The translations under genes and the position numbers were made by a program. 57,370 bases of DNA. Origin: Isohypsibius dastychi (lineage: Eukaryota; Tardigrada; Eutardigrada; Parachela; Isohypsibiidae). Positions within the stretch are counted from its first letter, which is position 1; each line of letters opens with the position of its first letter. The stretch spans positions 1 to 57,370 of the forward strand of contig JAQIWT010000024.1 in assembly GCA_034696485.1 (NCBI GenBank), read 5' to 3'. The notes beneath the pieces were generated by a model that did not search any database, had not been told where the DNA came from, and worked only from the letters and a program-made list of their open reading frames with translations. Shown here in pieces: positions 1 through 57,370 of the stretch.

Positions 1-606
1 TTGCCCCACCCCCCTAAAGGTCACCCCCCTGGCCCAAAAACTCAGCCTCCCGGCTGGACTAGTGCGTAGCGAAAAATCGAAAAAATGGATTTAGCCTCCC
101 GAAGTTTTGAACCTCGGCACACCACTGGCTGTCGTATGGTACTGTGTGTAGCTATGTAAATTCTGACTTTTAAACTTAATGTACTGGTTCCAGGAGAAAC
201 GGACCGAAACTGAGCGACATGTGGTGGAAAGTGGAATCTGAACACCTAGAAGTGGTTAGCACTGACAACCAGCAGCTAGCCTCATTCTATGGTAGCTTTG
301 CGAGTATCGTGGCAAACGCTGATTCGCTTATAAAAAGGAGGTCCTGAGGCGTGTGTATATCTTCATATTTGCAGTCACCAAATTAATCAATTCTTAATTC
401 TGAAAACAAAAAACTCTGTGACAACTCGTTTTCTCGGTATAAGAGTACGAGTGGGACACCTTAGTTTAGCTTGTTTTCGGACATTTCGATCATCCGCTCA
501 TGAAGAAAACAAACCATGTTGCTATGTGAAGACCACACCCTCATCATGACATCATGGTTTCTGCATTCGCTGGTTTCTAGAATGTTGTTACTCTGCTGTA
601 CAAGAT
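1..606. other. Left flank of giant element, no gene seen
   Basis: Low-complexity C-rich sequence at the start, then unique AT-rich DNA. I see no exon with homology or good coding character on either strand. This is the host sequence into which the 616-22181 element inserted; it would be contiguous with the sequence after 22190 in an empty site. Confidence 0.5.
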
Positions 607-615
607 ATGATATTA
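607..615. repeat. Target site duplication, left copy (ATGATATTA)
   Basis: Nine bases identical to 22182-22190. Each copy lies immediately outside the inverted repeats of the large element. Nine bp is the classic target duplication length of Mutator-like elements, and the element encodes a MULE transposase. Confidence 0.9.
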
Positions 616-655
616 GGTCAAGGCTTCCGAGGTGAGTTTTTAGGGGGCAGGACAT
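616..655 (+). repeat. Left terminal inverted repeat of giant MULE
   Basis: Pairs with the reverse complement of 22141-22181. The shared core includes GGCTTCCG, then GGTGAGTTTTT, then a G-run. Outer bases are G-G-T at this end and C-G-T at the other. Imperfect but collinear from the first base. Confidence 0.88.
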
Positions 656-734
656 AGGGGGCTTGGCCAATCTGTTAACCCCTCTTATGGCATAACGAAA
701 GAGCCGGTGCTCCTTCGTTGTTTCCGCCGTTTCA

Positions 735-1430
735 CTCTTGTTGCGCGAATCTGTGAATACGTGAACTTCATGAGTAACTCTTGTCAGTACTTAACTGACT
801 GACTGTAAACTACAGTAACTTGCTGACTTCTGTATGTATTATGCATCTGTCGCTCATCCAATTGGTGCTTCTCTTGGCTTACTATTCCTGTCACGTGAAT
901 TTGTGAAGATGTGAATATCACAATTTGCTTATGAACAGTGATACAGCTGACAGAACGAAAGCCGTAGCCCTTTCAAGTGCTTGAAAATTAAGTCGGACTG
1001 ACTGTGCATTGCACTGACACATTAATAAATTTTGACTACAAATTTTAGGCTTTTTAGATTGCCATCAGAATCAGTGAATACGTGAATACGTGAATACGTG
1101 TTCATAGTCATTTGTTCGCAGTCATTTGTTCGAGACATAGAGATAAATTATCTATACAGTAGTGGTCTATAAATCATCTTAGCTCTCTATACTCCTTTCC
1201 ATGTGAATCGGTGAATATGTGAACATCGCATTCAAGCACATGTCCACAGTCAGTTGTTGTCACGTAAATGTGTGAATATGTGAATATGTGAACATCGGTA
1301 TCAAGCACATGTCCACAGTTATTTGTTGTCACGTAAACTTGTGAATATGTGAATTTGTGAATTTTCAGCGCGGCTCACCGTATCCATGCGAATTCGTGAA
1401 TATGTGAATACACGAGCATACAGTTTAATA
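735..1430 (+). repeat. Left subterminal repeat array (9-bp gtgaatatg units)
   Basis: Short runs of a 9-bp unit (gtgaatacg/gtgaatatg) occur near 748, 893, 1074-1098, 1202, 1270 and 1340-1410, separated by unique DNA. A longer unit (tgaacatcg, then tcaagcacatgtccacagt, then ttgttgtcacgtaaa) occurs twice near 1218-1340. The same motif appears in reverse complement at 21710-22110. Likely transposase-binding sites. Confidence 0.75.
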
Positions 1431-2145
1431 AAGCCTTGGAAAGGGGGAAGAAGACTTGCGGCGTAGCTAATCTTGAACTAAACGAGGCCAGTGCAGAACT
1501 GGAGGTTTTCGCAATAGCATACGTTAGACTGATGTGTATGCGATATAGAAATAAAGCGGCGGAGCCTGTGAGCGGATATTCATAGTGCGACGTAAGTAAC
1601 AGTTTTGCGGTTAACGGGACGTGGTGGTTTTCTGAACAAAGACTGACAGTACCGAGCGGTTCTACCGTTCCATTCCGCCTAATTCGAGCTGAACGTTCTT
1701 GGTATCTATCAAATGCCAAGAACGAGCGACAGTATTCTTACAGTGAAGAATGACATGATGACGCTCCCGGAAATCTATTCTGACACACAGATGCTGCAAA
1801 GTCACCATTGTTTCGTGAACTGGGCCGATCACGCTTTGTCGAAAATAATTCGACCTGTTCAACCTTTTTTTCAGAAAAGATTGAACATTTGTGCGTGCGG
1901 CAATCAATTTTTACAGCTTATCATGAATCGTTCGACCAGCACAAGTAAGTTCAAAACTCAGCCATAAAAACTACGTTTATCGAAGATATGGAGGCTTGTC
2001 GCCTCAAAACAAAACCCCTCCCTCCGTGTTCAAGGATAAGGGACGTAGCTTAGTTTCAGTATGAAAACAACATCTTCTCACAATTCAACAAGAACAGAAT
2101 TTTTCATTGCTGATGACTGTTAATATACCTTTCAGTTTGCAGTTA
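1431..2145. other. Interval between subterminal repeats and helicase 3' end, no gene seen
   Basis: Short overlapping open frames on both strands show no recognisable motif and no supporting splice structure. Probably 3' UTR and spacer of the helicase gene. Confidence 0.4.
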
Positions 2146-2968
2146 TCAATCAAACAATTCTTCATCAGATAAATTGCATATTTCCTGAACGTCAGTTTGC
2201 TGGTCTGCCGGCTGATTCACGCTATTAGTCTCCGTGTTAACATATCCAAGATCATCTTCGAAGTCAATCGGCTCGCCATCTAAAAGCTCAAATTCTTGAG
2301 CGATATTGTCTTCATCACTCTCAATATCCATGTTGATACGTGATTCTTGATCAAACGATGAAAAGGTTGCCTCTGGTGAATGCAACCTATCAAGTCCAAA
2401 ACCTTCGCCGTTTCTGGAGTATGGATTTTGTGCAACAATCTTGTCCCATAAGTCTCTTAACTGCTTTTTCACGCTGGCCCGTATACGGAAACTTGATTCG
2501 TATCTATTCTTGTATTCAGCTGCTGTGATTTTGAATTTCGACAGCTTGTCCGCATTAAGACATGCTGGTAAACACTTGTAAAAAATCCAATATTTGGTCG
2601 GAATCTTTCCCTGACCATGATCAATTTCGATTTCTTTGAAAATACCATAGCCCATACTGGCTAGCTGAGTGGAAAGTCTTTTGAATTCGGCGGTTCCAGC
2701 AAATACTGGAAGTTTACGATATCCGAAACTTTCTGCAATCTGGCGTGGGTACAAGAATGGGCCGTCTATCAGTAAAAACCGATTCTCCGTGGATCTCCGA
2801 CTATCTGATCCATCAAAAACAGATGCGATACCTTCACTCGATGTGATGAACCGAATTGCACCTATCAAATGAACCTTTTCGTTACAGATGGACTGAATTG
2901 GATCAAACAAATATCCGTTCTGTATGAACTGATTTTTAATTGAGACACACATCTTCGATGTCAATCCG
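2146..2968 (-). CDS. DUF3987-type helicase gene, C-terminal exon
   Basis: The last coding exon of the element-borne helicase gene. Sense reading begins after a good acceptor (catatag) at 2968 and stays open to the stop at 2146, about 273 codons. The first two-thirds is mixed alpha/beta, consistent with the C-terminal part of DUF3987 proteins. The tail is strongly acidic (runs of D/E from about residue 205 on). The exon before it (4946-5807) has a canonical GTAAGA donor, but the phases do not match by one base, so a small exon or a different acceptor is missing. A 1.4-kb inverted-repeat transposon lies in the intron. Assignment to this gene rests on order, strand and context; the exon alone has no diagnostic motif. 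Confidence 0.55.
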
Positions 2969-3207
2969 CTATATGACATAAAAAATATTAAAACAAAATT
3001 AGTGATCAATCCAGATATTCCAATTCACTCGCTGGCCAATAGATTAAAAATCCCGTTTTTCAACCCACTCGTTTCCGATTAGAATGCCTCGTTAACATTA
3101 TCATGATATAAAATCGGTATCAGGTTCTTTTATTTATAAAATTGCAGGCTCTGGCACCCTGATCAGCTGTCCAGTTAGTCAACGAAAACCGCGATTATAT
3201 TGACTGC

Positions 3208-4658
3208 ATCTGCAGGCTAGTGCTTTAACACTGAACTTTGAAGTCTGAGTCTGAACTCTGAACCCTGAGTCGGAACTATGAAGTCTGAGTCTGAACTCTC
3301 AACTTTGAACTCTGAAAAACTGACAGGGTTGAAGCTGAAAACCCATATCAAAGTCACAAAGTGTTGTGCGTTTCGTACGCGCATGTAGCCGACAGAGTTG
3401 TCCCCTTGTCCTCTCTCCAAGAGGACACTTTCGTCGGTTGATACAGCCGACCAAGTTGTCCGCTTTTCTGAGGACAATTTCGGCGGACAGTTCGGAGGGA
3501 CAATTCAGGGCGACAATTTCGGGGGACAGTTCAGGGGGACAGTTTTGAGGCGGTACTTCTGATGGAACACTTTTGAGGGGACAGTTTGGTGGCTGCACTT
3601 TTGAAGAGACAATTCAATTCTGAGGTTAGTTCTGACGGGAAGATCCGAAGGAGACAATCTGGAATGACAGTTCCGTTCGACTAATTGTTCGACTGTGAAA
3701 CAGCAAGCATTCAAAAATGAAATGTCTTTATTGACAACTGGTGAAACTGTGCAAAAACAAAACAATACCGTCGAATTCTTACGATACAGATTACGAGAAT
3801 TAGCACATCCCGATTCTTAATAGATGACTTCGCGGACCAGAACAATTCGTCCCGCAGAAATTAATGAACCTCGGCAATGTTCGATATCTTTCTTTGTCAA
3901 TATTATGGGCTACGGGCTGACTCTCGTACCACTCTACGGGTACGGGCTGATTCTTCGGATTGTCTGCGAAAGCAGACAATCGATATCGTTTTGATTTGAT
4001 CAACGTGCCACTGCTGAGCACTTCACTGAACCACTTGCGCGACAATCGTTCAGAATCATAAGTAAATTCCTATGTTCACACAATCAGCAGCATAAGAAGC
4101 GGCTCTTATTCCACATATATTCGATACAAAAGGCTGTTGCTACATGCCAGCTACCAACAGATGTACATCCTCCCGTCTCTGGGACACACTGTCAAAAATG
4201 TAAATCGAGTCAGACTATCTCCTCCGAAATGACCTTTCCAAAACTGTCCCCTTCGACTTTTTCTCTCAGAACTGTCCCCCGAAATGTCCCCCATGATTTC
4301 CTCCTCCAAATCGTCCCCCAGCAAACTGTCTCCTTCGGAATTTCCCCTCAGAACTGACCCTTCCGAAATGTCCCCCATAATTTTCCCCTCTGAATCGTCC
4401 CCCTGAATTGTTCTTTCCTAATTGTCCCCTACGAACTGTCTCCCAAGACAGCGGTCAACTTGGTCGGTTGTTTCAGCCGACGAAAAGTCCTCTTGTCCGT
4501 GGGGAAAGGGGACACGGGATACAATCAGTTTTCTCGGTAGAGCGAGAAGAACCTGATCTTATGTGCAATGTTGCGTTATATCATCACACTCTGATATTTT
4601 GCAGACTTCCAGACTCAGAGTTTAGAGTTCAGTGTTAAAGCGCCAGCCGAATCTGCAG
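3208..4658. mobile_element. Nested inverted-repeat (fold-back) DNA element
   Basis: The ends read gcTTTAACACTGAACT inward at about 3222 and, in reverse complement, from about 4642. Similarity between the arms continues inward for several hundred bp (for example 3400-3480 against the complement of 4430-4510, around cagccgaccaagttg). The arms are rich in degenerate ggggacagtt-like units. An 8-bp direct repeat ATCTGCAG lies at 3208-3215 and 4651-4658, compatible with a hAT-type duplication, although the right end has three extra bases. It sits in an intron of the helicase gene. The open frames inside are repeat translations, not genes. Confidence 0.7.
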
Positions 4659-4835
4659 GATCAGCTGCGCAAGACAGCTGTTTTGGAGCTGCCTGATTGG
4701 TCCAAACCGCGAACAGCAATTTCAATTATTCTGTTAATTACTCAGCTTTACTATGTGATTCTCATCACCTATGTACACGTAAGTGTTGCTCGCTGGAATA
4801 TGAACAAGCTAACAATTCAATTCTGATTATGGCAT

Positions 4836-4898
4836 ATGGATTTTGTGCAGCAGTCTTGTTCCATAAATCTCATAAGTGCTTTCACACTGGCCCGTATG
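4836..4898 (-). repeat. Partial duplicate of helicase C-terminal exon
   Basis: About 65 bp (atggattttgtgcagcag onward to ctggcccgtat) repeat, with roughly 85 percent identity by eye, the exon segment at 2421-2490. It lies just beyond the nested inverted-repeat element, between helicase exons, and is too short to be functional. Confidence 0.7.
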
Positions 4899-4945
4899 TG
4901 AGATTTAGTTTTTTGGGATGTTTTGAACTTTAGTGATCTTCTTAC

Positions 4946-5807
4946 CTTGTACAGTTTCGACATCAATCTCCGGTGGGATATGGATTTCACCTGTATCCTT
5001 GAATGAGATGAGGCTGTACACCAAGAAATGGAAACTCTGTATTAAGTGTATGACCATCTCTTCAAGCTTGCCGAAACTCCTCTCAGTCGTTTCATCCTCG
5101 CTTTCCTCATCGGATGATTCAACTTTTATATTCAGTTTTTCAATCAACTCGTCTGAATACGTGAAAATGAGGTTGCGAGCTTCTCGTGTTGGCATCACAG
5201 TGAATAATTCAGGATGATCATTCAGATAGCCATATAATCGTAGAAAAGTTCCGATTCTGTCGAATTCTGCATGCTTGCCACAAGACGTTACGTGATTATA
5301 CCATTGTCTACTTCCGGAACTGGGCACGTCAATGAGGGTGTACAGCATTCGGTTTTTGAATCCATCGCCAAATACCCAAAGTTTTGATAACATCGCTGCA
5401 CCAACAGGGTGTAAGCCCCCAAATAAGTTCAGACAAGAATCACGGAGTTTTAGTGATACTGCTTTTTTGAAGCGTATTCTCAGCGGGCTGCCGCTCCACC
5501 CACCATTCACCATAGCCAGAGCCTGGGATCCATCTTGTTTAGTGGTAAAATTTTGTAGCCAAGCAAATATTTCGTCGGCAAAAATTGTCCCGTATCCGTT
5601 TGTCTCAACAAGGAAATCACGGAGAGCTATACGAACAAATACGTGATATAATGTACCATTATGATATTTCATCCCGAGATTCCCCGTAGCTAGATCTAGC
5701 GCTACAGAGGGAGGTGCATTTATTCGAGACCACTTTCTTCCATCAATTTTCTTTATTCTCAGAATTTTTTCTTCGAACCAATTTGTGTTCAGTATGACAG
5801 CCACCAC
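4946..5807 (-). CDS. DUF3987-type helicase gene, middle exon
   Basis: About 285 codons, open on the minus strand from near 5807 to a canonical donor (CAAG then GTAAGA) at 4946. In order: a segment matching the strand-turn of DUF3987 ATPases that ends in an acidic Walker-B-like FADEIFAWL (about residue 75), then LNLFGGLHPVGAAMLSKL, the conserved 'GG..P' sensor-type segment, then a GDGFKNRMLY segment typical of the domain's 'DGL..R' box. A linker rich in S/E/D follows (about residues 220-240). These follow in the right order and distance from the Walker A motif in the exon at 6744-7304. The 5' boundary is unresolved, because a mariner remnant directly abuts it at 5817. Confidence 0.7.
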
Positions 5808-5816
5808 CCTCTATCA

Positions 5817-6128
5817 TCAATCTAACACGATATGACCAAGATCGCAAAAATTAACTAATTTTTCTTGATCGAGATTCTCCCACACTGACGTCATCACATG
5901 CTTCAATCCTTCGATTGTTGTGGGATGACGATCAAATAATTCCCACTTAAACATCCCATTCACGCAGTAATCCATCGGCGCCAAGTCGGGTTTACGGTTT
6001 TTTCTCGCCACCCATAGCTCCGATCTGCTCCGATTTTTTTTCCTGAATAGCATGGCAAACTGATAACAACATTCTGCTCCCTGAGAGCATGCACAATTGC
6101 TTGGAAAAGTCTGTTCGATGCAGTGCAA
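5817..6128 (-). pseudogene. Tc1/mariner transposase C-terminal fragment
   Basis: Translation on the minus strand contains DLAPMDYCVNGMFKWELFDR, the mariner 'D-x-x-P-x-D-Y-x-x-W-x-x-L/F-K' region with the third catalytic aspartate, followed by the usual C-terminal helix region. Only the last quarter of a transposase is present and no terminal repeats were resolved. It lies between two helicase exons, so either it inserted into that intron or it has damaged the gene. Confidence 0.7.
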
Positions 6129-6338
6129 TGACGGATCCTTTCACTTCTGGATCAAGTTTTCGACCCATTTCATGGCAGATAAATTTGAACTAAATTTCGC
6201 TGAAAACTATGATTCAAAGTACCGTTAGATATATTGGGATAAGAAAGAACTTAACAAAGCAAGCCCGCGAAAAGAAAGTGGCCTCGAATAAATGCCCCGC
6301 CCTTCTGTACATACTGTAGATGTGAGCAGCAAAGTTCT

Positions 6339-6374
6339 CATGGGGCTTGTAACTGACGGGTTACAAGCCCCATG
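6339..6374. repeat. Perfect 15-bp hairpin
   Basis: Arms catggggcttgtaac at 6339-6353 and its exact complement at 6360-6374, with a 6-base loop. It lies in the non-coding interval between helicase exons. One of four perfect short hairpins in the window. Confidence 0.9.
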
Positions 6375-6743
6375 TACAGTGGCAGTTTGAGAACGAACAC
6401 CCTCTCATTTTGTCCCGCGTGGGCGGCGGGTAAATCAGGTTTGACCGTGGACAGGGATGTCGTGCCTCAGTTCGAACCCTTTTGAACGGCTTCTAAGCAG
6501 ATTTGGACTACAGTCACGGGGGTTTAGCCTGCGATCGAAGACTAAATCCTCTGGGTGAAGTTGTGAGAATGGCGAAAAGTTGTGTGAGGTTGTTAAATTG
6601 AAACTGATCGAGAGTTTCACATGCAATGAAAGCATAAGGATGGAATCATAATATAACCTTTTTGACCATCTATTTGAGATTGAGAATCCAGAATCCCCCT
6701 TTCCCCTCCTTTTAAAAAAAGCATGATCGGTGAGTTTGTTTAC

Positions 6744-7304
6744 CTGCAGCAGTGCCGGCATTGTCCTTTATTGTACAGTTGTGAAGATCTTCGATCCGTT
6801 CGATAATATCCGTGCAGAATAATTTGTTTGAGGGAGATTTTCCGAAACCAGCAGCCGAAATTGTCACCATGAACAGCGAAGGAACCGTGGTGTATTCGAC
6901 CTTTGGACCCATTTTGAATCCAACTTTCCCAGCCAGTATTGACGCAGTTGTAGTGAGGAGACCAGCTAAAACAGCTGATGGTTTTGATCGACAGGAAACT
7001 GCCCAAAAATTGATTGCTTCCGCAACTCTCGGCGGAAGGTAGTCTTCTATGAGCTGTGGATACCGATTGCATGCACGTACGAACATTTTGTTGGCGCTTT
7101 TTTCCGTAACTGTCGAATACTTGTTTTGGGGATTAGATTTTAAAAACATTTTCAAGACAGTCTCGAAATCGGCATTAATGTGACGCATTCGAATCGCTAA
7201 TTGTTGCTGGTGGTTTTCCCTGTTGTCGATCCGACAGTCATGCGCAAATTTGCAAGGTGTGGCAAGTGAGTTCGAATCAAAACAAAAGATGCCAGTGTTC
7301 CACT
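6744..7304 (-). CDS. DUF3987-type helicase/ATPase gene, N-terminal exon (Walker A)
   Basis: Open on the minus strand from an acceptor near 7304 to a donor at 6744 (GCTGCAG then GTAAAC). The methionine at 7188 is internal; the frame is open upstream and includes a Cys-rich stretch (CKFAHDC). The exon shows the typical DUF3987 opening: PPRVAEAINFWAVS, a helical AVLAGLLTTTASILAGKV segment, then VTISAAGFGKSPSNK, the P-loop (GxGKS) of this superfamily. DUF3987 proteins are predicted superfamily-3-like helicase/ATPases, usually next to or fused with primases in phages and plasmids. A primase-polymerase gene lies upstream in the same element, which fits a replicative primase-helicase pair. First exon(s) not located. 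Confidence 0.72.
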
Positions 7305-8275
7305 GTTGAATTCACTTCAGTTGAATTCAGTCATAAGTAGACTGAATGGTGACAGTAGGAATTTATGAATAAAAGATCATTTGAAAAATAACCACAAACT
7401 GTACCTTTAACGATATTTTCAGCCATAATTTCCGAGAGTGATTAAAAAATTATCTAATGAAAATTCTACAGCGGAAGCCTTTTATTACTGCACAAAAACG
7501 AAAACGGAATATTCACAGTTTATCAAAATCGCCCGTTGCTATATGGAAATGTGGGTGGTCAATATAGCTCCGAAAAAATTGTTCGACATCTGACTGACCC
7601 ATAGTGATCCATATTCACAGGACACAGTTTCCGAACTGGTCTAAACTTGAATCCGAAACCAAATGCAAGCAATCAGCGACCATTGCACCTCAGTTAGTTT
7701 TGTTTACGGCTGTTCTGGACGCAGTTGTGTCGCTGTATTTCGGGCTATCTTGGATAGCCGGCCAATCAGGTGTCACACTATTGTTCTTGTTAATCTTGTG
7801 GGTGTCAATGGCGCCGCACTGATGTCATCTGTTAGATCCTGAACCAGAATGTCGAAACAGTGCAAAGTATTGTCGCCAAAATTTCTGTGCAGCACCACTG
7901 GGTGCACGTGTTTGTTTATGAAACCTGAACTGCTCGTGCTGTGTACCAGCGAAGTCATCTTCAAGCCTCATTTTGATCCGCAACGAATATTGGGGTCAAG
8001 ATGGGACGTCGTGCAAAAAGCGGACTCAAGTGACCAACGATTTTGAGAGCTATAGCAGTCAGTTTCTTAGGTATAGCAGTAGCGTATCGAGGGTTGCTTT
8101 ATGCGGCCATTTTACGAAATTTTGACCGTGTTCAAACTTTCCTGATTCAGTTCCGAATTCCGATGCTTAACGGCTACTCGAGTGTACTAAAACTGTACCA
8201 CAACACATCCTGAAGAATACGTGTCGCATAACTGAAATGTTTTCAGTTTATTTTCTCAGAACTGTAACAATGAGA
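7305..8275. other. Interval between OB-fold gene and helicase gene
   Basis: No confident gene. On the minus strand, 7980-8045 reads LKIVGHLSPLFARRPIL after a possible acceptor, weakly like the start of RPA1 DBD-B; it could be a further exon of the OB-fold gene. Other short frames are unsupported. Confidence 0.3.
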
Positions 8276-8582
8276 TCAAATTCTTTCTACTCGAAAGTTG
8301 AAGTTCGAATTATTGACAGTTGTATCTTTGTTAAAACGCAGTTCATATGCCGAAGTGAAGCCAGAATTGTAAGTTGAATCTGCGAGTTTGATGAGTGGGT
8401 TTTTGATACATAACTTCGCACCATTCTGAAATTTCTCCGCAAAATCATCCACCTGTGCAAAAATTGCACCTTGCATGGTTCCGGTAACATCCTTACATGT
8501 GAAGAATAGACCATTCCCTTCCCGACCACCGTTGGTCCAGGGTTTGTTCCTCTGACTTAAGATCTCGACGTTCAATTCGATC
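8276..8582 (-). CDS. RPA1-like OB-fold ssDNA-binding protein, exon 5
   Basis: Sense reading from the acceptor at 8582. The product strongly resembles DNA-binding domain A of replication protein A large subunit: RNKPWTNGGREGNGLFF (strand L12 and the W/G-rich turn), an acidic DVTGTMQGAIFAQVDDFAEKF segment matching the RPA1 'DESGEIRATAFNEQVDKF' core, then AYELRFNKDTTV matching the end of DBD-A. Expected role: binding single-stranded DNA made during replication of the element. The upstream exon joins in phase (GG plus G). The reading ends at 8276, but a possible donor just before the stop suggests more exons. A hAT-type MITE lies in the preceding intron. Confidence 0.75.
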
Positions 8583-8618
8583 CTGTTACAAAGGAATAAT
8601 TTCAAGATGGACTGAGAT

Positions 8619-9138
8619 GTTCACACCAGAGGTGGGCAGTTTTCAGAAACGAGCAGTGAGTTGCGTTTGAGTTTTAAGTAAGCTACGAGTTGAGTTTTGA
8701 GCTGAGTTTTTTCCGAAAATCCGAGTTTTGAGTTGAGTTTTTTGAGTCTTGAAAAAACCGAGTTTTTGAGAGTTTTTGTTTAATTCAATGTCAATCAAGT
8801 GCATTCAAGTTTCGAAAGGGATCAGGAATGTGTTCAAATAAATTGCAGTCAATATGTGTCGAATGAACCATCCGAAACATCACTCTCATTCAAAAATTAC
8901 AAGAGCTCGTGAAGCTGATAAAACCATAAATTTTCAGCACACAGTGGTGATTTTTCCGAAAAACTCGAGTTTTGGAAGTTTTTTGAGTTGCGGTTGAGTT
9001 TTTCTGATTCAGATTTTTTTTCGAGTTGAGTTTTGTAGAGACTGAGTTCGAGTTTGTGCTGGAAAAAAACTCAAAAAACTATAAAAACTCAAAAAACTCA
9101 GGCGCGCTGGAAAAAAACTGCCCAGCTCTGGTTCACAC
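8619..9138. mobile_element. hAT-type MITE (504 bp) with perfect 8-bp TSD
   Basis: The element spans 8627-9130. The left end CAGAGGTGGGCAG pairs with the right end CTGCCCAGCTCTG, a classic hAT terminus. The 8-bp duplication GTTCACAC is exact at 8619-8626 and 9131-9138. The interior is made of degenerate gagttttgagt units on the left and their complement on the right. It inserted in a 54-bp intron of the OB-fold gene without changing coding sequence; the donor (GTGCGT) and acceptor remain. Confidence 0.93.
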
Positions 9139-9148
9139 TGAGACGCAC

Positions 9149-9304
9149 CCTTTCATGTCCAGTTCTAGTTCAAAGATTGTGACCTTCTTGACAGACGCTG
9201 ATCCAACAACCAAGCATGTCGCCTCCCCGAATCGGCGGTCAACTGTTTCTTGTAGGAGTTCGTGTTCCAAAAGTACTTCACAGCCCTGAATGACCACAAT
9301 AGTC
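9149..9304 (-). CDS. OB-fold (RPA1-like) protein, exon 4
   Basis: 52 codons between an acceptor (tttacag) at 9304 and a donor (GG then GTGCGT) at 9149. It reads TIVVIQGCEVLLEHEL and ends VTIFELELDMKG. With exon 3 it forms a second small beta-barrel-like segment (RVTG..., then IVVIQGCEVL), typical of OB-folds. Phases with exon 3 (2 plus 1) and exon 5 (2 plus 1) both match, which strongly supports the gene model. Confidence 0.68.
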
Positions 9305-9592
9305 CTGTAAATATTTTGTACGGGTTATCTCACATGATCAGCTGTTGTGTGAAGTTCTTAACAATTATCGGCAAATTCCAATTACTAACAAAATCATCAA
9401 CAAATTCCGCTCGATCCAGTCTGCTAAATATTTAAACCCGATCGTTTGATCTACAGTTTGATGTATAGCCCTTGATTTAAGACTCCAACAAAAACATAGT
9501 AAATAGCGGTCGAACTGAAGGTCATTTCGAGAAAAGTCTTCGGAAAATTTTTCATATTATGCATTCACGATGCTTTTCATACTACGACATAC

Positions 9593-9689
9593 CCATTGGG
9601 ACCAGGACGCGTGGTGTGGCCAGTAACTCTCACTAAACCGGATCGGAAATTCGTGAGTTGTTGCTCCACTTTACGAGCTAATTCGCAGT
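9593..9689 (-). CDS. OB-fold (RPA1-like) protein, exon 3
   Basis: Acceptor ttatag at 9689, donor AATGG then GTATGT at 9593. It reads LARKVEQQLTNFRSGLVRVT, then GHTTRPGPNG. The phase to exon 4 matches exactly. The phase from exon 2 fits only if a weaker GTCC donor three to four bases downstream is used, so that junction is uncertain. Confidence 0.55.
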
Positions 9690-9907
9690 CTATAACAATT
9701 CAGTTTTTATGCTGAGCATCGAGACTACTGAATTCTTTCACCTGTTGTCAAATACTTGCTGTCGCGAACCAACATAACCGTACGTTCAAACGTTTTGCGT
9801 TTTGCGATGACATATAAAACAAATGGTCCCGTCTTACCAGAAAATGCCTCCTAAAAGATCACATGAACTTTCACTCACGGCTCACCCATAATTGTCGTTG
9901 GACATAC

Positions 9908-10291
9908 CTTCAGATAAGGTTTGTTGTCCAACAACGTAACCTTGCTCATGAGTTGAACATCACTGCAGGAAGTCTTGCCTGTGCTGGTGCTAGGCTGAAC
10001 TAAGTCGTCGTTGCAGCGACTCATCTTTGTTGATGTTCTGCCAAGTTGCGCAGAATCGATCGACAAAGTTGACTTCCCAGTGGCCAGTTTCTTTGCGTTC
10101 ATAGCAGGGGTTGGAATTATCTCCGACACTTCTGATTCGGCGTCAGAGCTGTCAATATCAGTTCGTCGGCGTTTTGTATTTGAGGGGCCCATAACTTCAT
10201 CTTCACTATCTGATGTTTTGATTTCCACTTGGGTCACAACCTCGTCTTCCTCATCCGAATGTACAAGCTGAATAGCTGGCTCTTCGAGCAC
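9908..10291 (-). CDS. OB-fold (RPA1-like) protein, acidic Ser-rich exon 2
   Basis: About 128 codons from an acceptor (ttttattag) at 10291 to a canonical donor (CTGAAG then GTATGT) at 9908. There is no ATG at the start: it begins GTG directly after the acceptor, so it is an internal exon. Composition: acidic HSDEEDE and TSDSEDE patches, a KRRR basic cluster (likely nuclear localisation), a Ser/Thr-rich region, then QLMSKVTLLDNKPYL. Low-complexity linker between an N-terminal coiled coil and the OB-folds. No known domain. Confidence 0.5.
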
Positions 10292-10609
10292 CTAATAAAA
10301 AAAGGTGGTGAAGTGAAATCATTGGTGATGTTAGCGAAAGGTTCATGTTGGGGAATCCGCTGCGCTTCCATTACCAAGGCGGGAAAATACATGGAATCGT
10401 TATCCATGAGAAAGACTTGTCTTGATGTTGGGAAGAATTACCCAGTCACCCCCTCCCCCCCCCCCACCTGGTTGAAAGCATATATCATAGTTACTTGTGT
10501 GTATTTAAATAGAGAATTAGATAAAAAACGATACGTGAGTAACATGAAACTAATTGTAATGGCAACGTTTGTGAGTGACTGTATGAGCAAATTCTTCGCA
10601 TAACACAGC

Positions 10610-11000
10610 GCTATGCAGCTGACAATGTTCGCAGGCCTCATATAGGAGAAACACCGTTTCTTGTTGCAAATCCAGAACCACTTGGAAGCCAGCAATCACA
10701 TCATTTGCTATTTGGTAGCGCGTCAGTCATGACTCAGGGATTCCCATTCTCTCGAGCAGCATTTAAAAAAGTGACCATCATGTTTCTCTTCGGAAACCTA
10801 AGCCGGCAAAGAACACGATGTTTAATTTTGAACAGTTTGCAAAGTTACATCAGAGCAGCATCATAGTTGCACTGGATAACCATGGTTTTGCCCGACAAGT
10901 AACATGATTGTTCAACGTATTTGCCGTCATGTTTTGTACCGAATTGTTTTCGGCGAGAAACTTGATGGCCGTTTGTTTGCATACTGTTGATATTCAGTGC
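10610..11000. repeat. Decayed copy related to the fold-back element at 19664-21235
   Basis: The stretch from caggcctcatataggag through tgcaaatccagaacc, gtcagtcatg, gtgaccatcatgtttctc and cggcaaagaacacgatg matches, with many changes, 19895-20110 (ggcctcgtgtaaggg..., tgcaaatccagaatcac, gtcagacgtgg, gggaccatcatgattctc). No termini found. Confidence 0.6.
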
Positions 11001-11787
11001 ATTTCACGAGAAGATGAAATCCCAGAACCATGTCTGACGTAGTACAGTATCAATAACTCCGAGCGTCCCCCGGCCAGATGCTCGTGGGACAGATTGCCGA
11101 TTCGTCTTAGTTTGGTCTTAGCATGGAAATAGATTTCTGGTTATGTGATTACATAAATTAAGAATGATTGTCCAGGTTTCCAAGTCACCGGTTCTCAAAA
11201 AGGACCCGCATACATCGTCCTCACTTGAGCTTTGAAATTTTCTCAAAATATAAAACTGTGTCGAATCGAAAATTCAAAAGCTCCAGCCTCGGTGAAGTTT
11301 TTTTATATTTTTTCTATCGTATTTTTGTTGGACTTCTTGAGAACGAACTGACAGAGGAATTCAAAAGAGAGTCCTTTCATAATTCTACTTCGATGAACCG
11401 TAGATTGAAGAGTGAGTATTTCTAAAATTATTACACGGTCAGGAAGCATTCAACTCGTTCAAACGTCAGATAATGTCTCTGGCCGACCATGGTTCTAGTC
11501 TTAGCTTACATTTGATGCATGCAGAATTGACGTAGAGAGACTGTGAATACAGTACTATATTATCTCCAATGACCTTTTTTCCCTGCACCATTTGGAAAAC
11601 AGATGAGATAAGGGTGCAATACCGAATCTTCGTGAACAAAATTGGCTGTAAGGAGATTCGTCCAATTTAATGTATGCAGAACTACTTGGTGCGTCGTAAG
11701 GTGCTCAAAATCAGCATCATGAAGTTCAGCTCTACTCTTCTGGAACCTGTGTTCAAGGTCACAATCCTGAACTGGGGGGGGGGGGGG

Positions 11788-11907
11788 AACACGCCTCTAT
11801 CGATGTTAGCGTAGTGGAACAAGCTCATCAAGACCGGCTTTGCTAACACGTATTAAGTAGACCTAGTACTCTACGTGCTGGATTTAGACCATTTTCAAAA
11901 CCTACAC
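11788..11907 (+). repeat. 120-bp direct repeat, copy 1
   Basis: From aacacgcctctatcgatg to aaaacctacac. Identical to 12085-12204 except one base (A versus G in gctaacAcgtatt). Copies are offset by 297 bp. Copy 1 directly follows a 14-base G-run. Recent segmental duplication. Confidence 0.93.
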
Positions 11908-12084
11908 TCACAATTAAAACAGCATTAAGTACTTGTGCGTTGAAGATTTCGTTGCATTACGGATGTTTTTGTCCTGTTTACGCCGGCTGGTCATATGGCT
12001 TTGTTTACTAGCTGCCTATGATAAAGTCTGGGTGGAAACGGCAATAAAGAGGATAGCTAACACCAAAAACTTTTCGTGTAGGCC

Positions 12085-12204
12085 AACACGCCTCTATCGA
12101 TGTTAGCGTAGTGGAACAAGCTCATCAAGACCGGCTTTGCTAACGCGTATTAAGTAGACCTAGTACTCTACGTGCTGGATTTAGACCATTTTCAAAACCT
12201 ACAC
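12085..12204 (+). repeat. 120-bp direct repeat, copy 2
   Basis: Second copy of the 11788-11907 unit, in the same orientation, separated by about 177 bp of unique sequence. Confidence 0.93.
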
Positions 12205-12645
12205 ACAGCTGTGTGGCGCAAGATGAAAATGATATCCGGCAGAAAAGTGACGCCTTGAATCATGGTATCATGCTTCCAGCCGGCTTTAAACATACAGAGC
12301 TGTTAACCTCCCACTACCAAGGGCAACCAAACCAAATTAGCTTGACTTTCCATAGATTGAGGAAAACTACCTGAACATGCGATACAGCTGGATGTTTATC
12401 GATCGATCACGTAATCATTTGATTCTTTGCGCCTAACATGCACCCCAGCCATTTCTCAAATACCGAGCGGGGTGGGCCATATGAGGTAAAAATATACTGA
12501 AATCGAAACATTGGACAAATGTTGTGTTTTCAAATCTTAATCACGCCAACTACTTAATTCATTCTCCATTCTTTTACGATGAATGTGACCTTATTTCATA
12601 CTGAAGCGAAGTTACATATCGGCGTTGCCGACCAGTAGGACTCAC

Positions 12646-12918
12646 TTTAGATTTCAGCTGCTTTTCCAGTTCAGCAACTTTTTGCATGAGTTGAGCGTTG
12701 GTTTTCTTTTTTGAATTTTGAGTGAGCTCCCCACAAACTTTGGTTGGAATTTTCTTCGATTTCGTATCATCAACTTCAATCTTCGAACTTCCCGCTGTCA
12801 CTGGATCCATTTCTGGATATTGCTTGGACGATTTTGAGCGATCGATAACCTCTTTTGATGATGAACTTGGTCCTTTTGACGAAGCAAGGTCTCCTTTAGC
12901 TACACGCGTTCTGGGCAT
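12646..12918 (-). CDS. OB-fold (RPA1-like) protein, candidate exon 1
   Basis: ATG at 12918 (MPRTRVAKGDL), 91 codons to a canonical donor (TCTAAA then GTGAGT) at 12646. Lys/Ser-rich, with a short coiled-coil-like TNAQLMQKVAELEKQL at the end. The QLMQKVAEL motif echoes QLMSKVTLL in exon 2. Read straight through, the frame would end at 12574 with a 114-aa protein, so a separate small gene is possible. Joining to exon 2 is inferred from matching phase 0. Confidence 0.45.
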
Positions 12919-13769
12919 GTTTCCGTCCTGAACTAAAAGAACCGCATGCGCGAATTTCAGCCAGACCTCTGCAGTGCCTCATACAGTCGTTCTCTGAGAA
13001 GTATCAACAATTCCATTGATCTTTCAGACAGATTCGAAGAATCAGTCTGAATGACCAAAGAAATCGTCAATGAGAGTCCATCTTCAATTAGAAGATGGAG
13101 TCGGTAGAGTCTGAGGTCTGGTTGATTCACGGACAATATTCTGCGACTTTTTCTGAAATGATAATGTAACTGAAAGAGCGTCAGAGGTACAGAGTCAAAT
13201 TATGTCTCTCTCTCTGTTTAAGAACGGTAAGTTGATTCGACTGCATAGCAACGAGTCAGGACGCGTGCTGTGTTGGTTTGAATTCGAATCATGCGAATAC
13301 CAAGAGGTACAAGAACTGCATCAGATAATGGATGTTGGTTCGATTGTTTCCGAATTGCAATTCTCCTGAGTATTGACAAAAAACGTCTTCTTGCGGTCTG
13401 AGTTAAGAAGTCGAGCAAAACAAAACTCACAAATCATCGAAGAAAACCAGTCTATTTTTTTCCCCACAAAATTGTTACAGAAAAGGGGGTGTTACCAACA
13501 ATCAATGGAAACAGAGTAGGCCGACAAAGTTTCATAGAACCTTTGCCGAGTGGTCTTTTTGCCCATAGGAAAAATTCAAAATTTTGCTGGTTTATTGTCT
13601 TCGAGGTTATTTTGCCCACCCACGAAACCAATATGAATGACAAACTTTTGAATTTGGTCAGCCTGTTTCGAATCAAATTGAAAGAACCAAAAATCATATT
13701 CTCGCAAAATTCCAAACATGTATAATAAGCCAACCTCCAACCTTATAAGCAAACCTCGGTACAAAAGAC
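12919..13769. other. Spacer between PrimPol and OB-fold gene
   Basis: Short open frames on both strands without motifs or convincing splice sites. Probably promoter of the downstream gene and 3' UTR of PrimPol. Confidence 0.35.
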
Positions 13770-15056
13770 TCACACATTTGGTACCCAGGTGGTCACACGT
13801 TTTTGGGCACTTTTCGTGACTTTTCTACACCTCCGGGGAAAGGCACGAAAAGTGCCTTTCCCCGGAGGTGTACATTGTAGAAAAGTCTGTAAATCTGTTT
13901 CTCCAGCCACCCACCGATTCACCACAATCTCTGACCCAGCACGACGACCGATAGCACACTTACACGAGTGGAGTATACTTGCGAGCCCCGAATCAATTTT
14001 GACAAACTTGGGTTGCTTATTCGCCTTGCAGCTCACATTAAAACACTTCTGTTCCACTTTTCGATTTTGCTTGTTGAAGACAAAATAAATCTGGTTGGAG
14101 TGGTGTATCCGGTTAGCGAACTCGCACTTTTGTGATTTTCGATACTTGAAAATGATAATCCCTGCTGCTGCTATAACTCTCATGTAACCAATATTTGCGT
14201 CAAAATTGAATGTAGTTTTACAAATTGCAGTGGCAGGTCCAATCTCACTACACATCTTTTTCTGCGAAATTCGCGGTGTTGCATTCATCCTGATAGAAGC
14301 ACATATGAGCGTTTCGCAAAACAGCTCGAACTCTGAATAGTTCTGGTAGGCTGGTGACGTTAAGTTATGGAGTACGAGTTTTTGTGGTTTTCCGAATTTG
14401 GTGCAGCCATAAAGACGGAATTGTTGGTTTTTATTATATGGGGCTGGATCAATGATTGATTTTTTCGATCCATTTTGCCATACTTTCAGAGACTCGCATT
14501 TAGATATATGTGTGATGATTGACTTTATTTCCAGTAGACTTTCTTTTCTGAAATCGGGATAAATAATATGATAGCTGCTTTTTGAAGACGACGTTGACGA
14601 TAGAACGATAAGTCGCTGAATATTCAAATACTGGTAGACCTTCTTGATGATCCGGTTCAAAAGTTCGATGTCATCTGTGTGAATGTTGTCTTGAAGATTG
14701 TACTCAATGTCAAAATAAAGTCGGTACATTGAGTTCTCCGTCAGGACCTCGTAGAAATGTGCCGCTGCCGAAGCCTGATGTATCATTTCAAAAATCTGTC
14801 GAACATTGCAGGCAACAAATTTCCGCTTCCTGTTGGCGTTGAATTCATAGGCGAACACTCGTAATTCGCTTTGAGATGAACGATCGACGTATTCCAAAGC
14901 ATCTCGTTGATTGTTAAACCAGCATCCTAGCCGCGGAAAGCTCATCAGTTCCATCAATTTACAAGAACTGCGCACACTGCACGCTAGGACGGCAGCAGTT
15001 TTATGAGGAAATACACATACAGTATCGTGAAGTAGCTTCTTGGCACTTCGCAACAA
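13770..15056 (-). CDS. PrimPol-family primase-polymerase (archaeo-eukaryotic primase)
   Basis: 428 aa, no intron, smaller than cellular PrimPol (about 560). The N-terminal CWFNNQRDALEYV and RVFAYEF, then YEVLTENSMYRLYFDIEYN, align with the start of the PrimPol core. Catalytic motif I is D116-x-E118 (YFDIEY), motif II S161-x-H163 (SSYHIIY), motif III D203 (IIDPAPY), followed by NQQFRLYGCTKFGK, the PrimPol 'N+.FR+Y.SSK.GK' signature. The zinc knuckle C311, H318, C338, C343 has exactly the spacing of human PrimPol C419/H426/C446/C451. It makes primers and extends or bypasses on single-stranded DNA; here it probably primes replication of the element together with the DUF3987 helicase. The last ~40 residues lie in a perfect hairpin and differ from any PrimPol tail I know, so the true 3' end may have been altered. 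Start codon not certain. Confidence 0.9.
   Translation of the reverse strand: MLRSAKKLLHDTVCVFPHKTAAVLACSVRSSCKLMELMSFPRLGCWFNNQRDALEYVDRSSQSELRVFAYEFNANRKRKFVACNVRQIFEMIHQASAAAHFYEVLTENSMYRLYFDIEYNLQDNIHTDDIELLNRIIKKVYQYLNIQRLIVLSSTSSSKSSYHIIYPDFRKESLLEIKSIITHISKCESLKVWQNGSKKSIIDPAPYNKNQQFRLYGCTKFGKPQKLVLHNLTSPAYQNYSEFELFCETLICASIRMNATPRISQKKMCSEIGPATAICKTTFNFDANIGYMRVIAAAGIIIFKYRKSQKCEFANRIHHSNQIYFVFNKQNRKVEQKCFNVSCKANKQPKFVKIDSGLASILHSCKCAIGRRAGSEIVVNRWVAGETDLQTFLQCTPPGKGTFRAFPRRCRKVTKSAQKRVTTWVPNV
13827..13871. repeat. Perfect 20-bp hairpin in the PrimPol 3' end
   Basis: Arms at 13827-13846 (acacctccggggaaaggcac) and 13852-13871 with a 5-base loop. Pairing resumes outside after a 6-7 base insertion (acttttct against agaaaagt). 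It lies within the last 40 codons of the PrimPol frame and looks like a snap-back (template-switch) event. Confidence 0.93.
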
Positions 15057-15129
15057 CTGGCTACAGTGACAAATATTCCCAGTAAACCAGTCTAGAAAAC
15101 CGGTCTCACTAGATGCCTACCTGCGGCAG

Positions 15130-15330
15130 GCATATTGCCCCCCCCCCCCCTTACAACAGAACAGCGTATCGTGCGGCACGTGGCAAATCGAACCCCGAGT
15201 CGCGACGTAGCGCATCGTTCGTGCCGTAACGTATCGAACCTGACGTAGCAGATCGTATCTGACGTAGCGTATCGCGCGTGACCTAACGTATCGTACGGGA
15301 CGTGACGTATTGTACGTGACGTAGTACCTT
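15130..15330. repeat. C-run and degenerate acgtagcgtatcg tandem repeat
   Basis: A 14-base C-run near 15136-15149 is followed by about nine degenerate units of some 19-20 bp containing (a)cgtagcgtatcgtacgtg. CpG-rich and unlike neighbouring sequence. It lies upstream of PrimPol, between it and the MULE gene. Confidence 0.7.
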
Positions 15331-15503
15331 CGGGGGGAAAGGAGGCGGGGGAAATTGTTTTTCTATAAAGTTCTAAATTGTATTCTGCGTTACTTTTTAC
15401 CACATTATGTAGCAATACAGATGTTGTCAGAGCATAAAGTTGTCCACAGTCTTTACATGAGCAAATCTCAATAGCTGTTTGGTGTAGTCAGTCAACTAGT
15501 ATT

Positions 15504-15929
15504 TTATCTTAAGTCTGTTGAGCACCCCCAGTTTTTCCTGTACGTGCAGCGCAGAGCCTCGATTTTTGAAAAAAGTTCTGGTGGAAGAATAAAACAGCGA
15601 TTTTTCAGAAGGGGCCAAACTTTCGGACTCTTCCTTTCACTTCGCGATCGATAACTTAACCAATATTGTATCTCGGTTTCCCAAACTTTTTTCCAAAGCT
15701 TTTTATGCGTGTCATCATTTGAAGTTGTTTTCGTCCGGTACATACGCTTTCTAAATACGCTAGATTTTTCGAAAGTCAAGAAAGATGACTTGCAAAAATT
15801 CAAAATGACCGCTCTCGGCAGTATTTTGTTTCCCGCCGAAAAACTCTGAAAATTCTTTTTCTTCTGTTTTATCCAAGTCAAAATGCGTTGATCTATTCGA
15901 AAATAAATGTTGAGACCTTGAGTGTGCAT
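15504..15929 (-). CDS. Hypothetical basic 141-aa protein
   Basis: Open minus-strand frame between PrimPol and transposase, in the same direction as both. Lys/Arg-rich, with aromatic residues and no recognised motif, signal or membrane segment. No exon support. It may be a chance frame or an exon; kept because length, strand and position fit an additional element gene. Confidence 0.25.
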   Translation of the reverse strand: MHTQGLNIYFRIDQRILTWIKQKKKNFQSFSAGNKILPRAVILNFCKSSFLTFEKSSVFRKRMYRTKTTSNDDTHKKLWKKVWETEIQYWLSYRSRSERKSPKVWPLLKNRCFILPPELFSKIEALRCTYRKNWGCSTDLR

Positions 15930-16294
15930 TGCGTAAGCCGGAGTGATTTAATTTTCAGCGTGGACAACTTGTGAACAACTTTGCGTAGACATGCTCTGTA
16001 TCTTTCTAGCAGAATGGCCAAGAAAATTCTTACTTCAAAGGTGACACAAGTGGAAGCATCGTGCCGAGCTATGGAACAGCTCATCATTTTCGTAGGTGAA
16101 ATTGTAATTTCGAATTCGACTGCAAAATACTCCCGAGAAATAATATTTAATATTATCCAAGAGTCCAAGATATTTCAGACAGTTCATCAGCTTGTTTATT
16201 TTCACCGAACAAATTGGCATACAATTTGCAATGTTGAATGAACCATCTCAAAGCAGCATCATCTGACGATGGTTGTAGCAATAAAGCGATCGTT

Positions 16295-17813
16295 TTATTT
16301 ATTAAATTTTTTATGACGTGAACCGTTATTTGGACGTCCTTTGGGTAGAACCCCGCGAACTGCATTCAATCTGAATGCAGGCATCTCATGACTGATTTTC
16401 GTATGTCTATCGTTTGCAGATCCTAATATGCGCAGATCAGAGGTGACACTCAAATTCGCTTGCTCCGTGAATTCATCGTCTCTTGTTTTGATATTCTCCG
16501 AATCTGTTTGAGGAACAGATATTTCCGGGACCACCCCTGCTGAGAGATACGCGTTCAATGTTTCCAAGCGTTGCTGAACAGTTCCGAATTGGGATCCTCC
16601 AAACGACGTTGCGTTCGAGGCGATGGTTTTGCAAACCTCTAGAGAAGCAGCAAACCGTTGGCCAAGCTTGGAATATAGCGGCTGTTTAGGAAAATCAGGG
16701 CAAACAGTTTCCTTCAACATTCCTTCGTTAGAATCAGAACTGTCCATCTGTTCTTCACAGTATTCCGTCAAGTCTTCATCATTAGATCCAAGTAAGGCAG
16801 CCTTCATTATGCAGAGTGGCACATCTGAGTGATCATCTGTGGCTGTACGTCGAAACCACTTTTCGAGGTTGTCTCGAATATCGAACAAGGGTAAATCCAT
16901 TGATTCACGCACTTTCATGATATGTCTGCATGTCAGGCCAAAGGAACAATTTATGTAGCAAGAACAGTCGAATGAGTCTCTGAATAAGAACACCACATGC
17001 GAGGTTCCATTGTCAGCTTCTACATCCCAATCAACATCCGAAGATCTGGAAACTCTTAATTTCTGCTGAACAAATATTTCACATTGCTTGTTCACGATCG
17101 CGCATGCAAACTTCGTGAGAGACGCACCAGCTTCAGAAGTGACGTCAGGTAACGGTGAGCCACGGACAATCAGAATTTTCCCCTCATTCACATAATCGTG
17201 ATAGTTTCCCAACATTAATTTGTAATTCAGCATTTCTAATATGATCTGGACACATTCGCCGAGGTGATACTTCCGTCCTGAAAATGACCCATTCCCGCGC
17301 AATGCCACTTTCAGGAAAAGAAAAAATCTCTCTATTCTGTTCGTTGTACGATTGCCAAACGTAAGCATGTGAGAACGGAAAGCCATGGCCCACTGGTGTT
17401 TGATTGGTTCCCAATTTTTTTCGAAATATTCTGTGAATTCATCTGAGATCATGTCTCGCATTTCTTGCTGATGGACCCAGTACTGGTCCTGATTCATGGC
17501 AAACACAACCTTTCTGAACGATGCCAGTACTTCTTGCTTCTCATCGCAGCTGCACTTTTCTTTAGCGATTCTGGTCTTAACCGCCTTAAGAACGTGAAAC
17601 GCGCACAGTAACACCTCCGCACCGGCAAACTTGGTTTCCAGAACTGCGAGCTGAGTAAAATCTTTATCCACGAAGATTGCGTTCACAAATTTCCAAGTCT
17701 TGTTTATCTCTTTGAATTTATCAAAAAATGCAGAGAGAACTGGGGTGGTTTCTCTTTTCATGAAACCCAAAGCGTATGGTACCCCAAAACCATTAGGATC
17801 TTGGCCTAGAATA
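16295..17813 (-). CDS. MULE transposase, exon 2 (catalytic core C-terminal part and SWIM finger)
   Basis: About 505 codons after an acceptor (ctttgcag) at 17813. In order: second catalytic aspartate in AIFVDKDFTQ, then LLCAFHVLKAVK (the MULE C-x2-H), an alpha-helical insert, FGNRTTNRIERFF with the catalytic glutamate, and a SWIM zinc finger CSCYINCSFGLTCRHIMKVR (C-x-C-xn-C-x-H). The C-terminal ~200 residues are low-complexity, ending in a basic tail. This architecture is the ZSWIM1/3-like MULE type found in animals. The frame is fully open, so the transposase may be functional. Confidence 0.9.
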
Positions 17814-17864
17814 CTGCAAAGAAGCTTGTAATTCACTTCAAATGGGATATCGATAAACACTTAC

Positions 17865-18631
17865 CAGTATAAACAAAAGTTTTCTACGTTGATCCGGTAC
17901 GTGCTATCGACGAACAGCACCTCTCCATTTTGCAGAAAACCGTCTTTCATTCCACCAGTCTGTATGTACAACAACTCCAACTGGCCGTTTACTGGGTCTG
18001 TTTTCATCCACACTGTTGACCGTGCATCATCCTGGACAACTTTGCCTAATATCTCGTTCAGGTGGTCTTCAAGTGATGAACCATCCCGTTCACGATTCTT
18101 CATACGTAATGACATATTGTATACGTCCTTGGTTATAATCGTTCCAAGCTTTCCGGCCTTTGACCGGCATTCGTTGAGGTGGCAAACGATCTTTCTAGCC
18201 GATGTCCCAAGCCGAACCAGCTGCAAGCATTCTTCTTTCTCATTTGAGGTCATGGCTCGATTCTCTGGGTAAAATGCTGCAACGTGTGCCCCAACCGAAT
18301 GCCCTCTATGACAATCAGAATCCATCAATTCAACCACGAACATTTGACATCCGCGGAGCTTAAGGACAAGAACAACCGGACATCCAGTTTTCACAGTGGT
18401 CTGAAATTTATGCCCATGTAGATTCACCAACCGCTGTTTTTCTCTGTATCTCCCGCCGTGCTTGCACGTCATTCTCAGCGAACTATTCCAGAATAAATCA
18501 TGAAAAGGGTGCTCTTTCGAAGTTCGTGGTTGCCCAGATGGGATGACAAATAGTTGGTTCGTGGAAATTCCAAATGCCCGAACCGCTTCAAGGGCTTCGC
18601 GCTGAGAACAAAACGAGTCTCCGACTTTCAT
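17865..18631 (-). CDS. MULE transposase, exon 1 (N-terminal domain and first catalytic Asp)
   Basis: Start chosen at the ATG at 18631 (MKVGDSFCSQREALEAVR), which opens a FAR1/GCM-like zinc-binding DNA-binding region; an in-frame upstream start at 18733 adds a non-conserved Cys-rich leader. The exon ends near EVLFVDSTYRI, with the first catalytic aspartate, at a canonical donor (TACTG then GTAAGT) at 17865. The 51-bp intron is in phase with exon 2 (2 plus 1). The protein of about 760 aa catalyses excision and insertion at 9-bp staggered sites, matching the duplication at the element ends. Confidence 0.88.
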
Positions 18632-18733
18632 TGTGGACAAAAATTTGCAATATATGACATTGTCTATTATGTGTAACGAAAATGGAACAGAAGCTGCTGA
18701 GCAACAGGACTGTTTGCAAAAATGCCAGTACAC

Positions 18734-19043
18734 TAAAACGTCACAATCTCATGAATCAGTAGTGGTTTTATCGATAATAACGATTCTTTCATTTATGGCT
18801 GAAAATAAACTAGTCATGGATAGTTCTATAACCTAATTGAAACCAACAGGTAGATACCGTAATTGACTGGTTATCCACGGAGATTGTAATACATTCACAT
18901 TCACCATTCTAAAGAATGACTAACACAAGAAATGAAATTCACTGAGCAATGTGAGGGCCGTATATAATTCCTTGACTGACCCAAATGACTCATTTTTTGA
19001 GTGAGTTCAAATGGCGGGCTGAATTCGATTACTAAACTGGATT
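18734..19043. other. Upstream region of the MULE transposase
   Basis: No coding evidence. AT-rich; probably holds the transposase promoter. No confident core promoter motif assigned. Confidence 0.35.
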
Positions 19044-19363
19044 AAGGATCAATTATAGTCGACGTTTTTTTCTTCTGCCAAGCCATTTTCACGTGGCAGA
19101 CGTATTTCACGAAAAAGTATATTATAGTCAGCAGATCTGCTGTTGGCTTGGCAGAGCAGGTACTATACTAGGGTATGGTTTTCGATGCAAGCGGCTTGGC
19201 AGAACACACGGCAGACGAGAGCAGATCAAATTAGAATCATTTCTAATTTTCAAAACAGCAGATCTGCCATCCTCTGCCCAGTGGGCAGACGTATTTAGGA
19301 TTTAGCAGATCTGCCAGCCAGCAGACATGCCGTGTGGCAGAAGTCGACTATACTTGATCCTTT
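19043..19363. mobile_element. TA-flanked MITE (about 320 bp)
   Basis: The left end aggatcaattatagtcgac pairs with the right end gtcgactatacttgatcctt, both flanked by TA. The inner arms contain repeated cagatctgc/ggcagac units in inverted order. Tc1/mariner-like TA target preference inferred. Confidence 0.75.
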
Positions 19364-19657
19364 AGCCATTGCCAAGATGAACCAAGAAATCACTGATGCA
19401 ATTTTACCGAATCTTTCAGTGAAGGAGAACCAGATTACGTTTGATACAGAGGCCATGGTATTTCTTGTTGAATGACCCCTTTCCCAACCACAACGACCAC
19501 TTGAGACCTTTGTTCAGCAAGAACAAAGGTCGATCTAGAAGACTTTTCCAATCTGCCAAACAGGTAGACGAGGCTCGAGGATGTCATTGTCCAAAATACC
19601 ATCGTTAGTCGCAACAAAAACTATTTCAGTTGGTGAATTTGAACCCACTTCAGATGT

Positions 19658-21241
19658 AGCGCATGTAGCCGGTCAGAATCATGATTTCGTGTTGCACAGG
19701 ATCACGATTCTCGCCGGGCGAAAACCATGATCGGCAGGAAACATGAAGTTACGTTTGAATCAATCCAAAGCTTTCTAACCATTCGAAGTATTTCAAAAAA
19801 TGCACTATTCCTATGTTTGCACCGTCCACATGTAATTATCACCAGATGGATTTAAAATCGAGGCAAAGATCAATTCAAATTAGTAATCTATGTTTCTCGC
19901 CGGCCTCGTGTAAGGGAAGACACCATTCCTGATTGCAAATCCAGAATCACTAAAAAGCCAGTGATCACATCAAGCTTGCATTAACGTCAGACGTGGTGCG
20001 GAGACTTAATTTTCTCGAGAAATGTATTTATCACCGAGCACCATGCAAAAAAGGGACCATCATGATTCTCGCCGAGAATTGACTCCGGCACTGATCATGA
20101 CGGCGGCACCTTTGAAATGTCATGTTTCTCGCCGGGCCAAAACCATGATACTCCGGCACAAACCATGATGCACCTCCAAATATGATTTTGCAGCGAGCTC
20201 AAACTAAGAATACCAAAACCTTTGGAAAACTCATCAAAAACCAATGTGGTATTTTTATAACAATATTTTACCTTGAAAAGTCTCGGCAGAATGCGTGATG
20301 GCAGCTCCTTTAAAATGTCATGTTTCTCACCGGGTCAGAACCATGATAGTACGGTGCAAACCATGATGCAGCTTGATGAATACAGTTTTGAAAATGTTCC
20401 GTGACGTGAAAATGTTCTCGTGGTGGAATAACAAAACAGCTCATTAACGAAACCTACAGTCGGCACCTTTGATGTGTGTGTTTTCTCTGATGTTGTCAGG
20501 TTTCTGTATTCTTAGTTTGAGCTCGCTGCAAAGTCAAATTCGGAAGTGCACCATGGTTTGTGCCGGAATATCATGATTTTGGTCTGGCGAAAAACATGAC
20601 ATTTCAAATTATTCCCTGTCCTTTCTGGCGAGGTGTGTTTCCGAGGAAAATATTCCTGTTTAATTCTTTCTCTGGCGAGGCTTCAAGAGAATTAGTTCTC
20701 TTAATTTGAGCCCGCTGCAAAATTATACTTGGAAGTGCATCATGGTTTGTGCCGGAATATCATGGTTTTGGCCCGGCGAGAAACATGACATTTCAAAGGT
20801 GCCGCAATCATGATGTGTGCCGGAGTCAGTCTTCGGCGAGAATCATGATGGTCACTTTTTTGCATGTTGCTTGATGCTGAATGTGTTTCTGAAGAAACTG
20901 GAAGTTCAGCAACACGTCTGACTTTGAAACGAACTGATGTGTTGTTTAATAATTCTTGATTTGCGACCAGAAACAGTGCTTTTTTGTAAATTAGGCAGGC
21001 GAGAAACATAGTTCTTTGGTTTCAACTGCTAATTGCCAACATTTTGAAACCGTTTTCCCATATTTACACGTTAGTGGTACAAACGTTGAACAGTACCGAT
21101 TTTGAGAAATTTCGAATGGTTAGAAAGCTTTTGATTAATTTAAAACGCCAGATCATGTTTCTCGCCGATCATGATTTTCGCCCGGCGAGAAACGTGATTC
21201 CGTGCATCATGAAATCATGATTCAGGCTGGCTACAAGCGCA
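19658..21241. mobile_element. Fold-back DNA element with 6-bp TSD (AGCGCA)
   Basis: The element spans 19664-21235. It begins TGTAGCC and ends GGCTACA, with the 6-bp direct repeat AGCGCA at 19658-19663 and 21236-21241. The terminal ~95 bp are inverted repeats of each other (tcaGAATCATGATTTC then CTCGCCGGGCGAAAA). The interior carries many dispersed copies, in both orientations, of a motif catgtttctcgccgggc followed by aaaccatgat. Open frames in it are repeat translations. Superfamily not assigned; non-autonomous. Confidence 0.85.
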
Positions 21242-21699
21242 GTCGATGGTTTTATTTTTAGAGAGGGACTGATGATGCGTGTGCTCCCTACACAGATTAT
21301 CGAATGCTGCTCTATTTCAGCTTGAGAGAGCAGTGCAGTGCATCATCATTCACTTCATAGTGAATTTCAGTCGCTGAATAAGATGATCAGCTTGGACTAA
21401 ACAACGAGAAGCGTGGTTATTCTGTGACCGGAAGGGTGTCAGGCCGGTTAACTGACGCTGCAGCCATTAAGCAAGCCTTTTTGTTCAAAGATGGTACCTC
21501 GTTCTCGCTTACAGCAATAGTTAGCTAACTGGATTACGCAGAACGGCACAACGTTTGCGTAGAAATTTGATCCGCATGCCTGTTGTCCTTCGATTTTCTG
21601 GCTTTGAACTTGATGGAGGGAACTTTGGAATTCAGGGGGGTCCTGCCCTGCAAGATTGTCCAGGGACACCTGGTCATGCGGCCAATCTTAACGGCTACC

Positions 21700-22110
21700 A
21701 TCATTAATTATTCATGTTCACATGTTCACGTATTCACAGATTCACATGGAAACAAGAAGTTCTAAAACGCGTTAACTGCTCGTATCCGCATATTCACATA
21801 TTCACATATTCACAGATTCACATGGAAACAACAGAGCTCTGGAGGGCGTTAAGTGCTTATATACACATATTCCCATACACATATTCCCTTGCTGCAAATG
21901 GCAATTGAAACTTGAGTGCTGTATAATGGTTTGAATCAAATAGCTCTTTGCTTCACAGTCTTAGGTAGAGAATTGCTTGTCCTGGAATGACGAAAGACCT
22001 CCCCACCCCAGGGAGATAATCACCCAAGGAGGATAATAAAAAAAAATCACTATTCTTGAATTCACACATTCACTATTCTTGAATTCACACATTCACAGAT
22101 TCACAAATCA
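21700..22110 (-). repeat. Right subterminal repeat array
   Basis: Runs of catattcacatattcac and attcacagattcacatgg at 21715-21890, and a 27-bp direct repeat (cactattcttgaattcacacatt) at 22048-22100. These are the complement of the left array at 735-1430. Probable transposase-binding region. Confidence 0.75.
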
Positions 22111-22140
22111 GAGAGTTACGTGAGGCATCATTATGATGAA

Positions 22141-22181
22141 ATGTTCCAACCCCCCAAAAACTCACCCCGGAAGCCACTACG
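22141..22181 (-). repeat. Right terminal inverted repeat of giant MULE
   Basis: The reverse complement aligns base by base with 616-655 (GGCTTCCG, then GGTGAGTTTTT, then a G-run). It ends exactly where the duplicated ATGATATTA begins. Confidence 0.88.
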
Positions 22182-22190
22182 ATGATATTA
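22182..22190. repeat. Target site duplication, right copy (ATGATATTA)
   Basis: Exact match to 607-615. It lies about 75 bp beyond the stop codon of the tetraspan gene, so insertion was into that gene's 3' flank or 3' UTR. Confidence 0.9.
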
Positions 22191-22264
22191 TCCTGAGTTG
22201 GTATTTTGCCATGCTGATTTCAGAAGCACATGGAATTTGAAACAGAACACAGTTTAAAAAAAAG

Positions 22265-22669
22265 TCAAACTAAAGTGGTCATGGTCGTGGCAATCTCCTC
22301 CTTGTCTGGGTCCACCTTTGTTGGATTTTTTAAGTCAATCAACGCTATGAAAACTGCGACTGTAATTGCATTCAGCCACATACATGCAATACTCATGAAC
22401 TGCAAGCCGGCCCAGAATTCAGACGAGCCGTAATTCCACTGATGACGCGCTTCCAATGTGGCAATAACACAAACCATTACCGTAACTGCTGCCATCACTC
22501 GGAAACGGGCTAGCCCTTTCCGAACTGTTGCGAGGTTATACTCAGCAGGAATTTCATCCCGATAACCACGAAATAGCCGGTATAGGTGTAAGAAGATGAA
22601 TATAGGTAGCTCGACCCCAAGCGGACCGGAAATGATGAAAATCCGTAACAGGTTTGTCGTTAACGATGC
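22265..22669 (-). CDS. Tetraspan membrane protein, C-terminal exon
   Basis: 134 codons after an acceptor (catttag) at 22669. Three hydrophobic segments: LRIFIISGPLGVELPIFIFL, then RVMAAVTVMVCVIATLE, then SIACMWLNAITVAVFIALI. A short acidic/basic cytoplasmic tail follows. With the first membrane segment in the upstream exon this gives four spans, MARVEL/synaptogyrin-like in layout, but no family signature is decisive. Likely a host gene. Confidence 0.6.
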   Translation of the reverse strand, partial: ASLTTNLLRIFIISGPLGVELPIFIFLHLYRLFRGYRDEIPAEYNLATVRKGLARFRVMAAVTVMVCVIATLEARHQWNYGSSEFWAGLQFMSIACMWLNAITVAVFIALIDLKNPTKVDPDKEEIATTMTTLV

Positions 22670-22972
22670 CTAAATGGAAAACGAGTCATGACTCAAGTCT
22701 TCACGTGGCCGAAAACCACAGGATATTCATGTGAGCTGAAACATTCTGACCAGCAGACATGAGATTTAAAGATCAACTATTCTGGGTTAATATTCAGCAT
22801 TTGGGTTACATACTATTTTGGTTATAGAACTTCTGAATTTCTACTTTCGTGATTCGTATTCTACCATGCCTCGGGTGCGCCACTGGATAGATGTTGGCAG
22901 ATAGATAGAAGCGAATCACATGCGAAGCCGTAACTCGGAGTCGAAGAAATGCACTCACATTTTTGTGGTCCA

Positions 22973-23276
22973 GTATCCGTCAAGTTCTCCGTATTAACGG
23001 TTGAGTTTGCCGTGTTATTCCGAAGCGCTGCAGAAGTCGAGTCTGTCAACCATATAAACAACGATGGTTCTGCGTACCGAAACGAAAATTACCGTACGAA
23101 CCATCTGGCTCCAGGGCGTTATAAACGATAATCGCTGTCGCTAACCCGAAAATGAATGAGCAGATGGCCCAGCGAAGTAAACGACAAAGCCCCACCGTTT
23201 GCGAACATAGTTGCAAGTCATAACAAAGTTTCTTTCCCTTCGAATTTACAAAAATGAATCCTTTCTGCTCTGGCAT
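22973..23276 (-). CDS. Tetraspan membrane protein, N-terminal part (frameshift inside)
   Basis: ATG at 23276 (MPEQKGFIFVNSKG). A first membrane segment (LRWAICSFIFGLATAIIVYN) is followed by a loop. The frame closes at 23046, while the adjacent +1 frame continues with an Asn/Thr-rich segment holding several N-glycosylation sequons (NNTANSTVN) to a canonical donor (GTGAGT) near 22973. A 20-base GT...AG stretch would restore frame but is too short for a normal intron, so this is a small frameshift, an assembly error or a pseudogene. Confidence 0.45.
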
Positions 23277-23337
23277 TGTGGATAACCTTAACGAAGCCAG
23301 AATACAATACCGAGGATCTTCACATTGTGAGACAAAG

Positions 23338-23381
23338 AAACATACATGTCCAAGCTGTTGAAAGCTTGGACATGTATGTTT
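23338..23381. repeat. Perfect 19-bp hairpin
   Basis: Arms at 23338-23356 and 23363-23381 (aaacatacatgtccaagct and complement), 6-base loop. A third partial copy, ttggacatgtatgt, follows at 23389-23402. Located just upstream of the tetraspan gene. Confidence 0.92.
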
Positions 23382-23402
23382 GAAAGCCTTGGACATGTAT
23401 GT

Positions 23403-23441
23403 CGTGAAAGCCTCAGTTCCTGCGGAACTGAGGCTTTCACG
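23403..23441. repeat. Perfect 18-bp hairpin
   Basis: Arms cgtgaaagcctcagttcc at 23403-23420 and complement at 23424-23441, with a 3-base loop, only 20 bp from the preceding hairpin. Confidence 0.92.
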
Positions 23442-23521
23442 TTGTACGTCATCAGCGCGTCCAATGTCAAACGTGTCAAAATTGAAGCCGTAAACGCAAG
23501 CGGCTAACCATTTGATTCCAG

Positions 23522-23971
23522 CCCCGGTTCCCAGTGTTCGGTTATCTCTTCTTACCCATTACCCTTTGGTCCGGTGGGAGGTATTGGTAGCGGCCCGGAG
23601 ATGGCTATAGAGGATGGGTTTGAAATTCCACAAGCTCTGCCGGTTGATACATCATTCTGGGATAATCTGGATTACAGCGATCATCTGCCGAAATCCAAGT
23701 CTGGAAAACAGCCACGAGAACAAGGTGGAATCACTTTCGGCTTTGAAGAATGTGGAACAAAATCGCTGATCGATGAGAGTGGGTTACGTATGGATCACCA
23801 GATCTCAATCCGCATCAAAGAAAATGTGGATATTGGTGAAGGGGTGCAAAAAATTACGACGAATACGATCAAGGTTTCATGTGGAGTGAGTGTTGTTCAA
23901 CCTGATAATAAAATAGTCACGCCAACCAAAGGTCATGGGCAAGTGGATGTCTGCCATGAAAGTTCTTACAG
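23522..23971 (+). CDS. ZP-N-like secreted protein gene, exon A
   Basis: Open from an acceptor near 23521 to a donor (TACAG then GTGTGT) at 23971. It contains GITFGFEECGTKSLIDESGL and later ITTNTIKVSCGVSV, resembling the ZP-N pattern of a CGT box, an I-x-I strand and a closing V-x-C. No signal peptide in this exon, so a first exon is missing. Phase to exon B matches (2 plus 1). Family call is tentative. Confidence 0.5.
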
Positions 23972-24038
23972 GTGTGTACACTCACCAGATTTTTCAGTGT
24001 CTTAGCGTTCCTGTTTGAATGTCGTACACTTATCATAG

Positions 24039-24170
24039 TTTGAAGACGAGCGTGCTGAACGACGACCTAGTGAGCACAATTAGTAAAAGATACCATCCTC
24101 AAAATGATATTTCAATCGGATTTGCTGTCTACAAATTGCAGTATGGAGAGGACATTCTCATCGAAGAAGG
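24039..24170 (+). CDS. ZP-N-like protein gene, exon B
   Basis: 44 codons between acceptor (catcatag) and donor (GAAGG then GTGATT). Reads YHPQNDISIGFAVYKLQYGE, a beta-rich strand pattern. In phase with both neighbours. Confidence 0.5.
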
Positions 24171-24240
24171 GTGATTATCCGTTTCTTGTAATACTATACT
24201 GCAAACTATTGGGGTTTTTAAGAGGTGTTTTGGTTCACAG

Positions 24241-24451
24241 GAAACCGACGGAGGTTGGGCAGGAAATCAACACAGCAATAACCAGAGAAACAGACCTGTA
24301 TTATGTGCATTCGGATATGGTCAGCATACCGGTTGAACCTAGTTTGACTGTTGCAGCTGCAGTGAAATACTGTAGCACTGCCAGATTGAACGGTGAAGCA
24401 ACTGTGTGCCCGGGAGTCATCCAGTGCCTGGATTTCGGACAGAAGCTCTGA
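24241..24451 (+). CDS. ZP-N-like protein gene, last exon
   Basis: 70 codons after an acceptor (ttcacag) at 24240, ending at a stop at 24451. Reads DLYYVHSDMVSIPVEPSLTV, with Cys residues near the end. The segment encoding PVEPSLTVAAA recurs in a decayed copy at 24949. Confidence 0.5.
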
Positions 24452-24940
24452 ATATTTTCTAAAATCGATCTTCAAACGTGGTCCAAAAGATTGAATTTAA
24501 CCTGGTACTAATTTTTCGGCTGGATTCATCAGAAGTTATTACGATCAATCCTCTGACTTGTGCGCTAATTTTGGTTTGTCGTCTTCACTGAGTCTGTTTT
24601 GGCTTTCTCTCTGTAATTCTTGTCATCTTCAGAAACCCAGACCACGCGATAAAATGAATTTCACTAATGCAGTACCATAGATAGAACGTAGTAAAACCGT
24701 CGATGTTGGAATTTGGAGGAATATACAGCATTGCTGCTGGTAGAATTATCACAATTGTTCTTCTGAAAGTTTCGATGCTGCTTTTCCCGAGAGAAACAAC
24801 TTAAGCGGTTCGGGACAGTTCTGAATAATACGATGTCCACAAGCTGCCATTACAAGGCTGCCCTTAAAAGGCAGTCCTTTGAACAAGAGTCTTTTTTCAT
24901 CTGAATTATTTTTAAATTTTATTTTGTTTTCTCAACTTTG
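24452..24940. other. Intergenic, nothing recognised
   Basis: No supported exon on either strand. Confidence 0.35.
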
Positions 24941-24944
24941 TACA

Positions 24945-25297
24945 AGTTTACCGGTTGAACCTGGTTTGACAGTTGCAGCTACAAGTCTCCCTTATACTGT
25001 AGCTGTAGCAAACCTGTTCGTCGTCTTGCAACTCGCATCGTATTGCATTTCATTCTCTTTCACATCTTTCGTTTCTCTGAAGCTCAGTTCATGATTTCGA
25101 ACATTTTCACTACCTCTTTTAAGTTGGAACAGATTTACCCAAAAGAGCTGTCATCAATAAGTCCTTGTCGAAAAAGGAGAAGTCGATGTAGGTTTAGAAC
25201 GGCTCTCCATAACGAAGGCACCCGAATGTTTGCGCAAGACCTGGATAATGGCACCGTGACTATTTTCAGAATCTCCGAAAAAGTCTCGATGAAGTGA
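24945..25297 (+). pseudogene. Decayed duplicate of the ZP-N-like last exon
   Basis: 24949-24990 (accggttgaacctggtttga, then cagttgcagct) closely repeats 24331-24366. A second matching patch at 25165-25260 aligns with 24385-24440 (the region around gaacgg and gcaagacctggat). Frames are broken between the patches. Confidence 0.5.
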
Positions 25298-25923
25298 AGT
25301 CGCTAGGACATCACTACACCTTCAGTGAGAGCCATAGCGTATACCCGCTGGATCTTCGTAGTCAATCCTTGTATGCGCAAAAAACAGCTGCCAGGAAAAA
25401 AATCGTTGCTTGATTAGATCATTTTCAGGCCGGTTAAGCTCATTTCGGACAACCTGAGCAAGGAAACAAAGATCTGGAAAAATGGATGAGCATAATCTTC
25501 TTGGTTTTATCTGCTTCACATCTCTCAACTGGTGGGACTCGTTTGGTTCTCCGGATAGTAAACTGTGAAACCGCAACTTGGGCATGATTCAGTGTCCCGA
25601 TGAAAACCTTCTTACTATAATAAGAAATCGTTATTCCATCTTGAATTTTGATTGTTGTATAAGAAGTTTTGCTCCTGCACGAGACTGACGTGGAACCCGT
25701 GCAGCCCCTAGTTCATATATTCCCACCGAGTGTCGAAGTCCTCATCAATCAACCAACCTACGACGAGTGAATGCCGCATCTCAAAATACAGAGTAGCCTT
25801 CCCAGGCAAAGTCAAATTTATTCAATGTTTCCCTCGCTTTTTCAGAACTATGCTGATCAGTCTTGGATGAATGATAGAGGCGGTAATGATCGACGTTGAT
25901 GTGAAATACGATCAGCGAGATAT
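25298..25923. other. Intergenic; weak minus-strand open frame only
   Basis: An 87-codon minus-strand frame at 25322-25585 has reasonable composition but no motif or splice support. Nothing else is seen. Confidence 0.25.
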
Positions 25924-27263
25924 CTAGTTCTCTGGATTGAGGGAAAATTCTATTTGGTCATCAAGGCCTTCCAAATTGTCCTTTTGACAGTCCACAGCAG
26001 CGTAAATCTTTCGCCTCCACCACTCAGGACTGAGTATTTCGCCTTCTGAAAATACTTCTCCTTCCTGTTTCGGCTGAATAAGGTGGGGGTTGTTGGCCAG
26101 ATAAGTGCGGAACCACGAGTATTCACGGCTGCAATGGAATTTCCATAAATGCGACCGATAATCAACATCAAGCGGCCACTCGATACCCAAGTCAAGGACC
26201 AGGATTTTTAAATGAGGCAATTCTTCGAGAACTCCTGTCTCCAAGTGAAGTATTGTTGAATAAGTGAAATGCAACACCCGAAGTTGAGGAAAGTTGTTCA
26301 AGGTTCCTCTACGGACGGTGACGTTTTTGCAATCGTGAAAATCCAGAGCTAGCAGATTTGGGAGATGCAGAGAAGACAAGGTCACGGAGTCGAATCCTCG
26401 GGTTTTATGGATTAAGAATGCGATAACTCTGTCCAAGATTGGTTCAAATGAAGCGGGCTCAAATCTGAGTTTCCCAGAGATCTGCACTATAAGTGGGTAA
26501 CCTTCTTGCAAGTTCCGGCCTACTTTTTCGATATGCTTGCCAATATCCACATCTGATGCCGAACTTTTGCAATCTATATAACTGCAGCCGGACATATAGC
26601 AGCCTCCCGTTTTCCATGACCAGCATTCTTCGTCGGACCATAAACTACTCACTATGAAATCCTCCTTCCAGTTACTGAAAAAAGTAATCGCACCTTGATC
26701 AGCAATTGGTTTCTGGCGAAATTTGGATGGTTGGCTGTACTGCCTTTTTAGTTGACATGATTTTAGCCTCACGCGGAAGATGGCTGTTTCACATTGCGGA
26801 TGAAGGAGACAAAGTTTCTGACAGAGTAACTCTGTCATTTCGTCATTGAAGGCTCTTTCCATGTCTTGATATTCAAGGCCAATCATGCCACGGTTTTCCC
26901 AGAATCCTGGCAGCCTAGCCAACTGTTTCCGAATCGGACTGTAGATCGCAAAATGGTAGCTTTGGACGAATTTGATATCTGCAGTTACGTTGTAGGCGGT
27001 GCAAATCTTCCCGCGGATGTCATAGTCAACAACCTGACATTCCTCCGTACACGACTCCATGCACAATTCAATATCCAAGGCATATTTTTGCCAAAGACGG
27101 TTCTTGAGGCTTGCTACGATTCGTACATCATACAGAATAGTCGAGTTGACGAACGTCGTGTTAGTTGTCCAAGGGAACGTATCGAGTTCGAGCGAACGGT
27201 TCAGCGTCGGCCTGATGGGAATCGGTGAAGAGCGGTCACCTACCGAGTCAAAACATCTTGCAC
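25924..27263 (-). CDS. PAN/Apple-domain and leucine-rich-repeat secreted protein, main exon
   Basis: About 446 codons from an acceptor (tttgcag) at 27263 to the stop at 25924. N-terminal Cys-rich PAN/Apple-like module (IELCMESCTEECQVVDYD, then CTAYN), a second one (CQKLCLLHPQCETAIF, then CQLKRQ), an intermediate region with paired cysteines, then four to five short LRR-like strands (VTLSSLHLPNLLALDF, LNNFPQLRVLHF, LEELPHLKILVLDLG) and a C-terminal cap ending DQIEFSLNPEN. Probably extracellular binding protein. A second copy, split by an inversion, lies at 52301-53353 and 44447-44951. Intact here, including NNT/NST-type glycosylation sites near the N-terminus. The two PAN-like units are called from cysteine pattern, so confidence in the fold is moderate. 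Confidence 0.75.
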
Positions 27264-27502
27264 CTGCAAAGAGGGTACACTACTTTTTGTTTGGGAGAAT
27301 GACAATGGCTATATCACCGCCACATTATAGGTGTAGTGGTTACATTGGGGTACGGTATATCAGAATCAAGTACCGGATAAATTAAACCCAGTATTTTTTC
27401 TATGTTGTTTCAGGTTTGTGTTATACGAATCATGTGATTTTAAAAAAGTTTCCTTTAGGTTCTAGGTCAGATGGATGTCGATCCGGGAAAGAAAAAACTC
27501 AC

Positions 27503-27563
27503 CTATTCCTCCATAGAGCACAATTAGTAATAAACCGATCGAAGCTTCCTGAACACTCATCAT
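27503..27563 (-). CDS. PAN/Apple-LRR protein, signal-peptide exon
   Basis: Two adjacent ATGs at 27563 and 27560 open MMSVQEASIGLLLIVLYGGI, a signal peptide, ending at a canonical donor (ATAG then GTGAGT). The phase joins the exon at 27263 (G plus GT, glycine). Confidence 0.7.
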
Positions 27564-28505
27564 TCCGTAAGTAAAGCAACTACGGTAGGAGTAATTCCAT
27601 CAGCAAAGTAGCTTTCATTTCTTCAAATGCAAAACAGGCGAGAGTTCTCGAAATCACCCCATCTTGATTAAAATTGCGAACAAAGTGTAAGTCAGTCCTT
27701 ATCTGATCAAGCAAGAATGAAAACAGAGGTTACTCGTCTTATATGTCATCGAAACCGATTCAAGGTCAATGCGTCAATTTAAGCCCGAGTGATCTTTTCT
27801 AACATATATTGCAACATTGAAAAAGGTTTAGATTTGTTTTGTGAAGTTCTCAGTGGAAACTTTAGCGGTTCAAAGTTCAGCATAAACTTATTCCAAGATA
27901 CCAGACACTGCAGTTCAAACAGTGCTGTGCTAAAAACACCTGGGAAAACTCGAGTGAAACGGCTTGTTTATTCGCTACCCGGAAAAACCAGTATGATCTA
28001 GCTAAGTGTTTGATGCTCTTCATTGAGTTAGACAGTACAATCTCAAAATAAATAAGTTGGCTGTTTAGACTGCGTTGTCCCAAACACCAGACAGCTAAAG
28101 GCCGCCTTGTTAAACTGCCATAGGAATTGGTATAGCATTAGCAGGTAGTTCCGGGAAGAACTCGGTTCGGCAGTTAAGGGCAACCTTGGTGTGGTGGTTA
28201 TGAATCCAGGTGTCCACGCATCGACTGTGGAACTCTGAATGAATTTCTTCTAATGTCGTTCAACGTTTGACCATCTAATCGAATAAGTTACCGACCATGC
28301 CTACATTTGACTAGAGATCGGATCTTTTCTCCAAATTTGAATTTCTCCGCGGAAATGGAACACGTAAATCTTTAAGTCTAGTCGATTTGTTTCAGTGATA
28401 TTCTTCATCCTTTGTCTCAGTGTGTTTTGTTATCAGTTGCCTAGAAGTTAACGGGCTATCATCGACTGGTATGACATTGTATCGGATTTTGCTGCTCGTT
28501 TCGTT
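27564..28505. other. Intergenic between divergent PAN-LRR and B-box genes
   Basis: Shared upstream region of two divergently transcribed genes. The last ~180 bp before 28506 resemble 35460-35640 upstream of the second B-box copy, so the promoter region was duplicated with the gene. No coding exon seen. Confidence 0.45.
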
Positions 28506-30005
28506 ATGTCAGCTTCGAGATCAGCGCTGATTTCTCAGGTTTGTCATTATCCAGTCAACGGCCATCTTGTTAACCTTCACTCATGTTTCGAATGTATCAT
28601 AGGTGGAAGCTTGGAATCTATCCAGACCATTAGGATCCAAAAGCGCGACATTGACAAGTAAACCGCTTCCTCTGTCGACTAGCGCAACAGCATATTTCTC
28701 AAAAAAGCCTGATGTTCCACACAAGAAGAAAAGTACTCCATTTGTATCTGGATAACAGAACGATCATGATTTACCGTATTCAACAGGTGGCACTCCGGGA
28801 AAAGTGAAACTTTCCGATCTTTGGGTGGATAAGCTGCATGGAGATGTTACCAAGTTACACCGTTCCAAGTCAGAATGTCAGCCGTCGTACGATTTCGCCG
28901 AACCTGAATGCGAAGTGTGCTGGAAGAAACCAGCGGTCATGGTACGCATGATCTTATGCGCTATCTGCCCTGGCACACTGAAATGCCCTTTCCAAACAGA
29001 AATGTCTCGACTGTCAACAATTCAGTTGCGGGCTGTGTTTTGGTCAAACCCATGTAGACAAAAAGAAAGCTCGCCACAATATACAAAGCGTATTCGCTCT
29101 GATGAATCCGGTGGGCACTGACCGAATGTCCACATTGAAAGTGAACCAGTAAACACGGACAGTGTTCTGAAACCAGCTACAAAACAACTATAGCTGAGAA
29201 TTTTTTTCAGGGCTAACGCACCGCTGACCCCTCGGAAAACACCATCTCATGTTGATTCAGAACCAAGCTTCTATCAGCCCAAACAAGAAACATCTCGACC
29301 CATTGTAACTCTTTACACTTCGATCTCCTTTCAAAGTCCCGTATAATCTGCATTTCAGTCTCCAAGTAGAAGCTTCTTATCGGGTGACTTTGACGAAGAG
29401 CAAGCGTCGATGGAATTTCAGGAAGCTGTTCAGGCATTCCGATGCCCACTTGCGGCAGAAAAAAGATGGTTCACATTTCCAGGTAGAATAAGTAGCGGTC
29501 ATGACGGCCACTGACTATGGTTGAATTTCAGCCATCAACGTGAATTGCTCAACCCAGACGCAGTCTAAAGAAATCAATAAACCAGCTTCAATTGCTGCCA
29601 CTGTTTCAAATGCACCTCTGTACAAAACCACACCATCCGTTATCGGTGACTTGGAAAAAAAGTCCGTGGATGCTCTGAAGATAGCACCAAAGCCAGCGAA
29701 ATGGTTTAGCAGATCTCGTGGAAATACGCAAACGGACAACTTGACGAGTCCGAGAAAACATTGCAAAACTAGATCTATAAAGATGAGTAAAGAAGCCGGG
29801 AACACCAATTTGCCGAAAAGTCCTGAACCGGTTGCCGATGTGACTGATGAAGACAACCAACCCTCTAAAGAGGAAAGCAAGTCGCTCCGAATTTCAAAAT
29901 GAATTGGTGTCAATCAAGTTTGTCATTGCAGAACAAATGCATGAGCAAAGGGTGAAGAACCTTCTGAAGTTTGCTGGTCTCCACAGTATTTTCGTTCGCG
30001 CTTGA
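28506..30005 (+). pseudogene. B-box zinc-finger gene, copy 1 (frameshifted)
   Basis: The same seven-exon plan as the intact copy at 35644-37152: MSASRSALISQ exon, then VEAWNLSRPLG, a Ser/Lys exon, ECEVCWKKPAVM joined across an intron to KCLDCQQFSCGLCFGQTH (B-box), then the QTQSKEI and APKPAKWF region, and the terminal exon QMHEQRVKNLLKFAGL. The exon beginning near 29216 has a one-base deletion near 29340 relative to copy 2, which gives an early stop. It may be a recent pseudogene or use an unseen splice. It keeps the GC-AG last intron. Function of the family is unknown; B-boxes bind zinc and mediate protein contacts. Confidence 0.6.
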
Positions 30006-30106
30006 GTCATTGTGAATCATCCTGAATGAACTGTTATTGTAAGACCGTATCCATTTTATTTCACGATTTCAAATAAAAATGAATATGGTATTTTTCAGAA
30101 ATCGCG

Positions 30107-30331
30107 ATGGCACCTCATACTTGTACCGGAAACTGCGGTCGTTCTGGATGTGGAACCTGTGGAGCGAAGCATGGACATGGACATGCTCATCCTCACGGAG
30201 TTGGAAAAGCTACTTGTAACCACGGACCCGGTCAACACTGTGGATCCTGTGGACAGGGACCAGCTCATAGTCGTCCAGCGAGCTGTGGATGTGGCCCCAC
30301 TCATCATGCTGGATGCGGATGGAAACGATAG
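30107..30331 (+). CDS. Small Cys/His/Gly-rich protein, metallothionein-like
   Basis: 74 aa from the ATG at 30107, closely following an acceptor-like tttttcag. It holds 10 Cys and 11 His spaced by Gly, with CGRSGCGTCG, a KHGHGHAHPHG run and CGSCG. Composition suggests metal (copper or zinc) binding; no Cys-x-Cys metallothionein family signature I can name. An AATTAAA-like polyadenylation hexamer lies near 30495. It directly follows B-box copy 1, so it could instead be antisense or UTR sequence. Codon pattern (strict Gly/Cys/His periodicity in this frame only) favours a real gene. Confidence 0.5.
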   Translation: MAPHTCTGNCGRSGCGTCGAKHGHGHAHPHGVGKATCNHGPGQHCGSCGQGPAHSRPASCGCGPTHHAGCGWKR

Positions 30332-30587
30332 GAAAGTTCTCATTTTCGATTGAATCTGGTTCACTGTACTCGGTGAGCGAAGCTTATGTTACGAATTTTT
30401 ATAACCAAATTGTATGCTGATTGATGCGCTAACAGTACTGTAGACATCACTTTGGATTGTACCGCCGATGAACAGATTGTTTGCCGTGTATGAAAATTAA
30501 ACATTTTTTTGTAATGTATTCGAAAGTTCTTCTTGGCCAGAAGAATATAAAATCTGAAAAAAGCAAGATTTTCAAAAGGTCAAGGAT

Positions 30588-31090
30588 TTAAGTTCGGAAG
30601 ATTCGCTGCCTGCTGGTGATAGCTGTTGAACAAAACGGACAGATTTTAACTTTCTGACTACAACTCATGCAGCAGCCCATGTGTCCACAAGGTACAAAGA
30701 CGGCATCTTTCTCCCGATCGAAACATAAATCGCATAGGTCATCCTCCATGCTTGGACTGGATGGTACTGGCCTTGAATCCTCGTTCCTCACAAAGGCAGC
30801 CATGCGCTTCGCCGCAACAAACTCCTTTTCAACTTCTGGATCTCTTGAAACCTTGAGCGCAGAAGTGAGATACTTAACCACCGAACCCCATTCTGCAAAG
30901 TTGTTATCCTTCAAAGCTTTCTCGAAGATTGCGGAATGGCAACTGAAATCTTCACACTGCTCATACAGCTTGATAGATTCTGCCAGCTTGTTCCTCTCCA
31001 GGCATGCGCTAGCAATATGTGAGAGTATAGTCTTGTCGGTGATGGTCCCAGCCAATTTAATCAGGGTGTTACGGTTGGCGATTTCCGGTA
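30588..31090 (-). CDS. FEM1-like/RING gene, C-terminal RING exon
   Basis: Reads LVPEIANRNTLIKLAGTITD, a helical region, then a C-terminal C3HC4 RING: CDLCFDREKDAVFVPCGHMG, then CCMSCSQ, then CPFCSTAI, ending RQRIFRT. This is the IAP/Mib-type RING found at the C-terminus of E3 ubiquitin ligases. A second partial copy is at 53516-54236. The exon belongs downstream of the ankyrin exons on the same strand. Confidence 0.75.
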
Positions 31091-31139
31091 CTAATTGTGA
31101 CCTTTCGAACCTCCAGATATAACGCGTCTCGGCTTGACC

Positions 31140-31805
31140 GGATAAATCGTGTTGCTTGGATTTATGTTCGCACCTTTAATTCGTCACACCTTGGACTCCG
31201 GATCGGATCCCTGCGTTTGGACCGGAATCGCCTTAGTCTACTTTTGGAATCGCCATAGCCAAAGTAGACTTGTTTCTATTCTTTCTTTTATTGGGTTTTG
31301 TATTTAGCTTTCTATTCTCATTGGCTAAATACATTTTAACGGGGATTTTATGTTCACGCCCCTTTTGTGGCCTCCGATGCAAATCGTGCCACATTTCAGT
31401 CAGAATAAAATTACCCAAAAACATCTTCGATTATCTTGATTGATATTTCTGTGACTAGGGTTTTGTTCTCTCCAACTTGATCGGGATTCTCCTGATCCTT
31501 TCATCTTTGCTGTGTGCATCCCCTTTCCGGATTCGGTAGCGTTCTGCTCAACGGATTCAGATCCCTTTGCTGTCCAAGGTCGCTGGTAGCGTTTAGCTCA
31601 ACAGCGGTTAATTGGGAAGCCCATCCAGGATTCCAGGTAGCGTTCTGCTCAACAGGAGTTCCGGAGATCCTATCGTCGTTCCTGGTAGCGTTCTGATCAA
31701 CAGGAGTTGCGGTAGTAGTTGTAGTCGGAAGGATCGTCAGATACTTCCGGTCATTCGTATTCAGGTCATCGGATTCAGCAGGAGTTTCCCGGATTATCTT
31801 CCAGG
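31140..31805. repeat. Intron with ggtagcgttctgctcaac tandem units
   Basis: Four imperfect copies of gtagcgttctgctcaacaggagtt at about 31538, 31588, 31644 and 31684, separated by 40-50 bp of variable sequence. Lies between the RING exon and the C-terminal ankyrin exon. No coding exon seen. Confidence 0.6.
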
Positions 31806-32604
31806 TTAAACTCCGCTACGGAAGCAGAATACATCAACTGTTTCAAGGGAGGAGATGTCGTCGGTGTTGGCAATCATTCGAGCAACACTTTCGGCGGTTA
31901 TGGCAGCCCTGTTACCGAGCTCCACCGCAGTATCAGCATGGTTGTCATTCTTCAGTTTTTCCATAATTATGAACAGCTGTTTGGTGACCATCGGTCGCAC
32001 TGCAGAATTTTCAAGTAGATGGCTGATAATCTCGGCATTGTTATGTTTTAAGCAGATGGCTTCGTCAAGGACAGTCCGACCTCGAGAATCTTGAGAGGCA
32101 AATAGGTCACTCCTGCCGATTTTCGACACCTGTTTAAGTAATCCGATAAACAGGCTGTGGTCGGTTTCTTAAAAATCCACTGCATCTGCCAGCCACATTT
32201 GAAGGAATACCCGCCCTTCTGAATCTTTTATAGAATTTCGCGCGATCCAAAGACAAGGGATTAGCAGTTCTCCTTACAGGATGGCTTCATCAAACTTGCA
32301 CGCATTTCGTATGAACTCAAGAAACAGACGGATGAGCTGATCAAAGTTTGATGTCCGCATGGTGGGACATTGATCAGAATAACAAGATGGACTCCCTGGC
32401 AATCGAATGGCCCGATATCCACGGATGACTTCACCAAATAGAATATTCAAAATGTCGGACATCGACCCCTCCCGGTTAATCTCAAAGGGAAGAGAGGCAC
32501 GAACTCGGAACATGTATACATTCAGCGAAATGTTCAGTTCATCATCTAGCGGCTGGAATAAACACCGTAGGTTCATTTTCAAAACAACTCTCAGAACCAA
32601 ACGA
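31806..32604 (-). pseudogene. FEM1-like/RING gene, middle exons with lesions
   Basis: From about 32604 the sense frame reads LRCLFQPLDDELNISLNVY and SDILNILFGEVIRGYRAI, like the FEM1 region after the tetratricopeptide part, ending at a canonical donor (CCT then GTAAGG) near 32279. The next segment reads DSEGRVFLQMWLADAVDF, then an in-frame TAA at 32169-32171, then continues in the same frame with SDLFASQDSRGRTVLDEAI (ankyrin) to about 31815. The upstream junction also needs a one-base shift. These lesions suggest a pseudogene unless splicing bypasses them. Confidence 0.5.
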
Positions 32605-33576
32605 AATTCTTCGCACCTTCAATTGTTTCGAGATTGCATCGAATAAAAATAGCCACTCATTATTGCAGTCAACTTCTTTTTCTTGCATATACATACGGAA
32701 TGCAAATATAGTCGCCGGGTTCCCCATACCGAGAACTTGTTGATAGATCAACAAACTCAGTTTCATGTTTCTCATTTCCCCAGGCTTCATTAAACAGGTA
32801 CAAGTTGCATCCAGCAGTGCAGCAGGTGGGTAGTTACTACCAAGATCGCCGTTGTTTCTCTCTAGCGGTTCGACAGCCTCACGGACGAGGCTATTTGAGT
32901 GTTCGATGTTCCATAGAAGTTTATTAGCAGCAATAAGAAGTTTCATCTGTTTGAGAAGATCTGCAGAATGTTTATGGGGTAGAAGCTTGATGAAGGCTTC
33001 GACACAAGTTTCCTGCCCAGCCGACGCGGCATACTCAATGGGTGTCAATCCATAGTCATCTTTAACCTCTTTAGCCCCGGCGTTGATGAGCATTTCGACG
33101 ATTTTCAGCTGCCCTTCCCAAGAGGCAATATGGAGTGCAGTTTGATTAGATAAAAGCCGGGCATTGACATCATGCTTTTTGCTTATTAGATATGCAACCA
33201 CATCAATATGATCGCCTCCTAAACATGCAGCTGACATTGGTGTCATCCATTTGTAAATAGCGTTTTCGGAATACATCAGCTTGACGACATCCAAATTACC
33301 ACCGAAGCACGAAGCCCAGAGCAGATCACAGCCTTCATCATCAACAATTTGAAGATCTAGATGAAGAGTTGTCATTATGTATTGGACCGTCTTCAACTGT
33401 CCTCCCGCACAAGCTGCCCATAGAACTGTGATATTTTGTTTCATGTCGCTGTGCAAGTTCAAGCTGATGGCTCCCCTCATGTTCACATCAAATCCAGGTT
33501 GGATTACAGCTTTTTTCAGATCGTCCAGCTTGCCACGAAGAGCGTTTTCGAATACTTGTGTATTTGCTTGTTCCAT
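32605..33576 (-). CDS. FEM1-like ankyrin-repeat protein, N-terminal exon
   Basis: ATG at 33576 (MEQANTQVFENALRGKLDDL). Five to six ankyrin repeats follow (ITVLWAACAGGQLKTVQYI; CDLLWASCFGGNLDVVKLMY; QTALHIASWEGQLKIVEMLI; LTPIEYAASAGQETCVEAFI), spanning roughly residues 45-205. Then comes a region closely resembling FEM1 proteins downstream of their ankyrins (PGEMRNMKLSLLIYQQVLGM). FEM1 proteins are substrate receptors of CUL2 E3 ligases. Here the same gene continues to a RING, an unusual architecture. The frame is lost near 32600. Confidence 0.72.
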
Positions 33577-34110
33577 GGTGAGGGTTTATATCGCAACTGA
33601 GAGAAACTTCATTGAACAAAAACAGTTGAGCATAGGTTTGAGCCTAAACTAAACTCAGACTCTCGGTGTGTGTAAGTCTGTTCTTATCAAACTTGTCCAC
33701 ACTCCACAGCCATGAATTGCATATTCTTGAACTTTGTTAGGTGGCGTGATGTGATAGTGGATGCAAGTACGAGTCTATGACAATGAATGCGATAAGCACG
33801 TAAATAGTTCTGGTAGTATCGAATAAAGACTACTGAACAAAAAGAGCTATATCTTTCTCTCGTCACGGATGCCAAAAGTGTCACTCTGGTGTATAGCGCT
33901 ACATCTGCCGCAAAAAAAATATCGTTCAGTACCAACCAAAAAAGCTAGCCAATCACGAGTGGACCGATTAATCAGGATATTTCTGCATCCCCACACAATG
34001 ACTCTGCAACCATAATAAATGCTCTATTGGGAATGCTGCTGTGTCTGGCAACCGTATCCGTAATAGTGGTGCCTCGGCCTGACCTTGAGAAGCTCAACCA
34101 CGTTTGCAGA
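33577..34110. other. Upstream region of FEM1-like/RING gene
   Basis: No exon recognised. Repeats of B-box-gene type begin after this. Confidence 0.3.
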
Positions 34111-34119
34111 AAAACAAGA

Positions 34120-34750
34120 ATTTGAATCCCAGAAATTATCTCAGGGCTTGAACTTCTGCAACTACGCAGAATGTTCAGCTGAAAAACTGCTTGAGCTTTT
34201 GAAGCTGTCCACCAGTTGCATTATTTTACCCGCATATCGTTGTCTGGTTTTCTAAGCAGATCTCCTTCATTGGGCAACTTCGATAAAGGGCAAGTTTGAA
34301 AAGAATCCCAGAAAGATATTTGGGCATCTCAATGTTTATATGTTGCAAAGAACATATGCTTCCAATTACAAGTTAAGAAGGGAAATGACTGGGGCAGTCA
34401 CCGCCTATGCTCGAATTGCAACCTCCGACGTGAGCTGTTTGACCGACACTCATTCTGAGGGTACCGGTAAATTTATTTCATTAGCCATCAGTTTTTCAAA
34501 AGCACCGTGATGGAAGATCAAACCATCCGTACATAAACCATGCATACAGTACAGCATGAAGTGTCTGACGACTGCGCCGAATGAAGCAAAATGGATAAGG
34601 GGAACTTTCGAACGTATCTCCTCAGACGGCGTAAAGAGCCAGAGAAAGAAAGCACTCTGAAGCCAGGTTTTACATGATCAATGAAGAGCAAGAGGCAATC
34701 ATTTGCTCAGAAGTCTTCATCAAGGTCCGTTTGAGAGTTCAAAACGATGT
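34120..34750 (+). pseudogene. B-box gene, highly decayed copy
   Basis: 34250-34340 (ctaagcagatctccttcattgggcaacttcgat onward) aligns with 36497-36575 of the intact copy (ccaagcagaagcttcttatc...). 34570-34720 aligns with the APKPAKWF region and the basic region after it. All frames are broken. It lies in the same orientation directly upstream of the intact copy. Confidence 0.6.
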
Positions 34751-35082
34751 ACATTATAAGTTCATTTAATGAGTTCTAACTTCTTGCCTAAAAAAACCGG
34801 TCTCGTAGACGAATCTACAAAGGCCGGCGTAGTACTTCTAACAAGAAATAAATCCAAGCTTGTACAACTAACCCCATTCTTAAATCGGTTCTTCTTTCAG
34901 GAACTTATATACTTTCCGAGGGAAAGCCTGAGGAAAGTGTAGTTCGTTGAGCAAAATGGCAACCACGTATTCGCCTTCATCACAACGCTTCAACTACTTA
35001 CTCTCACAGCATGGGATTCTTTGTTGGTTTTGGGTTTATAGACTTGGCTCAGTAAATTACTGGAAAACTGTTCAGAGTTCCG

Positions 35083-35138
35083 AGGTTCCGAATTCCGAAT
35101 TCCGAGTTCCGAGTTCCGAGTTCCGAGTTCCGAGTTAA
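35083..35138 (+). repeat. gagttcc microsatellite
   Basis: About eight units of a 7-bp repeat (ttccgag/ttccgaa). Confidence 0.85.
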
Positions 35139-35643
35139 CGCAATAGCCACTGTCTACGGTGGGTGATTTGTCACTAGTTCCATGGTTTGTGTGCATGATT
35201 TAAATCTTTGCCCAAGACTTACTGCGATATCGACGTTTCCGGAGCAGTTAGTGAACTGAATTTGAATATGACATTTATGTATTTGAGCATGCATGACTTT
35301 GTCAACTTCTGTGCGATAGAGGGTTGGCAGTAGTGAAAGAACTTATAGGTTGGCTTGATTTCCCATCAAGTTCTCAACGCCCTGATCTGCAAACCTAACC
35401 TACTATAGAAAGCCCCTACATGTTTAACATAGCAAAACATTTGCCGTAAAATATCCATCCTTTATCGCGCTTACGAAGATTCGCTGTTTTCATAAACGTT
35501 AAGTTATAAATCTTTTAGTTTAGTCGATCAATTTTGACGGTATCATTTATCTCTCGGTTTGTTTTGTTATCAGTTGCCTAGAAGTCAACAGACCACCATC
35601 GACTCGCAAGTGCATCGTATGGAATCTTGCTGGTTGTTCCGTC

Positions 35644-37152
35644 ATGTCTGCTTCAACACAGGCGCTGTTGTCGAAGGTTTGTGATTGGCCAGTCGACGGC
35701 CGACCTTTTATTTCTCCTAATCAGAATGTTTTGTAGGTGGAAGCATGGAATCGAAGCAGGCCATTAGGATCTGAAAGCGCGACACTGACAAGTAAACCAC
35801 ATCCTCTGTCGACTAGCGCAACAACATATTTCTCAAAAAAACCTGATCTTCCACACAAGAAGAAAAGTATCCCCTGGTAATCTGAATAAGAACGGTCATC
35901 ATTTCCCGTATTCAACAGGTGGCACTCTGCGAAAAGTGAAACTCTCTGATCTTTGGGTAGATGAACAGCATGGAGATGTTACCAAGCTACACCGTTCCAA
36001 ATCAGAATGTCAGTCATCATACGATTTCACTGAACCAGAATGCGAAATATGCCGAAAGAAATCAGCAGTCATGGTAGCCTCTATCTAGCGCGCTGATTAT
36101 CCTGCTCAATCAAATACACTTCTTTGATAGAAATGTCTCGACTGTCAACATTTCAGTTGTGGAATGTGTTTTGGTCAAACCCATGTCAAACCCAAAAAAG
36201 CTCGTCACAATGTTCAAAGCGTTTTCACCGTGATGAATCCCGTGGGCACTGACCGAATGTCCACATTGAAAGTGAATCAGTAGGGAAACTCTTGCGTTTC
36301 TGAAACAACCCACGGAATACTTCAGCTGAGAACTGATCTTCAGGGCTAGATCACCTGCGAATCTTCGGAAAAGACCATCTCAAGTTGATTCAGAGTTGAG
36401 CTTCTGTAAAACTAAACAGGAAACATCTCGACCCATTGTAAATCTTTCCACCGATCTCCCTTTCAAAAGTGTCGTGATATCTGGTTGTAAGTCTCCAAGC
36501 AGAAGCTTCTTATCGGGTGACTTTGACGAAGAGCAAGCATCGATGGAATTCCAGGAAGCTGTCCAGGCATTTCGATGCCCGCTTGCGGCGGAAAAAAGGT
36601 GGTTCACATTTCCAGGTAAGAAAAGTAATGGTCGTGACGGTCACTGACTATCTTCGAACTCCAGCCATCAACGTAAGTTGCTCAACCCAGACGCAATCGA
36701 AAGAGATCGGTAAACCAGCATCAATCGCTACCGCTGTTTCGAATACACCGCTTTACAAGACCACGTCATCTGTTATTGGTGACCTGAGGAAAGAATCCCT
36801 CCATCTTGACAACCTGGATCCGCTGAAGATGGCACCGAAACCAGCCAAATGGTTCACTAAATCTCGTGGAAACAAGCAAATGGACAACTTGAAGAGTCCG
36901 AGAAAACACTGCAAAGTCAGATCTTCAAAGATTAATGAAGAAGTCGGGAGTCCCAATTTGACCAGAAGTTTCCACCAGGTGGCAGTCATGAATGATGAAG
37001 ATGATGCACCCTCTAAAGAGGAAAGCAAGTAACTCCGAATTTTGAATTGAGTTGGTGAAATCAAGTTTATCGTTGCAGATCAAATGCACGATCAAAGGGT
37101 GAAGAATCTCCTGAAGTTCTCTGGTCTACGGAGCATTTTCATTCGCGCGTGA
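35644..37152 (+). CDS. B-box zinc-finger protein gene, intact copy (7 exons)
   Basis: Exons 35644-35676, 35737-35866, 35919-36073, 36131-36279, 36344-36615, 36665-37024, 37079-37152; all phases match. The B-box is encoded across the third intron: ECEICRKKSAVM joined to KCLDCQHFSCGMCFGQTH and ending ARHNVQ, giving the C-x2-C, C-x2-C, C-x2-C, H pattern. Downstream regions are low-complexity, with conserved STQTQSKEI and APKPAKWFTKSR motifs and a helical tail QMHDQRVKNLLKFSGL. The last intron has a GC donor (A then GCAAGT), conserved with copy 1; copy 3 has GT there. The protein is about 390 aa, with no RING or coiled coil of TRIM type. Function unknown; probably a protein-interaction or ubiquitin-related factor. 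Confidence 0.72.
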
Positions 37153-37835
37153 AGATCGAATGTAAATACCGTCCCGACATATCGATGGGATAACATTGTT
37201 TGAAGTAAGTTATTCAATACGTCACGTGGAAACGGAGGTCGACTTTTATTGATATTTTTCCGCTGTTTTCGAGATACACAAGCCTTTACTTACAGTGTGA
37301 TGTGAAATATGTCGTTCTGCTGTTATGTTATCGCACCGGACTGAATTGGGTCGAGGAATTCGCCAGTTGCCACAGTTTCATTTGCCAATTCACGTACAAA
37401 TTGACTGTGTGCCTGCATTTGACGGTGAAAAATAATTCTGCATTTACTGCTCACTCACTTTCGTCTTAACTCACAGTGAACCAAGCACAACATGGGGCGA
37501 TATGAATACTACAGTATTGTATACGTACTCACCAAACGAAGCTGATGTCATGAATTCCAATTTCTCTCTGAAATCAGTTCCCGGTTGAAGTGATTAGAAG
37601 CTCATCAGAGTCAAAAATAACTATTAAAACGTGATGTTCATAATTGGTCGAAATGTTAACGACGTCCCTAATTATTTTCATAGTAGAACAGGGACTTAGA
37701 GGACGCCTAGAGTGGTTTTTACATTTTAATCATTTATTCATCTATGTTTTCGTCGAAATTGGGTTCATATACCAGAAGATGTTTTCGCCCAGTTGTTTTA
37801 CGTTTGTGTTACAACGCTAATATCAAATGGTGCTC
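37153..37835. other. Convergent intergenic region
   Basis: 3' flanks of the B-box gene and the CUB gene. No exon or RNA gene recognised. Confidence 0.4.
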
Positions 37836-38203
37836 TCATGATTCCATAACATCCGGTAGCTGTTGTAGATAACTTGCTTTGAAGCCTTTTGCTGGACGGA
37901 ATCGGTCCGACACAAACTTGATGAATAGTTTATTTGAGTGTGATTTCATCTGCATCGGCTGTGGGAGCTTGCCGCAATATCGTCCGATTAGAGGAGAGTT
38001 TTCCGAGCCACCATTGCGAATCTCAACATAATCAGCCTGGCAGTCCTCGTGCGCCTCCAGGTCGAAATCAGTAATATTTAGCGTAACCTGCGAACCTTCT
38101 TCCGCGCTAATAACCTATGTGCAAGTACTGTAGGCCGGGTAGTCTTCCGGATATCCGGGTGATTGGATTGTACCAATTGGCTGACGAAGCTCTCCACCAC
38201 ACA
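37836..38203 (-). pseudogene. CUB gene, exon with second CUB domain (nonsense codon)
   Basis: Begins CGGELRQPIGTIQSPGYPED, the canonical CUB start, and runs to a stop at 37836 with CQADYVEIRNGG, YCGKLPQP and LFIKFVSD, all CUB landmarks. The expected tryptophan of the STC-x-W motif is TAG (near 38110), a one-base change from TGG. Phase from the exon at 38320-38450 matches. Otherwise undamaged, so the nonsense change looks recent, or is a sequencing error. Confidence 0.7.
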
Positions 38204-38319
38204 CTGTAATAATAAGTACGTCAGCATTGATATGCAAGCTCAGATTTCCAATGGATCAAATCAACACTTTTCAGACTAGAACAATCACCGGAAAGCAAAA
38301 ATTGCCGAATCGTGCTAAC

Positions 38320-38450
38320 CTTTTGGCGCATCCAAGGCTGTATAGACCGCTACGAATCCAGCAAAGCGAACACTGCTGTCTGAAGCAAAAGTAACCGTCA
38401 GCCTGTTGGACGAGGATGTAAAAGCCAGTGGTACTTCCCTTCCACATAAT
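38320..38450 (-). CDS. CUB gene, end of first CUB domain
   Basis: Between acceptor (tacgcag) at 38450 and donor (AAAG then GTTAGC) at 38320. Reads LCGREVPLAFTSSSNRLTVT and RFAGFVAVYTALDAPK, the C-terminal strands of a CUB domain (CG...SS...L.V.F.SD...GF.A.Y). In phase on both sides. Confidence 0.8.
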
Positions 38451-38510
38451 CTGCGTAAACATGGTTGCGATATACATTCGGATAACCCTCACGAACCACA
38501 AAAGACTCAC

Positions 38511-38612
38511 TTTGCCAGTGAGCCGTTCGCATTTATTGTTGCAGCTGGGTCGATCACTTGCACATAATCATATTTGCAGCTTGTATCCTGTTCCAGTTGT
38601 AATGCCAAAAAT
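38511..38612 (-). CDS. CUB gene, middle of first CUB domain
   Basis: 34 codons, acceptor (ttcattag) at 38612 and donor (GCAAA then GTGAGT) at 38511. Reads FLALQLEQDTSCKYDYVQVI, the CUB 'F.LE...C.YD.V.I' core. In phase on both sides. Confidence 0.8.
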
Positions 38613-38668
38613 CTAATGAAAAAGTGGTGAAAAAGATGAAAGGTCACAAATTACGCTGTTCGTTATAC

Positions 38669-38960
38669 TTGAGCCAAACAACCTCTCCCTGATCCACCGT
38701 GATATCCCAAGTGCAGTTGCTGTCATGGGCATATCCAAGACTTTCCCCATGAGTTCTCAGTCTGGGTGAAGTCGTGGATGGGGAACTAAAATGACCGCTC
38801 GGTCCAGAGAGTTGTCTGCCTTTTTCAGAGTTTTGTTTCCCCAAACTTTGTTAGTCAAGCGGTCAAAGACCAGGAAAAGCCCAATCCATTCCGACTGACA
38901 GACCAAGTTTGATGAAACTGACAATACAAAAGTAGACCATAGGCGTGGCCAACCAGACAT
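38669..38960 (-). CDS. CUB gene, signal peptide and start of first CUB domain
   Basis: An ATG at 38960 opens a hydrophobic leader (MSGWPRLWSTFVLSVSSN). A different frame then carries LSGPSGHFSSPSTTSP and CTWDITVDQGEVVWLK, the N-terminal half of a CUB domain, to a donor (CTCAA then GTATAA) at 38669. The frame change between leader and CUB implies a short intron I could not place. Secreted or cell-surface protein with at least two CUB domains, as in tolloid/cubilin-type extracellular proteins. Confidence 0.6.
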
Positions 38961-39785
38961 TTTGCAATTCCAAGTTTTAGGCAGCTGAGTTTGTTGTTTT
39001 TGAGAACTTGAAAATATGGTTAAATTGAGATTTAGTGTTCACGGTTATGCTGACCGGATTCTGATGGGATGTGATCCCGAAAAACAGTTGTTTTGCGCGT
39101 AACATCTAGCGTTTGGCAGTATTTTTAGGCAGCCCAACCACTCTCCCAGTGCACCTGGTGGTCTCAGTGAAGAAAACCAACAGCCATTGACCGATCACCG
39201 AAACAGTACTGTAGCTGGTGGAAATGAAACAATAAAGGGAACATACGAATCGTATTGTTCCATATTCCCGTGTAATCTCGAGCACACCTAAATTCATTCC
39301 CGCCGCCATGTCAACATACACCTCAAATTCATTTCCGCCGCCATCTCAACATCGGTTCATAACATATCTCCCTTTAATCTCACCCGCATTTCCGTCTCAT
39401 CTCTCCCATTTGTTGGCCACATCTCAAACCCATCTCGTCTTCAGCTTTTCCCACATCTAATGGCCATCTCAGTGAAAGGTCAACCGCGGTCGATTTTGGC
39501 AATTACCGCATCTCAAGCGCATCTTATCGATTCATCTTTGAGGTCCTGAGATGCGATTCAATGCCTGAATTGTTACAGGGGGGAACGCAGAGACCTTGGA
39601 CAAAAACACGTGCTGTCACCTAAAACGTTCTCGGTAGCCAGAGAACCTTACACGTCCATTTCATCGAGCCGTAATAAAGAGGATTGCACTCTGCACCATT
39701 TTTGCATGGTCAGCCCCAAAGTATACAGATCTCCACAAAATTCCCTGGAAAACTAAGCCCACCCCCATTCGTTTAACATGGAAGG
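38961..39785. other. Intergenic between CUB gene and provirus
   Basis: Contains a direct repeat of caaattcatt(c/t)ccgccgccat near 39292-39345. No exon seen. Confidence 0.4.
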
Positions 39786-40118
39786 TGTGGGAAATCTGTA
39801 ATATTAAAATCACATAAGAATCAATATTAGTATACCGGCCCCTAACTGACCACAAGCCATTTTATTGACCGTTGTCTCGTACTTCCACATTTTCCCGTTA
39901 TTGATTGTTTCCGGCTTATAAAAAGCCGAGCTTTACTGTATATTCCTTGCCTAACTTTTATTACTAAAATCTCCTCTTTCCGTCTTTGTAAATAAATCAT
40001 CCGCCATCAGTTTTATCGTGTGGGATTATGATTCGGAAGTGAAAGGTCAACGCGGGCTTAGGCAACCCGCCTGGAATTAGTTAAGGTGGTAAGTAAGCCG
40101 GGGTTTAACATCCTTACA
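39786..40118 (+). repeat. 5' LTR of Gypsy-type provirus
   Basis: Begins TGTGGGAAATCTG and ends near ccttaca. It holds a TATA-like tataaaa (39917) and an aataaa signal (39991). The other LTR lies inverted at 47025-47354; by eye they differ at about 20 of 330 positions, so the insertion is not recent. No target duplication could be matched, partly because the right flank was moved by an inversion. Confidence 0.85.
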
Positions 40119-40132
40119 TGGCGCCCAACGTG
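40119..40132 (+). promoter_or_regulatory. Primer binding site, tRNA-Lys type
   Basis: TGGCGCCCAACGTG directly after the LTR; matches the first 14 bases of the known tRNA-Lys(1,2) primer binding site. Confidence 0.85.
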
Positions 40133-40836
40133 ATTATTGCGTGACCTGCTGAAGGAATTATCGGTGGATTATTTGGAACTATTGCTGGAAATTTCGGAAT
40201 TGTTGGTGGATATTTTGGATTATTCGTGGGAATTATTGTGTATTCATCACATTTTTGTTGTATGTCGGGTGATCATTTGTTTTGGAATTATCTAAACATT
40301 TTGGGAAAGGAGTTAACTGTCGGTAGGAGGAAATATGAATTGTTACATTGTGTCGGATTAAAATTTTGGTGAGTCGCACAAAAGTGCTGCATGTAAGTGA
40401 GGGCGAAGTCTGGTGACTAGTTGGGTGAAGTATTCGTAGACGTGAAAATGTTTTTTGACACAGTAATATACTGTGTTGGTTATTGGGATGAGTGATATAC
40501 AGTGATATACTGTAGTGGTTCTTTTGGGATACTTTTGTGCAGCAGCCGTGTGATCGAGTGAAAAAAGTGTTTTACAAAAGCGTTGGTTTAACAAAAGATG
40601 AATAAATTAGAGAATTAATTAAATTAATTGTTTAATAAGTTAATTGATTAAATAAATTGATGAATTGAATAATTGTCCTGGCTTCTTCTAGGGACAGTAA
40701 CAAAAATAGAAAGGATATTCCAGGTAACTCTTTGCAGAAGGCTTTGGCGGAACGAGTTGCGGATAAAATAATTAGTCTGAAAAGTAAGAGATTACAAAAT
40801 TTGAAACCTGATTTTTGATTTAACGCATTAGAGAAT

Positions 40837-41934
40837 TTGCATAAGAAAGATAGAGGCACAGCGGATGAGAAAGCAATCGCCCCTTTTAATCGGACGTCGG
40901 TTCTAAACGAATTTCAGAAACAAAAAGGACAGGTTGAAGATCAGAGTGAAAATAATAATCAAACGGAGAGTAGTTCGTCGAAAGAATTCCACGAAAATTT
41001 AAATTATAGTAGTTCGAACAATTCAGATAACGAGCTTAACACTGCATTCATTTCAGCCAGATCTAACCAGGGGTCAGAGGAAAGAAAAAAGATCGATAAC
41101 GAAGATCCGTATGTAACGATACCAGACATTGTGCAGAAATTAGGTGAAGATACTGATGTGCAAGATTGGGAACAATCGATGGATTTATCGATTGACATAA
41201 ATCAAAGTGTGCGATTATCGGACGGATTTAGAGAAGATTGGTTAAATAGAAGCCCTGAGGTTACAATCGAACCAATCGTATCATTTTTTATTGAGAATAA
41301 TAATAATAACTTGAAACTATTTGGAATGGCTGACAAAGCTGCAAGATTAGCAGAAGCAGCGGCGGCGGCTGCAGCGGCCGTACGATCTTCCAAAATTAAA
41401 CTCCCAAATTTTTTTCCTGCTTTGCCGCATGAATCGGCGGAAGATTGGTCAAAGTCATTTGAACGAGCTCAAGAAAGTAATAGATGGGACTCTCCGACGT
41501 CAATTACTAAATTTTCGGAACTTTTAAGTGGAACGGCAAGAAAATGGTATAAATTCAGAACAGCGGACGATAATGACACATGGTAAGATGTCAAATCAGA
41601 ATTTTTAAAAACGTTTTTAGATTCGGGATCGCCAGAAGTGGCACTGGAAATTCTATTGAAAAAGATCCATGGTCCTACAGAAGATTTTCGATCTTTTTAT
41701 TATTCGATTTTGGATCTTTGTGCTAAAGTATCAGATAACATGACCGAAGCACAACAAACATATTATATTCTAAGAGGTTTGGCGCCCGCAGTAGCAGCAC
41801 GAATAAAACTGCAAGGGTGTGAAACACCGGCAGAATTATTCAGTTTAGCTGAAAAAATATATCCCCCAGGATCTGCGGGAAATAAACAGCAAGCAGTTAT
41901 GTATTTGTTACAGGATAAATTGAAAATGAAATAA
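40837..41934 (+). pseudogene. Gypsy-type gag (one nonsense codon)
   Basis: An acidic, Asn/Ser-rich leader is followed by a poly-Ala stretch and a retrotransposon capsid region (IKLPNFFPALPHESAEDWSK; LSGTARKWYKFR). An in-frame TAA at 41584-41586 precedes the continuing capsid (SILDLCAKVSDNMTEAQQTY). The rest of the frame is open to 41934. No zinc knuckle seen. Degenerate. Confidence 0.75.
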
Positions 41935-42022
41935 AAAACCAAAAATAGTGACGTTAAATCAGAGTCGTCCTTGAAATTAAATCACGGTACTAAAGATTTC
42001 ATGAATAAAATCACTGAAAAAT

Positions 42023-42424
42023 TTGCCAACAAGTAACAACAAATCTGATGATTCAAATGGGAATTTTCAATCGTCTTATTCACAACCGCAGCTCTATCCG
42101 TTTCGGAATTTTCATATTAATTCATGTGAAAGCGCGTCTGATGACGTCAGGGAGACACCTGCTTATACAGCAACCGCATTCAAATCTAAAAGCGAAAAAA
42201 GCCATGACGAAAAACTAAGTACTTCACTTAAAGGATGTATGAATATTGTGGCTAAGATAAATAACTGCATGGTTTCATGTATTTTAGACACGGGAGCAGG
42301 TTTATGCATAATAAACGAAAAACTTGTATCCAAGCTCAGATTAACAAGAAACAAATGGAATGGTCAATCGATTAAATTTTTTGGTGAATTGCGAAAACCA
42401 GCAGAGGGGACAATTATTGATTAG
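42023..42424 (+). pseudogene. Gypsy-type aspartic protease region
   Basis: Contains the active-site segment ILDTGAGLCIINEKLV (D-T-G-A) in a broken pol frame. The frame ends at a TAG at 42422 and coding character continues after it, so the pol frame is interrupted. Confidence 0.7.
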
Positions 42425-42709
42425 GAGATAGCAGGCAGAACAACATAAGCCAATGCTGCTATTATTAACTCTAACACGTTTGATGAGAATTTATTATTGG
42501 GAAACGACGCTTTGAATAATCTTGGATCAATGATCGATTATGGAAGGAGCTTGGTATACTATCTAGACAAAGGACCTTGTACAGTCTGCCTGAATGGAGG
42601 TGTTCCTCAAACATTTTCAACCGCATTAGGACCAAGAAAATTTGGCCCTTAAGTAACTAATAAAGTTTATAACATAATCACGGATGTAGCTGAAACAAGT
42701 GGAACAGAT

Positions 42710-44444
42710 ATGACAAATGCCAAAGTTGAGGAGCATTTTGATGGAATTCATAATAAACTCGATACCGAGAAAGGACAAGAACAAGATTGTCGCACATTCA
42801 CTGATAATTCGGACAATTATATTAGTCAATCAGAGTTCAATATCACAAAAATCAAACTAGACGAGGAACTCACGGATGAAACCAAGCAAAAATTCGTCGA
42901 CTTGGTTCTTAAATACAGAGATCTTTTTCCAAAAAAAGGAACTATTATTGGTAAAACAATGATGACTGAGCATATTATTGATACCGGAAATTGCCCACTA
43001 GTTAACGTTGGACCTTATCGCAGGTCATTAGCAGAAATGGAATTAATCGAAGAAGAAGTCCAAAAATTATACAAACTTAAATTAATAACACCTTGTTTTT
43101 CGAGTTGGAATTCACCTCTTTTATTGATTAAAAAACCTAGGGGTGGTCACAGAATAGTGACTGATTTGAGAAAAGGTAATGAAGTTACAATTAAAGACAA
43201 ATACCCACTACCAAATATCGAAACTGCTCTTGATCTTTTAGCTGGTAGTAAGTTTTACTGTTCTATTGATATGGAGAAAACTTTTTTTCAAGTTCCTTTA
43301 CACGAGAGTAGTAGGGAGAAAACTGCTTTTACAACAAAATCGAATCACTGGTGCTGGCTGCGAAGTCCACAAGGAATGACAAATAACTCTAGCGTTTTTC
43401 AACGCGCAATGGATTCAACATTATCGGAGCTCAAATGGAAAACGTGTTTGAACTTTGTTGACGATATATTAGTTTTTGCAAATTCAATCGAAGATTTGCT
43501 GGAACGAATCGATTGAGTCTTTGATCGCATTTGAAGGGCTGTATTCACACTCCAGTTAGAAAAATGCATATTTTGTGTCAAACAAGACAAGTTTTAAGGA
43601 CACATAATATCAGAAAACGGCAGGAGACCAAATCTCGAAAAAGTAGCCGCTTGATTAAATTGGGAAACCCCAAAAACAGTTAAAGAAATAAGACAACTTT
43701 TAGGAGCTTTTGGATACTGGCGCTCATACATTCAAAATTTTGCTGAAATTACTGCTCAAATTTTTGAATTGACAAAAGAAGACGTTAAATTTCATTGGTC
43801 TGAAATTCACGAAAACGCTTTTAAATTATTGAAAAAGGCAATAGCAGATGATGTTCTTTTACATCATTTCGAAAATAATTCACCCGTCGAATTGCACACT
43901 GATGGCTGCAATATCGGGATATCGAGCATGCTAATTCAAGTTAAAGACGGCAAAGAACGCACAGTCTGGTTTGCATCGAGAAAATTATCCTCAGCTGAAA
44001 GATCTTATTCAACAGTTGAAATTGAATGTTTAGCAGTTGTTTTTGGTGTGACTAAATTCAGACCTTATTTAGCTCTGACACATTTTACGGTAGTAACTGA
44101 TATTAAAAGTTTAACCTGGTTATTAACAATTTAAAAAGAGACAGGAAGATTATGTAGATGGGCATTAAAATTATCTGCATATGATTTTAAAGTGAAATAT
44201 CGACCCGGAATACTCAATAATGTATGCGACGCCATGTTTCGGGCTCCGTACGATGAACCAGAAAATTTTGAGCAATTTGATTATATACCTGTGAACCATA
44301 CTAGCAATTTTAATATTTCTTTCATGCAACGGAACGATACATATTGCGCTTCGATAATTAACGATTTGGAAGAATCAGAAAACGCTTCTTATCATCAATA
44401 CAGATCTCGATTACTTTTACTTGACGACGACATTTTATATAGAA
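42710..44444 (+). pseudogene. Gypsy-type reverse transcriptase and RNase H, truncated by inversion
   Basis: Reverse transcriptase with LDLLAGSKFYCSIDME, FQRAMD and catalytic NFVDDILVF. A TGA at 43514-43516 and further frame breaks follow, then RNase H with ELHTDGCNIGISSML and YSTVEIECLAVVFGV. A TAA at 44132-44134 precedes the connection domain (DFKVKYRPGILNNV). Homology ends abruptly near 44444 at an inversion breakpoint; the integrase that should follow is on the opposite strand from 52300. Confidence 0.85.
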
Positions 44445-44454
44445 ATGGCGGTCA
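44436..44454. other. Inversion breakpoint 1 (pol to LRR gene)
   Basis: Plus-strand pol sequence (ILYRNG) gives way within a few bases to the second half of a PAN/LRR gene (VMNRIRDRPRFDSVALSS, compare RVIAFLIHKTRGFDSVTLSS in the intact paralogue). The reciprocal junction is at about 52300. Confidence 0.85.
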
Positions 44455-44951
44455 TGAACAGAATCCGAGACAGGCCGAGATTCGACTCCGTGGCGTTGTC
44501 TTCCCAGCATTTTCCAAATCTGATGCATCTGAGATTTTACGATAGTAGAAACGTCATTGTCCGCAAAGGAACCATGAACAACTTTCCTCAACTCCGTGTG
44601 TTGCAATTCCATGTTTCAACAATACGTCACTTGGAGGCAGGAGTTCTCGAAGGCTTGCCTCATTTGAAAACATTAATCCTTGAATATATCAGCTGGTATC
44701 AGCTTGATGGTTATTTTCGCTCGCACATATGGAAACTCCATTGCAGCCGTGAATATTTGTGGTTCCGCACTTATCTGACCAAGAATCCCCACCTCATTCA
44801 GCCAAGACAGGCAGGAGAAGTATATGCAGAAGCGGGTATAGTCAATGAAGAATGGTCGAGGCGAGAGATTTACGCTGCTGTGGACTGTCAGAAAGCCGAT
44901 ATGCACGGGCTTGATGACCAAATAGAGTTTTCGCTGAATCCAGAGAACTAA
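44447..44951 (+). pseudogene. PAN/Apple-LRR gene copy 2, C-terminal half (inverted)
   Basis: Parallels the intact paralogue's C-terminal half: FDSVALSSQHFPNLMHLRFY, NNFPQLRVLQFHVSTIRHLE, LEGLPHLKTLILE, the HCSREYLWFRTYL segment and the identical end DQIEFSLNPEN. It lies on the plus strand, whereas its N-terminal half is on the minus strand at 52301-53353. Open but without a start or signal peptide. Confidence 0.85.
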
Positions 44952-47024
44952 ACGTCACAGTGATCGCATTTCAATGTCGATCACCATAGTCCTCGTTGTT
45001 CATCCTAAACAAAATGGTCCTGATAAAGTCAGGGAAACTTTGATAAATTCGATTCGCCTGTTCGGACTTCTGTGGGGAGACTCTTCGGTATTTGATGTTG
45101 TGGCATTCACTCGCTGTGGGTTGATTCATGAGAAATGCAACTTCCTTGCAAAGTGTCTTAGTGTGGATGGGTGAACAAGGGGTTAAACGGAGCACCTGGT
45201 ATAGAGAAGAATCTCAACAAAGCTTTCTCTCAAGCACGTGGTCTGAAAGTGTGTTTAAGAGTGTCGGCCCTTCTTTTGCGTCGTTGAATTTAGCAAGTTA
45301 GGATGTCAGAGCTTAGAAACAGGCAGAAAGAAAGACATTATCCGAGGACTTTTCGATGGAGAACCCACAGATACGACATGTCAGAAAGCTAATTGATCCT
45401 AGACAACTTCGAGCAAGCTCACTCACACAAAACATCCAAACCCTTAAATACATCTTATCCTCACGATAATCACCAGGTTTATATGGGTCACCAACAAACA
45501 AAATGTGTCAACAAAAAAATTGCTTTGCAACCCGCTCGTTCTACTCACGCTTACTGGAGGCTTTCTACTTTTGTCAATTTTCTCAGCACCAAAATATAAA
45601 TGGCCGCTGTTGCTAGTTGATATTAAAACTTTGTCCTTGAATTCATTGACTTTCATTTGATCTTGAAATATGCAGGAAAAAAGCGGTCTGATGACCGTCT
45701 TTAAGGTTTTGTAGGAAAATACGAAAACTTTTCAAAATAAACCTTGTTTTCGGTCATAGTAGTATCACTTCCGGTCGTGATGTGACCTCACTACCGGCAA
45801 TGACGTCATTTTGAGCTCTGACGTCTTTACTTGTAATATGTCTGTCCGTTGACCCAGACTCCCAATAAGTCGGTCCGTTGACCCCGAGAACAAAGGAAAA
45901 CATATTGGAAAAGAGTTTTAAATGTTTAACGAATGGGTCGGGATTTCGTTCAGTTTCCGTAGGCCCTCCCCCCCCCTTGGGGGTGGGGGACAAAAATGGA
46001 ACTTTGTTTAATGGATCTTGAAATTTCGGTCGCACACATAACCATTCCAAAAGCTTATCGGTTTATTCCTAATTGTGGTCTATGGAGCAGCCATCTTTGT
46101 TTGAGCAGTCTTTGTTTTCCCGGATTGACATCCATCTGATCTAGAATCAACTTTTCCGGAGGCTTTTCTCAAACTTCCCTTGAAGTTTGACCGCTTATGT
46201 TATTTTAATTTAATTTTCTTTGAGGCGAGTGAAGAGCGATAAATAAAAGCCTTTAGGCTTAACCTAAAGGTTGGTTTCAAGAATGCGCAGCCTCAAATTG
46301 AGTTAAATCAAAAGATCGGGCTTGAAAAATCAAGAGGTTCTTTCCGATGAAATCCCTTGATATGGACTTTGAAATTGATTCATCAAAAACTCAAAGTCAA
46401 AAACTCAAAGAAACTGGACAGGATTTCTGACAGAACAAGTTTTCATCTATCTTTCACATTCTAGAAAAGTAAAATTTCTTGGTTACAACGAAAACTTTTC
46501 TGCATTTGATCAACTTTTGGAATTTTCGGAATGAGTACCGAATTAAAAGAATTTTTTTACGACGCCATTTTGAACAGATGGTCAAGGTCATAACTCATCT
46601 CAACTGAAATTCGACTCAGCCAAATATACCTGCAAAAGCCTCGGGGGCTTTCGATGTTCAAGAAACCCTCGAGGGTGCCTGAACATAGACGTTCACTCCC
46701 ACCTTTTATAATGCGGTGGGTTTGTTCCACAAAATCTTCAGATTACTCGGTGCGAAATACAATCAGTGCCAATCATATGATCAATCCATGAGTGAGGAAT
46801 TATATGAGTCAGTGGGAGTGTGAGTGGGTGAGTGAGTGGGCGAGTGGGTGAGTGAGCGGGTGGGTGGGTGGGCGAAATTTAACGTGAGCGAGAGGCATTC
46901 GATACATTCGACCAAAAGTACGGAATTGCAGTGGGGCGGGGCTTGCCTCATTGTGAATCGATTGAGAACAGGGAAACTTTTTGATATTTTAGAAAGCTAC
47001 ATATTTTCGCAATATTCCCTGGAA
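44952..47024. other. Inverted host interval, no gene recognised
   Basis: Before inversion this was the sequence between the PAN/LRR gene and the provirus. Includes a C-run/G-run palindrome near 45966-45990 and a gtgagtggg-type simple repeat at 46800-46875. Short frames lack motifs. Confidence 0.45.
46800..46875 (+). repeat. gtgagtggg simple repeat
   Basis: Imperfect gagt/ggtg units over about 75 bp. Confidence 0.85.
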
Positions 47025-47354
47025 AAGGATGTTAAACCCCGGCTTATTCGACACCTTAACTAATTCCAGGCGGGTTGCCTAAGCCCGCGTTGACCTTTCA
47101 CTTTCGACTCAAAATCCCACACGATAAAACTGATGGAGGATGATTTATTGACAAAGATGGAAAGAGGAGATTTCAGTCATAAAAGTGAGGCAGGGAATAT
47201 ACAGTAAAGCTCGGCTTTTTATAAGCCGGAAACAATCAATAACGGGAAAATGGAGAAGTACGAGACAACGGTCAATAAAATGGCTTGTGGTCAGTTAGGG
47301 GCCGGCATACTAATATTGATTTTTATGTGATTTCAATATTACAGATTTCCCACA
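47025..47354 (-). repeat. 3' LTR of the provirus (inverted relative to the 5' LTR)
   Basis: The reverse complement begins TGTGGGAAATCTG and follows 39786-40115 throughout, with scattered substitutions. It lies in the inverted segment, hence the opposite orientation. Confidence 0.88.
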
Positions 47355-47678
47355 ATTCACCGCCACAATGGAAATTGTAAAAATTGTAATTTTGATTTAA
47401 AAAAAATGAGAAAAAAAAAGAAAAAGAAAAAGAAAAAGAAAAACAATGAAAAAATGATTTATGTACAGTTATGGTATTTTTCATTCATTCAGAAATTGCA
47501 ACTCCATGAGCATGAAGCAATTCTGACAGAAGATTAAAATAGATAAAATAACAAATATTTTTTTTTTCTTTTATTTGCCAGTTCAAACTAAAACTAGAAC
47601 ATGGCAATTAAAAAAGATAAATGTAGCAAAATGTACAGCAAATTTTTGTACAAGAAAAAAGTTTCAGCCGACCCTAGA
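47355..47678. other. Provirus internal non-coding region
   Basis: AT-rich, with an (aaaag)n/poly-purine tract at 47401-47450. No obvious polypurine tract next to the LTR on the element strand. Confidence 0.4.
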
Positions 47679-48284
47679 CTAACCACTTGCCTGATGGTTA
47701 ATCCAATCCATTATGGATCCGGATGGCTGATCCACGGGTCCAAAATACTGCGTCAGTTCTTCACTGATGTCTGCTTCAGTCAATTGAGACAGAGGGCCGT
47801 AAGTGTGAATGTCCAAGGATGACGTAATTGTGTCAGTACTCGATGACTGAGCGGCAGGCTGAATTCGATCAATGCGGGTGTTGAATTCCTCCACGATGCG
47901 AACGATTGAAGCCGTTCCGGCTTGCTGGATTTGCTCTACTGTCTTATTGATAGTGGCGAGGAAGCGCTGATTCATAGTTTTACGCACCTCTGACACGGTC
48001 TGAAAATGTTCAGCGAAGGCTGAATCCAATTCTCGATGGCTCTCGTCACGTAATTTTGCGAAGTCCGCTTTCAACTCCTGTTGCCTTTTCTCGATGTCGG
48101 TAACTGAACGCCGTACGGCACGATATTGGTGATCTTCTTTTTGGGTATAGGCAGCAATCAAATCCTTGACCAAAGTTGAGAAAGTTCCAAGGAATTGATC
48201 ATAGAATTGTTGCTGCTGGCGTACGAGAGTAGTCAAAACATTTTCCTGTTTTGACGGGTCGAATAGATACAACAGGTGGCGCAA
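47679..48284 (-). CDS. Provirus 3' accessory coiled-coil ORF
   Basis: 201 codons, open. Long heptad-rich helix (ENVLTTLVRQQQQFYDQF through IEEFNTRID), then a short Ser/Thr/acidic tail ending near DWINHQ. It overlaps by 86 bases the frame encoding the env-like tail. It could be the displaced C-terminal part of the env-like protein or a separate accessory protein; no homologue recognised. Confidence 0.5.
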   Translation of the reverse strand: MRHLLYLFDPSKQENVLTTLVRQQQQFYDQFLGTFSTLVKDLIAAYTQKEDHQYRAVRRSVTDIEKRQQELKADFAKLRDESHRELDSAFAEHFQTVSEVRKTMNQRFLATINKTVEQIQQAGTASIVRIVEEFNTRIDRIQPAAQSSSTDTITSSLDIHTYGPLSQLTEADISEELTQYFGPVDQPSGSIMDWINHQASG

Positions 48285-48630
48285 ATGGAATTTTGGGCGA
48301 TAATGGGGTAGGTGCAGGTGTGGCAGGGCTTATAGTCTCATACTGATTATCCGACATATCCATCCCAGATGAAGACATTTGATCAAACAATATTTCGAAC
48401 TGAGAGAACAAAGGATGGACTGATTTTATGTCTGGCACATCATCATCTCTTATATCGTCCAATGCTGCTGTGTGAAAGTGATAAGGCACGTCCTGACTTA
48501 TTCGATAAACGGGAACCGGATTGTCTTCATTCAGATGATGGTCATTCCGGACCGGTGAGATGTCCAGCTGAGCACGTGATTTATACGCATGCCTCACACG
48601 CCAAAGGAAAGAGAGCGCATAAATAATCAT
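48199..48630 (-). CDS. Provirus env-like protein, cytoplasmic tail region
   Basis: Starts with a hydrophobic/basic membrane-boundary segment and continues as a hydrophilic, acidic, proline-rich tail. Continuity with the ectodomain frames upstream is broken. Assigned to env by position. Confidence 0.4.
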   Translation of the reverse strand: MIIYALSFLWRVRHAYKSRAQLDISPVRNDHHLNEDNPVPVYRISQDVPYHFHTAALDDIRDDDVPDIKSVHPLFSQFEILFDQMSSSGMDMSDNQYETISPATPAPTPLSPKIPFAPPVVSIRPVKTGKCFDYSRTPAATIL

Positions 48631-48702
48631 GCAAGATATGCAAAATTAAAGGAACCAAAATACAACATGCTTAATAAAACTAAAAACTTTTAATTCGCCG
48701 GT

Positions 48703-49257
48703 TTAAGCTGATGATCGATCAAGGAAATTATTGTTATGAATATCCGATCGCATTGAACTGCCTGTTATAGAACCTCGATCTGCAAATAAAAATGGAACTA
48801 AGGAAAGCTTTTCTAGGTTCTGTATATGCAGGAATTTGGCAGAGAAATCAACAACTGAATTGAACCGAGTCAAAAAATGCGAATGCAGAGCTTGCTGAGA
48901 TGGTCGCGCCTTCTCCCAAGATTCGTTCTTACTGACAAATAATTCTCCGTTCAGGGTGATAAAAGGAGATAAATTTCGGCAAATTAAGGGCTCGGTCTCA
49001 TAGCCGTCTACTGAAACGTCGTAAATCCCGCTTCTTGAATGTTGAGATGAACAAGATCTGTAATCAACTCCCATTTCAACTTCCACGATTTTACATTGAT
49101 AAACTGAGGCCCAATTTTTCCCGATATTATAGAGGGCGCTGCATTTGGGATAATTCAAGATTTCTGCGGCATGAACACGACTCTTTTGAGATATTAACAA
49201 TAATTGGCCGAGTAATAATTTGTCCATCCGGCAATCGATATAATTGAGTGAATCCAT
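48703..49257 (-). pseudogene. Provirus env-like glycoprotein, membrane-proximal part
   Basis: Cys-rich ectodomain with a sequon and a conserved Cys/Tyr pattern, in a frame different from the preceding segment. The set of frames from 50613 to 48703 looks like one glycoprotein gene interrupted by frameshifts. Lineage not settled: pattern suggests a mononegavirus/chuvirus-type glycoprotein, as captured by several arthropod LTR elements, but this is a weak impression. Confidence 0.5.
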
Positions 49258-49309
49258 GATGTAATTTTCAGACTCAAGTCTCTCCTCGTTATAAAAAGTT
49301 AATTTTCAT

Positions 49310-50613
49310 TCATCCGGAATAATTTTGCGTGGTCTTCAAAAACAATGACTCGTTGGTGTACATTTCCGAATGGTTCAGGGGCTGTTCTGAGGCATGATAT
49401 TTTTCTTTACTCAGTCTTGAAATTGGCTCGTATTCGATTTTTAAATTAGGGTTGCCAAGAACGGTGAAAGCTTTCTTTTCAGTCTCACATAATTTGATTT
49501 CGGTTTCGAGAAAAAAATCGATTTCTTTGGTACTATCTTTCAAACGAATATTCCCGCTTTCGTTCTTCAATTCTCCTATCGAATCAAAAGATCGGAGAGG
49601 TCTGCAGTTAATGTCCGTCAGCTGTTCCGCGTTTGACCACACGTAGGTTACCTGGTTTTGGACAGCATGTCCAGCAGCCTTCTTTTCAGCTAAAATTCCT
49701 GTCGCAGATTCAACTGCACAGTTCTGACAGGACTGGTATAATTCCGACTCCGTTGTTTCACAAGTCGTAGTTTCGTAAATAATTTCGCGGCACCATTTAT
49801 ATTCTCCTTCCAATTCTGAATCGAATTTCCATAAATGATCATTTTCTTTCTTCAGCTGGTATTTATGCCCATCGGTTCCAGTACAAGAGGACTTATGATA
49901 ATTTTTCCAACACTCTTCTAGTGAAACAATTCGATTAATGACATGATTTTCTTTGGTATGTCCACCGAAAAAAAATCCAATAACTTTCAGCTGTTTAATG
50001 GTCTGTCGGCACGCGATTCCCTTGAATTTTCCAACTGGTAATGTTTCTTCATAAATTTTGTATTTGACCGCACGGGCAGGACTAGGTGACGGGATGCTGG
50101 GCAAGTAGTATAGTTGGATAAAGACACAGCGCCTATGAACTGACTGTGTTTGCAGTCACTTAATGAAAAACTGGTCGTTTCCGCTTGTCCCATAAATAAC
50201 ATCATCATAATAAAGATAATAGGGATAGCAAAACTCAGTCGCGTTGGTCTTGCGAGATCGCTATTTGCCCGTTTTTGTCCTTTTTTTGACATTACGTTTC
50301 GTATTCTCCTGCTACGTTCTGCGGTTACCGGTGGGAGTATTAGGAGGCCTTCGTCAGCTAACTCGTTCTTTTTCTTGACACCTCTTTTCGAGCGCAATTT
50401 CGTATTCGGTTTTTCTTGCAAGGTCGATTGAATTTCTTCAGTTGTTAGTACACATTTCGACGCATTCACGCTTTTTTCAAATGCTTCCTGAGTTTTTAGT
50501 CGTATCAACGAGGACTTTGTCAAGGTAGATCTCAATTTCCCGAACATTTCTGCCGTTTGCCGTTCGAAAATTTCAAGTTGTTCAAAAACTCGTTCGCGTC
50601 CTTCGTGTTTCAT
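49310..50613 (-). pseudogene. Provirus env-like glycoprotein, N-terminal and central parts (frameshift near 50100)
   Basis: Two overlapping frames. The first (50613-49987) has a long hydrophilic leader with a basic RSKRG-like cluster, then a strongly hydrophobic signal/anchor near residue 135, followed by the first ectodomain cysteines. The second (50104-49310) continues as a Cys-rich ectodomain with several sequons. The frame change near 50100 is a lesion or an unseen splice. An ATG directly follows the stop of the preceding small ORF. Confidence 0.55.
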
Positions 50614-50937
50614 TTAATGATTTGTTATGAAATTCTGTCGATAGAATTCCGCTTTCTCGGTCTGCTCACGTAGTTGCTGATTGACGTCGTTTAGCCAGTA
50701 TTCATAAAAAGGACGCAGAGATTCCAGATCATTATTCATGACGGCAGAAATATCCATTTTTGGTAAGATGAAAGATGGGATAAATTGTTCTTGAGAGGCG
50801 TTTAGGTGTTGCTCATCCAGATCAAACTTTTCAGACTCTAGGTTCATTTTCGTTGATGTCGGGTGGTTATTCTTTCGATTGATTTTATTCGGAGTCAAAT
50901 TAGCAGAAGATTTTTCCGTGCAAAAAGTTTCAATCAT
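50614..50937 (-). CDS. Provirus small ORF between integrase and env
   Basis: 107 codons. Its ATG overlaps the integrase stop (ATGA arrangement), and its own stop abuts the next ATG, a layout suited to reinitiation. Hydrophilic, Asn/Glu-rich, no motif recognised. Confidence 0.5.
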   Translation of the reverse strand: MIETFCTEKSSANLTPNKINRKNNHPTSTKMNLESEKFDLDEQHLNASQEQFIPSFILPKMDISAVMNNDLESLRPFYEYWLNDVNQQLREQTEKAEFYRQNFITNH

Positions 50938-52300
50938 ATATACACGGGTCCTGGCTTTTTACAGATTCTTCTAGGGCGCTGTTCAAAAATCTCCTCTTCA
51001 GTTTCAGAACTTTCCGTTTCATTTAATGCTTCACCTGAATGTGATTCAATTTTTTCAGAAAATCTAACTTTTTTCTTATGAGCAGTTTTCAAAGAGTTAT
51101 TCCGAGGTTGGCCTTCCCAGGTAGCTTCATTTTTCCTATGAGCCTGTTCTTCAAACAGATGCTCTACAGTTTGATTCTCTAATTCTGTTTTGTCTTCTAG
51201 ATTTTCACGTCTATAAAATTTGTTTATTCTGCTAACATGGATTGTATCGATTAGTTTTTTACCGTACAGAGCTTGTACGCGATAATTCAAATCGGATAAT
51301 TTTTCAAGGATGATAAAAGGTCCGTACCATCTATGGTTCAATTTATTTGTAGTTTTAAGTTTTTTATGAGGGGTATAGATAAGAACTAAATAATCAACAT
51401 TAAATTCTTTGTCTATGTGACATTCATCACATTTTTCTGCGGCTCCTAATCCCGCGTTTTCAGTTCTAGATATTGCAATTTCCCTCGCAGTTTTTAACCA
51501 TTCTTTAATATTCATAGAGTACTCGGACAAATCAATTTCTTCTCCCTCTTTCTTAATCCCTAGCGCGTGTTCGATCGGTAAGACGGCATGTCCACCGAAC
51601 ATAAAAAAAAACGGTGACATTTTAGTCGCAGATTGCACTGCCGAATTTATAGCAAATGTGATATATGGCAGACACAAATCCCAGTCTTTTTGACCAGTAG
51701 AACAATAAAATGCTATTCTGTTACATATTGTTTTATTTTTATTTTCAACAAGACCTTGTAACTGAGGTCGATACGCTGAACTGGTTTTATGGGTAGTTCC
51801 AACGAGTTTAGTAATTTCATCCATTAATTCATTACAGAATGCAGTACCTCTGTCACTTTGTAAAAATTTAGGTGCAGAAAATCTACACACTATTTCCTCT
51901 AGAAAGAATTTTGCTGTTTCTTCCGCATTTCGAGTCCCAACTGTTCGCGTTACGGCAAATTTAGTAACTAATTCAACAGCTACTACAAGAAATTTTTTAT
52001 TATTTGTAGATGATTTAAAGGGTCCAACATGATCAAATTGCCAGGTTTCGCATACCGACCTTGGAACAATTGGCGGTAATAAACCATAAGGTTTCCCAAT
52101 TCGTTATTTAGAAGATTGACAGTCTTCGCATGATTCTACATAGCTTTTATCATCTTCTACTGCTTTCGGCCAGAAATATTTTTCTTTAATTTTTAACCAA
52201 ATTCTTAAGAAGCCAAAATGCGAGCCCTGGAGTGGACAGTCATGATAATTGAATAGTATTTCATCTTTCAGTTCTGTGGGAACGACGAGCAATTTTTCAA
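50934..52300 (-). pseudogene. Gypsy-type integrase (inverted segment)
   Basis: Zinc-binding HHCC part (FNYHDCPLQGSHFGFLRIWL; YVESCEDCQSSK), then a frame break near 52104. The DDE core follows: first Asp in WQFDHVGPF, second Asp in LQSDRGTAFC, Glu in GLVENKNKTI. The C-terminal chromatin-binding region and acidic tail end at 50934. It belongs after RNase H at 44444 but is on the opposite strand because of the inversion. Confidence 0.85.
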
Positions 52301-52310
52301 AATTCTGTCC
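52292..52310. other. Inversion breakpoint 2 (integrase to PAN/LRR gene)
   Basis: The minus-strand PAN/LRR gene (EPILDR) switches directly into integrase sequence (LLVVPTELKD). Reciprocal of the junction near 44445; together they mark a 7.9-kb inversion. Confidence 0.85.
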
Positions 52311-53353
52311 AAGATTGGTTCAAATGAAGCTGGCTCCCATCTGTTTCTTCCATCGATCTGCACTTGAACTGGGCTACGTTCATCCAAGGACCGGCCTACT
52401 TCTTTGATATGCTTGCCAATATCAACATCTGATGCGGAACTATTGCATACTATCCAAGTACAGCCGTCCATATAGCAGCCTCCCGTTCTCCAGGAATTGC
52501 ATTCCTGATCGGACCATAGACTATCTTGTATTAAGTCCCTCTTCCAGCTGCTGAAGAACGTAATCGAACCTTGATCAGCAATCGGTTTCTGTCGAAATTT
52601 GGATTGTTGGCTAAACTGTCTTTTTAGTTGACATGACTCCAGCTCGACGCTGAAGATAGCTGCCTCACATTGCGGATGAAGGAGACAAAGTTTCTGACAT
52701 CGGAACTCTGTCATTTTATCTTTGAGAGATCTTTCCATATTCTCATATTCGAGGTCAATCAGGCCACCGCCCTCTCGAAATCCTGGCAGCCTAGCCAATT
52801 GTTTCTGAATCGGACTGAAGATCGCAAAATGATTGTTTTGGACGAATTTGATGTCTGCAGTTCCGTTGTAGGCGGTGCAAGTCTGCCCGAGGATGTCGTA
52901 GTCAACAACCCGACATTCGTTCGCACACAACTCCATGCACACTTCAATATCACGGGCGTCTTTTTGCCAAAGATGGTCACTGTTACTTGCAACGATTCGT
53001 ACGTCATTGAAGAGAGTGGAATTGATCAAAGTAACGTTGTTCGTCCATGGAAACGCATGGCTCCCAAGTGAGGCTAAAGTGGTTGCTTCTGTTGGTTTTG
53101 TAGTCGACATCTTTGTGGTTGCGAGTGTTGTTTTTGTAGTCGACATCTTTGTGGTTGCGAGTGTTGTTTTTGTAGTCGACATCTTTGTGGTTGCGAGTGT
53201 TGGTTTTGTAGTCGACATCTTTGTGGTTGCGAGTGTCGGTTCTTCCTGAAGACGGCATCCTACAAAGTAAAAAAATATGAACAACGCTTGTTTTCTAGCG
53301 GTCATAAGGAATCTTAAACAAGAGAAAGCAAGGACAAGTAACGAAATTATCAC
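52301..53353 (-). pseudogene. PAN/Apple-LRR gene copy 2, N-terminal half
   Basis: Collinear with the intact paralogue: PAN-like units IEVCMELCANECRVVDYD and CQKLCLLHPQCEAAIF, then CNSWRTGGCYM and the SFEPILDR stop point. It also has a Thr-rich stretch of four 12-residue repeats (ATTKMSTTKPTL-like; 36-bp units at about 53090-53235), absent in the paralogue. Cut at EPILDR by the inversion. No ATG or signal peptide upstream; the 5' end abuts a ttcggcaaaatgtc repeat. Confidence 0.82.
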
Positions 53354-53385
53354 TCGGATCGTGCTTGCCTCTTAATTTATCACAT

Positions 53386-53560
53386 TCGGCAAAATGTCGT
53401 TTCGGCGAAAAAAAAAGTGATTTTCGATTCGGCAAAGTGTCCTGTCGGCCAAAATTCAATGTTTTGAAATTCGGCGAAAGGTCTCTTCGGCGAAAATCAG
53501 TTTTCGTTCGGCAAAGTGTCGCGATTTAAAAAATCAGTTTTCGCCGAAATTTCCGGCGAA
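53386..53560. repeat. ttcggcaaaatgtc dispersed repeat
   Basis: Degenerate units of (a)ttcggcaaaatgtcc and its complement. The same family recurs at 57290-57370. Probably subterminal repeats of an unidentified DNA element. Confidence 0.65.
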
Positions 53561-54236
53561 TGGTCTGTACACGATTTGCTCGATCATTCCACAGTCCAGC
53601 CAAAGGTCACGCAGCAGCTGATTGTCACGCTGAAAAAGCTGAAGGATGGTCATCATGGTGACGTTGCGGATGCACTTCGAAAGCGCATCCCGCTGAACGC
53701 TGAGAGTGTTGCCGTATTATGTGAGCACTCAGAATACCTCGCGGCTTTAGTGGAACTCACCGAGGACTGCATCGACCCTGCAGTCTTGAGTCACATAGCT
53801 GGAGCATTCTTAAAGAATGACCGCGTTGTCGATTCTATAAAGTTCTTCATTCGGGGATCAGATTTCAGCAGTCATTCGGTGTTGTTCGAAAAGGCTATGG
53901 AGGACCCACACTTCGAACAGTGGACAGAAGTTGTTAAATACTTACGACTAGCTAAGAAACGACTTGGAGGCTTGGATGTTGAGAAGGAGCTCGTAGCGGC
54001 GAGTCGAATTGCCCGCAATGGCGCTGGATGCTCCAGGTCCATCAACAAGAGTGATCGAGAACCAAATTGAAGAAGACGCGTGCGAGATATGCTTAAGATA
54101 TCCTTATATGAAAAAGGATGTTGTCTTTGTTCCTTGTGGTCACATGGGATGCTGCATGAACTGCAGTCAGAAGTCCACACTCTGTCCATTCTGTTCGAAG
54201 GTCATCGTGAACAGACAGCGCTCTTTCCGAACTTGA
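53560..54236 (+). pseudogene. RING gene, partial second copy (frameshifted)
   Basis: Matches the 3' portion of the FEM1-like/RING gene: STVQPKVTQQLIVTLKKLK, then VLSHIAGAFLKNDRVVDSIK, then a frame change near 54010 into IEEDACEICLRYPYMKKDVV, CGHMGCCMNC and CPFCSKVI, a complete C3HC4 RING, ending RQRSFRT. There are no introns where the first copy has them and no ankyrin part. Plus strand, opposite to copy 1. Confidence 0.7.
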
Positions 54237-54726
54237 TTTTCCTTTGGGTCAAGCACTGAGTCGCCGTATCCCACATTCGAGTTCACGTTGGCTAAATGGA
54301 TTTCATGCATAAGTTTTTGCTTTCTTTTGTGTGGTAAAAATAAACCCATTCTTTTATAAGATCAGATAGATGAATATTCATCTCACTCGGTCCATTAGGA
54401 TGATTATTCCAAAGATTTTTTTCGAAGAGATTGGCAACTAACAATAGCCACTCTGTGTCTGCTAGAATACACTGACAACCCACAGTTTTTAAACGTATAA
54501 CAGAAAATGCACTTGATTTTGAAGTCACTAGCCCGACATTTTTAGTCTCAAAGAAAGAGTCCTGTTGTCCCACCGACCGTAATTATCTAAACAAAAGTCC
54601 CCATGCCTCACAATGAAAAGACGGAGTGTCACTCCATCTACCGCCATCTTCCAAGAACAAACTTCTTTTGTGTCACGAAATGAATGACCAGCTTCAAATG
54701 AACGAAACCTCCGAGACACATTTCCG
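54237..54726. other. Intergenic, nothing recognised
   Basis: No supported exon. Confidence 0.35.
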
Positions 54727-55662
54727 ATACGCATTTCTTCAAGCACGAATCGAGATGCTCCGTAGACCAGCAAACCTCAGGAGGTGATTCACCCGTTGCT
54801 CATGTACGTGTTCTACAACAACAACCTTAACTACACTAACTCTACTTGAAACTCGGAACTACTCACTCTCCTCTTTAGAGGATTCATCCTCTTCGTCATC
54901 CAAACCGGCTACCAGGCCAGAACTTTTAAGAAAACCGGGGTCACCAGCTTTTTCATTGCTCTTGGAAGATCTGGCTTTACAGTGTTTTCTCGGACTCTTC
55001 AGGTTGCCCATTAACATATTTTCGTGAGATTTACTGAACCATTTCGCTGGTTTCGGTGCGGTCTTTATACGTTCCAGATTGCCAGCATCCAGGGAATTTT
55101 CACCCAGGTCTTGAAAAACGGATCGTGTGGTCTTGTCTGACGGTTGATTTGAAACAACGGTGGGGGAGAGAGCTAGTATGACCTTGCTTCCAGACTGAGT
55201 CTGGGTTGAGCAACTCACGTTGATGGCTAAATTTCAAAAATAGTCAGCGACCGTCACATCCGTTATTCTTCATACCTGGAAATGTGAACCACCTTTTCTC
55301 TGCCGCAAGTGGGCATCGAAATGCCTGAACAGCTTCCTGGAATTCCATCGCAGCTTGCTCTTCGTCAAAGTCACCCGATAAGAAGCTTCTACTTGGAGAC
55401 TGAACACCATATAAAACAGAACTTTTGAAAGGGAAGATCGGAGGGAAAAATTACAATAGGTCGAGACGTTTCCTGTTTAAGTTCATAAAAGCTTGATTCT
55501 GAATCAACTTGGGATGGTCTTTTCCGAAGATTCGCAGGTGATCTAACCCTGAAGATCAAATCTCAGCTGTAATATTTCGTGGGTTACAGAAACGCCAGAG
55601 TTTCCATACTGGTTTACTTTCAATGTGGACATTCGGTCAGTGCCCACCGGATTCATCACGGT
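54727..55662 (-). pseudogene. B-box gene, copy 3, 5'-truncated
   Basis: Minus-strand copy retaining the end of exon 4 (MNPVGTDRMSTLKV), exon 5, exon 6 (APKPAKWFSKSH) and the last exon (EQRVNHLLRFAGLRSISIRA). Its last intron has a canonical GTGAGT donor where copies 1 and 2 have GC. Homology stops at about 55662, where the astacin gene begins on the other strand. Lacks the B-box. Confidence 0.75.
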
Positions 55663-56663
55663 TTGCAAAACAGCTAAAGAATCAAATGGCCAAGGAGATG
55701 GATGCCAGGTGGCCAGAAGGGGTCATTCCCTATATAATAAATTCAGACTTTACAGATGGAGAACTGCAGGATATCGAGACAGCTATGAGGCACATGACTT
55801 CACTAACCAGGAAATGCATCAAGTTTGTTCAACGAACGAACGAGAGAGCTTATTTGATTCTACGCCGAACGCTAAATGAATGCTCATCTTCTGTTGGTCG
55901 CCAAGACCGAGATCAAAGCGTACAATTTGCACCTGGATGTATGGAAATTGGAGCGATTCAGCATGAGTTCATGCATGCAATTGGGCTGCACCATGAAATG
56001 GCTCGTCCCGATCGTAATGACCATGTTACCATCATCTACGAGAATATCAAGGGAGAATACAAGTCCAATTTTGACATCCAAGTTCAGTCCATCACAATAA
56101 AAATTCCATACGATATCGAATCGGTTATGCATTATAAGTTTGACGATTTCGCCAAGAATCCGGGTATGCCAACTATTGTGCCAAAAACGGGTCGTGCGAG
56201 GATTGGACAACGCGATTTTATGACAAGTCTAGATGCGGCGAAGATCATGTTACTCTATGGGTGCGAACAAGCAGATTCCGCCACAATACCAACAAAAACC
56301 TGCGAAGCAGATGAATTCCAGTGCATCAGTGGCAAATGCATACTGGAGTCGAAAACTTGCGACGGACGAAATCATTGCCCGGGAGGTGACGACGAAGAAG
56401 ATTGCCCAGTGATATGCAAAGCAGGTCAATTTCAATGCTCTGATCAGCAATGTATAGAGGAGTGGTTAGTGTGTGATCGAGGGAAGGACTGTGACAACGG
56501 AGCAGATGAAGAGCCCATGAGATGCCAAACACCCACTCTATCGTCTGTTTTAGCAAAGAATCCGTTGAATGAGGGACAGGCGGATTGTGGTAGCGACAAC
56601 CAACTGCAAAAAGGTGTGAGTTTGACAATACACGAAAAGAGTTATGTCAAAGTTTTAGTTTAG
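55663..56663 (+). CDS. Astacin metalloprotease with two LDLa domains, N-terminally truncated
   Basis: A continuous frame begins upstream at 55623, but its first ~14 codons are antisense B-box sequence, so true homology starts near 55663 (KQLKNQMAKEMDARWPEG). Astacin catalytic domain: RWPEGVIPYIINSDF, the zinc motif HEFMHAIGLHHE (three zinc His and catalytic Glu), the Met-turn SVMHY with its Tyr, CSSSVGR. Then two LDL-receptor class A repeats (CEADEFQCISGKCI...; CKAGQFQCSDQQCI...), each with six Cys and the acidic calcium box. Secreted endopeptidase family. Signal peptide and propeptide are missing, and no introns interrupt 1 kb. Start could be an exon after acaaaacag at 55675. Probably a broken or retro-copied gene. 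Confidence 0.82.
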
Positions 56664-57370
56664 ATCTGATCTGTTCATTCTTACCTCCTCCTGAGGGTGA
56701 ATAGATTGTAGTTAAAACCGTGTTAGAGCGTCCGTTCGCCATCCAGTGGCGATTGACGTTATTGTTGAGGTTCTGTTGTGGGGACTCTGGCTAGTATGGT
56801 TGTCAAAGAACACCCTTTTAACGAGGTTCTGAAGTATTTCCATAATTTGTAGGTTAATAGTTACATAAATCCAGGCAGAGTGCAAAGTTTGTTTTCGAGA
56901 TCATTGAATCTTGTTTCGTTTGAGCCGGGGTAGATTGAGACTTTCCGGCTAACATTCCCTCCCTTTGGCTATATAAGGTTTTACCCCGAGCTAATTTCCG
57001 GACCCCTGATTAAGGATTCGGATTCAGCGTATTTTTCTGATACAGAAAACATGATTTGTTTGGTTACATATCCTTCCGCCGGAAGTCAGCTTTACTGGTG
57101 AAACAGCGGCGGTTTACATTCCAAAACGAGTTTCGGGCGGACCGGGGGTTTCGGGGGTTGGGGGGTCGGGGGTGAAGCCCCCCGTGCGGGGTTGCGGGGG
57201 GCTGGCCCCACGCGTACTGGGTTCTGAAGGTTTTGAAGCTGAACTGAACAAAGAAACCTTTTCGGTAGAATGGCCCCTCGGTAAAGTTTACTGTGAGGCG
57301 AAATGTCCTTTCGACAAAATGTCCTATTCGGCAAAATGTCATGTCGGCAAAAAATCATTCGGCAAAAAGT
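56664..57370. other. Right end: G-rich tract and ttcggcaaaatgtc repeats
   Basis: A G/C-rich stretch at 57127-57215 with runs of G is followed by ttcggcaaaatgtcc-type repeats to the window end. No gene seen. Confidence 0.5.

Follow-up and report, generated by a model that had tools for sequence, protein, structure and literature searches.

Elements of the MULE superfamily such as Muta1 of Aedes and the SWIM-bearing clades carry a MULE/ZSWIM-type DDE transposase and have terminal inverted repeats, target duplications of 8-11 bp and subterminal short tandem repeats (PMC6446971, PMC5225508). Arthropod MULEs are given a length of 1.4-10.0 kb (PMC13359780), the extra open reading frames described for MULEs include mudrB, mutB, vanB and vanC, and neither primase nor helicase occurs as a word in the main text of PMC6446971 or of PMC13359780. 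Mavericks/Polintons place a transposase or integrase and their own replication enzymes between inverted repeats. Helitrons use a rolling-circle RepHel and are not known to leave a target duplication. Some encode an RPA protein together with a helicase, according to the account in PMC6431247. The same account describes Teratorn, in which a cut-and-paste transposase (piggyBac) is joined to herpesvirus replication genes including a primase, within 180 kb that hold about 90 other genes (PMC6431247). In bacterial and archaeal mobile elements (PrimQH, All3500), an AEP primase is fused in one protein to a DUF3987 ATPase, a predicted helicase, as described in PMC5862659.

The sequence we studied is contig JAQIWT010000024.1 of Isohypsibius dastychi (GCA_034696485.1), positions 1-57,370 of the forward strand. 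We refer to this whole 57,370-nucleotide stretch as the window, and to the copy within it as C24; other C numbers denote further contigs of the assembly. The window contains a 21,566-bp transposon bordered by positions 616 and 22181, with these features:

607 to 615, no strand: left copy of the target site duplication, ATGATATTA, 9/9 identical to 22182-22190
616 to 636, plus strand: left terminus, GGTCAAGKCTTCCGRGG..., common to C413, C162 and others
753 to 1408, plus strand: left subterminal octamer array, (GTGAANNN)n, with 12 forward pairs GTGAANNNGTGAA
2146 to 2861, minus strand: DUF3987 exon 3 (C-terminal part), GT-AG splice model with an open frame
4946 to 5626, minus strand: DUF3987 exon 2 (Walker B, DEIF), splice model, PF13148
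5702 to 6309, no strand: unrelated interspersed repeat in DUF3987 intron 1, blastn 70-88% to C202, C1002 and C426
6744 to 7149, minus strand: DUF3987 exon 1 (Walker A, AAGFGKSP), splice model, start codon one among several candidates
8276 to 8620, minus strand: exon for an RPA70-like OB fold (DBD-A), A4 profile, PF01336
9136 to 10291, minus strand: probable upstream RPA exons (ORFs 9136-9324, 9580-9699, 9728-9850 and 9878-10291)
13773 to 14954, minus strand: PrimPol-type primase (ORF 13770-15116, PF03121); 14954 is the first Met of the aligned region and the 3' coding end is approximate
16295 to 17813, minus strand: MULE transposase exon 2 (DDE core, CxC...CxH), PF21056 E 2.2e-13, PF10551 E 8.2e-10
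17865 to 18631, minus strand: MULE transposase exon 1, PF21056 E 6.2e-6, slightly under the cut-off
19659 to 21240, no strand: nested block of inverted repeats (I1-I4 and I6) separating the transposase from the right end, probably a hairpin repeat that inserted here
21717 to 22104, minus strand: right subterminal octamer array, in the opposite orientation to the left one, 9 reverse pairs
22161 to 22181, minus strand: right terminus, CGTAGTGKCTTCCGGGG... (reading inward), used for the 21-base motif search
22182 to 22190, no strand: right copy of the target site duplication, matching the left copy 9/9

A DDE transposase, terminal inverted repeats and a target duplication within the 8-11-bp range place the element among the MULEs. 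Against the 1.4-10.0 kb given for arthropod MULEs, the elements here measure 14.8-21.6 kb, and they add a primase, an RPA-like protein and a DUF3987 protein, which we call the kit. The logic is that of Mavericks/Polintons with PrimPol, RPA and an MCM-like ATPase in place of their enzymes: Pfam (E up to 0.1) called neither a family B polymerase nor a retroviral-type integrase nor a capsid family in any of the 32 ORFs of at least 90 aa contained entirely within the element. An rve ORF does occur at 50934-52103, beyond the element's borders. In contrast to Helitrons, the element has a DDE transposase and 9-bp duplications. It has four genes and no recognised virion gene, which sets it apart from Teratorn, and unlike PrimQH and All3500 it keeps primase and ATPase in separate genes, has a primase of the PrimPol type, and adds RPA and MULE. 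Searches of an open-access literature library turned up no such element, Repbase lying outside their scope.

The sequence-only reading had placed the four genes on one strand between common terminal repeats. Both points were borne out: all four are on the minus strand, with the DUF3987 stop codon at 2146 and the transposase start codon at 18631, and the termini lie outside this interval, at 616 and 22181. Both ends carry the repeat GKCTTCCGGGGWGAG; left and right are unlike in the outermost six bases, each side conserving its own. In the 30-Mb assembly, matches to 13-base end motifs at one mismatch did not clearly outnumber those to the control (82 versus 72 and 47 versus 49). Only the 21-base motifs, which replaced them, are therefore informative: with up to three mismatches, the left motif gave 24 matches and the right motif 15, against 0 for the reversed pattern in each case. 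No partner end was found for 17 of the 24 left-end and 9 of the 15 right-end matches. One additional match on the left list (C36) coincides with the site of a right-end match. Six elements have both ends, and four of them show the target duplication, perfect in the window element, C413 and C13 and 8/9 in C162; it is unrecognisable in C648 (5/9) and C1451 (4/9). Judged by its sequence, then, the set of four genes belongs to a single transposon. Within the 57-kb window, the octamer pair is confined, on either strand, to the two subterminal arrays, which are possibly iteron-like.

Profile searches agreed for the most part with the gene identities proposed by the sequence-only reading. Exon 2 of the transposase exceeds the curated Pfam cut-offs for both PF21056 and PF10551, and the spliced frame is 761 aa long with a single 51-nt intron (GTAAGT...TTGCAG). 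The expected SWIM domain did not hold up to the same degree, as PF04434 was uncalled by Pfam at E 0.1, though the CxC...CxH stretch is visible. The MULE profile found five relatives in the protein database, one of them named ZSWIM1-like from Paramacrobiotus metropolitanus, also a tardigrade; nothing matched among PDB sequences, and no relative was confirmed among IMG/VR viral contigs. The primase is recognised by PF03121 (E 7e-5; 23.1 bits, cut-off 21), and a seven-copy profile (A2) finds human PrimPol at E 1.4e-20, PrimPol being its only match in PDB. Its DxE, SxH, QQ.R and K are invariant in all eight copies, and the C, H, C and C columns of the C-terminal zinc site in 7/7. Among the 8000 candidates sharing most words, which were the ones scored in both the primase and the DUF3987 protein database searches, this profile found two remote proteins, the better at E 1.4e-6 with 30% identity and PF02399; IMG/VR gave no confirmed relative. 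For the RPA-like protein, the window exon alone stays under threshold (PF01336, E 4.7e-4, 20.5 bits, cut-off 27), and it is the seven-copy profile (A4) that identifies RPA70 DBD-A (1ynx, E 4.8e-7; 1jmc, E 3.4e-5). Similar ORFs lie on six further contigs and, by way of C460 and C603, also on C1366 and C835. Every probable upstream RPA ORF has a match at the corresponding place in C413; ORF 9136-9324 is matched also in C45 and C162, and ORF 9728-9850 in C45, C162 and C603.

The DUF3987 protein reads as one open frame from three spliced exons. PF13148 was found on two of them, above the cut-off for exon 2 (ORF 4905-5810, E 6.3e-8) and below it for exon 1 (ORF 6712-7311, E 2.5e-5, 24.1 bits, cut-off 27), and ORFs similar to exon 3 lie on nine further contigs. 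Weak matches on C1002, C426 and C202 were rejected as DUF3987, their source being the interspersed repeat of intron 1. Walker A is altered in C460 (GNNGAAKS) and C603 (GSNGCSKS). The DUF3987 profile found no relative among the scored protein database candidates, no match among PDB sequences and no confirmed relative in IMG/VR. In PHROGs, the helicase family phrog_2373 was matched by the DUF3987 ORFs of C45 and C162 (E 6.1e-7 and 4.1e-6) and, at E 0.097 only, by a window exon; the C1366 ORF had no match. A structural model of moderate confidence, made for the C1366 copy and not the window's (mean pLDDT 62.9, 158 of 512 residues below 50), resembles the MCM helicase ATPase, and we count it as an MCM ATPase-domain fold; Foldseek TM-scores by query length were 0.16-0.37 among the 50 matches listed.

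The kit is found well beyond the window. C413 and C162 hold elements of 14.8 and 15.3 kb with the genes, gene order and termini of the window element, so that all four genes are present in three long elements among the six with both ends; C636 is a fourth copy with the same gene order and one terminus. All eight contigs that match the primase also carry DUF3987 and an RPA ORF. Divergence among the copies runs in parallel for these three genes (Mantel r 0.909-0.925), DUF3987 and primase show low dN/dS, and the four genes have no disabling stop within their modelled parts and retain their catalytic residues. Apart from short repeat-like matches, these four genes are the only ORFs common to other copies. 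Because synonymous sites are near saturation while the target duplications are nearly intact, the insertions are younger than the gene lineages. The PrimPol-RPA-DUF3987 module, as these comparisons indicate, is one that descended as a unit. The kit is not needed in cis for movement, since short elements that share these ends lack the four genes; one of them is C13, 3,652 bp long and flanked by a 9/9 duplication, in which none of the genes was matched. On C1199 and in fragments, MULE is found with no kit.

The transposase is less constant. On the eight primase contigs it is a MULE in four and IS1595-like in one (C1366), and none was found in C45, C603 and C460. We dropped C45 as a MULE-free lineage: bases 1-17000 of its 46,890 gave no right end, MULE or left terminus of its own, and the left-end octamers retained at 1429-2243, together with an apparently missing right part, fit a truncated copy. 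C603 ends next to its primase. All bases of C460 were searched with neither a MULE nor an IS1595 match, and of eight non-kit C460 ORFs compared with Pfam one matched, as a piece of LTR-type integrase; no terminus was found in the pieces of C460 and C603 searched. In a divergent kit lineage (C1366 and C835), the kit adjoins an IS1595/ISXO2-like transposase instead of MULE (PF12762, DDE_Tnp_IS1595, E 2.4e-14 and 3.9e-18). Of the three places where this transposase occurs in the assembly, two are on kit contigs; C835 has no primase match, and self-comparison of C1366 and C835 gave no terminal repeat pair in the pieces examined. The kit may be the stable core and the transposase the exchangeable part.

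On balance we think it probable that this is a 21.6-kb Mutator-like DNA transposon whose conserved three-gene replication module, beside the transposase, copies the element's DNA. The transposase would bind the ends, probably at the octamer arrays, excise the element and reinsert it, duplicating 9 bp of the target. Unwinding would fall to the DUF3987 protein, working as a ring helicase like MCM; the exposed strand would be coated by the RPA-like protein, and the PrimPol-like enzyme would make primers and might extend them, with bulk synthesis left to host polymerases. Copying would take place either on the excised, extrachromosomal element or at about the time when it transposes, and copy number could rise without sole dependence on host repair of the donor site. 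Self-replication by the kit is our inference.

An alternative that we regard as unlikely, but as the most serious rival, is that the kit serves repair or fork restart at the excision gap or in replication-coupled transposition, regenerating the donor copy with no autonomous copying. Animal PrimPol and RPA act in repriming at stalled forks, no DNA polymerase family was called in the 32 ORFs, and the movement of the kit-less C13 would be expected if kit and transposase work in trans. An MCM-like ring ATPase and possibly iteron-like arrays, however, exceed what gap repair needs. Large DNA viruses commonly have helicases and primases of the UL52/PrimPol type, and the element could instead be the remnant or relative of a DNA virus whose replication genes became joined to a MULE transposase. 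Teratorn is a precedent for such fusions (PMC6431247). We nevertheless hold this to be improbable: none of the 32 ORFs was assigned to a capsid or packaging family, copies share little beyond the four genes, and none of the primase, DUF3987 and MULE profiles has a confirmed IMG/VR relative.

Finally, host replication genes might lie beside a MULE by accident, through chance capture or as a host gene cluster. Pack-MULEs are described as taking up host gene fragments (PMC6431247), and the copies here are few and divergent (in C162 and C45 the DNA of the kit exons matches at 68-82%). The sequence-only reading had taken replication genes that vary independently of the transposase as the sign of such capture. 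The transposase does differ between copies, but primase, RPA and DUF3987 remain linked and diverge together, which is why we do not favour capture. Insertions that arose independently at different sites share four genes, order, strand and termini, and are younger than the co-diverging gene lineages. For C24, C413 and C162, comparison of the shared ends has already refuted chance capture, and overall we give it hardly any credence.

Returning to the self-copying transposon, we can also entertain a broader proposal, for which we would stop slightly short of even belief: that these elements represent an undescribed class of eukaryotic mobile element, with a stable core of PrimPol, RPA70-like protein and MCM-like ATPase as a minimal replisome of eukaryotic style that copies the element, joined at least twice to unrelated cut-and-paste transposases (MULE and IS1595/Merlin) serving as the exchangeable integration part. 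The copy number of cut-and-paste transposons is generally held to grow through replication and repair by the host. If our reading is true, a MULE that has long retained a primase, a single-stranded DNA-binding protein and an MCM-like motor would represent a further route to self-replication, additional to those of Mavericks (family B polymerase) and Helitrons (rolling circle). The IS1595-linked lineage would make the swapping of modules between replication core and integrase directly testable, and the modelled match of DUF3987 to the MCM fold could provide a handle on a large, uncharacterised ATPase family.

The MULE transposon that carries the kit (a PrimPol-type primase, an RPA70-like protein and a DUF3987 ATPase) was delimited by aligning the outer flanks of three copies: that of the window, which is contig C24 of the 30.4-Mb assembly, and those of contigs C413 and C162. 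All three share a left end, on the DUF3987 side, of GGTCAAGKCTTCCGRGG, and a right end, on the transposase side, that reads inward as CGTAGTGKCTTCCKGGG. Directly outside these ends lie 9-bp duplications, namely ATGATATTA in C24 (9/9), GAGAAAATA in C413 (9/9) and GAAAACAAA/AAAAACAAA in C162 (8/9); random AT-rich 9-mer pairs of the window agree at 9/9 positions with a frequency of 1.65e-4 and at 8/9 or better with 1.1e-3. The shared ends and flanking duplications therefore place the window element at 616-22181 (21,566 bp). An array of the octamer GTGAANNN sits just inside each end, inverted in orientation between the ends, and the octamer pair GTGAANNNGTGAA is confined in the 57-kb window to 753-1408, with 12 forward copies, and 21717-22104, with 9 reverse copies. 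C413 has three forward pairs on the left and one reverse on the right; C162 has three and two, plus a stray pair within its DUF3987 gene. Mosquito MULEs are likewise reported to have short subterminal tandem repeats (PMC5225508).

Four genes are transcribed from the minus strand of the element, in the following order.

Genes of the window element
18631-16295, minus strand, MULE transposase (Pfam and ORF comparison)
about 14954-13773, minus strand, PrimPol-type primase (Pfam and ORF comparison; 3' end approximate)
about 10291-8276, minus strand, RPA-like gene (ORF comparison; exon limits approximate)
about 7149-2146, minus strand, DUF3987 gene (Pfam and ORF comparison)

In our splice models, removal of one 51-nt GT-AG intron gives a transposase of 761 aa, and three exons join into a single open DUF3987 frame. 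The stop codon that separates the two transposase ORFs therefore falls within this intron. When all 32 ORFs of at least 90 aa lying wholly within the element were scanned against Pfam, only the primase, MULE and DUF3987 passed the curated cut-off, the RPA exon staying below threshold. Among hits up to E 0.1 there was no polymerase, capsid or rve integrase family. The stretch from the transposase to the right end contains, at 19659-21240, nested inverted repeats (arms 57-234 nt, 81-89% complementary), probably an inserted hairpin repeat.

Elsewhere the assembly carries animal-like genes, encoding an astacin with LDL-receptor repeats and PAN, ankyrin and LRR proteins. In the window outside the element, two 330-nt inverted arms at 39786-47354, 94% complementary, surround 6.9 kb that contain a reverse transcriptase ORF (42653-43516), an arrangement unusual for an LTR element; the rve integrase ORF at 50934-52103, with a p58 C-terminal domain, belongs to an LTR-type retroelement.

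Across the assembly, the primase was found on eight contigs, each of which also carries DUF3987 and an RPA ORF. On C24, C413, C162 and C636 the order MULE, primase, RPA, DUF3987 is identical and on a single strand, and on C636 and C1444 DUF3987 is followed by the left terminus. MULE matches occur on at least 12 contigs, four of them with the full kit. A relic of the primase remains on C110 (49 aa, E 2e-5), neither primase nor DUF3987 was found on C1199 despite 5.4 kb beyond the MULE, and the remaining six are either fragmentary or situated at the end of a contig. A tyrosine-recombinase-like ORF adjoins the kit-less MULE of C1199 (4429-5214; weak PF00589, E 0.031, below cut-off).

Three primase contigs yielded no transposase for the kit. 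C45 appears to lack the right part of the element; upstream of its truncated kit copy is a Harbinger-type transposase ORF (14484-16588; PF13359, E 1.4e-13), probably a separate insertion. C603 stops 163 nt past the primase ORF, and C460, read over all its 19,777 bases, contains no recognisable transposase and no shared terminus. C460 and C603 represent a third kit lineage without a recognised means of movement. The Walker A motif of the C460 kit is altered.

On two contigs, C1366 (413-9885) and C835 (1562-8184), the kit adjoins an ISXO2/IS1595-like transposase in place of the MULE, and these contigs hold two of the three PF12762 matches in the assembly.

Kit genes beside the ISXO2/IS1595-like transposase
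C1366, 413-1153 and 1903-2424, primase
C1366, 2676-3290, RPA
C1366, 6769-7731, ISXO2/IS1595-like transposase
C1366, 9885-7771, DUF3987, on the strand opposite to the other C1366 genes
C835, 1562-1717 and 2245-2865, ISXO2/IS1595-like transposase, same strand as RPA and DUF3987
C835, 3013-3330, RPA, same strand as the transposase
C835, 6118-8184, DUF3987, same strand as the transposase

No primase was found on C835. Self-comparison of the C1366 and C835 pieces found no element ends, and kit and transposase are known there as neighbours on a contig. The first bases of C1366 form a 111-bp perfect fold-back, apparently an artefact of assembly.

A whole-assembly search with 13-base end motifs (one mismatch) found them not clearly commoner than the reversed control (left 82 vs 72, right 47 vs 49). 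With 21-base motifs and up to three mismatches we found 24 left and 15 right ends, one C36 site being counted in both lists, vs 0 and 0 in the control. Both ends were present in six elements; for 17 left and 9 right ends no partner was found with this motif.

Elements with both ends
C24, 21,566 bp, all four genes, target duplication 9/9
C162, 15,263 bp, all four genes, target duplication 8/9
C413, 14,805 bp, all four genes, target duplication 9/9
C13, 3229-6880, 3,652 bp, no kit or MULE match, target duplication 9/9
C1451, 7152-9836, 2,685 bp, no kit or MULE match, target duplication 4/9
C648, 12559-13100, 542 bp, no kit or MULE match, target duplication 5/9

Genome searches with the four genes returned no match in the three short elements. 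The C13 element, which has no such match and is flanked by a 9/9 duplication, therefore shows that non-autonomous relatives exist, and both-ended short elements without matches to these genes imply that the kit is unnecessary in cis for movement.

The likeliest mechanism is one in which transposition depends on the transposase and replication of the element's DNA on the kit. Movement by the transposase is supported by the ends and target duplications; copying by the kit, with host polymerases, is suggested by protein identity, selection and association. DUF3987 would unwind DNA in an MCM-like manner, RPA would coat the unwound DNA, and PrimPol would prime and perhaps also synthesise. The main rival is that the kit acts in repair or restart. 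No eukaryotic transposon with PrimPol, RPA and DUF3987 was found among the open-access PMC titles listed, a scope outside which Repbase and most subscription journals fall, and the novelty of the window element is provisional.

The pairwise distances of primase, RPA and DUF3987 exons correlate across seven contigs (r 0.909-0.925), a correlation reached in 2-6 of 5040 label permutations. dS between copies is 1.6-3.1 or undefined; dN/dS, rough at such high dS and output only for pairs with dN below 0.5, is 0.019-0.139 in the seven computable comparisons (six between DUF3987 exons and one between primases). For RPA and MULE, which gave no ratio, pN is below pS in every pair listed. Since the lineages are old and target duplications are still intact, the insertions postdate the lineages, which is the pattern that an element maintained through transposition would show.
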